Source: Lysobacterales bacterium PRO7
GTDB taxonomy: Bacteria > Pseudomonadota > Gammaproteobacteria > Xanthomonadales > Rhodanobacteraceae
Length of the DNA stretch: 64,000 bases
NCBI GenBank assembly: GCA_021404785.1
Contig: QWHH01000008.1
Span: forward strand, 62,001 to 126,000
Reading direction: 5' to 3'
The position numbers were made by a program, and so were the translations under genes. The notes under the pieces are model-generated. The model did no database searches. It was not told the origin of the DNA and was given only the letters and a program-made list of their open reading frames with translations. Positions 1 through 64,000 of this stretch are shown piece after piece. Within the stretch, counting starts at the first letter, position 1. Each line of letters opens with the position of its first letter.

Positions 1-113
1 GGGCTTACAACCGTTACTCGAACAAGGTCGAACGGATCCTGAGCCGTTACGACACATTCGTGGAGGAATTCTCCTCGATCCTGCAACGTCAGGCACACCT
101 GGATGAGACCTGA
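1..113 (+). CDS. tolQ: TolQ, C-terminal end (partial)
   Basis: Only the last 36 codons are in the window. The frame begins at base 3 and stops at 111-113. The residual peptide (AYNRYSNKVERIL...FSSILQRQ) matches the cytoplasmic C-terminal tail of TolQ, the inner-membrane partner of TolR and TolA in the proton-motive-force-driven Tol-Pal machine. tolR follows after 36 bp and tolA-tolB-pal after that, so the assignment rests on both tail sequence and gene order. The catalytic membrane helices lie upstream of the window and cannot be checked. Confidence 0.9.
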   Translation, partial: AYNRYSNKVERILSRYDTFVEEFSSILQRQAHLDET

Positions 114-149
114 CCCCGCTGTTCTGCCTCATTCGTTGAAAACATCGCC

Positions 150-590
150 ATGCAAGTGATTGGCCGCACCCGCAAGCGCCGCAAGCTCAAGTCCGAGATC
201 AACGTCGTGCCCTATATCGACGTCATGCTGGTGCTGCTCATCATTTTCATGGTCACCGCGCCACTGCTGAATCTGGGCGTCGACATCCAGTTGCCGCAAT
301 CGGCGGCCAAGGCCGTGCAGGCGAACAGCGAGCCAGTCGTGATCAGCGTGGACAAGGATGGCAGCTTGTATCTGACCCTGGGCACCGCAAAGCGCGAAAG
401 CATCGATGCGGACAACCTCGTGCGCAAAGTCACTGCCTTCGTGCACCAGAACCCGCACGTGCCGGTGTTGATCGCCGGCGACGATCGCGCCAGCTACGGA
501 CAGGTATACGCGATTTTGCCGGCACTGCAGCAGGCGGGCGTCGCCAAGGTCGGTCTGATGAGCCAGCCGGTGCAACAGCCCAAGCGCTGA
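150..590 (+). CDS. tolR: TolR, biopolymer transport protein of the Tol-Pal motor
   Basis: This 146-residue ExbD/TolR-family protein works with TolQ as the proton-driven motor that energises TolA during outer-membrane constriction at division. A basic cytoplasmic N-terminus (residues 1-15) is followed by one membrane helix at about 20-43. The helix begins P-Y-I-D-V-M-L-V-L-L and carries the family's essential membrane aspartate. A periplasmic domain of about 100 residues follows. Length is normal for the family. tolQ ends 36 bp upstream and tolA starts 8 bp downstream, so it is part of one transcript. Confidence 0.96.
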   Translation: MQVIGRTRKRRKLKSEINVVPYIDVMLVLLIIFMVTAPLLNLGVDIQLPQSAAKAVQANSEPVVISVDKDGSLYLTLGTAKRESIDADNLVRKVTAFVHQNPHVPVLIAGDDRASYGQVYAILPALQQAGVAKVGLMSQPVQQPKR

Positions 591-598
591 CGACGGCC

Positions 599-1465
599 AT
601 GGAAAGCTTTGGCGACAAGTTGCGCGCATGGATCCTGGCGGTGCTGGTGCATCTGGGCGTCGTCGCGCTGCTGTTCGCCGGCTTGCTGTGGACGACCACG
701 ACGCGACCGCTCAGCTTGCCCGGGCCGATCATCGAGGCGGAACTCGTCGGCATCAGCGCTGCGCCGAAAGCCGCGGCGCCGCGGCCATCCAGGCCTGCGC
801 CGGCCAGGCCGGCAACTCCGGCGCCGGAACCGCCCAAACCGCCGGAGCCGAAGCCACAGCCGCCTAGCCAGGTGCAGAACCAGGACCGCGTCGAGCGCGA
901 AAAAGTCGCCGAGATGGCGCAGCAGAAGGCCGAAGACGCCAAGCGCGCCGAGGAAGAGCGCCATCGCCAGGAACAGGTCCTGCTCGACCAGCAACAGCGC
1001 GAAGAACGCGAACGCGCCAAGCAGCTTGCGCAAATTCGCGCCGAGCGCGAAGCGGCCGACAAGAAGCTCAAGCTGGAAAAGCAGAAGCTCGAGCAACTCA
1101 AGGATCTGGCCAAGGCCAAGCCGGCGCCGGCGCAACCGGTGCCTGAGGCCGAACAGGCCAAATCGGGAACCAATGGCAGCGACGACAGTCTGTCGGCACA
1201 ATACCAGGCTGCGATCCAGAACGCCGTGACCGAAAACTGGCTGCGTCCGGACAGCGCGGTGCCGGGGCTCAAGTGCATGCTGCGCATCGTGCAGATTCCC
1301 GGCGGCGACGTGATCGGCGTGCAGCTGAGCAATCCCTGCAATGCCGATGCGCAGACGCGCGATTCAATCGAACAAGCGGTCAAGCGTGCATCGCCTTTGC
1401 CCTACAAGGGCTATGAAAAAGTGTTTCTGCGCCAGATCGACTTCAATTTCACCTACGACGGATGA
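599..1465 (+). CDS. tolA: TolA, periplasm-spanning protein of the Tol-Pal system
   Basis: TolA (288 aa) connects the TolQR motor to TolB/Pal at the outer membrane. The sequence shows an N-terminal membrane anchor at about residues 10-33 and a Pro/Ala-rich segment at about 58-95. A long charged Ala/Glu/Lys/Gln coiled-coil arm spans about 96-185. The globular C-terminal domain begins near Q-Y-Q-A-A-I and includes paired cysteines (K-C-M-L and N-P-C-N) typical of TolA domain III. The arm is shorter than in E. coli TolA. The stop overlaps the tolB start by 4 bp (ATGA), indicating translational coupling. Confidence 0.96.
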   Translation: MESFGDKLRAWILAVLVHLGVVALLFAGLLWTTTTRPLSLPGPIIEAELVGISAAPKAAAPRPSRPAPARPATPAPEPPKPPEPKPQPPSQVQNQDRVEREKVAEMAQQKAEDAKRAEEERHRQEQVLLDQQQREERERAKQLAQIRAEREAADKKLKLEKQKLEQLKDLAKAKPAPAQPVPEAEQAKSGTNGSDDSLSAQYQAAIQNAVTENWLRPDSAVPGLKCMLRIVQIPGGDVIGVQLSNPCNADAQTRDSIEQAVKRASPLPYKGYEKVFLRQIDFNFTYDG

Positions 1466-2805
1466 AACCCGCCATGACCCACCGGATTTTCGCCAGAGCC
1501 TTCACCGCGCTCGCCCTGATGCTTGCCGCCGCAGCCGCGTTCGCGCAGGGGCTGAGCGGCGACGTGCCGACCATCGACATCAAGAATGGCACCGCCACGG
1601 CCACGCCGATAGCAGTGATCCCGTTTGCGTTCGAGGGCACCGGCCTGCCGCCGGATACCGACGTCGCCGCCGTGATCGGCAACGACCTGGACCGCTGCGG
1701 CCAGTTCCGCACCCTGCCCAAAGCCGACATCGTCGAATATCCGACGCGTGGCAGCGAGATCAAATATCCGACCTGGAACCTGCTCAAGCAGGCCTATATC
1801 CTGGTCGGACGCCAGATCGAGAACCCGGGCGGCGATATCCGTGTCGAGTTTGAACTTTACGACGTGGCCAAGCAGCAGCAACTGCTCGCGCTCGCGATCA
1901 CCGGCCAGCGCACCGGCCTGCGCGACGTTGCGCACCAGATCGCCGACCTTGTCTATGAAAAGATCACCGGCGTGCGCGGCGCTTTCTGGACGCGCATCGC
2001 CTACATCACCTCGACCGGCACCGGCAACAACATCCAGTACGCGCTGATGGTTGCCGATTCGGACGGCTTCAATCCGCAGACCGTGGTGCGCTCGCGTGAG
2101 CCGCTGCTGTCGCCGGCGTGGTCGCCGGATGGCCGCAAGCTGGCCTATGTGTCTTTCGAGCGCGGCAATTCGTCGATCTACATCCAGGAAATCGCCACCG
2201 GATCGCGCGAGGTGGTGTCCGCGCGCAAAGGCATCAACGGCGCGCCGGCGTTTTCGCCGGATGGCACCCGGTTGGCCCTGACCTTGTCGTTTGCCGGCCA
2301 CCCCAACATCTACTCGATGGATCTGGCAAGCCACCAGATCACCCAGCTCACCAAGGGCTATGCGATCGATACCGAGCCAAAATGGATGCCGGACGGCCAA
2401 AGCATCGTTTTCACGTCCGATCGTTCAGGAAAACCTCAGCTTTACCAGATTCCCGCGACCGGCGGCGCTGCAACGCGCATTACCTTCCAGGGAAACTACA
2501 ACGCAAACGCCTCGATCGCCTATGACGGCAAGCATATCGCTATGGTGCAGGGCAACGGAAATGTGTATCGTATTGCGGTTCTGGACAAGACCACGGGCGA
2601 CTCGAAGCCGATTTCGGTCGGCAATCTTGACGACCATCCGAGCTACGCCCCGAATGGAAGCATGCTGCTGTACACCGCCACCGAAGGTTCCCGCGATGTG
2701 CTCTACGCGGTTTCGGCGAATGGCCGGGTACGGCAGCGCCTGGTGCTGGCAGACGGAGACGTGCGCGAACCGTCATGGTCCCCTTATCGCCAGCGTGGGC
2801 AGTGA
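1462..2805 (+). CDS. tolB: TolB, periplasmic beta-propeller of the Tol-Pal system
   Basis: TolB (447 aa) is a soluble periplasmic protein that binds Pal and the TolA C-terminus. A cleavable signal peptide (hydrophobic run ending A-A-A-F-A-Q near residue 29) is followed by the TolB N-terminal domain. Next comes a six-bladed propeller with WD40-like S-P-A-W-S-P-D-G, A-F-S-P-D-G and Y-A-P-N-G repeats from about residue 210 onward. The ATG at 1462 is chosen because it overlaps the tolA stop by 4 bp. A second ATG four codons later is a possible alternative. pal follows after 58 bp. Confidence 0.96.
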   Translation: MKPAMTHRIFARAFTALALMLAAAAAFAQGLSGDVPTIDIKNGTATATPIAVIPFAFEGTGLPPDTDVAAVIGNDLDRCGQFRTLPKADIVEYPTRGSEIKYPTWNLLKQAYILVGRQIENPGGDIRVEFELYDVAKQQQLLALAITGQRTGLRDVAHQIADLVYEKITGVRGAFWTRIAYITSTGTGNNIQYALMVADSDGFNPQTVVRSREPLLSPAWSPDGRKLAYVSFERGNSSIYIQEIATGSREVVSARKGINGAPAFSPDGTRLALTLSFAGHPNIYSMDLASHQITQLTKGYAIDTEPKWMPDGQSIVFTSDRSGKPQLYQIPATGGAATRITFQGNYNANASIAYDGKHIAMVQGNGNVYRIAVLDKTTGDSKPISVGNLDDHPSYAPNGSMLLYTATEGSRDVLYAVSANGRVRQRLVLADGDVREPSWSPYRQRGQ

Positions 2806-2863
2806 TTCCGCCTGACGGCGGATAGTTGTTATCCATATCAACATCTCGATAGAGGACAAAAAA

Positions 2864-3379
2864 ATGAAACTCCCGATTCGTGTCATTCTGACGGCTGTCG
2901 TCGCCAGCGCCGCGCTTGTGGCCTGCGCCGGCAAGAACACCAAGCCCCCCGCGGCCGAGGCAGCCGCACCGGCCGCCGCCGCGCAGCCGGAAAACAACGG
3001 TGGCAAGTACACCGTCGAAAGCCTGGACACCGATTCCTGCCTGCGCCAGCGCGTGGTCTACTTCGATTTCGACAAGAGCGAGATCAAACCGGAATTCCAG
3101 GCCCAGATCGCCTGCCATGCCGCCTACCTGCGCCAGTTCCCGGGCGCGCGCGTGACGCTCGAGGGCAACACCGACGAGCGCGGCACGCGTGAGTACAACC
3201 TTGGCCTCGGCGAGCGTCGCGGCAATGCGGTCGACAGCGCCCTTGTCGCTGCCGGCGCCTCGGCCAGCCAGCTCAATGTCGTCAGCTATGGCGAAGAGCG
3301 CCCGGTGTGCAAGGAGCACAACGAAGGTTGCTGGCACAAGAATCGCCGCGTTGAAATCGTCTACACGGCGAAGCAGTAA
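2864..3379 (+). CDS. pal: Pal, peptidoglycan-associated outer-membrane lipoprotein
   Basis: Pal (171 aa) is a lipoprotein that anchors the outer membrane to peptidoglycan and is the terminal partner of Tol. A lipobox L-V-A-C places the lipidated cysteine near residue 22. An Ala/Pro-rich linker follows, then an OmpA-like domain. That domain holds Y-F-D-F-D-K-S and the peptidoglycan-binding segment N-T-D-E-R-G-T-R-E-Y-N with the conserved Asp/Arg. A purine-rich ribosome site (AGAGGAC) lies upstream of the ATG. A hairpin followed by a T-rich run comes after the stop, which could let pal be expressed above cpoB. Confidence 0.97.
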   Translation: MKLPIRVILTAVVASAALVACAGKNTKPPAAEAAAPAAAAQPENNGGKYTVESLDTDSCLRQRVVYFDFDKSEIKPEFQAQIACHAAYLRQFPGARVTLEGNTDERGTREYNLGLGERRGNAVDSALVAAGASASQLNVVSYGEERPVCKEHNEGCWHKNRRVEIVYTAKQ

Positions 3380-3404
3380 TACCCGCAAGGGTTTGAATCC
3401 GGGG

Positions 3405-3441
3405 GCCGATCGGATGAAAATGCCGATCGGCTCTTTGTCTT
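3405..3441 (+). terminator. Hairpin plus T-rich run between pal and cpoB (partial terminator or attenuator)
   Basis: A perfect 9-bp stem pairs GCCGATCGG at 3405-3413 with CCGATCGGC at 3423-3431. The loop is 9 nt, and the run TCTTTGTCTTT follows directly. This has the shape of a rho-independent terminator, but the T-run is interrupted, so read-through into cpoB is likely. That would make it an attenuator setting Pal above CpoB. Function is inferred from shape only. Confidence 0.6.
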
Positions 3442-3460
3442 TATGAATCTGGAAATTCCG

Positions 3461-4354
3461 ATGCGCATCCTCAATCGCTCGCTCGTACTCGCCGCCATTT
3501 CGTTTGTGGTTCTTGCGCTACCCGCGCACGCGCAGCGCCTGAGCCTGGCCGAACGCGTAGCCAAGCTCGAGACGGAGCAAGGCCAGGGCGGTGCGCAGGC
3601 AAACATCCAGATGGTCAACCAGATCAACGCCCTGCAGTCGCAGTTGCAGAACCTGCAAGGGCAGATCGAGGAATTGCGCCATCAGCTGGATGAGCTGAAG
3701 AGCCACGGCAAGGACCAGTACATCGACCTGGATTCGCGCATCGGCCGTCTTGAGGGCCGTAATCCGGCTGCGGCTCCCGCGCCGGCCATCGGTGCCAATC
3801 CGAACGGCACGACGATGCAAGATGTGCAGCTTGGCAATTCTCAGCCGGCGCAGACGCCAACGTCGGCTGCGGCTCCTGCCACGGCGCCCGAGCAGATCCC
3901 GCAGCCTGCCGGCCAGACCGCGATGTCGACGGATGCAAGCGCACCGGTGGCGCCTGCTGTCGCGCAGGATCCGAAGACCGCGTACGACACCGCCTTCGGC
4001 GCGCTCAAGGATGGCCGATATGCAGAGTCGGCGCGCCTGTTCCAGGCTTTCATCGCCCAGTTTCCGAACGATGAATTGACCCCGAACGCCTACTACTGGC
4101 TGGGCGAAAGCTACTACGTCACCCAGAATTATCCCGTCTCTCTGGATACCTTCCACAAGCTTCTGGCGCAATTCCCGAACAGCCAGAAGGCGCCGGATGC
4201 CTTGCTCAAAGTCGGCTATTGCCAGTACGAAATGAAACAGTGGGACCAGGCGCAGGCAACGCTGAACCAGGTCATCGCGCAGTATCCCAACACGACTGTC
4301 TCTAATCTCGCGCAAGGGCGCTTGCGGGCATTGAAGATCGAAGCCCAACGTTAA
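3461..4354 (+). CDS. cpoB: CpoB (YbgF), Tol-Pal associated cell-division coordinator
   Basis: CpoB is a periplasmic protein that coordinates outer-membrane constriction with PBP1B-dependent peptidoglycan synthesis. The mature N-terminus is a trimerising coiled coil (about residues 25-75, heptad-rich in Leu/Gln). An Ala/Pro/Gln-rich linker follows, then three TPR repeats in the C-terminal 130 residues (D-T-A-F-G-A-L-K-D-G-R-Y onward). The ATG at 3461 is preferred over the ATG at 3443. GGAA lies just upstream of 3461, and starting there gives a clean signal peptide ending A-H-A-Q. Length is 297 aa. Confidence 0.93.
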   Translation: MRILNRSLVLAAISFVVLALPAHAQRLSLAERVAKLETEQGQGGAQANIQMVNQINALQSQLQNLQGQIEELRHQLDELKSHGKDQYIDLDSRIGRLEGRNPAAAPAPAIGANPNGTTMQDVQLGNSQPAQTPTSAAAPATAPEQIPQPAGQTAMSTDASAPVAPAVAQDPKTAYDTAFGALKDGRYAESARLFQAFIAQFPNDELTPNAYYWLGESYYVTQNYPVSLDTFHKLLAQFPNSQKAPDALLKVGYCQYEMKQWDQAQATLNQVIAQYPNTTVSNLAQGRLRALKIEAQR

Positions 4355-4359
4355 GCGCG

Positions 4360-5019
4360 ATGTCCGAGACCGACCCGTCGGGACGGCTGCGCGTCACCGA
4401 GATTTTCCATTCCCTGCAGGGCGAGGCGCGCGACGCTGGCTGGCCGACGGTATTCGTGCGCCTGACCGGTTGTCCGTTGCGTTGCGTATGGTGTGATACC
4501 GAATACGCATTTCAGGGTGGGCAGTGGCGTGATATCGACGCCATCGTAGCAGAGGTCGCAAAGTATAAAACGCAGCATGTCTGCGTCACCGGCGGCGAAC
4601 CGCTGGCGCAGAAGCGGTGTTTGAATTTGCTCGTTGCGCTGTGCGACGCGGGCTATACGGTGTCGCTGGAAACCTCCGGCGCGCTCGATGTGAGCGACGT
4701 CGATCCCCGTGTGAGCCGCGTCATGGACCTGAAGGCACCCGGCTCCGGCGAATCCGCGCGCAACCTGTGGAGCAACCTCGACGCGCTGACCGCGCACGAC
4801 CAGATCAAGTTCGTGCTCGCCGATCGCGCCGATTACGATTGGGCCTGCGCGACGATGCGCGAACGCGCGCTTGCCGGACGCTGCGATGTGCTGTTTTCGC
4901 CGGTGTGGAGCAAACTCGCGCCGCGCGATCTTGCGCAGTGGATCCTCGACGACCGCCTGCCGGTGCGCATGCAGGTGCAGTTGCACAAGATCCTGTGGGG
5001 CGAGGAGCGCGGAAAGTGA
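4360..5019 (+). CDS. queE: QueE, 7-carboxy-7-deazaguanine synthase (radical SAM)
   Basis: QueE converts 6-carboxytetrahydropterin to 7-carboxy-7-deazaguanine in the queuosine tRNA-modification pathway. The radical-SAM cysteines are C38, C42 and C45 (C-P-L-R-C-V-W-C), preceded by the Q-G-E motif (20-22) typical of QueE. T-G-G-E-P follows in the SAM-binding region. Length (219 aa) is normal. It begins 5 bp after cpoB and overlaps queC by 4 bp (GTGA). The end of the tol operon therefore continues into queuosine synthesis, an arrangement common in gammaproteobacteria. Confidence 0.95.
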
Positions 5020-5687
5020 CGATAAAGCGTGCAGTAGTGCTTGTCTCCGGCGGCATGGATTCGGCCGTGACCCTGGCGCTTGCGCGCGAGCAAGGTTTTG
5101 CCAGCCATGCCTTGAGCGTCGACTACGGCCAGCGCCATGTCTCCGAACTGCACGCGGCCGAGCGTGTGGCACGGGCGCTGAGCGCGGTCGAACACAAGAC
5201 CGTGCATGTGGATTTGCGCAGTATCGGCGGTTCGGCGCTGACTGCCGACATCGCCGTGCCCGAGCAAGGCGGGGCGGGTATTCCCGTCACCTATGTGCCG
5301 GCGCGCAACACGATCATGCTGTCGGTCGCGCTGGGCTGGGCCGAAGTGCTTGGCGCGCAGGACATCTTTTGTGGCGTCAATGCGGTGGATTATTCCGGAT
5401 ATCCGGATTGCCGGCCGGAATTCATCGCCGCATTCGAGCAACTCGCAAACCTTGCGACCAAAGCCGGCGTGGAAGGCCACGCGTTGCGCATCCATGCACC
5501 GCTGATCTCGATGAGCAAAGCCGATATCGTGCGCGAGGGCATGCGTCTGGGTGTCAATTTCGCGGCGACGGTGTCGTGTTATCAAGCCGACGCGGAAGGG
5601 CGCGCCTGCGGCCACTGCGACGCCTGCCGCCTGCGCGCGCAGGGATTTGTGCAAGCTGGCGTTGCCGATCCCACACGCTACCGTTAA
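5016..5687 (+). CDS. queC: QueC, 7-cyano-7-deazaguanine (preQ0) synthase
   Basis: QueC makes preQ0 from 7-carboxy-7-deazaguanine using ATP and ammonia. The PP-loop ATP-binding motif S-G-G-M-D-S is at residues 11-16. The C-terminal zinc site is C188, C198, C201 and C204 (C-G-H-C-D-A-C pattern). The start is a GTG inside the queE stop (GTGA overlap), giving 223 aa, the usual length. An ATG is absent before the PP-loop, which supports the GTG. tRNA-Lys follows 26 bp after the stop. Confidence 0.95.
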
Positions 5688-5713
5688 ACTGCGCGCCCCG
5701 CACGCGCACATCC

Positions 5714-5788
5714 GGGCCGTTAGCTCAGCGGTAGAGCAGTAGACTTTTAATCTATTGGTCGGTGGTTCGATCCCACCACGGCCCACCA
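5714..5788 (+). tRNA. tRNA-Lys(UUU)
   Basis: A 75-nt cloverleaf with the CCA end encoded. The acceptor GGGCCGT pairs with ACGGCCC. The D-arm contains AGCTCAGCGGTAGAGC. The anticodon stem-loop AGACTTTTAATCT has anticodon TTT, and the T-arm GGTGGTTCGATCCCACC is canonical. It lies directly downstream of queC and 10 bp before the convergent acyl-CoA dehydrogenase stop. Confidence 0.97.
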
Positions 5789-5798
5789 CTCACCCCGT

Positions 5799-7589
5799 TC
5801 ACCCGAACTGCGCATCCGGCATCGCCATCAGCGAATCCGCGCCCGCGCGCAGGTTGGCGGCATGCGAAAGTGTACGCGGCAGGATGCGCGCATAGTAAAA
5901 CCGTGCGGTGGCAAGTTTGGATTGCTTGAAGTCGGAGGTTTGCGTCGACGCATCCGCAGCGGCGACGCTGCGCGCCCAGAAATAGGCGAGCGCGATATAG
6001 CCGGAATAAAACAGGTAATCCACGGCGCACACGCCAACCTCGTCGGGATTCGCCGCCGCGCGCTTGCCGATTTCCTGGGTCAAGTCCGCCCATTGCTTGG
6101 CGCTGGTGGCGAGCGGGGCGACGAATTCCTGCACCGCCGTATTCGCGATATTGGCCTGGCAGAACGCGCCGGTTTCCTCGAGGAAATGTTTCAGGCCGAC
6201 GCCTTGCGTCTGCATGATCTTGCGCCCAAGCAGGTCGAGGGCCTGGATGCCTGTCGTGCCTTCGTAGATCGTGGTGATGCGCGCGTCGCGCGCGAACTGC
6301 TCCATGCCTGTTTCGTGGATGTAGCCGTGACCGCCGAAAATCTGCACGGCGTGATAGGTGCATTCGTTCGCGGCTTCGGTGAGCAATGCCTTGGTGATCG
6401 GGATGATGAAGCTGAGCAGCTCATCCGCGCGTTTGCGTTCGTCCGGGGTTGGCGCGCGCTCGACCAGATCGACCAGGCTCGCGGCGTAATAGGCCAGTGC
6501 GCGACCGCCCTCGGCGAATGCTTTCTGCGTGAGCAGCATGCGGCGGATATCCGCATGCACGATCAGCGGGTCGGCGGGTTTGTCCGGAAACTTCGCGCCG
6601 CCCAGTGCGCGGCCCTGCAAGCGCTCGCGCGCGTACACGAGCGCACCTTGGTAGGCGCGCTCGATCAGGCCCAGCCCCTGGATACCGACCGCGAGGCGCG
6701 CGGTGTTCATCATGGTGAACATCGCATTCAGGCCCTTGTTCGGCTGGCCGATCAAGTAGCCTTCGGCGCCGTCGAAGTTCATCACGCAGGTGACGGAAGC
6801 GTGGATGCCCATCTTGTGTTCGATCGCGCCGCAACTCACCGCGTTGCGTGCGCCCATTTGTCCACTTTTGTCAACTTTATACTTCGGTACGATGAACAGC
6901 GAGATGCCTTTCACGCCGGCGGGCGCGTCGGGCAGGCGCGCCAGCACCAGATGCACGATGTTTTCGGTCAAATCGTGCTCGCCGGCGGTGATGAAGATCT
7001 TGGTGCCGGAAATGCGATAAGTGCCGTCCGGATTAGGTTCCGCGCGAGTCTTGAGCAGGCCCAGATCCGATCCGCAATGCGGTTCGGTCAGGCACATGGT
7101 GCCGGTCCAGCGGCCTTCGACGATGGGTTTGAGAAACGCAACGCGCTGCCATTCCTCGCCGTGCAGGCGCAGGGCTTCGGTGGCGCCGTGCGAGAGCAGC
7201 GGGAAATTGCCCCATGACAGGTTCGCCGAATCGAGCATTTCCTTCAGCGGTGCGCCGATCGATTCGGGCAGATGCTGGCCGCCGTAGGCTTCCGGCGCGG
7301 TCAGGCCGCTCCAACCGCCATCGACGTATTGCTTGTAGGCATCCTTGAACCCGGGCGGCGTCGTCACCGCGCCAGTCGTCTTGTCGTGCGTGCAACCTAG
7401 TTCATCGCCCGGCGCGTTCAGCGGCGCCAGAACGGTCTCGGAAAATTTCGCGGCCTCGTCGAGGATCGCATCGACCACGTCGCGCGTGGCGTTGGCGCCG
7501 CCATCGATGCGCGCGTACTGCGCGTCGAGCTTGAGCAGGTCGAACAGGACGAAGTGCATGTCCGCAAGCGGGGCTTTGTAGACGGTCAT
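5799..7589 (-). CDS. Acyl-CoA dehydrogenase of the large (about 600 aa, DmdC/FadE-like) type
   Basis: A 596-residue FAD-dependent acyl-CoA dehydrogenase. It opens with the short N-terminal helix Y-K-A-P-L-A-D-M-H-F found in 3-methylmercaptopropionyl-CoA-dehydrogenase-like enzymes. The middle domain has the flavin-binding M-C-L-T-E-P-H-C-G-S-D. The C-terminal catalytic domain contains Q-I-F-G-G-H-G-Y and Y-E-G-T-T-G-I-Q, followed by the extra C-terminal extension of this subfamily. The substrate cannot be read from sequence. The start at 7589 has a GAGGAA ribosome site. An upstream extension to 7694 is rejected because it would run through a repeat element. Confidence 0.9.
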   Translation of the reverse strand: MTVYKAPLADMHFVLFDLLKLDAQYARIDGGANATRDVVDAILDEAAKFSETVLAPLNAPGDELGCTHDKTTGAVTTPPGFKDAYKQYVDGGWSGLTAPEAYGGQHLPESIGAPLKEMLDSANLSWGNFPLLSHGATEALRLHGEEWQRVAFLKPIVEGRWTGTMCLTEPHCGSDLGLLKTRAEPNPDGTYRISGTKIFITAGEHDLTENIVHLVLARLPDAPAGVKGISLFIVPKYKVDKSGQMGARNAVSCGAIEHKMGIHASVTCVMNFDGAEGYLIGQPNKGLNAMFTMMNTARLAVGIQGLGLIERAYQGALVYARERLQGRALGGAKFPDKPADPLIVHADIRRMLLTQKAFAEGGRALAYYAASLVDLVERAPTPDERKRADELLSFIIPITKALLTEAANECTYHAVQIFGGHGYIHETGMEQFARDARITTIYEGTTGIQALDLLGRKIMQTQGVGLKHFLEETGAFCQANIANTAVQEFVAPLATSAKQWADLTQEIGKRAAANPDEVGVCAVDYLFYSGYIALAYFWARSVAAADASTQTSDFKQSKLATARFYYARILPRTLSHAANLRAGADSLMAMPDAQFG

Positions 7590-7611
7590 GATGATTCCTC
7601 TATACGATTGC

Positions 7612-7711
7612 GTCATTCCGGCATGGATTGCCGGAATCCAGAAGCCATGGACGGCAATCCAACATCGGCATCCGTGCAGTCTGGGTCCCGGCATTCCCTG
7701 CCGGGACGACG
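7612..7711. repeat. Dispersed palindromic repeat, copy 1 (REP/MITE-like)
   Basis: About 100 bp made of two imperfect hairpins: GTCATTCCGGCATGG...CCGGAATCCAG at the left and GGGTCCCGGCATTCC...CCGGGACGACG at the right. Outer ends are GTCATTCC and the near-inverse GGGACGAC. A second copy of the same architecture is at 44995-45102. It sits between the acyl-CoA dehydrogenase start and a convergently placed lipoprotein 3' end. It has no coding potential of its own. Confidence 0.8.
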
Positions 7712-7722
7712 AAGAATTTGCT

Positions 7723-8184
7723 TCAGCGGTAGGAGTTGGCCACGCCGGGCACCGGCGACAGGCGGCTGCTGTGTTCGAACTTGAATTCCTTGGCCGATGG
7801 AATGTCTATCGTTCCCTTCAACTCGTAGGCCACGCCGTCCGGATGGGACACCGCACTCTTGAATGCCTTGGCGGCACCTGCGCCGGGCATCAGCGTGGTT
7901 TCGAGGATATCCGCGTTCTCGCCCGGGATATCCATGTTCGCATCGACATCGATCTTGCCGGCCGTTTCGTCGCCGACACGCAAGTCTGCCTTGAACGCGC
8001 CGTAGTGAACGGTCTGGTCACTGAAGTTCTCCAGCCGGACTTGCAGCTTCCATTGGCCGTCCGGCAACACGTCGAGTTGCTGGATGCTGGCGTTGGGCGG
8101 GTTGATCGGATGCTTGACCGGCCCGCAGGCGGCGAGTGCCGTGACCGTGGCGGCGAGCAGGAGGTAGCGCAGGGGATTCGGCAT
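7723..8184 (-). CDS. Small lipoprotein, LEA-type-2-like
   Basis: A 153-residue protein with a lipoprotein signal peptide (lipobox L-A-A-C at about residue 19). The beta-rich domain contains pattern N-A-S-I-Q-Q-L-D-V...W-K-L-Q-V-R-L-E-N-F-S, reminiscent of LEA type 2 / WHy domains found in bacterial stress-related lipoproteins. That family assignment is tentative. The ATG at 8184 is chosen over an in-frame GTG three codons upstream because GGTGAG lies at the right distance. Likely exposed at the periplasmic face of the outer membrane. Its specific role is unknown. Confidence 0.75.
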   Translation of the reverse strand: MPNPLRYLLLAATVTALAACGPVKHPINPPNASIQQLDVLPDGQWKLQVRLENFSDQTVHYGAFKADLRVGDETAGKIDVDANMDIPGENADILETTLMPGAGAAKAFKSAVSHPDGVAYELKGTIDIPSAKEFKFEHSSRLSPVPGVANSYR

Positions 8185-8259
8185 GACTCTCACCGTGGCT
8201 GGCGAAAGCCTACCTTAGCCAAAACGTGGTCACGGTGGAAGCGGCCGGGCGCCGCCGAT

Positions 8260-9159
8260 TCACGCGGCCTTCGCGGCCGGATGATCCACCTGCGTGTACT
8301 GCGCCGGTTTGCGGTCGAGGAAACCCAGGCCGTGGCAGTGGTTCATCACATGCACGCCGTGCGCGCGCTGTTCGTCGCGGATCGAATCGCGCAACTGGAT
8401 CATCTTCGTCCAATGCACTTTCGGGCGGTAGTGATGCTCGGCGTGGAATCCGTTGTACAGCCAGATCCAGTTGTAGAACTTGTTGTAGGTCGACACGCCC
8501 CAGGCGATGGGATCGTCCGGGTTGCCCTTGAAGTGCTCGTAATAGCCGTTCAGCGATGACAGCGAATGGCCGAGGTAATAGAACGGCACCAGCGCGAGAA
8601 AGGCGCGCCAGTCGAAGATCAGGCAAACCAGATAAATGCCGACGACGATATAGATTTCGCGCCAGATCCACTTCGCCTTTTCGGGGAATTTTTCCTTGAC
8701 CCGGCGGTAGACCTCGCCGATGTCGTCGCGGAAATAACTGTAAAAAGTATATGTCCACGGACTTTCGACCTTGCCGTCCTTGCCGTGGCGCCAGATCGAC
8801 AGCGGATCGATCGTGGTGCCGTTCGCGCCGATGCGATCCATGTTGCCGACATGATGGCGCAGGTGCACGTGGTGGTAGAACTCCTGCGAAAAACCATCGG
8901 TCAGCGACAGGATGATGCTGTAAACCCGGTTCAGCGTCGGTGAGCTGAAGAACGGGTTGTGGATGAAATTGTGACTGGTGGAGTTGATGCTCCACGAAAT
9001 GCTGATCGAATACACGAGCGCCAGCGGAATCCACAGCGCCCACGGCATGGCATGAAAGCCGAAGAACAAGGTGGCGACGAATACCAGATGTCCCAGCACC
9101 ATCAACGCGGGAATTGCATCCCACGGGGTGTAGGCGAAAAAGGCGGAACGGCTCGACAT
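8260..9159 (-). CDS. Membrane fatty acid desaturase
   Basis: A 299-residue di-iron membrane desaturase/hydroxylase-family protein. The three histidine boxes are H-N-F-I-H (63-67), H-H-V-H-L-R-H-H (96-103) and H-A-E-H-H (239-243). They are separated by hydrophobic segments at about 15-35, 42-60, 168-185 and 188-205. The order matches the fatty acid desaturase superfamily. Substrate and regiochemistry cannot be read from the sequence; other superfamily members act on carotenoids or alkanes. It diverges from the HAD phosphatase gene across about 120 bp that must hold both promoters. Confidence 0.85.
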   Translation of the reverse strand: MSSRSAFFAYTPWDAIPALMVLGHLVFVATLFFGFHAMPWALWIPLALVYSISISWSINSTSHNFIHNPFFSSPTLNRVYSIILSLTDGFSQEFYHHVHLRHHVGNMDRIGANGTTIDPLSIWRHGKDGKVESPWTYTFYSYFRDDIGEVYRRVKEKFPEKAKWIWREIYIVVGIYLVCLIFDWRAFLALVPFYYLGHSLSSLNGYYEHFKGNPDDPIAWGVSTYNKFYNWIWLYNGFHAEHHYRPKVHWTKMIQLRDSIRDEQRAHGVHVMNHCHGLGFLDRKPAQYTQVDHPAAKAA

Positions 9160-9281
9160 GCGCGCGCAGAACGACGAAAATAGGCGATGGCCGATTTTGC
9201 CAGAAAGCCGCTCGCGATACGTTAAAACCCCCTCAATTCAAACTGTTGCCGCTCAGGATTCCTTAATGCGCGGCGCCGATA

Positions 9282-9974
9282 ATGCCGCATTCCTCCATCC
9301 CGGGCGACCACTCCGTGTCCCACTGGACCATCCTCTGCGACTTCGACGGCACGATTGCCGTCGACGACACCACCGACACCCTGCTCGAACGCTTCGGCCG
9401 GTCCGGCTGGGAAGCGCTCGAAGCGGACTGGAAGGCCGGTCGCATCAACTCGCACGACTGCATGGCCGGACAAGTGGCACTACTGGACATGAGCCGCGAC
9501 GAGCTCGATGCGCACCTGGATGCGCGCGCCATTGATCCAGCTTTCGGTGAATTCGTCGATGCGGCGCACGCGCAGGGCATGCACATCGTGATTGTCAGCG
9601 ACGGGCTCGACTATGGGATCCGCCGCATTTTGGCGCGTGCCGGTTTCGAATCGCTGCCGATCGTCGCCAATCACCTGCGCCAGGTGGACGAGCGCGAGTG
9701 GTCGCTGCAATTCCCGCATGCCGATAAAGCCTGCCGCATCGGCAGTGGCACTTGCAAGTGCGCGCGTGGACGCGCCGCGCATGAGCGCACCCTGCTGATC
9801 GGCGATGGCGCATCGGATTTTTGCGTTGCCGAAACTGTCGATTTCGTTTTCGCCAAGGGCAAGTTGATCCAGCACTGCGAGAACAAGAACATCGCGCACG
9901 CGGCCATCGCCGGATTTGCCGATGCGTTGCCGCTGCTGCACGAACTGCCATCCAAGAAATTGGCCATCGCCTGA
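9282..9974 (+). CDS. HAD-IB phosphatase, MtnX/SerB-like
   Basis: A HAD-superfamily phosphatase of about 230 aa. Motif I is C-D-F-D-G-T with nucleophile D20 and acid/base D22. Motif II is I-V-S-D-G, and motif III is L-L-I-G-D-G-A-S-D. A Cys-rich insert (G-T-C-K-C-A-R-G) lies before motif III, as in MtnX-like enzymes. The start is uncertain: ATG 9282 has no clear ribosome site, and GTG 9315 would begin just before the conserved W-T-I-L-C-D-F-D. It is 19 bp upstream of a HemL-like aminotransferase, suggesting a two-gene operon. The substrate is unknown. Confidence 0.8.
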   Translation: MPHSSIPGDHSVSHWTILCDFDGTIAVDDTTDTLLERFGRSGWEALEADWKAGRINSHDCMAGQVALLDMSRDELDAHLDARAIDPAFGEFVDAAHAQGMHIVIVSDGLDYGIRRILARAGFESLPIVANHLRQVDEREWSLQFPHADKACRIGSGTCKCARGRAAHERTLLIGDGASDFCVAETVDFVFAKGKLIQHCENKNIAHAAIAGFADALPLLHELPSKKLAIA

Positions 9975-9993
9975 ATCACTCCCGAGAAACTCC

Positions 9994-11343
9994 ATGTCCG
10001 ACAAACAACTCGTCTCCGGCTTGAACACGAGCCGCAGCGCCAAATCATTCGAGGCTGCCTGCAAGCTCATCCCCGGCGGCGTCAACAGCACCGCGCGCGC
10101 GACCTGGGCAGGCTGGAATCCGTATCCGCTGTTCGTGAAAGACGGCACAGGTTCGCGCCTGACCGACGTCGATGGCAACGAGTACATCGACTATCTGTTG
10201 GGACTTGGCCCGATGATCTTCGGACACCGCCCGCCGAAAGTGACGCAGGCCGTAGTCGATTTCATCCAGAACCGCGGCACCGTGTTCGCGCTGCCGACCG
10301 AGGACGAAGCGCGCCTGGCACAGAAAATCGTCGACGCGATTCCGAGCGTGGACATGGTGCGCCTGTGCAACACCGGCACCGAGGCAGTGCTGTACGCGAC
10401 GCGCCTGGCGCGCGCCTTCACCAAGCGCCACAAGATCATCCGCTTCGAAGGCATGTACCACGGCTTCTCCGATGCCGTGTATTGGAGCAAGCATCCGAAT
10501 ATCTCGAAAGCCGGACCGGATGCGCACCCGATCCCGGTGCCGCAAGGCCCGGGCCTGCCCAAGGGCGTCGAAGAAAATCTCCTCATCCTGCCGTGGAACG
10601 ACGTCGATGCACTGGCCGATGCGATCAAACGCGAAGGCAACCACATCGCCGCCGTGCTGACCGAGCCGGTGATGTGCAACACCGGCTGCATCCTGCCCAA
10701 GCCGGGCTACCTCGAATTCATGCGCGAAATCACGCACAAGCACGGCATCGTGTTGATCTTCGACGAAGTCATCACCGGTTTCCGATTGGGACTAGCCGGT
10801 GCGCAAGGGCGCCTCGGCATCAAGCCGGATTTGTCCGTGTTCGCGAAGGGCATCGGCGGCGGCTTCCCGGTCGCGGCAATGGGCGGACGCGCGGACATCA
10901 TGTCCCTGGTCGCCAACGGCACGGTGTCGATGGCCGGCACCTACAGCGCGAACGGCATCGCGATCGCTGCGGCAAATGCGGCGATGGATGAACTCAACAC
11001 GCCGAATCTGCATAAGAATCTCGATGCTGTCTCAGACGAGTTGCGCCACGGACTCGAAAAAGTGTTGAAGGACGCCGGACTGCCCGCCTATGTCGTCGGC
11101 ATCGGTCCGCTTATGCAGGTCTGGTTCGCGCGCGAGGAAATCCACAACTATCGCGACGCCGAGCGCCACGCCGACCAGAAGATCTTCGACGTGTGGTGGC
11201 GCGGCATGCTCGCCTGTGGCGTGCTGTTCCATCCCGGCGCTTACGAAAACCTGTTCGTCTCGACCGCGCACACGCGTGAGGACATCGCGGCGACGCTGAA
11301 GGCAGCGAAGGAAGTGGCAGCGGAACTGGCGCGACAGGTTTGA
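9994..11343 (+). CDS. Class III PLP aminotransferase, HemL-like (possibly not the true HemL)
   Basis: A 449-residue class III aminotransferase in the glutamate-1-semialdehyde aminomutase branch. It shows I-P-G-G-V-N-S near the N-terminus, N-T-G-T-E for cofactor phosphate, D257 in I-F-D-E-V-I-T-G-F-R, and Schiff-base lysine K285 in F-A-K-G-I-G-G-G. The segment around M-C-N-T-G-C-I-L-P departs from the motif I expect in canonical HemL. The neighbour is a phosphatase rather than heme genes. I therefore call the family but not the reaction. The ATG at 9994 is chosen because it follows the phosphatase stop and gives a normal N-terminus. Confidence 0.75.
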   Translation: MSDKQLVSGLNTSRSAKSFEAACKLIPGGVNSTARATWAGWNPYPLFVKDGTGSRLTDVDGNEYIDYLLGLGPMIFGHRPPKVTQAVVDFIQNRGTVFALPTEDEARLAQKIVDAIPSVDMVRLCNTGTEAVLYATRLARAFTKRHKIIRFEGMYHGFSDAVYWSKHPNISKAGPDAHPIPVPQGPGLPKGVEENLLILPWNDVDALADAIKREGNHIAAVLTEPVMCNTGCILPKPGYLEFMREITHKHGIVLIFDEVITGFRLGLAGAQGRLGIKPDLSVFAKGIGGGFPVAAMGGRADIMSLVANGTVSMAGTYSANGIAIAAANAAMDELNTPNLHKNLDAVSDELRHGLEKVLKDAGLPAYVVGIGPLMQVWFAREEIHNYRDAERHADQKIFDVWWRGMLACGVLFHPGAYENLFVSTAHTREDIAATLKAAKEVAAELARQV

Positions 11344-11463
11344 GGGCAGGCAAACCGCGGCTGAACGCCGTGGCGATCGTCGTTCGCTATTAACCGGAAT
11401 TTGATGCGCCACGCGAGCGCATTTTCGAGAATGCACACTTCGTTCGTGAATGGAGTTGTGCGC

Positions 11464-12495
11464 ATGCGTGGTGCCGCCCTTGCCGGATTGTTCTTGTTGT
11501 CGTCGCTGGCCTGCGCTCAAAGCGCAACACCGCCTGCACAGTTGCAAACCATCACCGTCACCGGCGAGCAGCCGGGCCCGGGTTTGTGGAAAGTCTCCAA
11601 GGGCGATCATGTGCTGTGGATACTCGGCACCGTGTCGCCCTTGCCGCGCGATATTCAGTGGAAATCGAAAGAACTGGACGAGCGCATTGCGCAATCGCAG
11701 GAATTGCTGGCTGGCGAAGGAGTGGGACTGTCGGCGGACGCCGGTTTTTTCGGCACACTCGCGTTGCTGCCATCGCTGATCGGAGTCAAGAACAATCCGG
11801 ATGGCAAAACACTCGATCAGGTATTGCCGCCGGAACTTTACGAGCGCTGGGTCGCGGCCAAGCGCAAATACATCGGTCACAGCAATTGGGCCGAACGCCT
11901 GCGGCCGGTGTTTGCCGCGATCAAACTCTACGACGCGGCAATGGACGACAACCATCTCACCGGTTCGGACTTCGTGCGCAAGCAGGTGCGCAGCGATGCG
12001 CGGCGTGCGCATCTGGCCATCGTCACCGCGCAAGTCAACTACACGATCAAGAATCCGCGCGCGGCAGTGAAACGTTTCAAGGCCTCGCAGATTTCCGATG
12101 TCGGCTGTTTCAGCAAGACACTCGACAGCATCGATACGGACCTGGTCAACATGACCGCACGCGCCAATGCCTGGGCGGTTGGCGATATCGACGCCTTGCG
12201 CAAGCTGCCGCGATCCGATCAGTGGAACGTGTGCACGCAGGAGGTATCCGAATCAGGCATCGCGCATGAATTGGGATTGAGCGATGCCGCCGCGCGACTG
12301 CGCGCGGCCTGGCTCGATGAAGCCAAAAAGGCTCTGGACAAAAACGCATCGACGGTAGCAGTAGTGTCCATGCGCAGCCTGCTCGATCCAAACGGCAAGC
12401 TGGCGCAACTCAAGGCGCTGGGTTACACGATCAAGGCACCGGATGGGGATACCACGGACCAAGAAGTCAGCCAGACTGCGACGGTGCTGCCATAA
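11464..12495 (+). CDS. TraB/GumN family secreted protein
   Basis: A 343-residue protein with a signal peptide (hydrophobic run to A-C-A-Q-S at about residue 20). The TraB/GumN fold begins at G-D-H-V-L-W-I-L-G-T. In many TraB-family proteins the next positions form G-T-x-H; here they are G-T-V-S-P-L-P, so that histidine is absent. This wording recalls the GumN branch encoded at the end of xanthan clusters, but no gum genes are near. The ATG at 11464 has GGAG eight bases upstream. In-frame ATGs at 11401 and 11431 would bury the signal peptide. Function unknown. Confidence 0.8.
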   Translation: MRGAALAGLFLLSSLACAQSATPPAQLQTITVTGEQPGPGLWKVSKGDHVLWILGTVSPLPRDIQWKSKELDERIAQSQELLAGEGVGLSADAGFFGTLALLPSLIGVKNNPDGKTLDQVLPPELYERWVAAKRKYIGHSNWAERLRPVFAAIKLYDAAMDDNHLTGSDFVRKQVRSDARRAHLAIVTAQVNYTIKNPRAAVKRFKASQISDVGCFSKTLDSIDTDLVNMTARANAWAVGDIDALRKLPRSDQWNVCTQEVSESGIAHELGLSDAAARLRAAWLDEAKKALDKNASTVAVVSMRSLLDPNGKLAQLKALGYTIKAPDGDTTDQEVSQTATVLP

Positions 12496-12501
12496 GACGA
12501 T

Positions 12502-13377
12502 TCATTCCACGCGAATCGTGCCTTCGATCACCGTGCGCGTACGCCCGCCGACCCAGACCGTTCCGTCGGCGTCGATGCGCGCGGTCAGCGCGGCATCGTG
12601 GCCCATCTCGCGGCCCTGGCTGACACGGTAGCCGCGCGCGCGCGATCCAGAAGGCTCGGCTTGCGCGATGTAGGCGGCGATGAGTCCGTTCGCGGCGCCG
12701 GAAGCCGGATCCTCGACGATGCCCGCGCCGGCGGGGAAAGCGCGCACCACGAGTTCGTAATCCGGATTCCTGCAGCGCGCGAACACGCATAAACCCATGC
12801 AAGCGTCGGCGCGCGCGAGCGCCTTGATCGCGGCGTGATTGGGTTGCCACGAACGCACCGCACCCTCATCCGCGAACTCGGCGATCCACCAACGTCGGCC
12901 GCCATCGACCAGCGCGGGCGCCAACGCACCGAAAGCCTGGAATCCGAGCGCGGCGCGCAGGGACGCATCCTCACCGCCCTCGCGCGCGACGCGCGCGCCG
13001 GGCGCGCGCACGAAAAGTTCGCGCGATGCGCCTTCGCCTTCGACGCGGATCGGCAGCAGACCCGCGCCGCATTGCTGGATCAGTTGGCCGTCACGCGCTT
13101 GCGCGAAACCGGAATCGAGCACGGCATGCGCGCTGCCGATGGTCGGGTGTCCGGCGAACGGGATCTCCGTGTGCGGCATGAAGATGCGCAGGCGGTAATC
13201 CGCGTTCGCATCGTCCGGCGGCAGCACGAATGTGGTTTCCACGATATTGAGCCAGCGCGCGATGCGCTGCATTTGCGCGGTATCGAGTTCGGGGGAGGCG
13301 AACACGACGCCAAGCGGATTGCCGCCGCCGGGCGAGGCGGGGAAGACGTCGAGCTGGAGGTAACGAAAAGAAGGCAT
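12502..13377 (-). CDS. PhzF-like isomerase/epimerase
   Basis: A 291-residue protein of the PhzF/diaminopimelate-epimerase-fold family. It has the diagnostic start L-D-V-F-P and G-G-N-P-L-G (about residues 9-23), and the catalytic-type glutamate E47 in I-V-E-T-T-F. Further motifs are M-P-H-T-E-I-P-F-A-G-H-P-T-I-G and, near the C-terminus, D-P-A-S-G-A-A-N-G. PhzF itself isomerises a phenazine precursor; most homologues have unknown substrates and no other phenazine genes are present. It lies 7 bp downstream of the ketosynthase on the same strand and is probably the last gene of the 18.6-12.5 kb run. Confidence 0.88.
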   Translation of the reverse strand: MPSFRYLQLDVFPASPGGGNPLGVVFASPELDTAQMQRIARWLNIVETTFVLPPDDANADYRLRIFMPHTEIPFAGHPTIGSAHAVLDSGFAQARDGQLIQQCGAGLLPIRVEGEGASRELFVRAPGARVAREGGEDASLRAALGFQAFGALAPALVDGGRRWWIAEFADEGAVRSWQPNHAAIKALARADACMGLCVFARCRNPDYELVVRAFPAGAGIVEDPASGAANGLIAAYIAQAEPSGSRARGYRVSQGREMGHDAALTARIDADGTVWVGGRTRTVIEGTIRVE

Positions 13378-13384
13378 GCGCGCG

Positions 13385-14596
13385 TCAAGCGGCGCGCAAG
13401 GCGATCACGCAATTGAGTCCGCCGAACGCGAACGAGTTGCTCAGCGCCGCACGCACGGATTTTTTCCGCGCCGTATTCGGCACGTAATCGAGATCGCATT
13501 CGGGATCGGCGTCGATGAAATTCGCGGTCGGCGGAACCACGCCGTCGCGCATCGAACCGATGGCGGCGACGAGTTCGATTGCACCGGCTGCGCCGAGTGC
13601 GTGACCGTGCATGGATTTGGTCGAGGACACGGCGAGTTTGTCGGCATGCGCGCCGAACGCGCGGCGGATTGCCTTGGTCTCGGTCGGATCGTTCGCCGGC
13701 GTGCCGGTGCCATGGGCGTTGATGTAATCGACGTCCTCGGGTTTGAGCTTGGCGTCGGCAAGCGCAAGTTCCATCGCGCGCGCGACCGTGGCCTGCGCCG
13801 GGAATACCATATCGACGGCATCCGCGGTCATGCCGCTGCCGGCGAATTCGGCAAGGATGTTCGCGCCACGCGCCTTGGCATGTTCCCATTCCTCGAGCAC
13901 GAAGATGCCGGCGCCTTCGCCCAGCACCATGCCACGGCGCTGTTTGCAGAACGGACGGCAGGTGTCGTCGGCGGTGACGCGCATGGCTTCCCATGCCTTC
14001 ATCGTGGTGACGGTGACGCAGGCTTCGCTGCCGCCGGTCACGGCGAAATCCATTTTTCCATTTTTTATCATGTCCGCCGCTTGCGCCATCGCGTGGTTGG
14101 CCGAGGCGCAGGCGCTGACCACGGCGAAGCTCGGGCCGCGCAACCCGAACTCGATGCCGACGTGGCAGGCCGGTGCGTTTGCCATGACGCGCAGGATGGT
14201 GAGCGGATGCAGGCGCGGATTGTTTTCGGCGTAGAAGCGTCTGGACTGCTCATTGTGCGAACCTTCGCCGCCAATGCCGCTGCCGATGATGCAGGCGCTG
14301 CGTTCGCCGCGATTGTCCACACGAAAATCGAGACCCGATTGCGCGACGGCCTCGCGCGCGGCGACCAGCGCGAATTGCGATACGCGGTCGAGAAGCGGCA
14401 GTTTCTTCGTGTCGATATGCGTGGCCGGGTCGAAGCCGCGCACTTCCGCCGCAATCTTGACGTTGAGCAGGTCGGTCGGGATGTTGGCGATCGGCCCGAT
14501 GCCAGAGCGCCCCTCGCGCATCGCCGCCCAGGTCGATGCGGCATCGTGGCCGAGCGCGGTAATCGCGCCCATGCCGGTGATGGCGACGCGGCGCAT
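13385..14596 (-). CDS. Beta-ketoacyl-ACP synthase II-type (FabF-like ketosynthase)
   Basis: A 403-residue condensing enzyme with the full catalytic triad: C163 (S-A-C-A-S-A-N-H), H295 (N-A-H-G-T-G-T) and H332 (S-M-H-G-H-A-L-G-A-A-G). It is an elongation-type FabF-family ketosynthase. It is 7 bp downstream of its own acyl carrier protein and is not surrounded by fabD/fabG. A dedicated pathway is therefore more likely than housekeeping fatty-acid synthesis. The start at 14596 avoids overlap with the ACP gene. An upstream in-frame start at 14641 lies inside that gene. Confidence 0.88.
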   Translation of the reverse strand: MRRVAITGMGAITALGHDAASTWAAMREGRSGIGPIANIPTDLLNVKIAAEVRGFDPATHIDTKKLPLLDRVSQFALVAAREAVAQSGLDFRVDNRGERSACIIGSGIGGEGSHNEQSRRFYAENNPRLHPLTILRVMANAPACHVGIEFGLRGPSFAVVSACASANHAMAQAADMIKNGKMDFAVTGGSEACVTVTTMKAWEAMRVTADDTCRPFCKQRRGMVLGEGAGIFVLEEWEHAKARGANILAEFAGSGMTADAVDMVFPAQATVARAMELALADAKLKPEDVDYINAHGTGTPANDPTETKAIRRAFGAHADKLAVSSTKSMHGHALGAAGAIELVAAIGSMRDGVVPPTANFIDADPECDLDYVPNTARKKSVRAALSNSFAFGGLNCVIALRAA

Positions 14597-14603
14597 CGGG
14601 GAA

Positions 14604-14870
14604 TTAACCTGCGGCGGTTGGCTGCGCGGCTTTTTCCGCAACGAGCTTTTCCACCGCGTCGATCAAGCCCTTGACCGATTCGGTGTCGAAGTTCGGGTCG
14701 CGATCGGGCATCTGGATCTTGTAGTGATCCTCGATCTCGAAAATGATCTGCACCGCATCCAGCGACTGGATGTTGAGGTCCTTCAGCGTGGAATCAGGCT
14801 TGATCGTGGCGATGTCGATGCCGGCTTCCTTGGCGATGATGCCGAAAACCGTGTCCTGTACTTCGCTCAT
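14604..14870 (-). CDS. Acyl carrier protein (dedicated, atypical attachment motif)
   Basis: An 88-residue carrier protein: four-helix ACP pattern with the phosphopantetheine serine at S36 in N-I-Q-S-L-D-A-V-Q. Housekeeping ACPs have D-S-L-D with an aspartate before the serine; here it is Gln. Acidic helix II (I-I-F-E-I-E-D) is retained. The start has a strong site (GGAGAGAG, 2 bp from ATG). It is directly before the ketosynthase, so the two proteins probably act together in modifying or extending a dedicated acyl chain. Confidence 0.9.
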   Translation of the reverse strand: MSEVQDTVFGIIAKEAGIDIATIKPDSTLKDLNIQSLDAVQIIFEIEDHYKIQMPDRDPNFDTESVKGLIDAVEKLVAEKAAQPTAAG

Positions 14871-14910
14871 GGCTCTCTCCGAAATGCGCTGAAGATTGAA
14901 GGTGCGTAGC

Positions 14911-15306
14911 TTAACCTGCGCCGGATTCGGCGTCATCCGAACCCAGTGCCAGAATTCCCGCCACGATGATCGTGCAGCCAACCATTTGCCAGAATCCAAT
15001 GCGCTCGCCGAACACAAGCCACGAGGCGAGCATGACGCCGACGAAGACGATCGCGCTGGTCGTGAACGCGGCCGACAGCGTGGTCTTGCGCAGGATCGTC
15101 ATCCACACGCCGAATGCCCCGATGTAGCAGGCGATCGCGACCCAGGTCCACGGCGTAGCCAGGGTGCGCGCAAACGCGGTCGGAGAGAAATTGAAATCCG
15201 GATTGTCCAGCCCTGACATCTTGAGCGAGATCTGGCACAGCGTCTCGAACCCGAGCAGCATCAGCCAGGCGACCCAGGCGCCGCGGAGGACGTGGTTGCT
15301 GTTCAT
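14911..15306 (-). CDS. Half-size EamA/SMR-type membrane transporter (second of two)
   Basis: A 131-residue, four-helix membrane protein: hydrophobic segments at about 10-30, 55-75, 78-100 and 104-122. The W-M-T-I-L-R-K-T-T-L-S-A-A-F motif and a C-terminal G-x-x-I-I-V-A-G-I-L-A-L helix are typical of EamA/ArnE-like half transporters, which function as dimers. The ATG overlaps the stop of the upstream acyltransferase by 4 bp (ATGA). With the similar gene at 17354-17722 it could form a heterodimeric flippase like ArnE/ArnF. The cargo is unknown. Confidence 0.8.
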   Translation of the reverse strand: MNSNHVLRGAWVAWLMLLGFETLCQISLKMSGLDNPDFNFSPTAFARTLATPWTWVAIACYIGAFGVWMTILRKTTLSAAFTTSAIVFVGVMLASWLVFGERIGFWQMVGCTIIVAGILALGSDDAESGAG

Positions 15307-16439
15307 CGTGCGGAATCCTCGATCAGTGCGGCCAGTTCCGGATCCTGCCGGTCGAGGCGCGCGATGCGCTCGACCAGGGCAAAGAGCGCATCCACGAAGC
15401 GGTTGCGATGCCGGTACCACAGCCAGTTTGCGGACAGGCGGCTGCCAAGACGGCGCTTGAGCGCGTGCAGGCCCTGGCCGCTCTGGTACAAGGCGAGTTT
15501 CAGGTCGATGCAGCGGCGCACGTTCTCGATCCAGGTGTAGAAGTATAAATTGTGTTCGCGGGCCACGGTGTAATCCATGCCGAGGAACTTGTCGAGCAGG
15601 CGTTTGCCGTCGTGCAGGACGAGATTGAATGCGACGAGTTTGTCGCCAAGCCAGTACGTGGCGCAATTCGCGCGCCCAGCCATCCCGCGCAGCACGTTGC
15701 GGAAATATTCGCTCGTGAGTTCCTCGAAACTGAATTGCGCGTTCGCGTGCGTGGATTTGTACAGGCGCATGACTTCGCCTTCGATGCCGTCGATGCCGGT
15801 GCGCCATTCGACGCGCAATCCCGTCGCATCCTTCAATTTGCGGCGGATGTCCTTGCGCGTTGCCTTGCTGAGCGTTGCCAGGTATTCGTCGATGTTCGCG
15901 AACTTCACGTCCAGGAACGCGGTCGGCAAGCCCGGCTGGCGGCGCAATCCGTGCGCCTTTGCCGCCGCCGCCCACAGTGCATCCTGGGCGGCGGTTGCGT
16001 CCTTGACCGCAATCATGCGCACGCGGTTTTCCCTGGCGAAGGATTCCGCCTTCGCGAGGATGGCCCCGAGCAGGCGTTGTTGTTCGTCCGCTGGCACGCC
16101 GGGTGCAAAGCCGAGGTGGCAAATCTCCGAAACCGGCGAGCCCAGCGACAACATCTTCTGGCGCAACAGGCGCGGGAAATGGCGGGTAACCCAATCGGCA
16201 AAGCGCTTGAGCGCGCCGGTCAGCGTCGTGTCGAGACGATAAACCGTGACGAAGGCCGGCACCGCGACACGCAGCAAACCGGCTTCATCGCGCACGCCGA
16301 AGTACAGCCAGGAAAAGTCCGGCAGGCCGGATTTCTCGACCGCGCGGTAGTAGCTCCAGTCTTCGAGCTCGTCCGGAAACAGCCGGTTCCATTCCTCGCG
16401 GCCGAAGGCCTCGATGGAATCGACGACGACGGCTTCCAT
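15303..16439 (-). CDS. FemAB-type GNAT acyltransferase (Acetyltransf_6-like)
   Basis: A 378-residue protein with the two-lobed GNAT organisation of FemAB-like/CelD-like acyltransferases. The N-terminal half contains W-S-Y-Y-R-A-V-E-K. The C-terminal half has K-A-T-R-K-D-I-R-R-K-L-K, T-Y-W-L-G-D-K-L-V-A-F-N-L and K-F-L-G-M-D-Y. This class transfers amino-acyl or acyl groups onto cell-wall, lipid or small-molecule amines. The donor could be the ACP two genes downstream, but that is inference. It overlaps its neighbours on both sides by 1-4 bp, so it is translationally coupled in the operon. Confidence 0.75.
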   Translation of the reverse strand: MEAVVVDSIEAFGREEWNRLFPDELEDWSYYRAVEKSGLPDFSWLYFGVRDEAGLLRVAVPAFVTVYRLDTTLTGALKRFADWVTRHFPRLLRQKMLSLGSPVSEICHLGFAPGVPADEQQRLLGAILAKAESFARENRVRMIAVKDATAAQDALWAAAAKAHGLRRQPGLPTAFLDVKFANIDEYLATLSKATRKDIRRKLKDATGLRVEWRTGIDGIEGEVMRLYKSTHANAQFSFEELTSEYFRNVLRGMAGRANCATYWLGDKLVAFNLVLHDGKRLLDKFLGMDYTVAREHNLYFYTWIENVRRCIDLKLALYQSGQGLHALKRRLGSRLSANWLWYRHRNRFVDALFALVERIARLDRQDPELAALIEDSAR

Positions 16440-17299
16440 CAATCGGCGACGGCGAGGGCAGGCGCCGGTTCCGGCATGGTGACGAATTGCGTGGCGGCGA
16501 CCTGGTTGAAGAAGCGCGTGGTGCGGTCGATGACGAGGTTGCGTTCCTGGTCGACGGTGATCATGTGGTAGCTGTTTTCCAGCAGCACGGTCTCGACCGG
16601 GCCCTTGACGCCGCGCACCAGCACCTGCACGTTGCGCAGGCTGGCGACGTCGTCTTCCTTGGCGTGCATCACCAGGCACGGCGTGCGCACGTCTGGCAGC
16701 ATGCGACGCACGCGCCACGACAGGCGGTAGAACTCGGCGAGCGAAGGCCACGGATTGCCGGGCAGTCCGCCGGCGGCGCTGTCGCCGGACAACATGCTGC
16801 CGGCAATGCGCTGACGGATGCGCTCGTCCTTGATGCCATAGGGGAAGCACTCGTGGAATTTTTGCCCGCGGCCGAACCCCAGGCTCACCACCAGCGGCAG
16901 CATGAACGACAACTTGCCGATCCAAGGGATCGTCCAGCCGTCGTAGGCAAAGGTGGTGCCGTACAGGCCCAGGCCATCAACCATCTCGGGCCGGTCGGCG
17001 GCGAGCTTGAGCGCAAGCAGGGCGCCCATCGACAGGCCGGCCACGAACAGGTGGTCGACCTCGCCGCGCAGTTTTTCGGCAGCCGCGACCACGCTGCGAT
17101 ACCAGTCCTGGCGGCCGGTCGCGAGCAGGTCTGCTTCGTCGCCGCAGTGGCCGGCGAGCTGCATGCCGTGGACGGTAAAACCGTTGCGGTTCAGGCCCTT
17201 GCCGATGAAACGCATCTCGGTCGGCGTGCCGGTCAGACCGTGGATCAGGAGTACGCCGTTGCGGCCGCCGGGCATGTGGAATTCAACGTTCTTGATCAT
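16439..17299 (-). CDS. Alpha/beta hydrolase, carboxylesterase/monoacylglycerol-lipase-like
   Basis: A 286-residue serine hydrolase. The oxyanion segment is L-L-I-H-G-L-T-G-T. The nucleophile elbow is G-L-S-M-G with S90. Candidate acid and base are the Asp of H-A-K-E-D-D and the His of E-N-S-Y-H-M-I near residue 255. The arrangement resembles Est30/YvaK-type carboxylesterases acting on short or medium acyl esters or thioesters. In this operon it could act as an editing or release thioesterase for ACP-bound intermediates. Its stop overlaps the acyltransferase start (ATGA-type). Confidence 0.82.
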   Translation of the reverse strand: MIKNVEFHMPGGRNGVLLIHGLTGTPTEMRFIGKGLNRNGFTVHGMQLAGHCGDEADLLATGRQDWYRSVVAAAEKLRGEVDHLFVAGLSMGALLALKLAADRPEMVDGLGLYGTTFAYDGWTIPWIGKLSFMLPLVVSLGFGRGQKFHECFPYGIKDERIRQRIAGSMLSGDSAAGGLPGNPWPSLAEFYRLSWRVRRMLPDVRTPCLVMHAKEDDVASLRNVQVLVRGVKGPVETVLLENSYHMITVDQERNLVIDRTTRFFNQVAATQFVTMPEPAPALAVAD

Positions 17300-17353
17300 G
17301 GAAATATCCGGGATTCTGCCAACAATTATCCGGCTTGCCGGTTTACAAATACC

Positions 17354-17722
17354 TTAAATTCCCGGCCAGCAGGCCAGGGCCACGCCGAACGCCACCGCGC
17401 CCGTCGCCAGCCACCGCCGCCTGGAAACATGCTCGCCCAGGATGAAACGGCTGGCGATCACGACACCGCAGTAGGACAGCGCCATGAATGGATAGGCGAC
17501 GCTCAACCGCGTCATGCTCAGCGCCGCGAACCACAGCGTGATCTCGACCACGTAAACCAGGATCCCGGCGATGATCCAGGGTGACACGAGCAGCCCGCCG
17601 AAGAATCCGCGCAACCCGCTCGCGGGCGCTGGCGCGGACTCGTGGCCAACGCCAAGCTTGAAGCAGACCTGGCCGCCGACATCGCACAGCACGGTGCCAA
17701 GCAGCAAAGCCAGAAGCATCAT
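17354..17722 (-). CDS. Half-size EamA/SMR-type membrane transporter (first of two)
   Basis: A 122-residue protein with four predicted membrane helices (about 1-20, 42-62, 66-90, 104-120). Features of ArnE/EmrE-like half transporters are D-V-G-G-Q-V-C-F-K in helix 1 and L-S-V-A-Y-P-F-M-A-L-S-Y in helix 3. Two adjacent ATGs occur (17722 and 17719); the first overlaps the stop of the arginase-like gene. A 54-bp gap to the hydrolase contains CCGGC-AA-GCCGG and AT-rich sequence, so an internal promoter cannot be excluded. It probably pairs with the 14911-15306 product. Confidence 0.78.
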   Translation of the reverse strand: MMLLALLLGTVLCDVGGQVCFKLGVGHESAPAPASGLRGFFGGLLVSPWIIAGILVYVVEITLWFAALSMTRLSVAYPFMALSYCGVVIASRFILGEHVSRRRWLATGAVAFGVALACWPGI

Positions 17723-18636
17723 CGCGCGGCCTTTTCGATCGCCACCAGCAATAGCCTGTTCGTCGCCTCGTTGCGTGCCAGCATCGCCGTATCCGCGCTG
17801 CGCTGCGGCTGATCGCTGCGCGATTCCCAGCGCTTGAACCAGTTCGTGTGCGCAATCGGGGAAAACTCGCCGCAGATGTCCGCGCCGGCGATGCGCTTTT
17901 GCGCACCGACGGCACGAAGGATTTGCAGCAGAGCCGACAGTGGCATGCGACCTTGATCCCAGTTCGTCAGTGCCTCGCGCTCGTCGAGCACGTCCTTGTC
18001 GATGCTGATCCACACCGCATTGGTCGAAATCAACGAAATTATAGCATCCAGCGTATTCTCGACGCCCGTTTCGGAGAAGTTTTGCCAATGGATATGGCCA
18101 TTTTCCCAATGCCGGCCTGGACCATCAGGTATCCGCCGCCAGACCCGTGACGGCGCGTGCTCCCACGGGAAAAGCAAGAGTCTGCCGCTGGCCAGGGCGG
18201 GCAGGTTGCCGCCCTTCAGATCCGGACGCACCAGATCGTCGCTGCACACGCCAAGTGTGATCACGCGCTGCACGTTGGGTAGCCGCAATGCCCGATTGAC
18301 CCACGAACCGCAGTGCCAGCGCGGCGCCAGGCGTACCCAGTCCGGATGGTTGTCGATATGGATGACCGTGACGGGCTCGCGGGCCTTTTCCATCAACACG
18401 GCGGCCAGATGATGAAAATCGCCGGAACCGATCAGGTGCAGGGTAGGCCCGTCCGGCGCCTGCGCGGCAATGCGCTCGCGCGCGAGGCGGATCGTGCGAT
18501 CGCGGCTCCACAGGCGTAAGCGTGGCCCGAGATCGCGCAAATCGACGGCAGAAACGGATTCCCATAGCGCGACCGTGCGCAGCGTGAATTGCTGCGTGTC
18601 GAGGGATCCATCGAGGTCAAGGAATTGAAGATGCAT
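17719..18636 (-). CDS. Arginase-fold (ureohydrolase-like) metalloprotein
   Basis: A 305-residue protein showing the binuclear-metal signature of the arginase/deacetylase fold. It has G-S-G-D-F-H-H (H75/H76), I-H-I-D-N-H-P-D-W (D95, H97, D99) and S-I-D-K-D-V-L-D (D213, D215), with downstream G-A-D-I-C-G-E-F (E257). Apparent metal ligands are intact, so it is likely catalytic. The sequence is far from free-arginine arginases. The H-x-D-x-H-P-D...G-S-W-V-N layout reminded me of UPF0489-type proteins, some of which are peptide arginases; that is uncertain. The ATG at 18636 is preferred over a TTG two codons upstream. Confidence 0.75.
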   Translation of the reverse strand: MHLQFLDLDGSLDTQQFTLRTVALWESVSAVDLRDLGPRLRLWSRDRTIRLARERIAAQAPDGPTLHLIGSGDFHHLAAVLMEKAREPVTVIHIDNHPDWVRLAPRWHCGSWVNRALRLPNVQRVITLGVCSDDLVRPDLKGGNLPALASGRLLLFPWEHAPSRVWRRIPDGPGRHWENGHIHWQNFSETGVENTLDAIISLISTNAVWISIDKDVLDEREALTNWDQGRMPLSALLQILRAVGAQKRIAGADICGEFSPIAHTNWFKRWESRSDQPQRSADTAMLARNEATNRLLLVAIEKAAR

Positions 18637-18679
18637 CCGCAAATGCTAACGCATTCGCAGGTGCAGCCGAACGCCAGGT

Positions 18680-19663
18680 TCAGGCGTTACTGCGAACCAT
18701 TTGTGACACGCCGTCGGCGTTCTTGCGGCGTGTCGGCATCGCCGAATCCTCGATGCCGATGATCGTGGCGAACAGGTCGCGGGTGAAGACGGCATTGCCG
18801 AAGTACCAGGAGTGGCTTTGCGCGCCGGCGATGCCGCCGGGTTGGTCTCGTTTCATCACGGCCGGATCCGAGATCAGTTGCGCGTAATAGTCGCTGCAAT
18901 CGACTTCGATCGCGTTCGTTGGCGCGTCGTCTGGCAAACCAATCCGGCCCACGCGTGGCGCGACCCCGAGGCGCTTGACGTTGGAGATGTCCAGCACTGC
19001 ATCATGGCGGTTGGAATAGTTGGTCAGGCGCAAGCAATGGTTGAAGACGGATGCAGCACTGGGATTGCCGGCGCTCATCGACGCCGAAGAAATGTCGCCG
19101 GCCGCGAACAGGATCTGGCTGACCGTCCAGCCCTGCTGCTTGAGCGTGGTGTCGTCGGCGTCGTCGAAGGCCTCGCGCACCACGTAGGCGCCGGTCGAAT
19201 GGCACAGCAGGTGGATGTTGATCGCGCAATCTGGCTTTTGCCGCGCGCTCAATGCGGCGATCCCGTCAGTCACCAGCTTGAGCGCGGTCTTCTTGGCGCG
19301 ATGGCGGTCGGCGAGATACGCCAGTGCCTGGTCGTCGCTCGGCCAGTCGAAGGAGACGACCACGCCCCTGAAGCCTAGCGCCATAAGGCCGGATTTCACG
19401 ACGCGATGGTGCTGCATCACATCCGCCTCGGAACTGTTGTAGCCATGCACGACGAACAGCAGGTCGCCGCGCGCCTGGCCTTGCGCATTGGTCCACGCCG
19501 CAGCCGCCTGGACGGCGTTGTACCAAGCCGACGCGCCGATGGTTTGATCCGGGCTCACGCCGGCACCGGCGGGCACCTGCAGGAATCGCGTCGCGCCGAC
19601 ATCGGCGACAAAGGCGCCGCCGCTCACCGCACGCACGGACAAGACGTAATCGACATCGCCCAT
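18680..19663 (-). CDS. Alpha/beta hydrolase of the DUF900-like type
   Basis: A 327-residue protein with a predicted serine-hydrolase core. It contains L-F-V-V-H-G-Y-N-S-S (oxyanion region), V-V-S-F-D-W-P-S and the nucleophile elbow L-C-H-S-T-G-A-Y, a variant of G-x-S-x-G with Cys first. This pattern matches the DUF900 alpha/beta hydrolases. No signal peptide is seen at the chosen start. ATG 19663 has GGAG eight bases upstream; an upstream ORF extension to 19747 lacks one. It lies 43 bp upstream of the arginase-like gene on the same strand and may be cotranscribed. Function unknown. Confidence 0.75.
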   Translation of the reverse strand: MGDVDYVLSVRAVSGGAFVADVGATRFLQVPAGAGVSPDQTIGASAWYNAVQAAAAWTNAQGQARGDLLFVVHGYNSSEADVMQHHRVVKSGLMALGFRGVVVSFDWPSDDQALAYLADRHRAKKTALKLVTDGIAALSARQKPDCAINIHLLCHSTGAYVVREAFDDADDTTLKQQGWTVSQILFAAGDISSASMSAGNPSAASVFNHCLRLTNYSNRHDAVLDISNVKRLGVAPRVGRIGLPDDAPTNAIEVDCSDYYAQLISDPAVMKRDQPGGIAGAQSHSWYFGNAVFTRDLFATIIGIEDSAMPTRRKNADGVSQMVRSNA

Positions 19664-19763
19664 GGTGATATCTCCGGACAGTCCGTGCGGAAACATACTC
19701 CAAAATCCGCTCGCGGCTATGCGCCGAAGCGCACGATTCGCTTTCAATATCGAGAGGGGAAAA

Positions 19764-19839
19764 TGGTGGCCGGGGACGGAATCGAACCGCCGACACGGGG
19801 ATTTTCAATCCCCTGCTCTACCAACTGAGCTACCCGGCC
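19764..19839 (-). tRNA. tRNA-Phe(GAA)
   Basis: A 76-nt cloverleaf on the minus strand with encoded CCA. The acceptor GGCCGGG pairs with CCCGGCC, the D-arm is AGCTCAGTTGGTAGAGC, and the anticodon stem-loop GGGGATTGAAAATCCCC has anticodon GAA. The T-arm GGCGGTTCGATTCCGTC carries G:U/mismatch wobble typical of this tRNA. It stands alone between the DUF900-like hydrolase and a plus-strand secreted protein. Confidence 0.97.
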
Positions 19840-19988
19840 CTGAGTGTTGCGTGCGGGGCCGAACGGCGCCGCGAAGGGGCGCGTATTACAGCGGTTCGAC
19901 GCGGGCGAGTCAAGAAAAACCGCCGTGCACGCGACGAAATTGCGCGCGCCGGCGTCTATCCGGCAAGATCCGCTTGCAAGGAGCCGCC

Positions 19989-20417
19989 ATGCGAATTCTT
20001 CCAACACTTGCCATTGTCGCACTGTGCGCGGCGCTTCCCGCGCATGCCGATACCGCCGCTTACATGGCGCAACAATTGGCGAAGTACCAAAAGTACGCCG
20101 GTGCGCCAGTCGAACGCATCCCGATGATCGACTTGTGGCAGTGGCAGGTGGTCGGCAAGGACAAGCTCGTGATCTGGACGGGGGTCAGTACCGCCTACCT
20201 CGTGAGCGTGGAGAAATCCTGCAACAACCTGGATTGGGCGCGCGGAATCGGCATCGAGCAGAACACCTCGATGCATGTGGACGCCAAGTTCGACTCGATC
20301 GTGTTCGATCACCAGAATTGCCGCATCCGCGAAATCCAGCCGATCGACTACAAGGCCTTGCGCGCCGACGAGAAGGCGGCCAGCCAGGCGCAGGGCACGG
20401 ATGCCGGCGCGAAGTAG
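19989..20417 (+). CDS. Small secreted protein, DUF6491-like
   Basis: A 142-residue protein with a cleavable signal peptide (A-L-C-A-A-L-P-A-H-A-D). The compact domain shows I-D-L-W-Q-W-Q-V-V-G-K-D-K-L-V-I-W-T, Y-L-V-S-V and a closing N-C-R-I-R-E-I-Q-P-I-D. This resembles the DUF6491 proteins I associate with Xanthomonadales; the match is from memory of pattern. Two cysteines (C-N-N-L-D and N-C-R-I) could pair. AAGGAG lies five bases before the ATG. It is convergent with yggX, with only 3 bp between stops. Function unknown. Confidence 0.8.
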   Translation: MRILPTLAIVALCAALPAHADTAAYMAQQLAKYQKYAGAPVERIPMIDLWQWQVVGKDKLVIWTGVSTAYLVSVEKSCNNLDWARGIGIEQNTSMHVDAKFDSIVFDHQNCRIREIQPIDYKALRADEKAASQAQGTDAGAK

Positions 20418-20420
20418 CCG

Positions 20421-20690
20421 TCATGCTTGCGGCGTGTAGCCCGGCGGCGCATCGGAGCCGGCGCCGAACAGAAATTTTTCCATCTCGGTTTCGAGGAATT
20501 TGCGTGCTTTCGGATCGAGTGGCGACAGGCGGTTTTCGTTGATCAACATGGTTTGATGCGCGAGCCAGGCGCGCCAGGCTTCCTGCGAAACCCCCGTGTA
20601 GATGCGTTTGCCGAGATCACCTGGGTAGGGCGCGAAGGCAAGGCCTTCGGCTTCGCGCTGGAGTTTGACGCAGAACACGGTGCGGGACAT
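20421..20690 (-). CDS. yggX: YggX, Fe(2+)-trafficking / oxidative damage protection protein
   Basis: An 89-residue protein with the typical start [10 protein letters not shown] (conserved Cys7), then G-L-x-F-x-P-Y-P-G-x-L-G-K-R-I and W[13 protein letters not shown]. YggX helps protect Fe-S enzymes and limits iron-driven damage. It follows mutY directly with no gap, the same mutY-yggX pairing as in E. coli. This is fitting, because MutY carries an Fe-S cluster and repairs oxidised bases. Confidence 0.96.
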
Positions 20691-21717
20691 CTAAGGTTTC
20701 TCCGGCAGGTTTTCGATGAGTTTGCGCACCGGCGCGGGCAGGCCAAGTGCGGTGGCTTCGCGCGGGTGCAGCCAACGCTGGTCCGGCGCGTCGGCGATGC
20801 CGTGCGTCACGGTGGCGATTCCCGTCATCGGCGTGACGTCGAGCCGATAGTGGCTGAACATGTGGGTGAACGGCGCCAGCGCATGCAGCCGGATGCCGTT
20901 GCCCAGACGATGCCGTGCGGCAGTGTCATTTTCGGCTTCGGGCAGGCTCCACAACTGCGCCCACACGCCGGTCGGCGGCCGGCGTTCGAGCAGAATGCGT
21001 CCGCTGTGATCGCGCAATAGCAACATCACGGTCTTGCGCGTCGGCAATGCCTGCGCCGGTTTGCGCTCCGGCAGTTGCGCGACCGTATCCTCACGATACG
21101 CAACGCAAGTCCGTTGCTGCGGACAATCCGCGCAACGCGGCTTGCTCCGCGTGCACACGGTTGCGCCCAGATCCATGATTGCCTGCGTGTAGTCGGCGAT
21201 GCGCGAGTGCGGTGTATGCGCCTCGGCCAGCGCCCACAACTTGTTTTGCACGGCAGTAGCGCCGGGCCAGCCATGCACGCCGTGATGGCGAGCGAGCACG
21301 CGCCTGACGTTGCCGTCGAGGATGGCAAAACGCAGCCCGTGAGCCTGCGCCAGGATCGCGCCGGCGGTGGAACGGCCGATGCCGGGCAGGGCGGCGAGGG
21401 CGTCGAACTCGCGTGGCAGCGAACCGCGATGGCGGTCGACGCAGATTTGCGCGGTGCGATGCAGGTTGCGCGCGCGGCTGTAGTAGCCCAGTCCCGACCA
21501 CTGCGCCAGCACGGCATCCAGCGGCGCTGCGGCGAGCGCGCGCAACGATGCGAATTTTTCCACAAAGCGCAAAAAGTACGGAATGACGGTCGCGACCTGG
21601 GTCTGCTGCAGCATCACCTCGGCGATCCACACGCGATAGGCGTGGCGCGGATGCTGCCAGGGCAGGTCGTGACGACCGTGCCTGTCGAACCAGGCCAGCA
21701 ATCGACGGGAAAACGAA

Positions 21718-21725
<8 letters not shown>
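20691..21725 (-). CDS. mutY: MutY, adenine DNA glycosylase
   Basis: MutY removes adenine mispaired with 8-oxoguanine. The 344-residue protein has catalytic E36 (A-E-V-M-L-Q-Q-T-Q-V), the helix-hairpin-helix L-P-G-I-G-R-S-T-A (113-121) and catalytic D137 (L-D-G-N-V-R-R-V). The [4Fe-4S] cysteines are C191, C198, C201 and C207 with canonical 6-2-5 spacing. A C-terminal Nudix-like 8-oxoG recognition domain starts at about 235. The start at 21725 overlaps the end of ftsY by 8 bp. Longer starts would lie fully inside ftsY. Confidence 0.96.
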
Positions 21726-22698
<973 letters not shown>

Positions 22699-22727
22699 CG
22701 CGCTGCAACTTGCAAGACAATGCGCAA

Positions 22728-24378
<1,651 letters not shown>

Positions 24379-24449
24379 CGCGCGTCCGGAGATTGCTGCG
24401 CCCTGCGGCGATAGTGCTGCGCGGGCGCAGGCGTGCGTGAGGAATCTAG

Positions 24450-26117
24450 GTGAAAAAAATATACCTTGCTGCATTTGTCGCATTCGCATTCGTGCTGGGT
24501 GCGCATGCGGCGCAGCGTCCCGGCCATGCCGCCATCGCGAGCGCGCACAAACTGGCGACGCAGGCCGGATTCGAAGTGTTGGCCGAAGGCGGCAACGCGT
24601 TCGACGCCGCGATCGCGGTGGCGTCCACGTTGTCGGTGGTCGAGCCGCAAAGTTCCGGCATCGGCGGCGGCGGATTCTTCCTGCTGCATCGCGCGAGCGA
24701 CGGCCGCAACGTCATGCTGGACGCGCGCGAAACCGCGCCGGCGGCGGTGAAGTCGTCCCAGTACGTCAAATCCGACGGCACGCCGAACCGCGACACCGCG
24801 TTGTACGGTCCGCTCGCCGCCGGCATTCCGGGCGAGCCCGCCGCGCTGGTCTGGCTCGCCGCGCATTACGGCAAGCTGCCGCTTGCCAAATCGTTGGCGC
24901 CGTCAATCCGCATCGCGCGCGAAGGATTCAAGCCGGATGCGCGCTTTCTCGAAACCATCTCGGACAAGCGCGACAAGATCGGGCGTTATCCGGGCACGAA
25001 GGCATTGCTGATGCCGAACGGCGAAGTGCCAAAAGCAGGCTGGACGTTCCGCAATCCGGATCAGGCCGCCACACTCGAACGCATCGCCGCGCACGGCAAC
25101 GACGGCTTCTACAAGGGCAAGACCGCGCAGCTGCTGCTCAAGGCGGTAAAGGCAAGCGGCGGCGACTGGACGGCGGCGGATCTGGCCAACTACAAGGTCG
25201 TCGAACGCGAACCTCTGGACTTCGATTACCGCGGCTGGAAGATCGTCACCGCCTCGCCGCCATCGTCCGGCGGCGTTGCGCTGGAGGAAATGTTCAACGT
25301 GCTGTCCGGTTATGACCTGGACAAGCTCGATCGTCTGCATCAGCTGCATTACATCATCGAGGCGATGCGCCGCGCATTCCGCGACCACAACGAATACCTG
25401 GGCGATCCGGATTTCGTGAAGATGCCGCTCGATACCTTGCTGTCGCCGCAGTACGCGGCCGGTTTGCGTGCTTCCATCCTGCCGGACAAGGCCACGCCCT
25501 CGTCCATGCTGCCCTCGGCCGTGGCGCACGATCCGGGCATGCACACCACGCATTTTTCCATCATCGACGCCGACGGCAACATGGTCGCGACGACGCAAAC
25601 GGTCAACACGCATTTCGGCTCGTGCCTGGTGCCGCCGGGAACGGGCGTGTTCCTCAACAACGAGATGGATGATTTCGCGCTGGTGCCGGGCGCACCGAAC
25701 GCGTATGGCCTGCTCGGCAACAAGGCCAATGCGCCGGCGCCGGGCAAGCGCATGCTGTCGTCGATGACGCCGACATTTGTGTTCAATCCGGAACGTGTCG
25801 GCGTGATCGGATCGCCGGGCGGATCGACCATCATCACCCAGGTGTTCGAAGGCATCATGGCGTTCATGCACGGCGACACTGCCGCGCAGATCGCTGCGAC
25901 GCCGCGCTATCACCACCAATACCTGCCGGATGCGGTCTGGGTCGAGCCGGATGCGTTCGACGCGGACACCACCAAGGCGCTGCAGGCGATGGGTTACGAC
26001 ATCAAACCGCGCGGCCACTGGGGCTTCATGAACGTGGTGACCTGGAACCTGAAAACGAACACGCTCGATGCGGCCAGCGATCCGCGGCATGCATCCGGAT
26101 TGGGCCAGGTCAAGTGA
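24450..26117 (+). CDS. ggt: Gamma-glutamyltransferase (glutathione hydrolase)
   Basis: A 555-residue periplasmic Ntn-hydrolase that cleaves the gamma-glutamyl bond of glutathione and related peptides. The signal peptide ends near A-H-A-A. The autoprocessing threonine that becomes the small-subunit N-terminus is T366 (H-T-T-H-F-S). Substrate and oxyanion motifs are A-R-E-T-A-P, N-N-E-M-D-D-F, M-L-S-S-M-T-P and G-S-P-G-G-S. The start is a GTG with GAGGAA upstream. It is translationally coupled (GTGA) to the following metallo-hydrolase gene. Confidence 0.93.
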
Positions 26118-26977
26118 AACTCTGGTCAGTCCTGGGTAACTCCCAGCGCCTCGACGGCGGTGCGATGTTTGGCAACGCGCCGCGCGCGCTGTGGGAAAAA
26201 TGGATCGCGCCGGATGCAGAAAACCGCATTGCGCTGGCCTGCCGCGCGCTGTTGGCGCAGGACCTCGATGGCAAGAACGTGCTGTTCGAAACCGGCATTG
26301 GCGCGTTTTTCGAACCGAAACTGCGCGAGCGCTATGGTGTCGTCGAGGATCGCCACGTTCTGCTCGATTCGCTGCGCACCGCTGGATTCGGGCACGCAGA
26401 CATCGACGTCATCGTGCTCTCGCACCTGCATTTCGACCATGCCGGAGGCTTGTTTACGCCATGGCGCGAAGGCGCGGTGCCGGAGCTGCTGTTTCCGAAG
26501 GCGAAGTTCGTCGTCGGCAAGCGCGCGTTCGAGCGTGCCGTGCATCCGCATCCGCGCGACCGCGCCTCGTTCATCCCGGAATTGCAGCCTATGCTGGAAC
26601 AATCCGGGCGCCTTGAACTGGTGGAAAACGCGCATTCTTTCGCGCTCGGCAAGAGCGTGCGTTTCAGTTTCAGCGACGGCCACACGCCGGGACTGATGCT
26701 CGCGGAAATCGTGATGCCGAATGGCGGTGTCGTGTTCTGCGCCGATTTGATTCCGGGCCGCCCGTGGGTGCATCTGCCGGTGACCATGGGCTACGACCGC
26801 GCGCCGGAAATGCTGATCGACGAGAAGCGCGCCTTCCTCGAGGACAAGCTCGCGCGCGGTGTGCGCCTGTTCTTCACCCACGACGTGGAGTGCGCGCTGG
26901 CTCGCGTCACGCGCGACGAGAAAGGCCGCTTCGGCACCGCCGACGAATTGCCGGAATTGGCCGGACTGGCGGCGTAA
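26114..26977 (+). CDS. MBL-fold metallo-hydrolase
   Basis: A 287-residue metallo-beta-lactamase-fold protein with the metal motif S-H-L-H-F-D-H (H104, H106, D108, H109). Further likely ligands are the histidines of S-D-G-H-T-P-G and F-F-T-H-D-V and the Asp in F-C-A-D-L-I-P-G. The layout fits glyoxalase II/lactonase-like hydrolases acting on thioesters or lactones. No signal peptide is seen, so it is probably cytosolic. Its GTG start overlaps the ggt stop, hinting at joint regulation. A role in glutathione thioester metabolism is conceivable but unproven. Confidence 0.82.
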
Positions 26978-27676
26978 ATGGCAAAACGCAAGCGCAAGAA
27001 AACGCCCATGCCGCGTTGGCCGATCGCGATAGTGATCGTCATTGCGATCGGTGCTGCACTATGGTTCGGGCGCGCGCATCTGGCGAAATTGCAGTTGCCG
27101 ACGATCGGCAGCGCTCCCGCCGGTGTGCTGGCCGTGGATGCAGCGCATGTGGATGCGGCCAACGATGACCGGCGCGTGCGCGTGACCGGCATGCTCATTG
27201 CGGATGGCCCGGCACGCGATGCGCAGCTCGGCATTGGTGCCAACGCGGCGCTGCTTTTGCGCCATGTGGAAATGTTTGCGTGGCGCGAACACTGTTCCGG
27301 CGCGGCGTGCGGTTACGACACCGGATGGGGCGTTGCGGCGGATTCGCACAAGTTCCGTGAACCGAAGGGCCACGAAAATCCGCTCGCGCCATTTGCAAGC
27401 GCGCAATTCGTGGCCCCGGGACTCAAGCTCGGTGCGTTTGGCATCGATCCAGGCCTGCTGACCGCGCAACGCGCGCCGCAAGCTTACCCGGTGACCGACA
27501 CAGGCCTGGCTCCGAACATGGCGGCGAGCTTCTGCGCCGATAACGGCGTTCTTTACGCCGGCGGCGATCCGGCGCATCCGCAGGTCGGCATGCTGCGCGT
27601 AAGTTTCCGCGTCGTGCCATTGGGTGCGGCGACGCTGGAAGGTGTGCAGCGCGGGGCCCTGATCAGGTCGAATTAG
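26978..27676 (+). CDS. TMEM43-family-like membrane protein
   Basis: A 232-residue protein with a basic N-terminus (K-R-K-R-K-K), one membrane helix at about 14-34 and a large extracytoplasmic domain. The domain has V-R-V-T-G-M-L and L-L-L-R-H-V-E-M-F-A-W-R-E-H. The R-x-V-E-M-x-x-W signature is what I associate with TMEM43/LUMA-like proteins, which occur patchily in bacteria. The helix and charge imply a single-pass topology with the domain outside. It begins immediately at the stop of the MBL gene, and its end overlaps the convergent Nudix gene by 14 bp. Role unknown. Confidence 0.65.
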   Translation: MAKRKRKKTPMPRWPIAIVIVIAIGAALWFGRAHLAKLQLPTIGSAPAGVLAVDAAHVDAANDDRRVRVTGMLIADGPARDAQLGIGANAALLLRHVEMFAWREHCSGAACGYDTGWGVAADSHKFREPKGHENPLAPFASAQFVAPGLKLGAFGIDPGLLTAQRAPQAYPVTDTGLAPNMAASFCADNGVLYAGGDPAHPQVGMLRVSFRVVPLGAATLEGVQRGALIRSN

Positions 27677-28211
27677 GCGCAAACAGTTCCGGCGCGTGGT
27701 CGAGAAAATACAGTCCGGCGAACAACTTCGGATCGATCGAATAGCCCTCGCGCGCCTTCCCCAGCAGCCAGCGCGCGGCTTCGATACGCGGTACTTCGTG
27801 GACGACGATATTTTCGGTACGGTCGCCACCGCCGACACCTTCGCGCACGAGATCGAACGCGCGCACGAACGCGATCACCTCGTTGCTCATACCGGCCGAT
27901 GACGGCCCGGCCATAAGGAATTCCACGCGCCCGGCGCGGTAGCCGGTTTCCTCGAGCAATTCGCGTTGCGCGGCAGCAACGGCCGTCTCGTCCGGGCCAC
28001 CATCGCGGTCGCCAACCAAGCCGGCCGGCATCTCGATGGTTTTTGCGCAGATCGCCTCGCGCCATTGTTCGACGAACACGATTCGGTCTTCGTCGGTCAC
28101 GGCCACGATGATCACGCCGCCGCCCGGATTCGTGCGTTCGGCAAATTCCCAGCGCCCGCGCTTGCGCAGGCGCAGCCACTGGCCGTTGAAAAGCGTCTGC
28201 GTTTGCGTCAT
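27663..28211 (-). CDS. Nudix hydrolase, ADP-sugar pyrophosphatase-like
   Basis: A 182-residue Nudix protein. The catalytic helix reads E-T-A-V-A-A-A-Q-R-E-L-L-E-E-T-G-Y, matching E-x7-R-E-x2-E-E-x-G. Upstream E-M-P-A-G-L-V is the usual lead-in of ADP-ribose pyrophosphatase (NudF)-like enzymes. The loop before the helix (G-D-R-D-G-G-P-D) is slightly longer than the consensus. The start at 28211 gives M-T-Q-T-Q-T-L; a longer ORF to 28271 looks non-coding. It is convergent and overlapping with the TMEM43-like gene and divergent from the propeller gene. Confidence 0.85.
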   Translation of the reverse strand: MTQTQTLFNGQWLRLRKRGRWEFAERTNPGGGVIIVAVTDEDRIVFVEQWREAICAKTIEMPAGLVGDRDGGPDETAVAAAQRELLEETGYRAGRVEFLMAGPSSAGMSNEVIAFVRAFDLVREGVGGGDRTENIVVHEVPRIEAARWLLGKAREGYSIDPKLFAGLYFLDHAPELFAPNST

Positions 28212-28300
28212 TCTGGCGCGCTTCCTGTTCCTGACCTGCGGCGGCGAACTTCGCCGGCGCGTTGCGGTCATACCCGCCTCACATCATCACGGATTCTCCC

Positions 28301-29812
28301 ATGCCGATTCAATCGTTGCGCATTCCATCATTGCTTCTTGCAGTCGCGTTCGCGGCAGTCGCGCCTGCCGCCAATGCCCAGCAGGCCGCGTCCGACGATG
28401 CCGCTGCCCGCGCGCAGGCCGAGTTCGTGCAGAAGGCCAAGGCGTTGACCGAAGAACAAGTCATGCAGTCACATGACATCGCGGGCTTGAGCCAGCTCGG
28501 TCAGTTCTATTCCGCACAGAACGATACGCCACGCCTGATCTGGGTACTCCGGCGGGTCGGCGAGTTATCGCCCAATTCGGGTGACCTGAAATTGCAGCTT
28601 GCGCTGGCCTACGCGAAAATCGACGACAAATCGCATGCTTACGACACCCTGATCCGCATGCAGACGCAGGGGTTCGGATACGACATTTCCAGGGACAAGC
28701 GCTTTGAGCCGATCCACGGCACCAAGGTGTGGGACTACATCGTTTCCAACCTGCAGGTAAACTCCAAGCAATTCGGCGAGGGCAAACCCGCGCTGGAACT
28801 ACCCAAGGGCGATTACTTGTATGACGCCTTGGCCTGGGACGCCAGGCACGGCGACTTGCTTGCAGGCAGCGCGCGCGATGGCGCGATCCGGCGCGTCGAC
28901 GCGCACGGCAAGGCGACGGACTTCATCAAGCCGGACGCGGCCAACGGACTGTGGGGAATCGATGCGCTCGCCGTCGATGCCGCCCGCGGCAAGCTGTATG
29001 TCGCCAGTTCGTCAACCACGATCTATCAGGGTTTCAGCGGCAACAACGCGGGCAGATCCGGGATCTTCGAGTTCGATCAGGGCACTGGCAAATTCATGCA
29101 AAAGCATGTGTTCGCGCAAGATGGCAGCGTACACCGGATTACATCACTCGCAGTCGCACCTGCTGGCAAGGTTTACGCCGCTGATGCGATGAACAAGCAG
29201 GTATTCACCCTGGAAGACGGCAAGCTGCGCGATATCGTCAACAACCCGAAACTCACGGGAATAACCGGACTGGCGGTATCCGGCGACGGGCGCACGTTGT
29301 ATCTGGCCGACTACGCGCTCGGGATATTCGGCCTCGATCTGGCAACGGGCAAGGCTTTCGAGCTGGCGCATGACCAATCCCGCCTCGTGCTCGGCGGCAT
29401 TGTTTCCATGCAATGGTTCGACGGCACACTGATCATCGTCGAGGACGGCATGGTGCCCAAGCGCATCATGCGCCTGCAACTGGACAAGGATGGCCGTTCG
29501 GTCGCGAGTACCATGCCGCTGGACGTCGCGCATCCGCAATTTGTGGCGCTCGGTGCCAGCACGGTCGCGGGAGACAAGCTGTATACCATCGTCAACCGGC
29601 AGGATGGTTTGTATGACGATCACGGCGTACTGGCCGAGGCGGACAAACTTGCGCCGACGCAAATCTTTCGCAGCAACCTACGGTTTGCGTGGGGGCAGAA
29701 GGGAGTTGGCGGTGGCGGCCCGCTGGAGGTGCGCGAAGGCACTCAGGCAGATTTGAAGAAATCACAGGTCAAACCGGCCCCGGCGCCATCCCCGCCGTCA
29801 GACAAACACTGA
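28301..29812 (+). CDS. Periplasmic beta-propeller (SMP-30/NHL-like) protein
   Basis: A 503-residue protein with a signal peptide (A-A-V-A-P-A-A-N-A-Q). An N-terminal helical, TPR-like part spans about 30-145 (G-E-L-S-P-N-S-G-D-L-K-L-Q-L-A-L-A-Y). From about 165 to 480 comes a propeller built of repeats such as L-A-W-D-A-R-H-G-D, A-L-A-V-D-A-A-R-G-K-L-Y-V-A and L-A-V-S-G-D-G-R-T-L-Y-L-A-D-Y. Pro-rich tail at the C-terminus. Such folds serve as lactonases or binding scaffolds; no catalytic residues stand out. The 3' end overlaps the convergent exonuclease gene by 15 bp. Confidence 0.78.
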   Translation: MPIQSLRIPSLLLAVAFAAVAPAANAQQAASDDAAARAQAEFVQKAKALTEEQVMQSHDIAGLSQLGQFYSAQNDTPRLIWVLRRVGELSPNSGDLKLQLALAYAKIDDKSHAYDTLIRMQTQGFGYDISRDKRFEPIHGTKVWDYIVSNLQVNSKQFGEGKPALELPKGDYLYDALAWDARHGDLLAGSARDGAIRRVDAHGKATDFIKPDAANGLWGIDALAVDAARGKLYVASSSTTIYQGFSGNNAGRSGIFEFDQGTGKFMQKHVFAQDGSVHRITSLAVAPAGKVYAADAMNKQVFTLEDGKLRDIVNNPKLTGITGLAVSGDGRTLYLADYALGIFGLDLATGKAFELAHDQSRLVLGGIVSMQWFDGTLIIVEDGMVPKRIMRLQLDKDGRSVASTMPLDVAHPQFVALGASTVAGDKLYTIVNRQDGLYDDHGVLAEADKLAPTQIFRSNLRFAWGQKGVGGGGPLEVREGTQADLKKSQVKPAPAPSPPSDKH

Positions 29813-30700
29813 CCGACTCAGCAGTTCCTTGCAACGTTTGCGGGTCAGTGGCCCGAAACGCAGCGTTTCCAACAGCTGTTCAAGCACGATTGCATCACCA
29901 TTGCGCCGCGCCAGTTCCTGCGCGGTCGCCGGCACCGGCGCATCCAGCGCGATGCTGGCGAGCGTGCGCGAAAGCATCGCCTGCGCGCGGTGTTCCTTGA
30001 GGCGCGCGTAGGTCTGTCCGGCGCCGCGCAGTCGCAGATATGGCACCTCTTCGACACGCGCGTAGAGCGCGTCGAGTGAGTCGAAATTGGCGAGGAGTTG
30101 CGCCGCAGTTTTCGCGCCGACGCCGGGAACGCCGGGGATGTTGTCCACCGCATCGCCGGTCAGGGCGAGATAATCGACGACTTGGTCCGGACGCACGCCA
30201 AGGCGCTGCTTGACGCCATGTGCGTCCCAGCGCTGATCCTTGGAGAAATCCCATTGCTCGTCGTCATCGCCGATGAGCTGACCGAAATCCTTGTCCGCCG
30301 AGACGATCACGTTGCGCATGCCGTGCGCGCGCGCGACCATCACCGCGCTGCCAATCAGGTCGTCGGCTTCGTACTGCGTGTCGCGCAAAACGCAAAGTCC
30401 GAGCGCGGCGACGACGCGCTTGCAATAATCGAACTGTACCTTCAATTCCGGCGGCGGCAATTCGCGGTTGGCCTTGTAGGCCGGGTAGATCGCATTGCGG
30501 AAGGAACTCGTCAGCGACTCATCGAACGCAACCACGATATGTGTCGGCTGCGTGCGTTCGAGGAAGTCGCACAGAAATCGGGTGAAGCCGTGCACCGCAT
30601 TGACCGGTGCGCCGTCCGTGTCGAAGAATTCCGGCGGCATGGAATGCCAGGCGCGGAAGATATACAAACTCGCGTCGATCAGATGCAGCGTGTCGGTCAC
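29798..30700 (-). CDS. 5'-3' exonuclease / flap endonuclease (Xni/ExoIX- or PolI-N-like)
   Basis: A 300-residue stand-alone structure-specific nuclease homologous to the N-terminal domain of DNA polymerase I. Visible features are L-I-D-A-S at the N-terminus, the arch region R-N-A-I-Y-P-A-Y-K-A-N-R, metal-binding Y-E-A-D-D-L-I-G and S-A-D-K-D-F, and the helix-three-turn-helix D-N-I-P-G-V-P-G-V-G. The retained E-A-D-D metal site and length exceeding E. coli Xni (about 250 aa) suggest a fully active flap nuclease. It starts with GTG, overlapping the nitroreductase stop (GTGA). Confidence 0.85.
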   Translation of the reverse strand: MTDTLHLIDASLYIFRAWHSMPPEFFDTDGAPVNAVHGFTRFLCDFLERTQPTHIVVAFDESLTSSFRNAIYPAYKANRELPPPELKVQFDYCKRVVAALGLCVLRDTQYEADDLIGSAVMVARAHGMRNVIVSADKDFGQLIGDDDEQWDFSKDQRWDAHGVKQRLGVRPDQVVDYLALTGDAVDNIPGVPGVGAKTAAQLLANFDSLDALYARVEEVPYLRLRGAGQTYARLKEHRAQAMLSRTLASIALDAPVPATAQELARRNGDAIVLEQLLETLRFGPLTRKRCKELLSRSVFV

Positions 30701-31266
30701 AGGCGCAACTCGCCGACGACATCGCGCAATACCGGCCGCAGGCGTTCAGGAGCGGGTTCCATCGTCGTGCCGATGTGCACGAATGCGACGATGCGTTCAT
30801 TCGCGCCAAGCCCGAACAGCGCCGCAGCGTCGGCGTCATAGGCCGCCCAGCCGGTCAGCCATTGCGCACCGAAGCCGAGCGCCTGCGCGCCAAGCAAAAG
30901 GTTATATGCGACGCAACCTGCGGACAACAATTGCTCCTGTGCGGGAATCTTGGGATGTTGTTCATCGATGCGCGCGATTACGGTGATGATGAGCGGCGCG
31001 AAGGTGAAACGCTCGCGATCCTTCATCAGCAGCGTGGGGGCGATATCCGGTTCAATGTGCTGATGGATCTGCGCGAGCTTCTCGCCGAGCGCTGCGCGCG
31101 TCTCGCCGGCAATCGTCAGCAATCGCCACGGCACCAGCTTGCCGTGATCGGGCACGCGGATCGTGGCAGTCAGCAAACGTTCGAGTTGTGCCGGCGTCGG
31201 CCCTGGTTCGCCAAGCTGGCGCGCGGGCGTGGAACGGCGGGAATCGAGCAGGTCGAGCAAATCCAT
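30697..31266 (-). CDS. Nitroreductase-family flavoprotein
   Basis: A 189-residue FMN-dependent nitroreductase-like protein. It has S-R-R-S-T-P-A-R-Q-L-G-E near the N-terminus and V-P-D-H-G-K-L-V-P-W-R (FMN phosphate region). The mid-helix G-C-V-A-Y-N-L-L-L-G-A-Q-A-L-G-F-G-A and G-W-A-A-Y follow. This order resembles the YdjA-like (minimal) nitroreductases, which reduce nitro compounds or serve reductive biosynthesis. The start at 31266 avoids an implausible basic leader. It is coupled to the downstream exonuclease gene by a 4-bp overlap. Confidence 0.83.
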   Translation of the reverse strand: MDLLDLLDSRRSTPARQLGEPGPTPAQLERLLTATIRVPDHGKLVPWRLLTIAGETRAALGEKLAQIHQHIEPDIAPTLLMKDRERFTFAPLIITVIARIDEQHPKIPAQEQLLSAGCVAYNLLLGAQALGFGAQWLTGWAAYDADAAALFGLGANERIVAFVHIGTTMEPAPERLRPVLRDVVGELRL

Positions 31267-31312
31267 GTCGCGACTTCGTGTGGGAATCCGCAAAGGATAG
31301 CAGCCGCGCGCG

Positions 31313-32035
31313 TCACGGCGCTCGACACGCGAAAGGAAGGCATGCGTGCAGCCACGGAAACATCGGCAGCCACGGCCCGGCGAGTGTGAGAATGGCGCTA
31401 GCAAGCAATGCGAAGCCGGCGATGCGCCGTGCAGCGGGTCTGGCGCTGAATCCCGCGAAGCGTTGCGCTCCGAACGCAGCGAGTGTCATCGATGGCAGCG
31501 TGCCGATTCCAAACGCGGCCATCGTCATTGCGCCATGCAGCGCGTCGCCTTGCAGGGCGGAGATGATGAGCACGGTGTAGACGAATCCGCACGGCATCCA
31601 ACCCCAGACCATGCCGAAGGCGAGTGCGCGCGGCAGACTTGTCACCGGCAACAGGCGCCGGCCAAACGGGGCGATGCGTTGCCACAATTTATGACCGATG
31701 CCGAAGCCCGGATCGCGCACGCGCCCGAACGCGACCAGCGCGCCAAGCAAGAGCGCCGCAGCCGCAAGCACGCGCAGCGCGCGCCGCACCGATTCGATGT
31801 CGAGTACGCCGATCAACGCGCCGAGCGCGCCGCCAAGCAGCAATCCGACTAGTGTGTACGAAAAAGCACGGCCCATCTGGTAACCGATCAGCAGCGCAGG
31901 TTGCGGGCGTCCATCCGCGCGCTTGGCGGTGGCGATGCCGAGCGCGGCGGAAATGCCGCCGCACATGACCAGGCAATGTCCGCTCGCGGCGAGGCCGAGC
32001 AGCAGCGCGGCAAATAGCGTGAGCGAATCGCTCAC
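31313..32035 (-). CDS. SafE/TauE-type membrane protein of the cbb3 assembly cluster
   Basis: A 240-residue protein with six or so membrane helices. It shows the cysteine/metal-like motifs G-H-C-L-V-M-C-G-G in the first helix and W-G-W-M-P-C-G-F-V-Y in a later one. This COG2836-like family regularly sits behind ccoS in cbb3 operons and is annotated as a sulfite exporter or DsbD-like protein. A role in copper or thiol handling for oxidase maturation is plausible from context. It starts with GTG overlapping the ccoS stop. Confidence 0.8.
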   Translation of the reverse strand: MSDSLTLFAALLLGLAASGHCLVMCGGISAALGIATAKRADGRPQPALLIGYQMGRAFSYTLVGLLLGGALGALIGVLDIESVRRALRVLAAAALLLGALVAFGRVRDPGFGIGHKLWQRIAPFGRRLLPVTSLPRALAFGMVWGWMPCGFVYTVLIISALQGDALHGAMTMAAFGIGTLPSMTLAAFGAQRFAGFSARPAARRIAGFALLASAILTLAGPWLPMFPWLHACLPFACRAP

Positions 32036-32223
32036 GCCGGCGTGTCCTTCGGATCGTCGTGCTGTGCGTCGGCCGGCTTTGGCGACGGATCGTCGAGCAG
32101 CGGCAACAATTTCGGCGTGTCCATGTCGTCGAACTGATCGTGCTCAACCGCCCAGAAGAACGCGATGCCGGCGCCGATCAGCAACAGGATCGACAGCGGA
32201 ATCATGACGACGAGAATGTTCAT
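32032..32223 (-). CDS. ccoS: CcoS, cbb3 oxidase maturation protein
   Basis: A 63-residue single-helix protein: M-N-I-L-V-V-M-I-P-L-S-I-L-L-L-I-G membrane segment followed by F-F-W-A-V-E-H-D-Q-F-D-D-M-D-T-P, the recognisable CcoS signature. CcoS is required for insertion of cofactors into cbb3 oxidase in Rhodobacter. The ATG overlaps the ccoI stop and the stop overlaps the SafE-type gene, so the three are translationally coupled. Confidence 0.93.
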   Translation of the reverse strand: MNILVVMIPLSILLLIGAGIAFFWAVEHDQFDDMDTPKLLPLLDDPSPKPADAQHDDPKDTPA

Positions 32224-34643
32224 GATGTGGTATGTGCCAGCGTTGGCACGATCGGTTGAGTCTGCGCCGGCGTACGTCCGATGCGTAGTGCGTTGAGAAT
32301 CACCACCAGCGAGCTCATCGACATGCCGATCGCGGCCAGCCATGGCGGTACGAAGCCGAGTGCGCCGAGTGGCACTACGGACAAATTGTAGACCAGCGCC
32401 CAGCGCTGGTTCTGGCGCAGCACGGCCAGCGTCTCGCGCGCGATCGCGCGCGCCTGTGCGAGCATGGGCAGGTTGTTGCCGTCGAGCACGATGTCGCCGG
32501 CGGCTTGCGCCAGCTCCGTGCCGGATGCCAGCGCCACGGCGACATCTGCGCCGGCCAGCACCGGCGCGTCGTTGATGCCGTCGCCGATGGCGATGACGCG
32601 CGCGCCGCGCGCACGCAATTCGTGCAGGCGTTCGAGCTTGTCCGCCGGACTCATGCGCGCGCGCCAGGATTCGATGCCGAGTCGTTGCGCGATGGCTTCG
32701 ACTTTCGTCTGCGCATCGCCGCTGGCGAGCTCCACGCTCACGCCGTCGGCGCGCAGGGCGTCCAGCGTTTCGCGGGCATTCGCGCGCAATCGCTCGCGCA
32801 AGGCAAACGCCGCAATGACATGCACGCCTTCGGCAAGGATCACCGAGTCGGCATCGGCGCCGTCCGAGTTGTCGCTGAGTGCGAAGGAACGCTGGCCAAG
32901 TTTGAAGTGGCGTCCATCGATTGTCCCCTGAATGCCGCCGCCCGCGACAGTGCGAACATCTCGCGCCTCGCGTGGCGCAATTCCGGCGGCAGCCCGGCTG
33001 AGCGCCTGCGCGGCCGGATGCGTGCTGCCGCGTGCGAGTGCCGCGGCGAGCGCAAGCGCCTCGTCTGGATCAAGCGCATCGATGCTCGTCAGGTCGAGTT
33101 CGGCGCAGGTCAAGGTGCCGGTCTTGTCGAACACGGCATGCGTGGCAAGCGCCAGATTTTCGATTGCGTCGGTATGCACGACGAACACGCCGCGCGATGC
33201 CAGCACCGATAGCGCGCGCGTCAGCGCAGCGGGCACGGCAAGCGCGAACGCGCACGGACACGACACGACCAGTACTGCAAGCGTTGCGGTGAGCGCGCGC
33301 GCAGGATCGACAAGGCTCCAGCCGATCGCGCACAGCGCGGCGAGCGCGAGCACGCGCGCGACAAAACCGGCGGCGGCGCGTTCGCCGGCGCGCGCAAGGC
33401 GTGGGCGTTCGCTCTGCGCGCGCGCAACCAGTGCGGCGATGCCGGCCAATGCGGTGTCCGCGCCGACGCGGGTCACCCGCGCGATAACCGGGCCTTCGAG
33501 CACCAGACTGCCGCCAATCAGCCCGTCGCCACGGCTCTTGCGCACTGGCGCGGATTCACCGGTCAGCAGCGATTCGTCAACGCGACTCGCGGCGCTTTCC
33601 AGAACGGCGTCGGCGGGCACGCGCTCGCCCTGAGCAATCTGCACGTGGTCGTCGGGTACGAGTTCCAGCGCGCCGATGCGTTCGATCGCGCCATCGGTCT
33701 GGATGCGATCGGCGAACGCCGGTACGAGCCGTGCCATCGCATCAGCAAGATTGCCGGCCCGATGTCGAGCGCGCATTTCAAGGTAACGCCCGACCAGCAG
33801 GAAAAACACGAACATGCTCACCGAATCGAAATACACCTCGCCGCCGCCGCGCATGGCCTCGATCACGCTCGCCGCGTAGATCAGAGCGATGGCGAGCGCG
33901 ACCGGCACGTCCATTCCCAGCGTGCGTGCCCGCAATGCGCGTACGGCACCGGCGAAGAACGGCGCTGCGGAATAGAACACCACTGGCGTGGCGACCAGCA
34001 GCCCAAGCCAGCGCATCGCCTCGCGCGTGGCTGGATCCATTGCGCCCCAGGCGCCGAGATAGATAGCGCTGGCGTACATCATCGCCTGCATCGCCCCGAA
34101 GCCGGCGACAGCCAGGCGCTTGAGCGCGGCGCGCGCTTCGCGCCGGCGCGCGTCGTCCAGTGCTGCCGCATCCAGCGGCAGCGCGGAGTATCCGGTTTGC
34201 GCGAGCGCCGCGAGGATCGTGGGGAGGTCGGTGCGCGCGGGATCCCACACGATGCGCGCGCGCTGCGCTGCCGCGTTCACCTGTACCGACGTGATCCCTG
34301 CGACGGCGGACAACGAACGTTCGATCAGCCACACGCAAGCCGCGCAGCGGATGCCGTCGATCAGCAGCAAGGCTTCACTGTGTTTTGCATCGAGCGTGCG
34401 CACGACGTGGCGCGCGAGTTCCGGTCGTTGCCAGGTTTGGGCGTTGCGTTGCGCAGCTTGCGGGTCGGGCGCACGCGCCGATGGCGAACTGCGCAACCGG
34501 TAATAATCGGCGAGGCCGAGTTTGTCGATCCATTCCGCGGCGGCGCGGCAACCGTTGCAGCACACGGCATGCGATACGCCCGCAACAGTGGCAAGCGGAG
34601 GATTGGCCGGAAGCGCTTCGCCGCAGTGCCAACATGTGCTCAT
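32220..34643 (-). CDS. ccoI: CcoI, copper-transporting P1B-type ATPase for cbb3 assembly
   Basis: An 807-residue heavy-metal P-type ATPase. The N-terminus has a Cys cluster (C-W-H-C-G and C-C-N-G-C) of the FixI/CcoI type, then an HMA domain with G-I-R-C-A-A-C. The membrane C-P-C motif (S-C-P-C-A-F), the phosphorylation site D-K-T-G-T-L-T and the hinge G-D-G-I-N-D-A-P-V-L are intact. It exports copper towards the periplasm for assembly of the oxidase binuclear centre. The start at 34643 overlaps the ccoH-like stop by 4 bp. An upstream ORF extension is only a shadow. Confidence 0.94.
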   Translation of the reverse strand: MSTCWHCGEALPANPPLATVAGVSHAVCCNGCRAAAEWIDKLGLADYYRLRSSPSARAPDPQAAQRNAQTWQRPELARHVVRTLDAKHSEALLLIDGIRCAACVWLIERSLSAVAGITSVQVNAAAQRARIVWDPARTDLPTILAALAQTGYSALPLDAAALDDARRREARAALKRLAVAGFGAMQAMMYASAIYLGAWGAMDPATREAMRWLGLLVATPVVFYSAAPFFAGAVRALRARTLGMDVPVALAIALIYAASVIEAMRGGGEVYFDSVSMFVFFLLVGRYLEMRARHRAGNLADAMARLVPAFADRIQTDGAIERIGALELVPDDHVQIAQGERVPADAVLESAASRVDESLLTGESAPVRKSRGDGLIGGSLVLEGPVIARVTRVGADTALAGIAALVARAQSERPRLARAGERAAAGFVARVLALAALCAIGWSLVDPARALTATLAVLVVSCPCAFALAVPAALTRALSVLASRGVFVVHTDAIENLALATHAVFDKTGTLTCAELDLTSIDALDPDEALALAAALARGSTHPAAQALSRAAAGIAPREARDVRTVAGGGIQGTIDGRHFKLGQRSFALSDNSDGADADSVILAEGVHVIAAFALRERLRANARETLDALRADGVSVELASGDAQTKVEAIAQRLGIESWRARMSPADKLERLHELRARGARVIAIGDGINDAPVLAGADVAVALASGTELAQAAGDIVLDGNNLPMLAQARAIARETLAVLRQNQRWALVYNLSVVPLGALGFVPPWLAAIGMSMSSLVVILNALRIGRTPAQTQPIVPTLAHTTS

Positions 34644-34888
34644 GGCGATGCGTCCGGTTTCGGCGGACGCGCGACCGGTACCTTCATCACCTGCGGGCCG
34701 GATACGGGAAGTTCCGGATCGGCGTAGTCGTGCGCGATCAGGATGAGCCAGATGCAGCCGGCGATGGATGCGGCGAACACGGCCGCGCCCAGCCAGACGA
34801 TGACCTGGGCGTACCACGCGCCGGATTTGTCGCGTGGCGTAGCGTCATTTCGTGTCGGTCGGATCACCGTGGGACAACGAATAGACAT
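34640..34888 (-). CDS. ccoH: Short FixH/CcoH-position membrane protein
   Basis: An 82-residue protein with one membrane helix (V-I-V-W-L-G-A-A-V-F-A-A-S-I-A-G) and a short Pro-rich C-terminus (A-D-P-E-L-P-V-S-G-P-Q-V). It sits exactly where FixH/CcoH normally lies, between ccoP and ccoI. It is about half the usual length and lacks the periplasmic domain with the D-D-Y-Y-K-like stretch. The ATG lies 44 bp inside ccoP; an in-frame GTG at 34867 is an alternative. No ribosome site is obvious, so it may depend on coupling. The symbol is given by position. Confidence 0.6.
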   Translation of the reverse strand: MSIRCPTVIRPTRNDATPRDKSGAWYAQVIVWLGAAVFAASIAGCIWLILIAHDYADPELPVSGPQVMKVPVARPPKPDASP

Positions 34889-35756
34889 AGGCTGCGATCA
34901 CCCGTGCGTCGTTCTCGCCCAAGCGCGCACGCCACGTCGGCATGTTGCCGCTGCGGCCATCGCGAATGGACGATTCCACCGATTCCAGGTCGCCGCCGTA
35001 GAGCCAGATCGTGTCGGTCAGGTTCGGAGCGCCCAGTGCCGGATTGCCCTTGCCTTCGGGCCCGTGGCAGGCGGCGCAGACAGTGAACAACGCCTTGCCC
35101 GCAATCGCCTTCGTCGCGTCGTGCGGCGCGCCGGACAAACTCAGCACGTAGTTGGCGAGGTTCGCAACGCCGGCGTCGCCGAACTGCGGACCCCAGGCCG
35201 GCATCGCGCCATGGCGGCCGTCGAGGATGCTGGTCAGGATGGCCTTGCCATCGCCGCCATAGAGCCAGTCATTGTCGGCAAGGTTCGGTGCGCCGAGCAG
35301 CGTGTTGCCGTGCGCATCGCGGCCGTGGCAGGCCGCACAGTTGTCGCGGAACAGCACTTCGCCCATCGCCAGCGCATCGTGGTCGCCGGCGAGTTGTTCG
35401 ATCGAATACTTGTCGAAGCGCTGGAACGCGGCGTCGAGGCGCGCGTCGTTGCTTGCTGTTTCCCGCGCCAGCTGCCCGTGCGAGGTCCAGCCTAGATAGC
35501 CCTTGTGATTGCCGAATCCGGGAAATAGAAACAGGTAGGCGAAGCCGGCGACGAACATGGCGGCAGAAAGCAGAATCCACCACATTGGCAGCTTGCGCAC
35601 GCCCTCGCGCAACACGCCATGCGCCCAGACGTGTCCGCTGGTGCCATCCGGCAGGGTCGGGATTTTCGCGCGCGGCGCCCACAGGAAAAGGAAAAACGTG
35701 ATGCCCAGGTTGAACACCACAAGGAACATCACCCACAGCGACCAACCGTTGCTCAT
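34845..35756 (-). CDS. ccoP: CcoP, di-heme cytochrome c subunit of cbb3 oxidase
   Basis: A 303-residue membrane-anchored cytochrome that passes electrons to CcoN. Two membrane helices (about 5-26 and 56-80) precede two class I cytochrome c domains. The heme sites are C140-A-A-C143-H144 and C227-A-A-C230-H231. Axial methionines are likely in G-A-M-P-A-W (M185) and G-N-M-P-T-W. The start overlaps the ccoQ stop by 4 bp; the longer ORF upstream is a shadow of ccoQ and ccoO. Confidence 0.95.
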   Translation of the reverse strand: MSNGWSLWVMFLVVFNLGITFFLFLWAPRAKIPTLPDGTSGHVWAHGVLREGVRKLPMWWILLSAAMFVAGFAYLFLFPGFGNHKGYLGWTSHGQLARETASNDARLDAAFQRFDKYSIEQLAGDHDALAMGEVLFRDNCAACHGRDAHGNTLLGAPNLADNDWLYGGDGKAILTSILDGRHGAMPAWGPQFGDAGVANLANYVLSLSGAPHDATKAIAGKALFTVCAACHGPEGKGNPALGAPNLTDTIWLYGGDLESVESSIRDGRSGNMPTWRARLGENDARVIAAYVYSLSHGDPTDTK

Positions 35757-35929
35757 GGCTTGTCCTCCGTGGCGATGGCGGCGGCATCCTCGTCTTCCAT
35801 TGGCATGCGCGCCAAGGCGTTGAACGTACGCTTGTGGTATGGCAGCCAGGCCCAGATCCAGATGCCGATGAAGGCAATCATCATGGCGATGATGAAGAAG
35901 CCTGCGATTTCGCCCCAGATCGGATTCAT
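35753..35929 (-). CDS. ccoQ: CcoQ, small subunit of cbb3 oxidase
   Basis: A 58-residue gene read directly from the sequence. The protein starts [12 protein letters not shown], has one membrane helix (about 9-30) with W-I-W-A-W, then the characteristic Y-H-K-R-T-F junction and an acidic tail (M-E-D-E-D). Both ends overlap neighbours by 4 bp (ATGA with ccoO upstream and ccoP downstream), so it is tightly coupled. CcoQ stabilises the CcoNOP complex. It is easily missed because of its size. Confidence 0.92.
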
Positions 35930-36588
35930 GGCGCGCCTCCGTCGGATGCGGGCGCCGCTTGCGCGGCTGCCGGCTTCTGCGGCTCATTGTCGATGCCCAG
36001 GCCCTGCAGGTAGGCGACCAGCGCATCCATCTCGGTCTTGCCGGCCACGGCCTTCGGCGCGGCCTTGATGTCGGCGTCGGTGTAGGGATCGCCGAGCATG
36101 CGCAGCACGCGCATGCGCGCCTGGATATCCTTGCCGTCGATAAGGGCCAGCGACAGCCACGGGTAATCGGGCATGTTCGATTGCGGCACGACCTGGCGCG
36201 GATTCATCAGGTGCAGGCGCTGCCACAGATCCGAGTATTTGCCCCCGACGCGGGCGAGGTCCGGACCGGTGCGCTTGCTGCCCCACTGGAACGGTCGGTC
36301 GTAAACCGATTCGCTGGCCGTCGAATAATGTCCGTAGCGTTCGGTTTCGAAGCGCAGCGCGCGGATCATCTGCGAATGGCACAGGTAGCAGCCCTCGCGC
36401 ACGTAGATGTCGCGCCCGGCCAGGCGCAGCGGATCATAAGGTTTGACGCCTTCGGCCGGCTGCACCTTGTTCGCCTCGATGAATAGCGGCGTGATCTCGG
36501 CGAGACCGCCGATCGACACCATGATCGCGGTCAGGATGCCGAGCGTCCATACGTGCTTTTCGATGAACTCGAAATGACGGTAGGCCAT
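35926..36588 (-). CDS. ccoO: CcoO, mono-heme cytochrome c subunit of cbb3 oxidase
   Basis: A 220-residue membrane-anchored monoheme cytochrome. An N-terminal helix spans about 13-35 ([14 protein letters not shown]). The heme motif is C67-Y-L-C70-H71 in [11 protein letters not shown], and further conserved blocks are [13 protein letters not shown] and M-P-x-Y-P-W-L. The Pro/Ala-rich C-terminus is longer than minimal. It is 10 bp downstream of ccoN. Confidence 0.96.
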
Positions 36589-36598
36589 GGCGAGCTCC

Positions 36599-38065
36599 TC
36601 AACCCTGCGCCGGCAGCGGTGCCGGCGTCTGTTTGGGTTCGGGCTCCGGTATCGGAACCGGAATCGGCGAGATGATCGGCTTGCGCGCGTCGGCAGCGGT
36701 GTACCACAGGTTCCACGCCATCACCCACATGCCGAGCCAGATCAGCACGCCGCCGAACCAGCGGAACATGTACAGTGGCTTGATCGCGATCAGGCTGTCG
36801 AGGAAGGAATACGTGAGCGCACCATCCGGATTGGTCGCGCGCCACATCATGCCTTCGGTCACGCCGGCGGTCCACATGGCGATGACGTAGAGCAGGGTGC
36901 CGGTCAGGTGCAGCCAGAAATGCACTTCCATGCCGCGGCGCGAGTACATCGCCGGACGCCCGAGCGCGCGCGGCGCCATCGCGTACAGCGAACCGATCGT
37001 GATCATCGCCACCCAGCCGAGCGAGCCGGAGTGCACGTGGGCGATGGTCCAGTCGGTGTAGTGCGACAGCGAGTTCACGGTCTTGATTGCCATCATCGAG
37101 CCTTCGAACGTGGCGGCGGCGTAGAACACCAGCGCCATCACCATGAACTTGGCGGCGGGATCGTCCTTCAAGCGGTGCCACGAGCCGTTGAACGTGAACA
37201 GGCCGTTGGCGGCCGAGCCCCAGCTCGGCATCAGCAGCACCAGAGAGAACGCCATGCCCACGGACTGCACCCAGTCGGGCAGGGCGGTGTACATCAGGTG
37301 ATGCGAGCCGGCCCACATGTAGACCGAGATCAGGGCCCAGAAATTGACGATCGAGAAACGGTAGCTCCACAGCGGCTGCTGGGCCTGGCGCGGCACGAAG
37401 TAGTACATCATGCCGAGGAAACCGGCGGTGAGGAAGAACGCGACCGCGTTGTGGCCGTACCACCACTGCACCATGGCGTCGACCGCGCCGGAATAGATTG
37501 GATACGACTTCGTCATCGATACCGGAATCGCGATGTTGTTGACGATGTGCAGCAATCCGACCGCAATGATGAAGGCGCCGTAGTACCAGTTCGCCACGTA
37601 AATGTGGCGGATGCGCCGGCGCGCGAGGGTGGCGAAGAACACGGCGCCGAAGCTGACCCAGACGACGGCGATGAAGATGTCGATCCACCATTCCGGCTCG
37701 GCGTATTCCTTGCTCTGGGTCATGCCCAGCGGCATCGTCACCATCGCCAGCACGCAGATCAGTTGCCAGCCCCAGAACGTGAACTCGGCAAGACGCGGCA
37801 GCGCCAGGCGCGTGTGGCCGGTGCGTTGCACGACGTAGTAGCAAGTGCCCATCAGGGCCGAGCCGCCGAACGCGAAAATCACGCCGAACGTGTGATCCGG
37901 ACGCAGCTTGCTGAAGGTCAGGAACGGAATGTCGAGATTCCAGAACGGCCAGGCCAGTTCGGCGGCGAGATACATGCCGACCAGCATGCCGATGATGCCC
38001 CAGACTGCGGAGGCGAACAGGAACAGGCGCACGACCTTGTCGTCGTAGGTTTCGATGGTGGTCAT
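36599..38065 (-). CDS. ccoN: CcoN, catalytic subunit I of cbb3-type cytochrome c oxidase
   Basis: A 488-residue heme-copper oxidase subunit with about 12 membrane helices. It holds the low- and high-spin heme b and CuB ligands: R-P-D-H-T-F (helix II His), W-Y-G-H-N-A-V (CuB His with cbb3-type context), G-S-H-H-L and I-A-H-V-H-S-G. The cbb3 enzyme has high oxygen affinity and supports microaerobic respiration. The start at 38065 has GGAAAG upstream. An FNR/Anr palindrome lies 53 bp before the ATG. The C-terminus ends in a Pro-rich tail. Confidence 0.97.
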
Positions 38066-38088
38066 GAGGTCTTTCCGGTGGGGCGCGT

Positions 38089-38131
38089 ATTCTCGCAAAG
38101 ATACGCCATCGCCATCCTTGACGCACGTCAA
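38089..38131 (-). promoter_or_regulatory. FNR/Anr-type promoter of the cco operon
   Basis: At 38118-38131 lies a perfect palindrome, TTGAC-GCAC-GTCAA. It matches the FNR/Anr binding pattern (TTGAT/C-N4-A/GTCAA). Reading towards ccoN, a -10-like GAGAAT occupies 38094-38089. If the box is centred at -41.5, as in class II FNR promoters, transcription would start near 38083, 18 nt before the ccoN ATG, and GAGAAT is then correctly placed. This predicts oxygen-responsive activation. The box is about 94 bp from the divergent pntAa start and could also affect that gene. Confidence 0.8.
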
Positions 38132-38224
38132 TGCGTGGATCGCGTCGATATGCAAGTCCCGCTATGGCCATTGCGTCCGCGCTCGGTTAGCATCACCGGT
38201 CTTGCCGCAGGACGGGAGGGGTTC

Positions 38225-39354
<1,130 letters not shown>

Positions 39355-39358
<4 letters not shown>

Positions 39359-39665
39359 TCGACGGATTCCTGGCCCTCTACCTTTTCATGCTCGCCGCTT
39401 TCACCGGCCACGAGATCATCTCGCGCGTGCCGGTGATCCTGCACACGCCGCTGATGTCAGGCTCAAATTTCGTGCACGGCATCGTGCTGATTGGCGCGAT
39501 GGTCGCGCTCGGCGAGGCGACCACGCCGACCGAGCAAATCATTGGATTCATCGGCGTGTTCCTCGGCGCAGGCAATGCGGCTGGCGGCTACGTCGTCACC
39601 GAACGCATGCTCGAGATGTTCAAGTCGAGCAAGAAGCCCGGCTCCAGTCAGGACGGAGCAAAGCC

Positions 39666-39669
<4 letters not shown>
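39355..39669 (+). CDS. pntAb: PntAb, transhydrogenase alpha subunit, membrane part
   Basis: A 104-residue membrane protein with three helices (about 5-22, 36-54, 58-78). The conserved segment V-I-L-H-T-P-L-M-S-G-S-N-F-V-H-G matches the split alpha2 subunit of transhydrogenase. It forms part of the proton channel together with PntB. ATGA overlaps at both ends (with pntAa and pntB) indicate one coupled operon. Confidence 0.95.
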
Positions 39670-41081
<1,412 letters not shown>

Positions 41082-41123
41082 ATCGGTGAGGTTGGGTGAA
41101 CGCGTGCGAGCGAACGTGACCAC

Positions 41124-41624
41124 TTACCAGCGCCCGCGGCCGTGATTGCCGCCGTTGAAATTTCCCTGACCAACATGGATGGACAAGCCGACCATTCCGG
41201 TTGGATGGTCGCAACTACCCAACGCCTTGGTCATGCGCACGCTCCCGGTTTGGTAGTTGCCGTTGACATGGTTGCCGGCAACGACGCCCAAGCCAATGCT
41301 CCCGTGAACCTGGGGCTGGCCGTAGGCGGCATCGTCGCAGCCCGCTGCCGACGCGCGCGAGTCGGCAGCATCCACGGCGGCGTTGGCATTCGCGTCGTAC
41401 TGCGCGCTCGCTGGCGGGGGATTCTGCAACGCCGGCATCGAAGCCGCCATGGTCGTGACCGTTGCAGTGGCGGCCTTGTTCGTATCTTTTGCAGCTGCCG
41501 GCGCCGCGACTGCGGCGGTAGCGCGGTTTGGTGGCAAATTCAGATTCAGCGTCGGCGATTGCGCCCACGCCGACGCAGCCAGTGCGCTGGCGACTGAAGC
41601 GATGAGATAACGGTTGATCTTCAT
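41124..41624 (-). CDS. Secreted low-complexity protein of unknown function
   Basis: A 166-residue protein with a clear signal peptide (I-A-S-V-A-S-A-L-A-A-S-A-W-A-Q). A mature Ala/Thr-rich region (about 35-95) is followed by a Gly/Asn-rich C-terminal part with V-V-A-G-N-H-V-N-G-N-Y-Q-T-G-S-V and G-N-F-N-G-G-N-H-G-R-G-R. The two halves differ in composition, and one C-D-D-A/S-C-D-H cysteine pair is present. I recognise no family. GGAG precedes the ATG at 41624. It is convergent with pntB. Confidence 0.65.
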   Translation of the reverse strand: MKINRYLIASVASALAASAWAQSPTLNLNLPPNRATAAVAAPAAAKDTNKAATATVTTMAASMPALQNPPPASAQYDANANAAVDAADSRASAAGCDDAAYGQPQVHGSIGLGVVAGNHVNGNYQTGSVRMTKALGSCDHPTGMVGLSIHVGQGNFNGGNHGRGRW

Positions 41625-41739
41625 ACCGGCTCCGAATAGGCAACGCGTTTTGTCGGCGAAAATAGTACGCGCCAGTCGGTTAAAAGACCGTACGCTTTTT
41701 TGTTTCGTCGCCCATGGCGTGGGTAAAAAAACGTAAGCG

Positions 41740-42174
41740 TCATTGGCGGACGGAAATTCGCATCGCAAGCCATGCCGCGATTGCGCAGGCAAGCGCCAGC
41801 CAGACGAAATCCCACGCGCCGAGGTTGGCGAGTGCGCCTTGCCACGCGAGGCCGAGATCCATCCTGAACAGTGTGTTGCGCAGAGGGAATCCGAGCATTT
41901 GTGCGATGCGCACGGCGGCGAACAGGTATTGCGCGTAGACGAAGGCGATCAAAACCGCCGTCATCGCGCAGATCGCGCAGCGCTTGCCCGGGAATCCCAG
42001 CCAGTGGAAGTACCAGCCCATCGCTGCGCCGAGTGGGACGATGAGAAATCCTGCCCCGTGCGTGACGCTGAGCGCGAGCAGGCACCACAGCGCACCGGCG
42101 GCGAGTCCGGCGATGGCGGTCGTGGCGATGCAGGAAATGAGTCCGGGTGTCTTGCGGCGTTGTGCTGAATCCAT
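41740..42174 (-). CDS. Four-helix integral membrane protein, unknown
   Basis: A 144-residue protein with hydrophobic segments at about 11-35, 38-58, 68-90 and 118-138. Notable are the compact C-A-I-C-A-M pair and the G-W-Y-F-H-W-L loop. It might be a small inner-membrane protein in the style of vitamin K epoxide reductase-like or DUF families, but there is no solid match. Spacing to the secreted protein gene (115 bp) and the GNAT (32 bp) leaves its operon status open. Confidence 0.6.
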   Translation of the reverse strand: MDSAQRRKTPGLISCIATTAIAGLAAGALWCLLALSVTHGAGFLIVPLGAAMGWYFHWLGFPGKRCAICAMTAVLIAFVYAQYLFAAVRIAQMLGFPLRNTLFRMDLGLAWQGALANLGAWDFVWLALACAIAAWLAMRISVRQ

Positions 42175-42206
42175 CCGTGGATGCTACGTCATGCAGCGAG
42201 GTTGTG

Positions 42207-42803
42207 TCAGCCGCGCAGTTTGTGCAACTGGAAATCCAGATGCGTGCGCACAGTCGGCCATTCGCCCGCGATGATGCTGTACACGCAGGTGTCGCGCAGG
42301 GTGCCGTCGCCGCCGCGGCGGTGATTGCGCAGGATGCCGTCGAGCTTGGCGCCGAGGCGTTCGATCGCGGTGCGGCTGGCGCGGTTGAAGAAATGCGTGC
42401 GGAATTCGACCGCGATGCAATCCAGTTCCTCGAACGCGTGCGCGAGCAGCAGGCGCTTGGTTTCGGTATTGATGCCGCTGCGCTGCGCACTGGCCGCATA
42501 CCAGGTGTGGCCGATTTCGAGCCGCTTGTTCTCGGCGTCGATGTTCATGTAACCCGTCGCACCGACCACGCGTCGCGTAGCATTGGCGATGATGACGAAC
42601 GGCACCATGCTGCCGGCGGTTTGCATCGCAAGGCGACGGTCGATGTCGGCGCGCATCGTCAGCGGCGTGGGCACGAACGTGTACCACAGGTTCCATAGCT
42701 CGCCATCACGCGCAGATTCGACCAGACCGTCGTGGTGTTCGTGGCGCAAGGGTTCGAGCGTGACGAGCTTGCCGAGCAAAGTTACGGGAGTGGGCCAGGT
42801 CAT
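42207..42803 (-). CDS. GNAT-family N-acetyltransferase, RimJ/RimL-like
   Basis: A 198-residue acetyltransferase. The N-terminal strand G-K-L-V-T-L-E-P-L is typical of RimJ/RimL-like members. Later blocks are V-V-G-A-T-G-Y-M-N-I, I-G-H-T-W-Y and the acetyl-CoA-binding region Q-R-S-G-I-N-T-E-T-K-R-L-L-L-x-H-A-F-E. R-T-H-F-F-N-R-A-S-R-T-A-I-E-R-L-G-A-K-L-D-G follows. Substrate is unknown. The ATG at 42803 is supported by GAGGAAAA; six residues upstream are dropped. It is divergent from the MocR-type regulator, which often controls its neighbour. Confidence 0.83.
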   Translation of the reverse strand: MTWPTPVTLLGKLVTLEPLRHEHHDGLVESARDGELWNLWYTFVPTPLTMRADIDRRLAMQTAGSMVPFVIIANATRRVVGATGYMNIDAENKRLEIGHTWYAASAQRSGINTETKRLLLAHAFEELDCIAVEFRTHFFNRASRTAIERLGAKLDGILRNHRRGGDGTLRDTCVYSIIAGEWPTVRTHLDFQLHKLRG

Positions 42804-42837
42804 GAATTTTCCTCGCGGCAACGGCCATGCGCGGCGC

Positions 42838-42866
42838 TTGACGGCACGAATCTAAACCTTCAGATT
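42838..42866 (+). promoter_or_regulatory. Putative promoter and operator upstream of the MocR-type regulator
   Basis: TTGACG (42838-42843) and CAGATT (42861-42866) are 17 bp apart and could act as -35 and -10 elements. An exact inverted repeat, AATCT-N8-AGATT (42849-42866), covers the spacer and the -10. This would suit autoregulation or control of the divergent GNAT by the MocR protein. The -10 is poor (3 of 6 matches), so the promoter call is tentative. Confidence 0.35.
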
Positions 42867-42909
42867 GGCCCCGGCGAGTGCCGGTTTTCGCCGGATTCAT
42901 GGAGCCACG

Positions 42910-44364
42910 ATGTTCTTGCAGCTCGACGACAAAGGGCCGCGTTACCTGCAACTGGCGCGCGCGCTCAAGCAGGCAATCCTCGACGGCCGCTGCGCGCCGG
43001 GATCGCGCCTGCCGGCCACGCGCACGCTGGCGCGCGAGCTGGAAATCTCGCGCAATACCGCGCTCGCCGCATATGCCGTGCTCACCGAAGAAGGCTTGAT
43101 CGATGGCCGCTCCGGGTCGGGCTGCTATGTGGCTGCATTCGCCGCCGTGCCGAAGCGTCCCCCGGCTGCATCAGCACAGGCGACCGCGCGCGCGCCGGTG
43201 TTGTCGCGACGCGGACGGCGCATGCAGCAGGTTTACGACCGTGCGATCCCGGGACGCCAGCATCGAGGCCTGCGCTACAACCTGCAGTACGGCTTGCCGA
43301 TGACGAATCCGCAGTTGGCCAGCGCGTGGCGGCGCGCGCTGAATCAGGCGGCGGCGCATGTGCAGACCGACTATCCCGATCCGCAGGGATTGCCGGAGTT
43401 GCGCGCGCAGATCTGCGAATACCTCGCGCGCCGCCGTGGCATAAACGCCGCGCCGGAGGACGTGCTGATCGTCAATGGCACGCAGCAGGCATTTTCGCTT
43501 GCTGCCGACGTGCTGCTCGATGTCGGCGACCGCATGCTGCTGGAGGATCCGCACTACCAGGGCGCACGTCAGGTGTTTGCCGCGCGCGGCGCGGTGATCC
43601 GCACCTGCCGCGTCGACGCCGATGGTTTGGTCGCCAACGCCTTGCCGCGCGATGCGCAAACGCGGCTTGCCGTCGTTACGCCATCGCACCAGTTTCCGAC
43701 CGGCGCAGTGTTGAGCCTGCCGCGGCGCATGCAATTGCTCGAGTGGGCGCAGCGCCGCCGCTGCTGGTTGATCGAAGACGATTACGACGGCGAATTCCGC
43801 TACGGCACGCGTCCGTTGGCAGCGTTAAAGTCTCTCGATCGCAACGGGCGCGTGCTCTACGTCGGCAGTTTCTCCAAGGTGATCTTTCCGGCGCTGCGCC
43901 TAGGCTACATGGTACTGCCGCCGGGATTACGGGAAGCGTTTGTCGCGGCGAAGTGGCTGACCGACCGCGGCAGCACGGCGATCGAACAGGCCGCGCTCGC
44001 GCGCCTGATCGGCAGTGGTGCGTTCGAGCGCCACCTGCGCCGCGCTGCCAACACGCTGCGCGCGCGCCGCTCTGCGTTGCTTGGCGCCTTGCAACGCTAC
44101 GCAGGCGACGCGGTCGAGGTCGCCGATTCCAGCGCCGGCATGCATATCCTGGCGTGGATGCGGCACATGAGCCATGCGCAGGCGCAGGCGCTGGTCGAGA
44201 TGGCGCGTGCGCGCGGTGTCGGCATCTATCTGGTTGCGCCGTATTGCCACAAGCCGTTGAAACGTCCGGGCTTGCTGCTCGGTTACGCCGATCTGCCGCC
44301 GGCCGATCTGCAAGCCGCCGTGCGCATTCTCGCCGAGTGTCTGTCGCGGGTCTCGCAATCCTGA
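42910..44364 (+). CDS. MocR/PdxR-family transcriptional regulator (GntR HTH fused to aminotransferase fold)
   Basis: A 484-residue two-domain regulator. The N-terminal GntR winged helix (about 8-75) has P-G-S-R-L-P-A-T-R-T-L-A-R-E-L-E-I-S-R-N-T. The C-terminal class I aminotransferase fold includes Y-P-D-P-Q-G, H-Q-F-P-T-G, D-D-Y-D-G-E-F-R-Y and the PLP lysine in G-S-F-S-K. Members such as PdxR and GabR sense PLP adducts. The target here may be the divergent GNAT gene or itself. ATG 42910 has GGAG upstream. An extension to 42865 would overlap the putative promoter. Confidence 0.88.
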   Translation: MFLQLDDKGPRYLQLARALKQAILDGRCAPGSRLPATRTLARELEISRNTALAAYAVLTEEGLIDGRSGSGCYVAAFAAVPKRPPAASAQATARAPVLSRRGRRMQQVYDRAIPGRQHRGLRYNLQYGLPMTNPQLASAWRRALNQAAAHVQTDYPDPQGLPELRAQICEYLARRRGINAAPEDVLIVNGTQQAFSLAADVLLDVGDRMLLEDPHYQGARQVFAARGAVIRTCRVDADGLVANALPRDAQTRLAVVTPSHQFPTGAVLSLPRRMQLLEWAQRRRCWLIEDDYDGEFRYGTRPLAALKSLDRNGRVLYVGSFSKVIFPALRLGYMVLPPGLREAFVAAKWLTDRGSTAIEQAALARLIGSGAFERHLRRAANTLRARRSALLGALQRYAGDAVEVADSSAGMHILAWMRHMSHAQAQALVEMARARGVGIYLVAPYCHKPLKRPGLLLGYADLPPADLQAAVRILAECLSRVSQS

Positions 44365-44433
44365 TTGCGGAGGGGCAGCAGCAATTCACCGTCGTTCCTG
44401 CGATAATGTGGACCAAAATAGTACGGATTCGCG

Positions 44434-44991
44434 ATGGGCGCCTACAATCAAAGTTCCGAGCCGGTTGTCTTCGAGCGCGACTGCGCCGCGGTGATGGTGC
44501 CGCAGGGTCAGGAAGTCACCTTGCCTGCGGGCCAGAACGGCTACATCACGCAGGCGCTCGGCGGCAGCTTCACCGTCTTCGTCGACGGCAATTTGTTCCG
44601 CATTGCCGGCGCGGATGCCGACGCCATCGGCAAGGAACCGCCGCCCGCGATCGTCGTTGACGACCGCACCAGCGATGCCGATGTGGAAAAACTGGTGTGG
44701 GAGCAGTTGCGCACCTGCTTCGATCCGGAGATTCCTGTAAATATCGTTGATTTGGGGCTGGTCTACGAATGCACGCTGAGCCATCGCGATGACGGCACGC
44801 GCAAGGTCGAGGTACGCATGACGCTGACTGCACCCGGCTGTGGGATGGGCGACATCCTCGTCGAGGATGTGCGCAGCAAGCTCGAAGCGATTCCCACGAT
44901 CACCGAGACCGACGTGGAGCTGGTCTTCGATCCGCCGTGGAATCACACGATGATGTCGGATGTAGCCAAGCTGGAAACGGGGATGCTCTAG
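44434..44991 (+). CDS. sufT: SufT, Fe-S cluster assembly/maturation protein
   Basis: A 185-residue protein whose C-terminal half is a MIP18/DUF59 domain: D-P-E-I-P-V-N-I-V-D-L-G-L-V-Y and T-A-P-G-C-G-M-G-D. The N-terminal domain G-Q-E-V-T-L-P-A-G-Q and F-T-V-F-V-D-G-N-L-F is the SufT-specific part. SufT helps maturation of Fe-S proteins under iron limitation in several bacteria. It stands alone here, away from the suf operon. An extended -10-like TGCGATAAT lies about 30 bp upstream (near 44399-44407). Its stop is followed directly by repeat copy 2. Confidence 0.92.
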   Translation: MGAYNQSSEPVVFERDCAAVMVPQGQEVTLPAGQNGYITQALGGSFTVFVDGNLFRIAGADADAIGKEPPPAIVVDDRTSDADVEKLVWEQLRTCFDPEIPVNIVDLGLVYECTLSHRDDGTRKVEVRMTLTAPGCGMGDILVEDVRSKLEAIPTITETDVELVFDPPWNHTMMSDVAKLETGML

Positions 44992-44994
44992 CTT

Positions 44995-45102
44995 GTCATT
45001 CCGGCATGGAATGCCGGAAACCAGAAGTCATGGATGACAAGACATCAATATGCAGATCACGTCCTTGTGTCCTGGATCCCGGCAATCCCTGCCGGGATGA
45101 CG
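44995..45102. repeat. Dispersed palindromic repeat, copy 2 (REP/MITE-like)
   Basis: About 108 bp with the same architecture as the 7612-7711 copy. The left hairpin is GTCATTCCGGCATGG/ATGCCGGAA and the right hairpin GGATCCCGGCAATCC/CTGCCGGGATGACG, with outer termini GTCATTCC and GGATGAC inverted. Loop sequences between the hairpins have diverged from copy 1, while the stems are conserved. That is what selection on structure or recent transposition would give. It fills the space between the convergent stops of sufT and the EAL-type gene. Confidence 0.8.
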
Positions 45103-45108
45103 AATTCC

Positions 45109-47667
45109 TTACCACAGTGGTCTATTAAAATCGAAATCCGGTTGCGGTTGCGGCCGCGAAAACGCCGGACCAATGCCGTAGTCCACACCCAGGCGCAGCA
45201 ACAAGTGCGCGCGTTGCAGGCTGTCGACTTCCGGCGCGATCACCGCTACACCGCTCGCATGCGCCTTGCGCACCAGCGCAAGCATGGTGTCGCTGACCGA
45301 CTTGGCGCTGCCCAGTTCAGCCACCAGCGATGGCGCCAGGCGCACGAAGTCCACGTTCAGGCTCTTGAGCGCATGCACGGCAGCCCAGTCGCGGCCGTAG
45401 TCGACGAGGCAGAAGCGCACGCCGTTCTGGTGCAGCGCCCTGACCTGCTCGCGTGCGCGTTCGCCGGCGTCGATCAGGGTCGAGCAAGCCAGTTCGATGG
45501 TCAGGCCGGTTCCCGACAAATGCCGCGACTTCAGTTCGCGCTCAAGCCACCACGAAAATTCCGACTCCAGCGCGCTGGATACCGCTTGTGGCACGAACAG
45601 GCGCAACTGGCGGCCGCGACGCAATTGTTCCTCGCGCACCTGCAACGAATGCTGGAGCAGCATGCGGTCGAGCGGGGCGATCTGCTTGCATTCGACCGCT
45701 ACCGGCGCGAGTTCCTCGTAGGACACGCTGGTGCCGGGATGCTGCACGCTGCGCACCTTGAAACCGAGTTCGTACTGGCCTTGCAGTTTTCCGGCCAGCG
45801 GCGCGATCGCGCAGAATTCGAACTGGGTCTGCTCGGCGACCAGCGGCCGGCTGAGTACCGCGCGCACCGCAAGCAGGGGGTCGACCGGCAACAGCGCGGC
45901 TTCCTTGGCCTCGAACCAGAGCACGCGATTGCCGCCCATGTGCGCGGCGGCCAGTTGCGCGGCCTGCGCGTTGGTCACCACCGAATCCACGCTCGCATGC
46001 TCGCCGCCGAGCAGGGCGAGGCCCAGACTGGCGCTCAAGTTGTGCGTGCGTCCGTTGAATTGCCACGGCTGCTCGGCAAGCGCCTCGCGCACGGCTTCGG
46101 CGGCGGCAGTCAATTCACTGCGGCTGCGCCGGGTGAGTACGATGAAGTAGTGGAAGTCCTGGTACTGCGCGGACAGGTCCAACTCGTCGAGCTGGCTGCG
46201 CAACAGGTTGCCGACGTGGGCGTCGAGCGCGGCGAGTCCGGCCAGGCCAATCTGCTCGCGCAGCAACGCCGCACGATCCAGCGCGACATACAGCAGCGCA
46301 GCCGAGCGGTCGCCGAGCGCGGCTTCGAGTTTTTCGATCAAGGTGGTGCGCGAATACAAGCCGGTACGCGCATCGCGGCCGCCGGGTTTGCCGATGACTT
46401 CGCGCAGCCAGTGTGCGCGCTGCACGCGCGCCTGCACGGCGCCGATAAGATGCCGCGCCTTGACCGGCTTGAGCAGCACCTCGTCGCCGCCGGCGGCGAT
46501 CGCATCGAAGCGTTGTGCGCTGCCGTTCGCACCGGCGGCGAGGATGATTGGCACCGCGGCGAATTCGTGTTGCTGGCGGATCAGCTGGATCAGTTCCACG
46601 CCGTTGACATCCGGCAGGTCGTGGTCGATGACGATGACGTCGGGACGGAAGTCCGCGATCGCGGCGATGGCAGCCTGACCGTTGCCGACCAGACGCGCGG
46701 TCATGCCGCGCTCGACCAGCGCGCGCGCGGATTCGGCGGCGTGCTCGCGGTCGGCTTCGACCAGCAGGACGCGCCATTCCGGTTGTGCATCGGCGTGCAA
46801 CAACTCGTCGAGCTTGCCGACGACGCGCAGCGAATCGACGGGTGCGCTGAACAGCGCGGCCGCGCCGGCGCGCATCGCGAGCAGGCGGTGTCCAAGATCA
46901 CCGTTTGGTGATAGCGCGAGCACGGCGGGCAGGCGCTCATTGCCAATGCCCATGCCGGCGTACAGCACCGCCATGCGTGCCATCACGCGCAACTGACGTG
47001 CATCCACGAGTACGGCGCCGGGAATCGCATGGGCCAGGAAATCCAGCAGCATCTGGCCATCGGCGAATTCGCGCACGTCGTAGCCGCGTTCGCGCAGGCC
47101 TTCGACAAGGCCGGGTACGGTACCGGGCGCGATGCCGACCATGCACACCGCGCGCGGCAGATGGGTCGGGCGCGGCGTGGACTCGGGTTCTGCCGGTTTT
47201 GCCGATTCTGTTGCCGCGGATTCCGGCGGCGCGATGACTGAAGCCGCGGCCGGCGCGGGGTCGCCCGCATCGGCCGGCGGCAGCGGACCTGTGGGCATCC
47301 GTGCGCCGGGCAGGGCGTGTACCGCGGCGGTTTCGGTGGCTGACAGGTCGGTGAGTACCGCGCCCATGCGGTTGACCATGTCGGCCAAGCGGCCCAAGTC
47401 ACGCGCATTCGGCACGAGCCGGTCGTCGACGAAAGAACACAGGTAGGCGGCAAGTTCCAGCGCCGAGCCGTTGACGTCATCAAGGCCGAGGCGTTCGCTG
47501 GTGTCGGCGATCTGGTCGATTTCCTCGCCGAGTTTGCGCGCGGCGATCTGGTCCCAGCCGCCTTGCGCCAGCGGCTGCCAGCGCCGCACGAGCGCAAGGC
47601 AGCGCTCGCGGAGCTCTTCCCGCGCGTGCTGCGCACCGCTGCGCGTAGTGGTGTCCTGACCGCTCAT
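45109..47667 (-). CDS. Multidomain REC / degenerate GGDEF / degenerate EAL protein
   Basis: An 852-residue signalling protein. A helical N-terminus (1-110) is followed by an Ala/Pro linker (115-170) and a REC-like domain without obvious acceptor (172-290). A true REC domain spans about 297-415, with phospho-acceptor D348 (I-D-H-D-L-P-D) and K400. Next is a GGDEF-fold domain (about 430-580) where G-G-D-E-F is replaced by Q-D-F-H-Y. The C-terminal EAL-fold domain has Y-E-L-G at the E-A-L position and V-D-Y-G-R-D for the D-D-F-G motif. Catalysis is unlikely; a FimX-like c-di-GMP or partner-binding role is inferred. Confidence 0.82.
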   Translation of the reverse strand: MSGQDTTTRSGAQHAREELRERCLALVRRWQPLAQGGWDQIAARKLGEEIDQIADTSERLGLDDVNGSALELAAYLCSFVDDRLVPNARDLGRLADMVNRMGAVLTDLSATETAAVHALPGARMPTGPLPPADAGDPAPAAASVIAPPESAATESAKPAEPESTPRPTHLPRAVCMVGIAPGTVPGLVEGLRERGYDVREFADGQMLLDFLAHAIPGAVLVDARQLRVMARMAVLYAGMGIGNERLPAVLALSPNGDLGHRLLAMRAGAAALFSAPVDSLRVVGKLDELLHADAQPEWRVLLVEADREHAAESARALVERGMTARLVGNGQAAIAAIADFRPDVIVIDHDLPDVNGVELIQLIRQQHEFAAVPIILAAGANGSAQRFDAIAAGGDEVLLKPVKARHLIGAVQARVQRAHWLREVIGKPGGRDARTGLYSRTTLIEKLEAALGDRSAALLYVALDRAALLREQIGLAGLAALDAHVGNLLRSQLDELDLSAQYQDFHYFIVLTRRSRSELTAAAEAVREALAEQPWQFNGRTHNLSASLGLALLGGEHASVDSVVTNAQAAQLAAAHMGGNRVLWFEAKEAALLPVDPLLAVRAVLSRPLVAEQTQFEFCAIAPLAGKLQGQYELGFKVRSVQHPGTSVSYEELAPVAVECKQIAPLDRMLLQHSLQVREEQLRRGRQLRLFVPQAVSSALESEFSWWLERELKSRHLSGTGLTIELACSTLIDAGERAREQVRALHQNGVRFCLVDYGRDWAAVHALKSLNVDFVRLAPSLVAELGSAKSVSDTMLALVRKAHASGVAVIAPEVDSLQRAHLLLRLGVDYGIGPAFSRPQPQPDFDFNRPLW

Positions 47668-47728
47668 TCGGCTCCTCGCCCCTGTCAGGCCGATTCAGTG
47701 TAGCGCCGTAGCCGCCACAGTGCAGGAA

Positions 47729-47740
47729 TTGCGTACGCAA
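47729..47740. promoter_or_regulatory. Perfect 12-bp palindrome between divergent genes
   Basis: TTGCGTACGCAA is an exact dyad without spacer. It is placed 62 bp before the start of the REC/EAL gene and 95 bp before the small membrane protein gene. Its position in a divergent intergenic region makes it a candidate operator. No regulator can be named from the motif, and a chance palindrome in GC-rich DNA is possible. Confidence 0.35.
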
Positions 47741-47834
47741 GGGCGTGCTGGCGCTCACATTTTCCGCGATTGGCAGGGGTATAGGCGAAAACCTCACAAT
47801 GGGTTTAGGATCATGCCGGCGGCGGGAGACGGCG

Positions 47835-48251
47835 ATGCGAAAATACTGGCACTGGGTGTTCACCTTGTTGTTCGTCTGGGCGCTGGCCTACGATCTCGCC
47901 GTGTGGGGCGCGGCCGCCGGGTTGCCGGATATAGGCGGCACCCTGCGTGCATCGGCACAGCGTCAAGCCTTGCTCGCGCACATCTACATGAGCGCCGGCG
48001 CCGAACTGGACGCCGCGTTGCCGATAATGGCGGACTGGGGCGAGCAACGCGCACAGACGGCGCTGGCACCGGGATTCGAGCGCATCAAGGAGGATCCGAT
48101 GGTGTCGATGGACCTGATTTTTTCCAATTCATGGAACAGTACCCACGTCATGCTCAAGTACATGTACTGGGCAGCGCCGCTGTTCGGAATCATCGCGCTG
48201 GTGCTGTGGTCGCGGCGGCCGCGGAAGGTCAGCTTGATGGGGCGGCGCTGA
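47835..48251 (+). CDS. Small inner-membrane protein, unknown
   Basis: A 138-residue protein with an N-terminal hydrophobic helix (F-T-L-L-F-V-W-A-L-A-Y, about 8-27), a soluble middle domain of about 75 residues, and a C-terminal helix (A-A-P-L-F-G-I-I-A-L-V-L-W) followed by basic residues. This topology would place the middle domain in the periplasm. GGGAG lies seven bases upstream of ATG 47835; an in-frame extension to 47745 has no such site. It is divergent from the REC/EAL gene. No family recognised. Confidence 0.65.
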   Translation: MRKYWHWVFTLLFVWALAYDLAVWGAAAGLPDIGGTLRASAQRQALLAHIYMSAGAELDAALPIMADWGEQRAQTALAPGFERIKEDPMVSMDLIFSNSWNSTHVMLKYMYWAAPLFGIIALVLWSRRPRKVSLMGRR

Positions 48252-48812
48252 AACACACGTTTGACTACGCCGACATCCTGAATGCCCCGAAATTTGTTTA
48301 CTTATATAAAAAAATAATAAGTATACAGTCCGCGTTGTTGCGTCGTGCCGCGCATTTTCGTTTGGAAATTGCGGACTGCTGCCCCGTCAGGAATCCATAT
48401 CCGTCGCGGTTTGCATGACTTCCGGCAGGGTGCCGCCGGCAAAATACCGTCGCTTCATGTTTATCCGTATGGATGTCCAAAGCATCAAGGTGCCGCGTGC
48501 AGACAATGTCCGGACGTTATTGCTGCTATGCAATAAATAAATATTAAAATCAGTAACTTAGCGGCATGTTTCTCTTGACCGGCGGTGCGACGGCTGTTAA
48601 TTTCCCGCCCGCCGTGGGGGTGGGGACTCGCCGCCAGGGCATTCTCGAAGGGTATCGCGGACGCCCCGGACAGCCGGAGCTTCCGCAACGGTGCGCGTGT
48701 CCCGGCTACTCGCAGGGCGGGCCCGCACCGGATCGGATTTCGAGGCGCGAAGGATCGCCGAGGCGCCGCGGCCAGTCGCGGGCATTCCATCAAACCGTAC
48801 GGGAGAGGTTTA
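48252..48812 (+). promoter_or_regulatory. 561-bp intergenic region: AT-rich islands, inverted repeat, putative promoter and long GC-rich leader
   Basis: No gene is supported here. An AT-rich patch holds the exact inverted repeat TACTTAT-N11-ATAAGTA (48299-48323). A second AT-rich patch provides TTGCTG (48520-48525) and TATTAA (48542-48547) at 16-bp spacing, a possible sigma-70 promoter. From there a leader of about 255 nt, very GC-rich and full of short complementary runs, leads to the secreted protein start at 48813. The leader could fold as a regulatory RNA, but I could not match it to a known riboswitch. Confidence 0.4.
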
Positions 48813-50891
48813 ATGAAACGTAATTTGGTGCACGCCGTCGTTGCCACAGCCCTTGTCGGGCTTTGCGGCAACGTCGCATTCGCGGCTCAAGGGGGCGGAT
48901 CGTCGGATTCCGGCAATCCGTACCATCCGGCCAATGGCCACGCCTATCGCCACGGCGTCATTCCGACCCGTGAGACGCTCAAGAACATGCATGCCTGGGA
49001 TGCAGCGCATCCTTCTACCCAGGCTGCCGCAGCCAGCAGCAATACCCTGTATTACCGCGGCGGCACGAGCAGCAGCAGTCAGGGCAATGTCGGCGTGATG
49101 ACCGGCATTACCAAAGTGTATCTGGTGTTTTACGGAAGCGGCTGGGGCACGCAGAGCACGAATTCGAACGGTGATGCCGTATTCTCGGGCGATCCGAATG
49201 GGGCCGCACAAGTCGCGCAGGAGATGTTCAAGGGCATCGGCACCGGCAGTGAGCTGTGGTCCGCCGACCTCACCCAGTGGTGCCAGGGAATTACCACGGG
49301 CGCCTCCAGTTGCCCGGCCGGCACGCCGGCGTCGAGCTTCGTTCCGTATCAAGCCGGCGGCATTCTCGCCGGCGTCTGGGAAGACACCAGTGCGACCACA
49401 CCTATCAATGCAACCGGCAAGCAATTGGCCCAGGAAGCGATAAAGGCCGCACAGCACTTCGGCAATACCACGGCGGCGTCCAATCGCAACGCCTACTACG
49501 TGATCATGTCGGCGCACGGCGACAATCCGGACAACTACCAGAGTCCGACCCAGGGCTATTGCGCGTGGCATGACTGGAACGGCGACAGCTCGCTCTCGGG
49601 CGGTGCAGTCAGTTCCTCGGTTGGCGATCTCGCGTTCAGCAACCAGCCGTACAACATGGACATGGGATCGAGTTGCGGCGTGGGCTTCGTCAACAGCCCG
49701 GGCACACTGGATGGCTGGACCATGACCCTTGGCCACGAGTGGCACGAGATGGCATCGGATCAGTTCCCGGCCGGCGGCTGGACCGCGAACAGCGGCTACG
49801 AGAACTCGGACGAATGCGCGTGGATCGCGGCCGGTTCGGCAGGCGGTGCGGCCAATGTCGTCATGGGTACGGGTACGTTCACCGAGCAGGCAAGCTGGTC
49901 GAACGACACCAACTCCTGCGCGATTTCGCACGCGATCGTCAGCCACGGCAGCACGGGCGGTACGCCGACGGCGAACTTCAGCTTCGTCACCAACGGCCTG
50001 ACCGCGAACTTCACCGACAGCTCCACCGATTCGGGCGGCACCATCGGCTCGCACTCGTGGACATTCGGCGATGGCGCTACCTCGACTGCGACCAATCCGA
50101 GCCACACCTATGCGGCCGCTGGCACCTACAGCGTGACCGAAACGGTCGCTGACAGTGTCAACACTTCCGCGACTAACTCCAAGACCGCATCGGTGAGCGT
50201 GACTGGTGGTGGCGGTGGTGGCGGCAACGTCCTGCAGAATGGCGTTGCGGTTACCGGCTTGTCCGCGGCTACCGGTGGTCAGTTGACCTACACGATGGTC
50301 GTGCCCGCAGGCGCCACCGGGTTGTCGTTCGCGATCTCCGGCGGCACGGGCGATGCGGACTTGTATGTCAAGTTCGGTTCCGCGCCGACGCTGTCGAGCT
50401 ATGACTGCCGTCCGTATATCACCGGCAACAACGAAACCTGCAACATCTCCAATGTGCAGGCCGGCACATACTACGTCATGCTCAACGGTTATGCGGCATT
50501 CAGTGGTGTCTCGCTGGTTGGCAGCTATACAGCCGGTGGTGGCGGTGGTGGTGGCGGCGGTTGCACGCCGAGCGGCACCGTGCTGTGCAGCGGCAGCACC
50601 GTGACCGGACTGGCCGCGACCAAAGGCAACTGGAGTTCAACCTACACGATCGTGATTCCGTCCGGTTCGACCAAGCTGACCGTGGCGATCTCTGGCAGTA
50701 CCGGCGATGCCGACCTGTACGTGCGCCAGGGCTCGGCACCGACCACGTCGAGCTACACCTGCCGTCCGTACCTGACCGGTGACAACGAAACCTGCACGAT
50801 CAGCTCGCCGACGGCCGGCGCCACGTACTACATTCGCGTGCGCGCTTATGCGACGTACTCGGGCGTGACGCTGAGCACCACAATTCAGTAG
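48813..50891 (+). CDS. Secreted putative peptidase with PKD and two PPC domains
   Basis: A 692-residue exported protein. The signal peptide ends near V-A-F-A-A-Q (25). The N-terminal domain (about 30-380) has G-H-E-W-H-E (307-312) followed by G-Y-E-N-S-D-E-C (328-335), which looks like a metal or catalytic centre but is not a canonical H-E-x-x-H. A PKD domain (about 384-462, W-T-F-G-D-G) follows. Two bacterial pre-peptidase C-terminal (PPC) domains (about 473-575 and 590-692) each contain G-D-A-D-L-Y-V and are separated by poly-Gly linkers. GGAGAGG precedes ATG 48813; the longer frame upstream is the leader. Confidence 0.82.
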   Translation: MKRNLVHAVVATALVGLCGNVAFAAQGGGSSDSGNPYHPANGHAYRHGVIPTRETLKNMHAWDAAHPSTQAAAASSNTLYYRGGTSSSSQGNVGVMTGITKVYLVFYGSGWGTQSTNSNGDAVFSGDPNGAAQVAQEMFKGIGTGSELWSADLTQWCQGITTGASSCPAGTPASSFVPYQAGGILAGVWEDTSATTPINATGKQLAQEAIKAAQHFGNTTAASNRNAYYVIMSAHGDNPDNYQSPTQGYCAWHDWNGDSSLSGGAVSSSVGDLAFSNQPYNMDMGSSCGVGFVNSPGTLDGWTMTLGHEWHEMASDQFPAGGWTANSGYENSDECAWIAAGSAGGAANVVMGTGTFTEQASWSNDTNSCAISHAIVSHGSTGGTPTANFSFVTNGLTANFTDSSTDSGGTIGSHSWTFGDGATSTATNPSHTYAAAGTYSVTETVADSVNTSATNSKTASVSVTGGGGGGGNVLQNGVAVTGLSAATGGQLTYTMVVPAGATGLSFAISGGTGDADLYVKFGSAPTLSSYDCRPYITGNNETCNISNVQAGTYYVMLNGYAAFSGVSLVGSYTAGGGGGGGGGCTPSGTVLCSGSTVTGLAATKGNWSSTYTIVIPSGSTKLTVAISGSTGDADLYVRQGSAPTTSSYTCRPYLTGDNETCTISSPTAGATYYIRVRAYATYSGVTLSTTIQ

Positions 50892-50947
50892 CGCCGATCG
50901 GGAAATCCCGCAACGGGTCGCGCAAGCGGCCCGCTGCGGAGACTCGA

Positions 50948-50972
50948 GGGCCGCGCGATGCGGCCCTTTTTT
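50948..50972 (+). terminator. Rho-independent terminator after the secreted peptidase gene
   Basis: The stem GGGCCGC (50948-50954) pairs with GCGGCCC (50960-50966) around a five-base loop, followed by six T residues (50967-50972). This is a textbook intrinsic terminator 57 bp after the stop codon at 50891. Its T-run reaches the stop codon of the convergent asparaginase gene. Confidence 0.93.
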
Positions 50973-51459
50973 ATGCGCCTTCGAAGCGGTTCGCGTCGCG
51001 GTTCTTGCGCACGCGCGCCGGATCCCACACGCGCCCGTTCATGGCGATGTAGACGCCATCGGGCAACGCCTGGATCGCACCGACCGCGCAGCCGATGTTG
51101 AACACGGCGTCCGAACCCTGGAAGCGCGCTGGATTCAGCGCACCGGTCAACACGATGACCTTGTCCGTGATGCCGGCAAGCGCACGCGCGGTCTCCACCA
51201 TCGTGTCGGTGCCGTGCGTGACCAGCACGTGCCGGTGTGGTTGCGCAGCAATCGTGCGCCGGACCAGGTCGCGGTCGGCGTCGTCCATGTGCAAGCTGTC
51301 CTTGCGCATCAGCGCGATCACCTCGAACTCGAAAGCGACGCCAAGTTGCTTCAGGATCTCGCCAATCTGCGGCGCACCGATCTGGTACGCAGACTTGTCG
51401 TCGAAGTAGATCTTGTCGATCGTGCCGCCGGTGGCGACGATAGTGAGATGTTGGAGCAT
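50971..51459 (-). CDS. Single-domain asparaginase-like protein
   Basis: A 162-residue protein covering only the N-terminal catalytic domain of L-asparaginases (normally about 330 aa). It retains the first active-site threonine in T-G-G-T-I-D-K, the T-D pair in H-G-T-D-T-M, and a lysine (V-R-K-N) near the position of the fourth catalytic residue. The C-terminal dimerisation domain is absent. It may form a different oligomer or act on another amide. GAGGAT before the ATG overlaps the upstream AidB-like stop region, suggesting cotranscription. Confidence 0.83.
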   Translation of the reverse strand: MLQHLTIVATGGTIDKIYFDDKSAYQIGAPQIGEILKQLGVAFEFEVIALMRKDSLHMDDADRDLVRRTIAAQPHRHVLVTHGTDTMVETARALAGITDKVIVLTGALNPARFQGSDAVFNIGCAVGAIQALPDGVYIAMNGRVWDPARVRKNRDANRFEGA

Positions 51460-51469
51460 GTCGCGATCC

Positions 51470-53140
51470 TCAGTAGCTGTCGCTGGCCAGCATGGTTGCG
51501 TCGCGCAATCCGTCGGGTTTCAGGCGCAACAGCCGGTGTTCGGCGAAGCGGCGCGCGGCGGCGCCCGGACGCGGGTCGTTCTCGGCGCGCAGCGCCCATT
51601 CCGCATGGCGCGCAAGCAGCGCAAGCGCGAACGTGCGCGCCAGGCCAAACGCAAGTTCACGGCCGCCGGCTTCCATGCGGTGGCGCTCGCCGGCGCTGGC
51701 CTTCTGCAACCATTCGGCGATCGCCGTTGCCGCCATGCGCACGGCGCGCGCGCAGGGTTCGAGCTCGCCTGCTTGCACTTGCGAGAGGATCGTGCGCTGC
51801 GCGCTGAGCAGCGGTTGCAGACCGCCGGCAGCGCGCAGGGCGCGCTGGAAATCCAGTGCCTGCACATTGCTTGCGCCTTCCCAAATCGGCCACACCTGCG
51901 CGTCGCGCAGCAGTTGCGGAATACCGCTATCCTCGAGGTAACCAACGCCGCCGATGCATTCGCAGGCTTCCGATGCGATCGCGACGGCAAGCTTGCCGGT
52001 CCACAATTTTGCCAGTGGGGTGAGCAGGCGCAGCAGGCTTTGCTGGCTCTCGTCGGCCTGTCCGCACTGCACGCGGCCGAGAAGTTCCGTCACGAAGAAC
52101 ACAAGGTGGAATGCCGCTTCGTATTCGGCCTGCATGCCGGCCAGAGTGTCCTGGAACAGCGCCTGTTCGGCCAACGGCTTGCCGAACACGATGCGGCGGT
52201 TGCCAAAGTCGCGCACCAGCGCGATGCAGCGGCGCATGGTCGCCAGCGCACCGACAGCGTTCCAGGTGCGTGTGATGTTGAGCATCGGTGCGATCTGGCG
52301 CACGCCGGATCTCGGCTCGCCGACGAGTTCGGCGGGCGCGCCGTCGAGATGGATTTCGGCGGTCGGCAGTTCACGCGTGCCGAGCTTGTCCTTGAGCCGG
52401 TCGATAGTGATGTTGCGCCAGCGTCCATCGGGTTTGCGCGGTTCGAGGTAAAACAGCGCAAGCGCGTCGGATCCCGCCGGCGCGCCGGCCGGACGCGCCA
52501 ATGCGAGCGCGGCTTGTGCATTGATCGCGGAAGTGAACCACTTGCGACCGTACAGTCGCCAGCGGCCGTTTTCCTCGCGTGCGACGGTTTCGGTCGGCGC
52601 GACATCCGAACCGCCGGCGTTTTCCGTCATCCATTGGCCGCAGATCCAGAACTGCTCCGGATCGCGACTGAGGAAATGCGGCAGTGCGCGATCGATCAGG
52701 CGTTGGTTGCCCGATGCCTTGAGCGCCGTAGCGGCGCCATCGGTCATCGCCAGCGGGCAGGTGTAGAACTCGCTGGCGCAGTGGAAAAGGTAGACCAGCG
52801 CGAACTGGTGCACGCGCGCGTGCGTGCCGTGCGTCGCCTCATGGCCGGCGGCGATGAGTCCGTGGCGTGCGGCCAGCGGCTGAGCGGCGATCCACGCCGG
52901 GGTCAATTCGATGCGGTCGACGCGTTCGCCCCAGACATCCCATTGCGTGAGTTTGGGTTCGCTGCGTTCGCGCGTGCGCGCCAGCGCCCATGCGTTGGCA
53001 GCGTATTCGCCCAGATCGGTCAGGTCCGGCTCGATCGCACCGAGCATCGTGCGCGGCAATACGCGGCGCAGGTACGAACGCAGCACGCGGTCGTCCAGGT
53101 ACTGGTTGCTCAACACCGGTGCGGCTTGCAGGAATGACAT
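51470..53140 (-). CDS. AidB-like acyl-CoA dehydrogenase
   Basis: A 556-residue flavoprotein of the acyl-CoA dehydrogenase superfamily. The N-terminal extension (L-S-N-Q-Y-L-D-D-R-V-L-R) and W-M-T-E-N-A-G-G-S-D-V (flavin region) fit AidB rather than beta-oxidation enzymes. C-E-C-I-G-G-V-G-Y-L-E-D and W-E-G-A-S-N-V-Q-A-L-D are the other family marks. E. coli AidB belongs to the adaptive response to alkylation and binds DNA; whether this one does is unknown. It precedes the asparaginase-like gene by 10 bp. Confidence 0.85.
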   Translation of the reverse strand: MSFLQAAPVLSNQYLDDRVLRSYLRRVLPRTMLGAIEPDLTDLGEYAANAWALARTRERSEPKLTQWDVWGERVDRIELTPAWIAAQPLAARHGLIAAGHEATHGTHARVHQFALVYLFHCASEFYTCPLAMTDGAATALKASGNQRLIDRALPHFLSRDPEQFWICGQWMTENAGGSDVAPTETVAREENGRWRLYGRKWFTSAINAQAALALARPAGAPAGSDALALFYLEPRKPDGRWRNITIDRLKDKLGTRELPTAEIHLDGAPAELVGEPRSGVRQIAPMLNITRTWNAVGALATMRRCIALVRDFGNRRIVFGKPLAEQALFQDTLAGMQAEYEAAFHLVFFVTELLGRVQCGQADESQQSLLRLLTPLAKLWTGKLAVAIASEACECIGGVGYLEDSGIPQLLRDAQVWPIWEGASNVQALDFQRALRAAGGLQPLLSAQRTILSQVQAGELEPCARAVRMAATAIAEWLQKASAGERHRMEAGGRELAFGLARTFALALLARHAEWALRAENDPRPGAAARRFAEHRLLRLKPDGLRDATMLASDSY

Positions 53141-53187
53141 GTGCAGATCTCCGCTGCGAAGGCTCGATTATACGCAGGCGGCGCGGG

Positions 53188-54158
<971 letters not shown>

Positions 54159-54232
54159 TTAAGTTTGCCAGATCGCGCAAGCATTTCGGCGCCGCCGCGG
54201 TCTGTTGAGCGGCGCTCACTGCGGAGAATCCG

Positions 54233-54691
54233 ATGAAAATCCTGTTCGCGTTGTTGCTTGTTGCCGTTGTCCCGGCTTTTGCCGCCGCCCCGAACCCGCA
54301 ATTGTCGGTCAAGACGCTCGATGGCAGCACGTTCGATCTGGCCGCGCACAAGGGCAAGTGGGTAATCGTCAACTACTGGGCGACGTGGTGTTCGCCGTGC
54401 CTGAAGGAGTTGCCGGACATTTCCGCCTTTGTTGCCGCACACAAGGACAAGGTCGCCGCGATCGGACTGGACTATGAAGACGCCGAGTCCACCGACATCG
54501 AGAAATTCCTCAAGACGCATCCGCTGAGTTATCCGGTATCGATTGTCGACATCGACAATCCGCCGCAGGATTTCGGCGCACCAAAAGGCTTGCCGAATAC
54601 CTATGTGATTGCGCCGGACGGGCATCTGGCCAAGATCTTCCTCGGCCCGTTGCAGGCGAAGGATCTGGCCGAAGCTACCGGACTGCGCTGA
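54233..54691 (+). CDS. Periplasmic TlpA/ResA-like thioredoxin
   Basis: A 152-residue exported thiol-disulfide protein. A signal peptide (F-A-L-L-L-V-A-V-V-P-A-F-A-A-A) precedes a thioredoxin fold with the redox motif W-C53-S-P-C56 and the cis-proline region K-G-L-P-N-T-Y-V-I. The C-S-P-C dipeptide and the P-x-L-K-E-L helix are common in TlpA-like reductases that serve cytochrome c or copper-centre assembly. Linkage to the distant cbb3 operon is speculative. It is convergent with moaB, 9 bp between stops. Confidence 0.88.
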   Translation: MKILFALLLVAVVPAFAAAPNPQLSVKTLDGSTFDLAAHKGKWVIVNYWATWCSPCLKELPDISAFVAAHKDKVAAIGLDYEDAESTDIEKFLKTHPLSYPVSIVDIDNPPQDFGAPKGLPNTYVIAPDGHLAKIFLGPLQAKDLAEATGLR

Positions 54692-54700
54692 GCCGCGCGT

Positions 54701-55222
54701 TCATGTCTCGCGCAAGCGTGGTTTCAATCCCGCCAGATTGCACGGGCTCGTGCGCGAGTCCAGTTGCTCGCGCAGCAGATTGACCCACGCGGTGCGGCAG
54801 GCCGAGGTCGAACCCGGCAGGCAGAACACGAAGGTCGCGTTGGCGAGCCCCGCGAAGGCGCGCGATTGCATGGTCGAGGTGCCGATTTCGGCGATGCTGA
54901 CCGCGCGAAAGGTTTCGCCGAAGCCGGGCATCTGCTTGTCGAGCAGGGGCATGATCGCCTCCGGCGTGGAATCGCGGCCGGTGAAGCCGGTGCCGCCAGT
55001 GACGAGCACGCCATCGATCGCCGGATCAGCGATCCAGGCTGCGACGATCGCGCGCACGAGATAGCGGTCGTCGCGCGCGATACGGCGTTCGTGCAGGCGG
55101 TGGCCGGCCGCGGTGAGCGAGGTACACAAATAATCGCCGGACGAGTCGTTTTCAGCCGTACGCGTGTCCGAAACCGTCAACACGCACAACGACAACGGCA
55201 CGAAATGTTCGCTGGCGCTCAT
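54701..55222 (-). CDS. moaB: MoaB/MogA-like molybdenum cofactor protein
   Basis: A 173-residue MPT-binding protein. It begins with L-S-L-C-V-L-T-V-S-D-T-R-T and has the characteristic G-V-L-V-T-G-G-T-G-F-T-G-R-D and F-C-L-P-G-S-T-S-A-C. MoaB and MogA adenylate molybdopterin. It overlaps the upstream glycosyltransferase gene by 4 bp but is functionally unrelated to it as far as can be told. No other mo-genes lie in the window. Confidence 0.9.
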   Translation of the reverse strand: MSASEHFVPLSLCVLTVSDTRTAENDSSGDYLCTSLTAAGHRLHERRIARDDRYLVRAIVAAWIADPAIDGVLVTGGTGFTGRDSTPEAIMPLLDKQMPGFGETFRAVSIAEIGTSTMQSRAFAGLANATFVFCLPGSTSACRTAWVNLLREQLDSRTSPCNLAGLKPRLRET

Positions 55223-57324
55223 GCGTGCACCTCGAAATCCTCGGGCGCCAGGCCCTGCTCGCTGCGCCGGAACATCGCTGTCAACGCAGCGGTGAAGTCG
55301 CGCGCATAGGCTTCCATGTCGAACAGGCCGGATTCATGGCGCGCGGCCGCGAGGCGGCTGCGCAAGGTGGCGAGCATCGGCGGGAACCGCGCCAATTGCA
55401 CGGCCTTGTCGATGTATTCCTGATCGGAAACGGCATTCATGCCTTCCATTCCCAGATGATGATTCAGGCTGCCGGCGACGCGCGAAGCGAACGTCTGGCC
55501 GGGCTGGGTGAGCACCGGGCATCCCGCCCACAGCGCGTCGCAGGCAGTGGTGTGCGCATTGTACGGATTGGTGTCGAGGAAAAGGTCGACGAGATGGTAG
55601 CGGGCCAGGTATTCGGCATGCGGCGCACGCAGCGCGAAGACGAGGCGGCGCGGATCGATGCCGGCCGCATGCGCGGCGCGGCGCAGGTGCTCGTCGGCGC
55701 CGCTGCCGGGCGGGCCGGCAAGCCGCCACAGCACGCTGTCCGGAGCGCCCTTGAGGATCTTCATCCAGCGTGCAAAACTGCGCAAAGTATACTTCCAGGT
55801 GAGGTTGAAGCAGGCGAACACGGTGCCCTTGTCGGGCAAACCGTACAGCACGCGCGCGGGAGCGTCGCCAACCGTGCGCGTGGTGTCGGATGGCTGGTAG
55901 CAACGCGGCAGCAGCACGATCTTTTCGCTGTAGTTCGCGCGCTGATCCGGCGGGATCAGGAAGCGGTCGGCGATCAGGTAGTCGCACCACGGCGCGCCGA
56001 GCGTGCCCGGGTAGGCCAGCCAGTTCACCTGCACCCGCGCCGGTCGCAGCGCGAACAGTTCGGGCCGCGAGCCTTCGCAGAAGCCGTCGAGGTCGACCAG
56101 GATGTCGGGCTGGTCTTCGCGCAATTTCAGCAGCATGCCGTCGAGCGAACGCGTTGAAACGTCGCGGAATTCACCAAACGCGGCGGTGATCCGGTTGCGC
56201 AACACACTGCCATCGTCGGGCGTGGTCGCATAGCCGATCGTTTGCAGTGCTTGTCCGCGCAGGCGTTCGATCAGTTCGACCGCCAGCAACGAGGTCGGAT
56301 GCTGGCCGAAACCGGACGAAACGAATCCCACCCGCAGCGGGCCTTCGCGGCGGCCATGCGGGCGTGGTCCGAGGCGTTGCTGCAGCGGTTCGACTTCCAG
56401 TTCGCATCGCGCGGCAAACGTGCGCGCGCAGGCCAGTTGCTGGGCCGGCGTGGTGTCTTCCACGAGCATCGAAAATGGCGTGATCCCCGCCGCACCGGAT
56501 TCGATGCCGGCAATCAGCCGCCGCGACAGCGGCGGCAGCGCGCGCCAGTCGCACAGTCGCCGGTGCACGAAAGCGAGCTGCGACAACGCCGGCCAATATT
56601 CGGGAACCAGCGCCAGGCACGCCTCGAACGCGCGCACCGCCGCTGCGAATCGGCCTTCGCGTTCAAGGCCGATCGCGAGCTGGTACTGGTATTGGGCATT
56701 GCCCGGCGCCAGCCGTGCCGCCTCGCTCCAGGCCGCCACCGCGCCGGGCTTGCGCGCGCCATCGAGTACATTGCCGAGCACGAAATGCGCATCCGCCCAG
56801 TACGGCGCCAACTGCACCGCGCGCTGCGCGCTGGTTTCGGCGCGAACGAGCTGGCGCACGGCCAGCAACGACGCGGCCTGGTTGATCCAGGCACGCGCGT
56901 AGTCCGGGCGCTGCGTGATCGCCTTGGCGAAACAATCGGCGGCGCCAAAATAGTCGCCGCGCGCGTCGAGCAGGCTGCCGAGGTTGTTCAATGCGCCGGC
57001 ATGATGCGGCGACAAGGTCAACGCGTGGCGCAAGGCGCGCTCGGCCTCGCCGAAATTGCGCTGCGCGGTATGCAGGCTGGCGAGGTTGCACCAGTTCTCC
57101 ACGGCCGCCGGCGCCAGCTTCAGGGCCTGGTCCAGGGCATGGCGCGAGACCTCGAAATCGCCCTGCTGCAACGCGCAGATGCCGGACAGCCGCCACAGTT
57201 CGGCCTGGTCGGGGTAACGGCGCAACAAGGTTTCCGCACGCACGCGCGCCGCGCCGAGATCGCCCTGCGAGAGCAGGTCGATCAATTCCGTCAAGCCCTG
57301 ACTGAGTGCGGGGTCGAAGCTCAT
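55219..57324 (-). CDS. TPR-containing O-GlcNAc-transferase (SPINDLY/OGT, GT41)-like protein
   Basis: A 701-residue protein. About six TPR units cover residues 8-245 (N-L-A-S-L-H-T, A-L-N-N-L-G-S-L-L-D). A GT41 domain then runs from about 325 to 690. The catalytic-region histidine H342 (G-Q-H-P-T-S) and donor-binding lysine K511 (F-N-L-T-W-K) are present. So are L-A-Y-P-G-T-L-G-A-P and A-C-D-A-L-W-A-G-C-P-V-L-T. Structural work on Xanthomonas campestris OGT covers this family. Target proteins are unknown. The ATG at 57324 has GGAG upstream; residues before it are dropped. Confidence 0.88.
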   Translation of the reverse strand: MSFDPALSQGLTELIDLLSQGDLGAARVRAETLLRRYPDQAELWRLSGICALQQGDFEVSRHALDQALKLAPAAVENWCNLASLHTAQRNFGEAERALRHALTLSPHHAGALNNLGSLLDARGDYFGAADCFAKAITQRPDYARAWINQAASLLAVRQLVRAETSAQRAVQLAPYWADAHFVLGNVLDGARKPGAVAAWSEAARLAPGNAQYQYQLAIGLEREGRFAAAVRAFEACLALVPEYWPALSQLAFVHRRLCDWRALPPLSRRLIAGIESGAAGITPFSMLVEDTTPAQQLACARTFAARCELEVEPLQQRLGPRPHGRREGPLRVGFVSSGFGQHPTSLLAVELIERLRGQALQTIGYATTPDDGSVLRNRITAAFGEFRDVSTRSLDGMLLKLREDQPDILVDLDGFCEGSRPELFALRPARVQVNWLAYPGTLGAPWCDYLIADRFLIPPDQRANYSEKIVLLPRCYQPSDTTRTVGDAPARVLYGLPDKGTVFACFNLTWKYTLRSFARWMKILKGAPDSVLWRLAGPPGSGADEHLRRAAHAAGIDPRRLVFALRAPHAEYLARYHLVDLFLDTNPYNAHTTACDALWAGCPVLTQPGQTFASRVAGSLNHHLGMEGMNAVSDQEYIDKAVQLARFPPMLATLRSRLAAARHESGLFDMEAYARDFTAALTAMFRRSEQGLAPEDFEVHA

Positions 57325-57369
57325 TGCGCGCTCCGAAGCGGGATGCGCATGTTGCCACAAAGCGCAGGT

Positions 57370-58446
57370 TTACGCCGACAGCGCCTGCATCTGCTCGGCC
57401 TGAAACTCCTGCGCGAGCGGGTCGAGCAGGGCGTCCATGTCGCCATTGAGGATTTCCGGCAGGCGGTGCAGGGTCAGGCCGATGCGATGGTCGGTCACGC
57501 GGTTCTGCGGAAAGTTGTAGGTGCGGATCTTCTCGCTGCGATCGCCGGAGCCGACCTGCAAACGGCGACTGTCGGCCTGGGCGGCGGTCTGCTTTGTGCG
57601 CTGTTCATCGAGCAGGCGCGCCTTGAGCAGGCTGAGCGCGCGGGCGCGGTTTTTGTGTTGGCTGCGCTCGTCCTGGCATTCGACCACGATGCCGGTTGGC
57701 AGGTGCGTGATGCGGATTGCCGAGTCGGTCTTGTTGACGTGCTGGCCGCCAGCGCCGGAAGCGCGAAAGGTGTCGGTTTTAAGGTCCGCCGGATTGAGAT
57801 TGACGTCTTCGATTTCATCCATCTCGGGCAGGATCGCCACGGTTGCGGCCGAGGTGTGGATGCGGCCCTGCGCCTCGGTCGCCGGCACGCGCTGCACGCG
57901 ATGCGCGCCAGATTCGAATTTCAGTCGCGCGAACACGCCGGCGCCTTCGACGCGCGCGACGATTTCCTTGTAGCCGCCGTGCTCGCCGGGATTCGACGAC
58001 AGTATTTCCACGCGCCATCCGCGCGTTTCGGCATAGCGCGCGTACATGCGGAACAGGTCGCCGGCGAAGATCGCCGCTTCGTCGCCGCCGGTGCCGGCAC
58101 GCACTTCGAGAAAGATATTGGCGTCGTCGCGCTCGTCTTTCGGCAGCAGCAGTACGTTCAATTCGCGATCGAGCGCTTCGCGACGCGCCAGCAACTCCGC
58201 GATTTCCGATTCCGCCAGGTCGCGCAAGTCCGGATCGCTCAACATGGCGCGCGCGGATTCGATCGATTTTTCCGTGGCGTCGAAGCGCGACAGCGTGTCG
58301 GCGAGCGGCTGCAACTGCGCGTACTCGCGCGACAGGTCGCGGAAACGCGTGTTGTCGCCGATGACCTCGGGTTGCGCGAGCAGCAGCGCGACTTCTTGAT
58401 GGCGTTCGGCGAGGGTGTCGAGCCGGCGTCGGATCGACGGCATCAT
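57370..58446 (-). CDS. prfA: PrfA, peptide chain release factor 1
   Basis: A 358-residue class I release factor. It has the stop-codon recognition P-A-T motif (188-190, the P-x-T tripeptide of RF1) and the catalytic G-G-Q at 233-235 (G-A-G-G-Q-H-V-N-K). It reads UAA and UAG. The start M-M-P-S-I at 58446 overlaps the hemA stop (ATGATG/TGA), the same hemA-prfA coupling as in E. coli. prmC, which methylates the G-G-Q glutamine, does not follow; a GT41 gene does. Confidence 0.97.
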
Positions 58447-59714
58447 GCGTCCGCGTCCGTGTCGCTGCCCGCATCGAACAGGCGTTGCGCGGCGCGCAGC
58501 AGTTCCGCGTCACCGCGCAATGCGGCCTCGCGCAGGTTCGCGCTCGGTGCATGCAGCAGCTTGTTCGTGAGCGTGTGCGCAAGGTAGTCCAGCGCCTGCT
58601 CCGGCGTGCGTCCGTTCGCGAGCAGCGCGCGCGCGCGGTTCAGGACTTCGTCGCGCCGGGTTTCCGCGGCGTGGCGAAGCTGCGGCAACGGATTGCCGGC
58701 GTTGAGCGCACCGCGCCAGGCAGCGTAATGCGTCACCGACAGGTCGATCAGCGCGTTGGCCTGCTCCGCCGCTTGCTGGCGCGAGCGCAGGTTTGCGTCG
58801 ACCGCCTGGCGCAGGTCGTCGATGGTGTAAAGGTATACATCTTCCAGTGCGGAGACTTCCGCCTCGATGTCGCGCGGCACGGCCAGGTCGACCAGGAACA
58901 TCGGTCGGCGCCGGCGCGCGGCGATTGCGGCGTCGACCATCGTGCGCGTGAGCACCGGCTCGCGCGCGGCGGTGGAACTGATCACGATGTCGGCCTCCGC
59001 GAGATGGCTCGGCAGGTCGGAAAGCGCAATCGCGTAGCCGGAGAATCGCCCCGCCAGCGCAACTGCGTTTTCCCGAGTGCGATTGGCCACGATCAGGCGG
59101 CGCACGCGCGATTCGGCCAGATGTCGCGCGGCCAGTTCCATGGTTTCGCCGGCGCCGATGAGGAGCACGCAAGCTTGGCTCAAATCCGCGAACAGGCGCT
59201 CGGCGATGCGCACCGCGGTGAACGCCACCGACACCGGATTCGCGCCGATGCGCGTTTCCGTGCGCACGCGCTTGGCCACGGCGAAGGTCTGCTGCAGCAG
59301 GCGTTCCATCGGCGCACGCAGGGTGCCGGCGCCGCGTGCGAGCTGGTAGGCGTCCTTCACCTGGCCGAGGATCTGCGGCTCGCCGAGCACCATCGAATCC
59401 AGTCCCGTGGCGACGCGGAACAGGTGGCGCACGGCGGCGTTGTCCGCATGCCGGTAGAGGAACTCGTCGAGCCGGCGCGCGTCCAAACCATGATGACCGA
59501 GCAGCCAATCGCGCGGCACCGTTTCCGCGCTGGTGTCCACGTCCACGTACAACTCGGTGCGGTTGCAGGTGGACAGGATCAGCGCCTCGTTCACGCCGGA
59601 CTGATTGGCGAGGTCGGACAATGCCGCCGGCGTGGCCTCGGGCGCAAACGCCACCTTTTCGCGCACCGGCAGGGGCGCGGTCTGATGGTTGAGGCCTAAG
59701 GCAATCAGGGTCAT
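58443..59714 (-). CDS. hemA: HemA, glutamyl-tRNA reductase
   Basis: A 423-residue enzyme that makes glutamate-1-semialdehyde from Glu-tRNA, the first step of tetrapyrrole synthesis in this group. The catalytic cysteine is C50 ([10 protein letters not shown]). [17 protein letters not shown] and the NADPH-binding L-L-I-G-A-G-E-T follow. The C-terminal dimerisation helix contains L-T-N-K-L-L-H-A-P. It overlaps prfA and is divergent from the TPR lipoprotein gene across only 48 bp. Confidence 0.97.
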
Positions 59715-59762
59715 GCGGGCAGGGCGGGTCGGCTAAACTAGGCGCAGCGTAAGGAAAATCCG

Positions 59763-61472
59763 ATGACATTATTGTACCGCCTTCCCGCCACCGCCCTTGC
59801 GCTTGCGCTTGCCGGATGCGCCAGCATGCCGGTCGCTCACAAGACCGCCATCGCGCCGCAGCCGCTGCAGCATCTTGCCGTGACTGCGGCTGCGCCAGAA
59901 GACGATCTGCTGGCGATGAAACTGGCCGGCCAGTTCGCATTGGAAAGTGGCGATGTCGCCAAGGCAGCCAGCGAGTTTGCGAAAGCCGCGGCGCGCAGCG
60001 ACGATCCGGCGCTGGCGGACGAAGCGGTGGAAGTGGCCATCGCCGCCAAGGATTGGGAACTGGCGCGATCAGGTATCGCGCGTTGGCAGCAATTGCGCGC
60101 CGACGATCCGGCATTGTGGCAGTGGCGCGCGCGCCTGTCGCTGCACGACGGCAAATCCGATGCGGCGCTGGAGGATCTTCAGCGCCTGGCGCATCAGGCA
60201 GACGCCAAAGGCTGGCGCGCGATCGGCCGCGTTCTCCTCGCAAACTCCGACAAGGCGCAAGCCGCCGCACTGCTGCAAAAACTGGCCACGCCTGAAGCAC
60301 TCGGCAAGAAATCCGCGACCTGGGTTGCCGTAAGCGAGCTGGCCGATCATCTGGACGATCCAGCGCTCGCCGAATCGCTGACGAAACAGGCCATCGTCCG
60401 CTTCGGCGATGCGCCGGCCTATGTCTGGGGCGCGGAACTCAAGCTCAAGGGCGGCGACAAGTCCGGTGCGCGCGCGCTGTTCGTCGAAGCGCTCAAGCGC
60501 AATGCTGGCGACACACACCTGCGCGTGGCGTATGCGACCGTCCTCGGGCAGATGGGCGACAACGTCGAGGCGGCGAACGTGCTCGCCATCGGCAAACAGG
60601 ATGATTACTCGTATTCCGCGCGCGCCGCCTATGCTGCGCGGGCCAACGACAAGGCACTGATCGCGTCGCTGTACAAGGAATTGCTTGCCGACAAGTCGCC
60701 GCGTAATGCGACGCGCCTGAACCTGCTCGGGCAACTGGCGGAGTTGCAGGAACACAAAGCCGAGGCCCTGGACTGGTACGAAAAGGTGCCGGCCACCGAC
60801 GAGCACTGGGCGCAGGCGCAATTGCGCACCGCCCTGCTGCTCGACCAGACCGGGCATATGGCGCAGGCGCTGGACCTGTTGCACCAGTTGCAGGCGCGCA
60901 GCGGCGACGACGACAAGCAAGTCGGCGATGCGTTCCTGATGGAAGCCGAGATCCTCGGCCAGCATCAGCGCAATGAAGAAGCGGTCGCCGTTTACGATCG
61001 CGGCTTGCGCGCGCTGCCGGACGATCCGCGCCTGCTCTATGCGCGCGCCTTGCTCAACGACGACTTGAATCATGTGGACGCCGCCGTGCGCGACCTGCGT
61101 CGCCTGCTCGAGCAACAGCCGGGTAACGCGGATGCGCTCAATGCGCTGGGCTACACACTGGCCGATCGCACCAAGGACCAGGCCGAAGCGTTGGCCTTGA
61201 TCGAAAAGGCGCTCGCGATCAAACCCGATGAGCCTGCAATCATCGATTCCATGGGCTGGGTGCAATACCGGCTCGGACATCTCAAGCAGGCGGTCGAACA
61301 CCTGCGTGCCGCGTATGCGAAACAGCCTGATCCGGAAATCGCCGCGCACCTGGGCGAGGTGTTGTGGGTTTCCGGCGACAAGGATGAAGCGAAAAAGATC
61401 TGGGCGCAGGGACAGAAGAAGGACGCGAAGAACAAGGTGCTGCTGGAAACGATCAAGCGGTTGGAATCCTGA
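59763..61472 (+). CDS. TPR-repeat outer-membrane lipoprotein
   Basis: A 569-residue lipoprotein with lipobox L-A-G-C (Cys19). The rest is a chain of TPR-like helical repeats (A-L-E-D-L-Q-R-L-A, N-L-L-G-Q-L-A-E-L, G-D-A-F-L-M-E-A-E-I-L, N-A-L-G-Y-T-L-A-D-R, S-M-G-W-V-Q-Y-R-L-G). The last resembles the TPR proteins that sit before lolB in Lysobacterales. AAGGAAAA precedes the ATG. A possible role is scaffolding in lipoprotein or envelope biogenesis; nothing in the sequence proves it. lolB is not the next gene. Confidence 0.85.
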   Translation: MTLLYRLPATALALALAGCASMPVAHKTAIAPQPLQHLAVTAAAPEDDLLAMKLAGQFALESGDVAKAASEFAKAAARSDDPALADEAVEVAIAAKDWELARSGIARWQQLRADDPALWQWRARLSLHDGKSDAALEDLQRLAHQADAKGWRAIGRVLLANSDKAQAAALLQKLATPEALGKKSATWVAVSELADHLDDPALAESLTKQAIVRFGDAPAYVWGAELKLKGGDKSGARALFVEALKRNAGDTHLRVAYATVLGQMGDNVEAANVLAIGKQDDYSYSARAAYAARANDKALIASLYKELLADKSPRNATRLNLLGQLAELQEHKAEALDWYEKVPATDEHWAQAQLRTALLLDQTGHMAQALDLLHQLQARSGDDDKQVGDAFLMEAEILGQHQRNEEAVAVYDRGLRALPDDPRLLYARALLNDDLNHVDAAVRDLRRLLEQQPGNADALNALGYTLADRTKDQAEALALIEKALAIKPDEPAIIDSMGWVQYRLGHLKQAVEHLRAAYAKQPDPEIAAHLGEVLWVSGDKDEAKKIWAQGQKKDAKNKVLLETIKRLES

Positions 61473-61598
61473 GGTGCTCCAAGCGGTTGCCTTCTGGCTC
61501 CTCGCGGGTTAAGGTTCCCGTGCGGCTGCGCACGCAGGGGCCGTGCATTGCCGCCAACCGCGAGCGCCTACTGGGGGCGCCGAAAGGAGCGAGCAACC

Positions 61599-63602
61599 AT
61601 GCGATCCATTCGCATATTTTTCCGTCGATTCGTTTCACGCGCATTGTGCGTGCCTTGCTACGCGATGCTGGCTTTTGCCTTGCTCCCAGCGGCTGCCAAC
61701 GCCGCGACGATAAGCTCCGGCTACAGCGGCAATTGGTACAACCCGGCACGAAGTGGCGAGGGGTTGCAACTGGAAATCCTCAGCCCGGAATTCGCGCTGG
61801 TCGAGTGGTACACCTACGACAGTCAGGGCAAGCAGCGCTGGATTCAGGGTGTGGGCAACATCGCGGGCGATTCGATCCAGTTTCCGCAGGTGTATACGAC
61901 GCAAGGCGGCAAATTCGGGCCGGCCTTCAATCCGGACGATGTCAAAATCAATGTCGTCGGAAACCTGTCGCTGACGTTCGGCGATTGCAACACCGGCACG
62001 TTCAAGTACACGGCGTTCGGCCAGTCGCAGACCTTGCCGATCCAGCGCCTGACGCAGACGATGGGTGCGGGCTGCGCGCCGATCAACGGCGTGCCGGGCG
62101 AGCCAGTGCAGTCTTACGCGGGTCAGAGCGGCAGTTGGTACAACCCGGCGCGCAGCGGCGAAGGCTTCGATCTGCAATGGTTGGCCAACGGCGCGGCCGT
62201 GGTCACCTGGTACACCTACGACGCCAATGGCAATCAGGTCTGGCTGCTGGGCGTGGGCAGCCAGCAGAACGGCACGATCGTGTTCGACCAGATGGCGATC
62301 TCGAAAGGCCCGAAGTTCGGCGCGGCCTACAACAAGGCCGATCTACAACAAGACGATTGGGGTTCGTTGACCTTGACGCTGGATTGCAACGGCGGCACGG
62401 CGCACTACGCATCCAAACAGACAGCTTTCGGCTCTGGCGACCTGACGTTGACGCGGCTGACGCATTTGCAGCAGCCGGCATGTCCTTATGTGCAGCCGAA
62501 GTTCAGCGATTTGTACAGCGTGACGTGGGAGGAAATTCCGATTGCGCAGGGAACGCCGGCAAATCCCAATATCATTTCAGCCGAGTCGATTGCGAATGAC
62601 GGCACGATTGCGGGACGGAGGGGCGGGCATCTGGTGCTGTGGCATCCGGATACGCAAATTTGGGAGGATGTCCCACGCGATCTCGCGGCCGTACCGGTGT
62701 TCATTTCATCCGATGGTTCGAAGGTGATTGCGACCGATGACAGTCCAGCAGATGAGTCACTGCCAGTTCACACGTTGTTATGGCAGCGGCCCACCGGGTG
62801 GCAGGCGTTGCCGGGTGATGTGATTTTTGATTCGGTGACGTTAAGCGTTTCTCGAAATTTTCAATTCGCTGCCGGATATGGACACAACAAAGGCGAAACG
62901 GATCAAGCCTGGATTCGGGCGGTTGATGGTATGCAACAGATTTTGCCGATGCCTGAACCCAATACTATTGGAAATCCCCTTGCGATTTCGAACGACGGAA
63001 ACACGGTCATCGGAATGGCATTGCGTTTTACGACGCCATCCGGATGGCCGACCCCTGTGGCTGTCCGTTGGCAGACGAATGGGCAACCCACAATTCTGCA
63101 TAATCCTGCTGGTGAAGAACTTGCTGTTGCGAATGTCTGCAATGCCGATTGCAGCATCATATTCGGTAATCATCTGTATAACTATGATCCTAGCCAAGCG
63201 CACTCGGGCGAAGCTTGGTACCTCATGGGCGATGGTGCGTTCAATTATTTAGGCTCGGTTGCCGATGAATGGTCCACGCCCGGCTATGGAGTGACCGATG
63301 CAACGGCAGACGGCGCGTTCGCTATCGGCTCGTATGTAACAAAGCCGCCGATCGCTGGCTATCCTGCCGCCACAGTAAATAGAGCGTTCATCTGGACCCA
63401 AACCACTGGCATCGTTTCGGTGCGTTCGTTGGTCAATGAGCTTGGTATCGGCGATGATGATTGGGATTGGATGACAACGATACGTCTCTCACCCGATGGC
63501 GACAAAATCCTGCTGGGTGGCCTTCATCGTCTGGATTTGTACCCTACTGGTTACTCTCGTGCAGCAGTGCTGCACTTGATCCCAAAATCGAGTACAAATT
63601 GA
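61599..63602 (+). CDS. Secreted mosaic protein: two WYNPARSGEG repeats plus HAF-like repeat domain
   Basis: A 667-residue exported protein. The signal peptide ends near A-N-A-A (36). Two tandem copies of a domain of about 115 residues (43-156 and 176-290) each start S/G-x-W-Y-N-P-A-R-S-G-E-G and contain W-Y-T-Y-D and a W-x-x-G-V-G end. From about 300 the protein changes to HAF-like repeats: I-S-A-E-S-I-A-N-D-G-T-I-A-G, A-I-S-N-D-G-N-T-V-I-G, L-S-P-D-G-D-K-I-L-L-G. The DNA from about 62500 is visibly more AT-rich with different codon choice. AAAGGAG precedes ATG 61599; an upstream in-frame start is dropped. Confidence 0.8.
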   Translation: MRSIRIFFRRFVSRALCVPCYAMLAFALLPAAANAATISSGYSGNWYNPARSGEGLQLEILSPEFALVEWYTYDSQGKQRWIQGVGNIAGDSIQFPQVYTTQGGKFGPAFNPDDVKINVVGNLSLTFGDCNTGTFKYTAFGQSQTLPIQRLTQTMGAGCAPINGVPGEPVQSYAGQSGSWYNPARSGEGFDLQWLANGAAVVTWYTYDANGNQVWLLGVGSQQNGTIVFDQMAISKGPKFGAAYNKADLQQDDWGSLTLTLDCNGGTAHYASKQTAFGSGDLTLTRLTHLQQPACPYVQPKFSDLYSVTWEEIPIAQGTPANPNIISAESIANDGTIAGRRGGHLVLWHPDTQIWEDVPRDLAAVPVFISSDGSKVIATDDSPADESLPVHTLLWQRPTGWQALPGDVIFDSVTLSVSRNFQFAAGYGHNKGETDQAWIRAVDGMQQILPMPEPNTIGNPLAISNDGNTVIGMALRFTTPSGWPTPVAVRWQTNGQPTILHNPAGEELAVANVCNADCSIIFGNHLYNYDPSQAHSGEAWYLMGDGAFNYLGSVADEWSTPGYGVTDATADGAFAIGSYVTKPPIAGYPAATVNRAFIWTQTTGIVSVRSLVNELGIGDDDWDWMTTIRLSPDGDKILLGGLHRLDLYPTGYSRAAVLHLIPKSSTN

Positions 63603-63654
63603 TGCTGGTTTTTCGTGAACTGGGGGTGCTGTTAATCACAACTGGAGAAATGCA

Positions 63655-63918
63655 ATGAAACGCAAAGAAATACCGGTACTGACATTGCTCTGGGGTGCAA
63701 TGTTGGGCGTAAACCCTGCCGCATTCGCCGCTTCGGAAATGCCGTTTCAGTATGACAAAAGTACCTTGGCGCAAGTCGAGGCGCTTTACGGAATCGACGA
63801 GAGTGCTGCGATCACACGTCTTTCGAAAGAATACGATGCGGCAGTTCAGGCGCGGCGCATTGAGGAGCGTCATCTACCAGGTTACGCGAAGTGCGAGCGC
63901 GTATTACCGACGCGTTGA
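63655..63918 (+). CDS. Short secreted protein, probably a truncated or frameshifted peptidase pro-region
   Basis: An 87-residue ORF with GGAG upstream of the ATG and a signal peptide (L-L-W-G-A-M-L-G-V-N-P-A-A-F-A-A). The mature part (Q-V-E-A-L-Y-G-I-D-E-S-A-A-I-T-R-L-S-K-E-Y-D) and R-R-I-E-E-R-H-L-P-G-Y-A resemble the pro-domain start of alpha-lytic-protease-like peptidases. These usually continue with G-A-W-F-D; here it becomes unrelated and stops. Another frame stays open to the window end from about 63890. It may be a degraded gene or an insertion junction. The last 80 bp show no other feature. Confidence 0.5.
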   Translation: MKRKEIPVLTLLWGAMLGVNPAAFAASEMPFQYDKSTLAQVEALYGIDESAAITRLSKEYDAAVQARRIEERHLPGYAKCERVLPTR

Positions 63919-64000
63919 CATCAGCTATCGGCGCAGGAGGTATGAATCGCCCAGAGTTTCGTAGACATCTCGGAGCCATACACTATGGCATCGACGGAGG

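Follow-up and report, generated by a model that had tools for sequence, protein, structure and literature searches.

The segment 8260-18636 of the window (the whole 64,000-nucleotide stretch analysed, from Lysobacterales bacterium PRO7) has, as judged from its sequence, about an even chance of being a copy of a proteobacterial module for the synthesis and export of a fatty N-acyl amine of the aminolipid type. This reading builds on gene content, gene order, co-occurrence, family membership, catalytic residues readable in the sequences and a link to lipid-modifying genes, all of which could be established directly, and from these we infer the reactions and the product. The locus is not a private pathway: the module is common to several proteobacterial groups and is known from soil, plant, and skin bacteria.

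The larger part of the locus is a run of eight minus-strand genes, all of them open reading frames. These code for an arginase-fold binuclear-metal hydrolase of a divergent subfamily (17719-18636), a half-size EamA protein of 122 aa (EamA-1, 17354-17722), an alpha/beta hydrolase of the Hydrolase_4 family (16439-17299), a GNAT N-acyltransferase of the FemAB_like/Acetyltransf_6 type (15303-16439), a second half-size EamA protein of 131 aa (EamA-2, 14911-15306), a dedicated acyl carrier protein (ACP, 14604-14870), a dedicated FabF-like ketosynthase (13385-14596), and an accessory PhzF-family isomerase (12502-13377). The Pfam matches concur with the family names given in the initial annotation, and recomputation reproduced its close junctions: overlaps of 4 bases (arginase-like/EamA-1), 1 base (alpha/beta hydrolase/GNAT), and 4 bases (GNAT/EamA-2), and gaps of 7 and 7 bases on either side of the ketosynthase gene. 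Two gaps are larger (EamA-1/alpha/beta hydrolase, 54 bases; EamA-2/ACP, 40 bases). A computational scan of 8100-18800 found promoter- and terminator-like sites in numbers not above chance, and sequence signals give no support to the eight-gene run being a single transcript.

The eight genes had been taken for the whole set. While genes and junctions are real, the locus continues past the PhzF and TraB genes, and three genes had been overlooked: those for a class-III PLP aminotransferase (9994-11343, plus strand), which is glutamate-1-semialdehyde-aminomutase-like without being HemL, an MtnX-like HAD-IB phosphatase (9282-9974, plus strand), and a fatty-acid desaturase family protein (8260-9159, minus strand).

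Arginase-like matches occur in 75 of 299 genomes of the order Xanthomonadales. In all 75 a GNAT was also matched, at E <= 3e-21; a match at E <= 1e-8 was obtained in 15 further genomes. The 74 regions read around the arginase-like gene, some truncated by contig ends, contain genes for the GNAT (74), alpha/beta hydrolase (57), EamA-2 (55), ketosynthase (54), ACP (54), a DegT protein (54), the aminotransferase (53), and the HAD phosphatase (53). Arginase-like and GNAT genes are adjacent in 71 of the 74, as judged by eye. In a comparison confined to genes of the module, the pairwise distances of these two correlate with r 0.978; each correlates with the HAD phosphatase at 0.84-0.88 and with the aminotransferase at 0.56-0.57. 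An aminotransferase of the locus subfamily is present in 70 of the 75 genomes with an arginase-like gene and in 9 of the 224 others (Fisher p about 1e-51, uncorrected for kinship). For 17 of the 70 it lies outside the region read (3 at 10-13 kb, 5 on the same contig at more than 100 kb, 9 on another contig), so that the association does not rest on adjacency alone. The nine genomes with the aminotransferase and without an arginase-like gene count against the preferred reading.

Among the nearest loci, 23 were mapped, with L060 and L022 representing identical DNA. Of the 22 distinct loci, 12 preserve the order arginase-like, EamA, alpha/beta hydrolase, GNAT, EamA, ACP, ketosynthase. Five of the other ten end at contig edges (L041, L043, L044, L051, L054), and five (L048, L050, L052, L055, L059) have the arginase-like, GNAT, and desaturase genes and not the rest; L050 spans just 4.2 kb, and TraB was also matched in one of the five. 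These five, too, count against the preferred reading. L027 and L040 (same genus), which speak against it as well, have the arginase-like and GNAT genes without any other queried gene.

Lack of co-conservation, which the initial annotation had named as speaking against its proposal, was not observed; the genes instead co-occur in Xanthomonadales, in Pseudomonas, and on plasmids. All 49 long Pseudomonas loci (over 18 kb; two pairs are near-identical DNA) hold the arginase-like, GNAT, aminotransferase, HAD phosphatase, and alpha/beta hydrolase genes together with both small EamA genes. The same gene set is borne by plasmids of Rhizobium, Agrobacterium, Aureimonas, and Roseomonas. Fourteen of 52 matching plasmid records were examined and 12 hold the module, with arginase-like, GNAT, and aminotransferase genes in 12 of 12 and HAD phosphatase, alpha/beta hydrolase, and EamA genes in 11 of 12. 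In Rhizobium, Sinorhizobium, and Phyllobacterium a desaturase is encoded within the operon, and Rhizobium and Phyllobacterium also have a gene of the cyclopropane synthase family. The smallest set was found in bat Bartonella (aminotransferase, GNAT, arginase-like), where an MBOAT acyltransferase gene is nearby. Next to the module, Aureimonas, two Roseomonas, locus L222, and all six named Pseudomonas loci tested have similar genes for a sensor kinase and a sigma-54 regulator; between genera, the kinases are 31-41% and the regulators 51-62% identical. With incomplete hits to individual kinase or receiver domains left uncounted, the pair was unmatched in the window and in 13 of 24 relatives queried, a further point against the preferred reading.

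The ACP (PF00550, 37.7 bits) is distinct from a housekeeping ACP encoded elsewhere in the genome (G000:C6:94285). The ketosynthase is not the housekeeping FabF: it scores 464.6 bits, below the cut-off of 493.75 for the fabF equivalog (TIGR03150), which a separate copy in the genome passes with 658.6 bits. What we take to be the Cys-His-His triad is readable in its translation. The earlier suggestion that the chain is built on an ACP of its own thus appears likely in its logic, given a dedicated second pair apart from the housekeeping one. The pair is a lineage-specific addition and lies outside the core, because 54 of the 74 Xanthomonadales regions but none of the 49 Pseudomonas loci contain it. 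PhzF (PF02567, 180.8 bits), previously given a place in the pathway, is indeed encoded here but is peripheral to the module: its gene follows the ketosynthase gene in 3 of the 12 distinct close relatives with full order, and it was found in none of the 74 order regions, 49 Pseudomonas loci, and 12 plasmid regions.

The aminotransferase, with 441.8 bits against the hemL cut-off of 527.3 (TIGR00713), is not the GSA aminomutase HemL, which is represented by another genomic copy (636 bits). It is 70-71% identical to the aminotransferases of the Aureimonas and Roseomonas clusters, and its family matches are of the acetylornithine/GABA/GSA type, families which work on end amines. The HAD phosphatase belongs to the TIGR01489 subfamily (96.3 bits, cut-off 81.55) and misses the mtnX equivalog (81.4 vs. 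303.2); besides the Xanthomonadales regions, it is found in 49 of 49 Pseudomonas loci. The desaturase (PF00487, 82.4 bits) is 50-52% identical to that inside the Rhizobium/Sinorhizobium/Phyllobacterium operon. The GNAT matches PF04339 (48.1 bits) and PF13480 (43 bits); a single-sequence search found no relative in the PDB, and the best profile match was at E 0.2. For the alpha/beta hydrolase, the nearest solved structures are of the monoacylglycerol lipase/LipS/Est30 type. Both EamA proteins exceed the Pfam EamA cut-off of 28.2 (31.5 and 30.5 bits).

In the pathway that we propose, the aminotransferase would act on a small keto or aldehyde compound that is probably phosphorylated, giving it an amino group. 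The HAD phosphatase would strip off the phosphate. The GNAT would couple the resulting amine to an acyl chain, a step assigned to it before and probable from its FemAB/GNAT-type family. In this organism, the dedicated ACP would carry the chain, and the dedicated ketosynthase would lengthen it together with housekeeping fatty-acid enzymes; lineages without the pair would draw on the general acyl pool. Tailoring of the chain would fall to the desaturase and, in Rhizobium, also to the cyclopropane synthase. The arginase-fold hydrolase had been proposed to make or trim the amine; it retains its metal ligands, but the aminotransferase and the phosphatase are likelier makers, and it may be a third player that cleaves a C-N bond of the head group (guanidine, amidine, or amide) before or after acylation. 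As for the alpha/beta hydrolase, its role may be to edit an ester or thioester. Flipping of the product into the outer leaflet would be the joint task of the two half-size EamA proteins, which travel together; their earlier assignment as exporters is likely in its logic.

Could the product instead leave the cell as a soluble N-acylated small molecule (a signal, toxin, or metallophore-like compound), made by the same chemistry and released through TolC/HlyD/ABC or EamA proteins to act outside? This would agree with the HlyD, ABC ATPase, and TolC genes adjoining the module in Xanthomonas sacchari, the TolC-ABC-adaptor genes on two Agrobacterium plasmids, and the patchy distribution (16 of 398 genomes of a phylum sample; of the 52 plasmid records, at least five are remote hits outside the groups of the module). 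The patchiness also counts against the preferred reading. We nevertheless regard release in soluble form as rather unlikely, since small EamA pairs, desaturase, and cyclopropane synthase fit a membrane lipid, and the annotations next to the 12 plasmid modules, for which the gene table is incomplete, show no adenylation, NRPS, or large PKS gene. A branch from arginine or agmatine is a special case of the preferred reading, with the arginase-like protein as amine maker, so that their probabilities overlap: the GNAT would acylate a compound of the arginine or agmatine type, removal of urea by the arginase-like protein would free an amine, and the aminotransferase would oxidise or install an end amine, giving an N-acyl ornithine or diamine. 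The retained ureohydrolase ligands, the end-amine type of the aminotransferase, and the tight arginase-like/GNAT pairing agree with this, but the classical glutamate position is shifted (with D in some rows) and the HAD phosphatase has no clear role, and we judge it unlikely.

Quite unlikely is an Arn-like envelope modification, in which an amino or acyl-amino group would be placed on a sugar- or polyprenyl-linked carrier, flipped by EamA, and passed to LPS or a different polymer of the cell surface. Pointing to such a carrier are the DegT proteins (ArnB is of this family) encoded in the Xanthomonadales regions and an undecaprenyl-diphosphate phosphatase gene near the module in two Roseomonas. 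MipA/OmpV genes are further neighbours of the module, in Agrobacterium larrymoorei, Sinorhizobium, Phyllobacterium, Rhizobium leguminosarum, and one checked Pseudomonas locus. On the other hand, the L026 DegT protein scores 75.9 vs. 631 for the ArnB model, DegT is unmatched in the 49 Pseudomonas loci and close relatives and absent among the scanned window genes, and the annotations of the 12 plasmid operons include neither a glycosyltransferase nor a nucleotide-sugar enzyme. The weak matches of the EamA halves to the ArnF and ArnE models (EamA-1, 32.5 and 31 bits; EamA-2, 29.9 and 31.4) speak for such a modification, yet they amount to about one-third of the curated equivalog cut-offs (99 and 92). 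ArnE/ArnF identity was rejected on these scores, and the Arn pathway itself also because no other arn-type gene is present among the scanned window genes. The operon in the window alone could not exclude neighbours without a shared pathway; such a chance neighbourhood is contradicted by the distribution across genomes, with co-occurrence in Xanthomonadales, Pseudomonas, rhizobia, and Roseomonas in varying orders and strands and 14 genomes with the aminotransferase gene more than 100 kb off or on another contig, and is very improbable.

Returning to the aminolipid reading, we tentatively suggest a regulated envelope aminolipid of a new class, with a non-OlsB FemAB/GNAT N-acyltransferase, a repurposed arginase-fold head-group editor, a two-subunit EamA flippase, a dedicated sensor/sigma-54 regulator in one branch, and chain-tailoring enzymes (ACP-ketosynthase, desaturase, cyclopropane synthase) that differ by lineage. 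If true, this would add one class of lipids or acyl amines, one family of acyltransferases, and one activity of the arginase fold, and would correct the labels "arginase", "GNAT", and "glutamate-1-semialdehyde aminomutase" in many genomes. Among the hosts of the module are bacteria that grow readily (Pseudomonas protegens, the P. fluorescens group, Rhizobium, Agrobacterium, Roseomonas mucosa). A search of the open-access literature, including serinol enzymes, found no description of this gene set.

With the ureohydrolases (arginase, agmatinase, guanidinopropionase, proclavaminate amidinohydrolase) the arginase-fold protein shares the fold family (PF00491, 37.8 bits, cut-off 22) and the binuclear metal ligands (H, DxHxD, DxD), its metal-ligand motifs aligning to agmatinase and arginase chains. 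H75/H76, D95, H97, D99, D213, and D215 are invariant in 25 aligned rows, within the conserved series GSGD[FY]HH...DNHPD...HCGSW...DKD...NWDQG. The classical ureohydrolase signatures GGDH and D[AS]HxD are absent; GD[FY]HH with an extra residue replaces the former, DNHPD stands at DxHxD, and a Lys lies in the middle of the last DxD. The profile match is weak (the regular arginase-family member of the genome scores 256), and no NCBIfam match was obtained at E <= 0.01. Given this departure from the classical motifs, the bond that it may cut is a guess.

ArnE/ArnF and SMR-type small transporters likewise have two EamA halves of about 120-130 aa per operon. Synthesis of bacterial ceramides and sphingolipids involves serine palmitoyltransferase, an alpha-oxoamine synthase of the class I/II fold; it was rejected for the locus, where the aminotransferase is of class III (PF00202, 226.9 bits; PF00155, just 24 bits). 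In the OlsB-type synthases of ornithine, glutamine, and glycine lipids (OlsBA, GluB, GlsB), as covered in the main text of an aminolipid review, an N-acyltransferase with Pfam 13444 links an acyl chain, often from acyl-ACP, to an amine (PMC11631085), which resembles the chemistry proposed here. The locus GNAT differs, with PF13480 and PF04339 as its sole matches at E <= 0.01 and none to Pfam 13444, and an OlsA/PlsC-type O-acyltransferase was found neither among the scanned window genes nor among the annotations within the 12 plasmid operons; an OlsB-type aminolipid synthase, as that text describes it, was rejected on both counts. The aminotransferase, phosphatase, and arginase-fold partners are extras of the locus, and the words "arginase" and "aminotransferase" are absent from the main text of that review. 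By description rather than by sequence, the locus can also be likened to other systems. These are the bacterial N-acyl amino acid and N-acyl serinol synthases, where a small amine is N-acylated by a GNAT-type enzyme and, in N-acyl serinol synthesis, an aminotransferase is the partner.

The initial annotation described eight genes on the minus strand (12502-18636) as one tightly packed operon. Computed gene coordinates and junctions confirm that all eight are present and closely packed, and their Pfam names are Arginase, EamA, Hydrolase_4, FemAB_like/Acetyltransf_6 (the GNAT), EamA, PP-binding (the ACP), ketoacyl-synthase, and PhzC-PhzF. The proposed extent had to be revised. While the eight genes are real, the locus is larger and continues past PhzF and a TraB-family gene with an MtnX-like HAD phosphatase (9282-9974) and a class-III aminotransferase (9994-11343), both on the plus strand, followed by a divergent desaturase (8260-9159, minus strand). 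The TraB/GumN-family protein (11401-12495) lies between the aminotransferase and PhzF and is convergent with the operon; in one relative (L048), a gene 40% identical to it comes after the arginase-like and GNAT genes. A DUF900 alpha/beta hydrolase (18680-19747) immediately precedes the arginase-like gene in the same orientation and had no match in 74 regions from genomes of the order Xanthomonadales. Elsewhere in the window, Tol-Pal genes (599-4354; TonB/TolA C-terminus, TolB, OmpA/Pal, and a TolA-binding TPR protein) are followed by a radical SAM gene (4360-5019).

The genome amounts to 2.8 Mb in 19 contigs. The ketosynthase of the locus is a further copy in this genome and scores below the fabF cut-off; beside it is a second ACP, and the housekeeping ACP/ketosynthase pair is found on another contig. 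HemL was ruled out as the identity of the aminotransferase, which scores below the hemL cut-off, and another gene in the genome passes. It is 70-71% identical to the aminotransferases of an Aureimonas cluster and two Roseomonas clusters, two of these three being annotated as glutamate-1-semialdehyde aminomutase.

In the named collection, the nearest loci among the matches listed come from metagenome assemblies labelled Proteobacteria, Lysobacteraceae, Rhodanobacteraceae, and Rudaea. Co-conservation, whose absence would have counted against the initial annotation, was found: 12 of the 22 distinct close loci mapped (L060, a repeat of L022, was counted once) have kept the window order arginase-like, EamA, alpha/beta hydrolase, GNAT, EamA, ACP, ketosynthase. 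PhzF follows the ketosynthase in three of these 12 (L042, L045, L046). The aminotransferase is seen in seven and the HAD phosphatase in five, with contigs often ending first.

Across the order Xanthomonadales, to which the sampled genomes were assigned through their relatives, 75 of 299 genomes have a match to the arginase-like protein, and all 75 also have a GNAT match (E <= 3e-21). Up to 20 kb around the arginase-like gene was read in 74 genomes (75 minus the window's own), giving regions which are all distinct, none repeating another. These contain the GNAT (74), the alpha/beta hydrolase (57), the second EamA (55), ketosynthase and ACP (54 each), DegT (54), the aminotransferase and the HAD phosphatase (53 each), the desaturase (2), and a glutamate-1-semialdehyde-aminomutase-like (GSA-type) aminotransferase (1); PhzF is found in none of the 74.

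The aminotransferase subfamily was detected in 79 of the 299 genomes, 70 of which are among the 75 that are positive for the arginase-like protein. The five others are G000 (the window's genome), G053, G269, G279, and G281; G000 and G279 have a GSA-type aminotransferase near the locus. Nine genomes have the aminotransferase without an arginase-like match (G060, G140, G174, G225, G230, G240, G248, G285, G297). The Fisher value for this co-occurrence (p about 1e-51) overstates its strength because members of a single order are not independent samples. In 17 of the 70 genomes, the aminotransferase is outside the region read: 10-13 kb away in three (G012, G150, G210), more than 100 kb away on the same contig in five (G039, G125, G245, G273, G295), and on a different contig in nine (G046, G085, G189, G218, G236, G246, G267, G280, G293). 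The 14 genomes with an unlinked aminotransferase are a better argument for the association than the Fisher value. One locus (L028, 14176-19998) carries an ACP (81%), a ketosynthase (71%), and a GSA-type aminotransferase (85%) close to those of the window, and these adjoin an arginase-like gene and a GNAT of the other subfamily. This mosaic suggests that parts have been exchanged between module types.

A scan of named genomes revealed at least 551 confirmed relatives, of which the best 80 were fetched. Among these, 58 loci are from Pseudomonas (L071 and L115, which are not Pseudomonas, were excluded); all 58 were mapped, and the count covers the 49 above 18 kb in length and leaves out the nine shorter ones. 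The arginase-like gene, both EamA genes, HAD phosphatase, aminotransferase, alpha/beta hydrolase, and GNAT are present in 49/49 of these loci, which include two near-identical pairs, and the desaturase in 14/49; ACP and ketosynthase had no match in the 49. In two Pseudomonas loci (L082, L083), the two EamA genes are separated by an additional GNAT-like gene (34% identical).

Matches were found in 16 of 398 genomes of a phylum sample and, with an older profile, in 3 of 369 of a class sample, and the module is therefore patchy. Eight phylum-sample regions were read, five of which have the arginase-like gene, GNAT, aminotransferase, HAD phosphatase, alpha/beta hydrolase, and EamA; L217 and L221 are cut by contig ends, and L223 has GNAT, arginase-like, and EamA genes only. 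For annotated plasmids, the reading covered 14 regions among the 52 records that matched. The order HAD, aminotransferase, arginase-like, EamA, (desaturase), alpha/beta hydrolase, GNAT, EamA occurs on plasmids of Agrobacterium, Rhizobium, Sinorhizobium, and Phyllobacterium, and variants occur in Aureimonas, Roseomonas, Xanthomonas sacchari, and a bat Bartonella. The plasmid of Bartonella sp. HY406 (L195) is stripped down to the aminotransferase, GNAT, and arginase-like genes, with an MBOAT O-acyltransferase nearby. Remote matches from Parabacteroides and Eubacterium eligens proved to be arginase-family proteins outside the module context (module in 0/2); the different arginase-family protein of E. 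eligens (L201, 5974-6747) immediately follows PlsX and fatty-acid synthesis genes.

In Aureimonas, two Roseomonas (with the kinase of R. gilardii annotated in pieces), the relatives L222 and L224, and six named Pseudomonas loci, the module is adjoined by a sensor kinase and a sigma-54 regulator, both full-length matches; the same queries matched such a pair neither in the window nor in the 13 remaining relatives of the 24 given. Other response regulators are encoded upstream of the module in rhizobia, and MipA/OmpV and TolC-ABC-adaptor genes are recurrent neighbours in relatives. Control by a riboswitch or another RNA element was rejected: Rfam matches in the window and eight relatives were tRNAs only, and thus no guanidine riboswitch is present there. 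An anti-phage role was also rejected, PADLOC having returned zero matches for the four locus proteins queried.

In the arginase-like protein, H75, H76, D95, H97, D99, D213, and D215 are kept across 25 diverse rows, and a profile alignment places its ligand motifs with the known ones of agmatinase and arginase chains. H108, which probably corresponds to the arginase proton-shuttle histidine, is kept in 90% or more of these rows. No NCBIfam model matched the arginase-like protein or the GNAT at the thresholds used, and a sequence search found no PDB relative of the GNAT. Pairwise distances of these two proteins correlate with r 0.978 over 80 loci, their correlations being 0.876 and 0.841 with the HAD phosphatase and 0.569 and 0.563 with the aminotransferase; as a sign of linkage, compared with these two proteins alone, this is only suggestive. 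The aminotransferase has the lowest mean distance of the four proteins (0.27), in a set which includes some GSA-type rows.

The constant partners are the aminotransferase, GNAT, and arginase-like hydrolase, then the HAD phosphatase, alpha/beta hydrolase, and the two half-size EamA proteins. Those that vary are acyl-chain enzymes (ACP/ketosynthase, desaturase, cyclopropane synthase). This pattern suggests that the product is an N-acylated amine carrying a fatty chain, which the EamA pair would move. An aminotransferase followed by an HAD phosphatase also serves the serine, histidinol, and serinol routes, and for this reason an amino-alcohol is our first guess for the head group; an arginine-type one comes next.

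Identity with the OlsB-type, Arn, and ceramide pathways was rejected, as the locus fails the tests made for each. Flagellin glycosylation and phaseolotoxin-like and mangotoxin-like pathways were further candidates. The open-access literature searched, at the level of titles, term counts, and abstract starts, yielded no description of this gene set, and the portions covered of PMC7688217, PMC6683767, and PMC8305402 have subject matter other than this locus. N-acyl-amine synthesis with export is already known as a kind of pathway; an account of this particular set of enzymes did not turn up in searchable papers.
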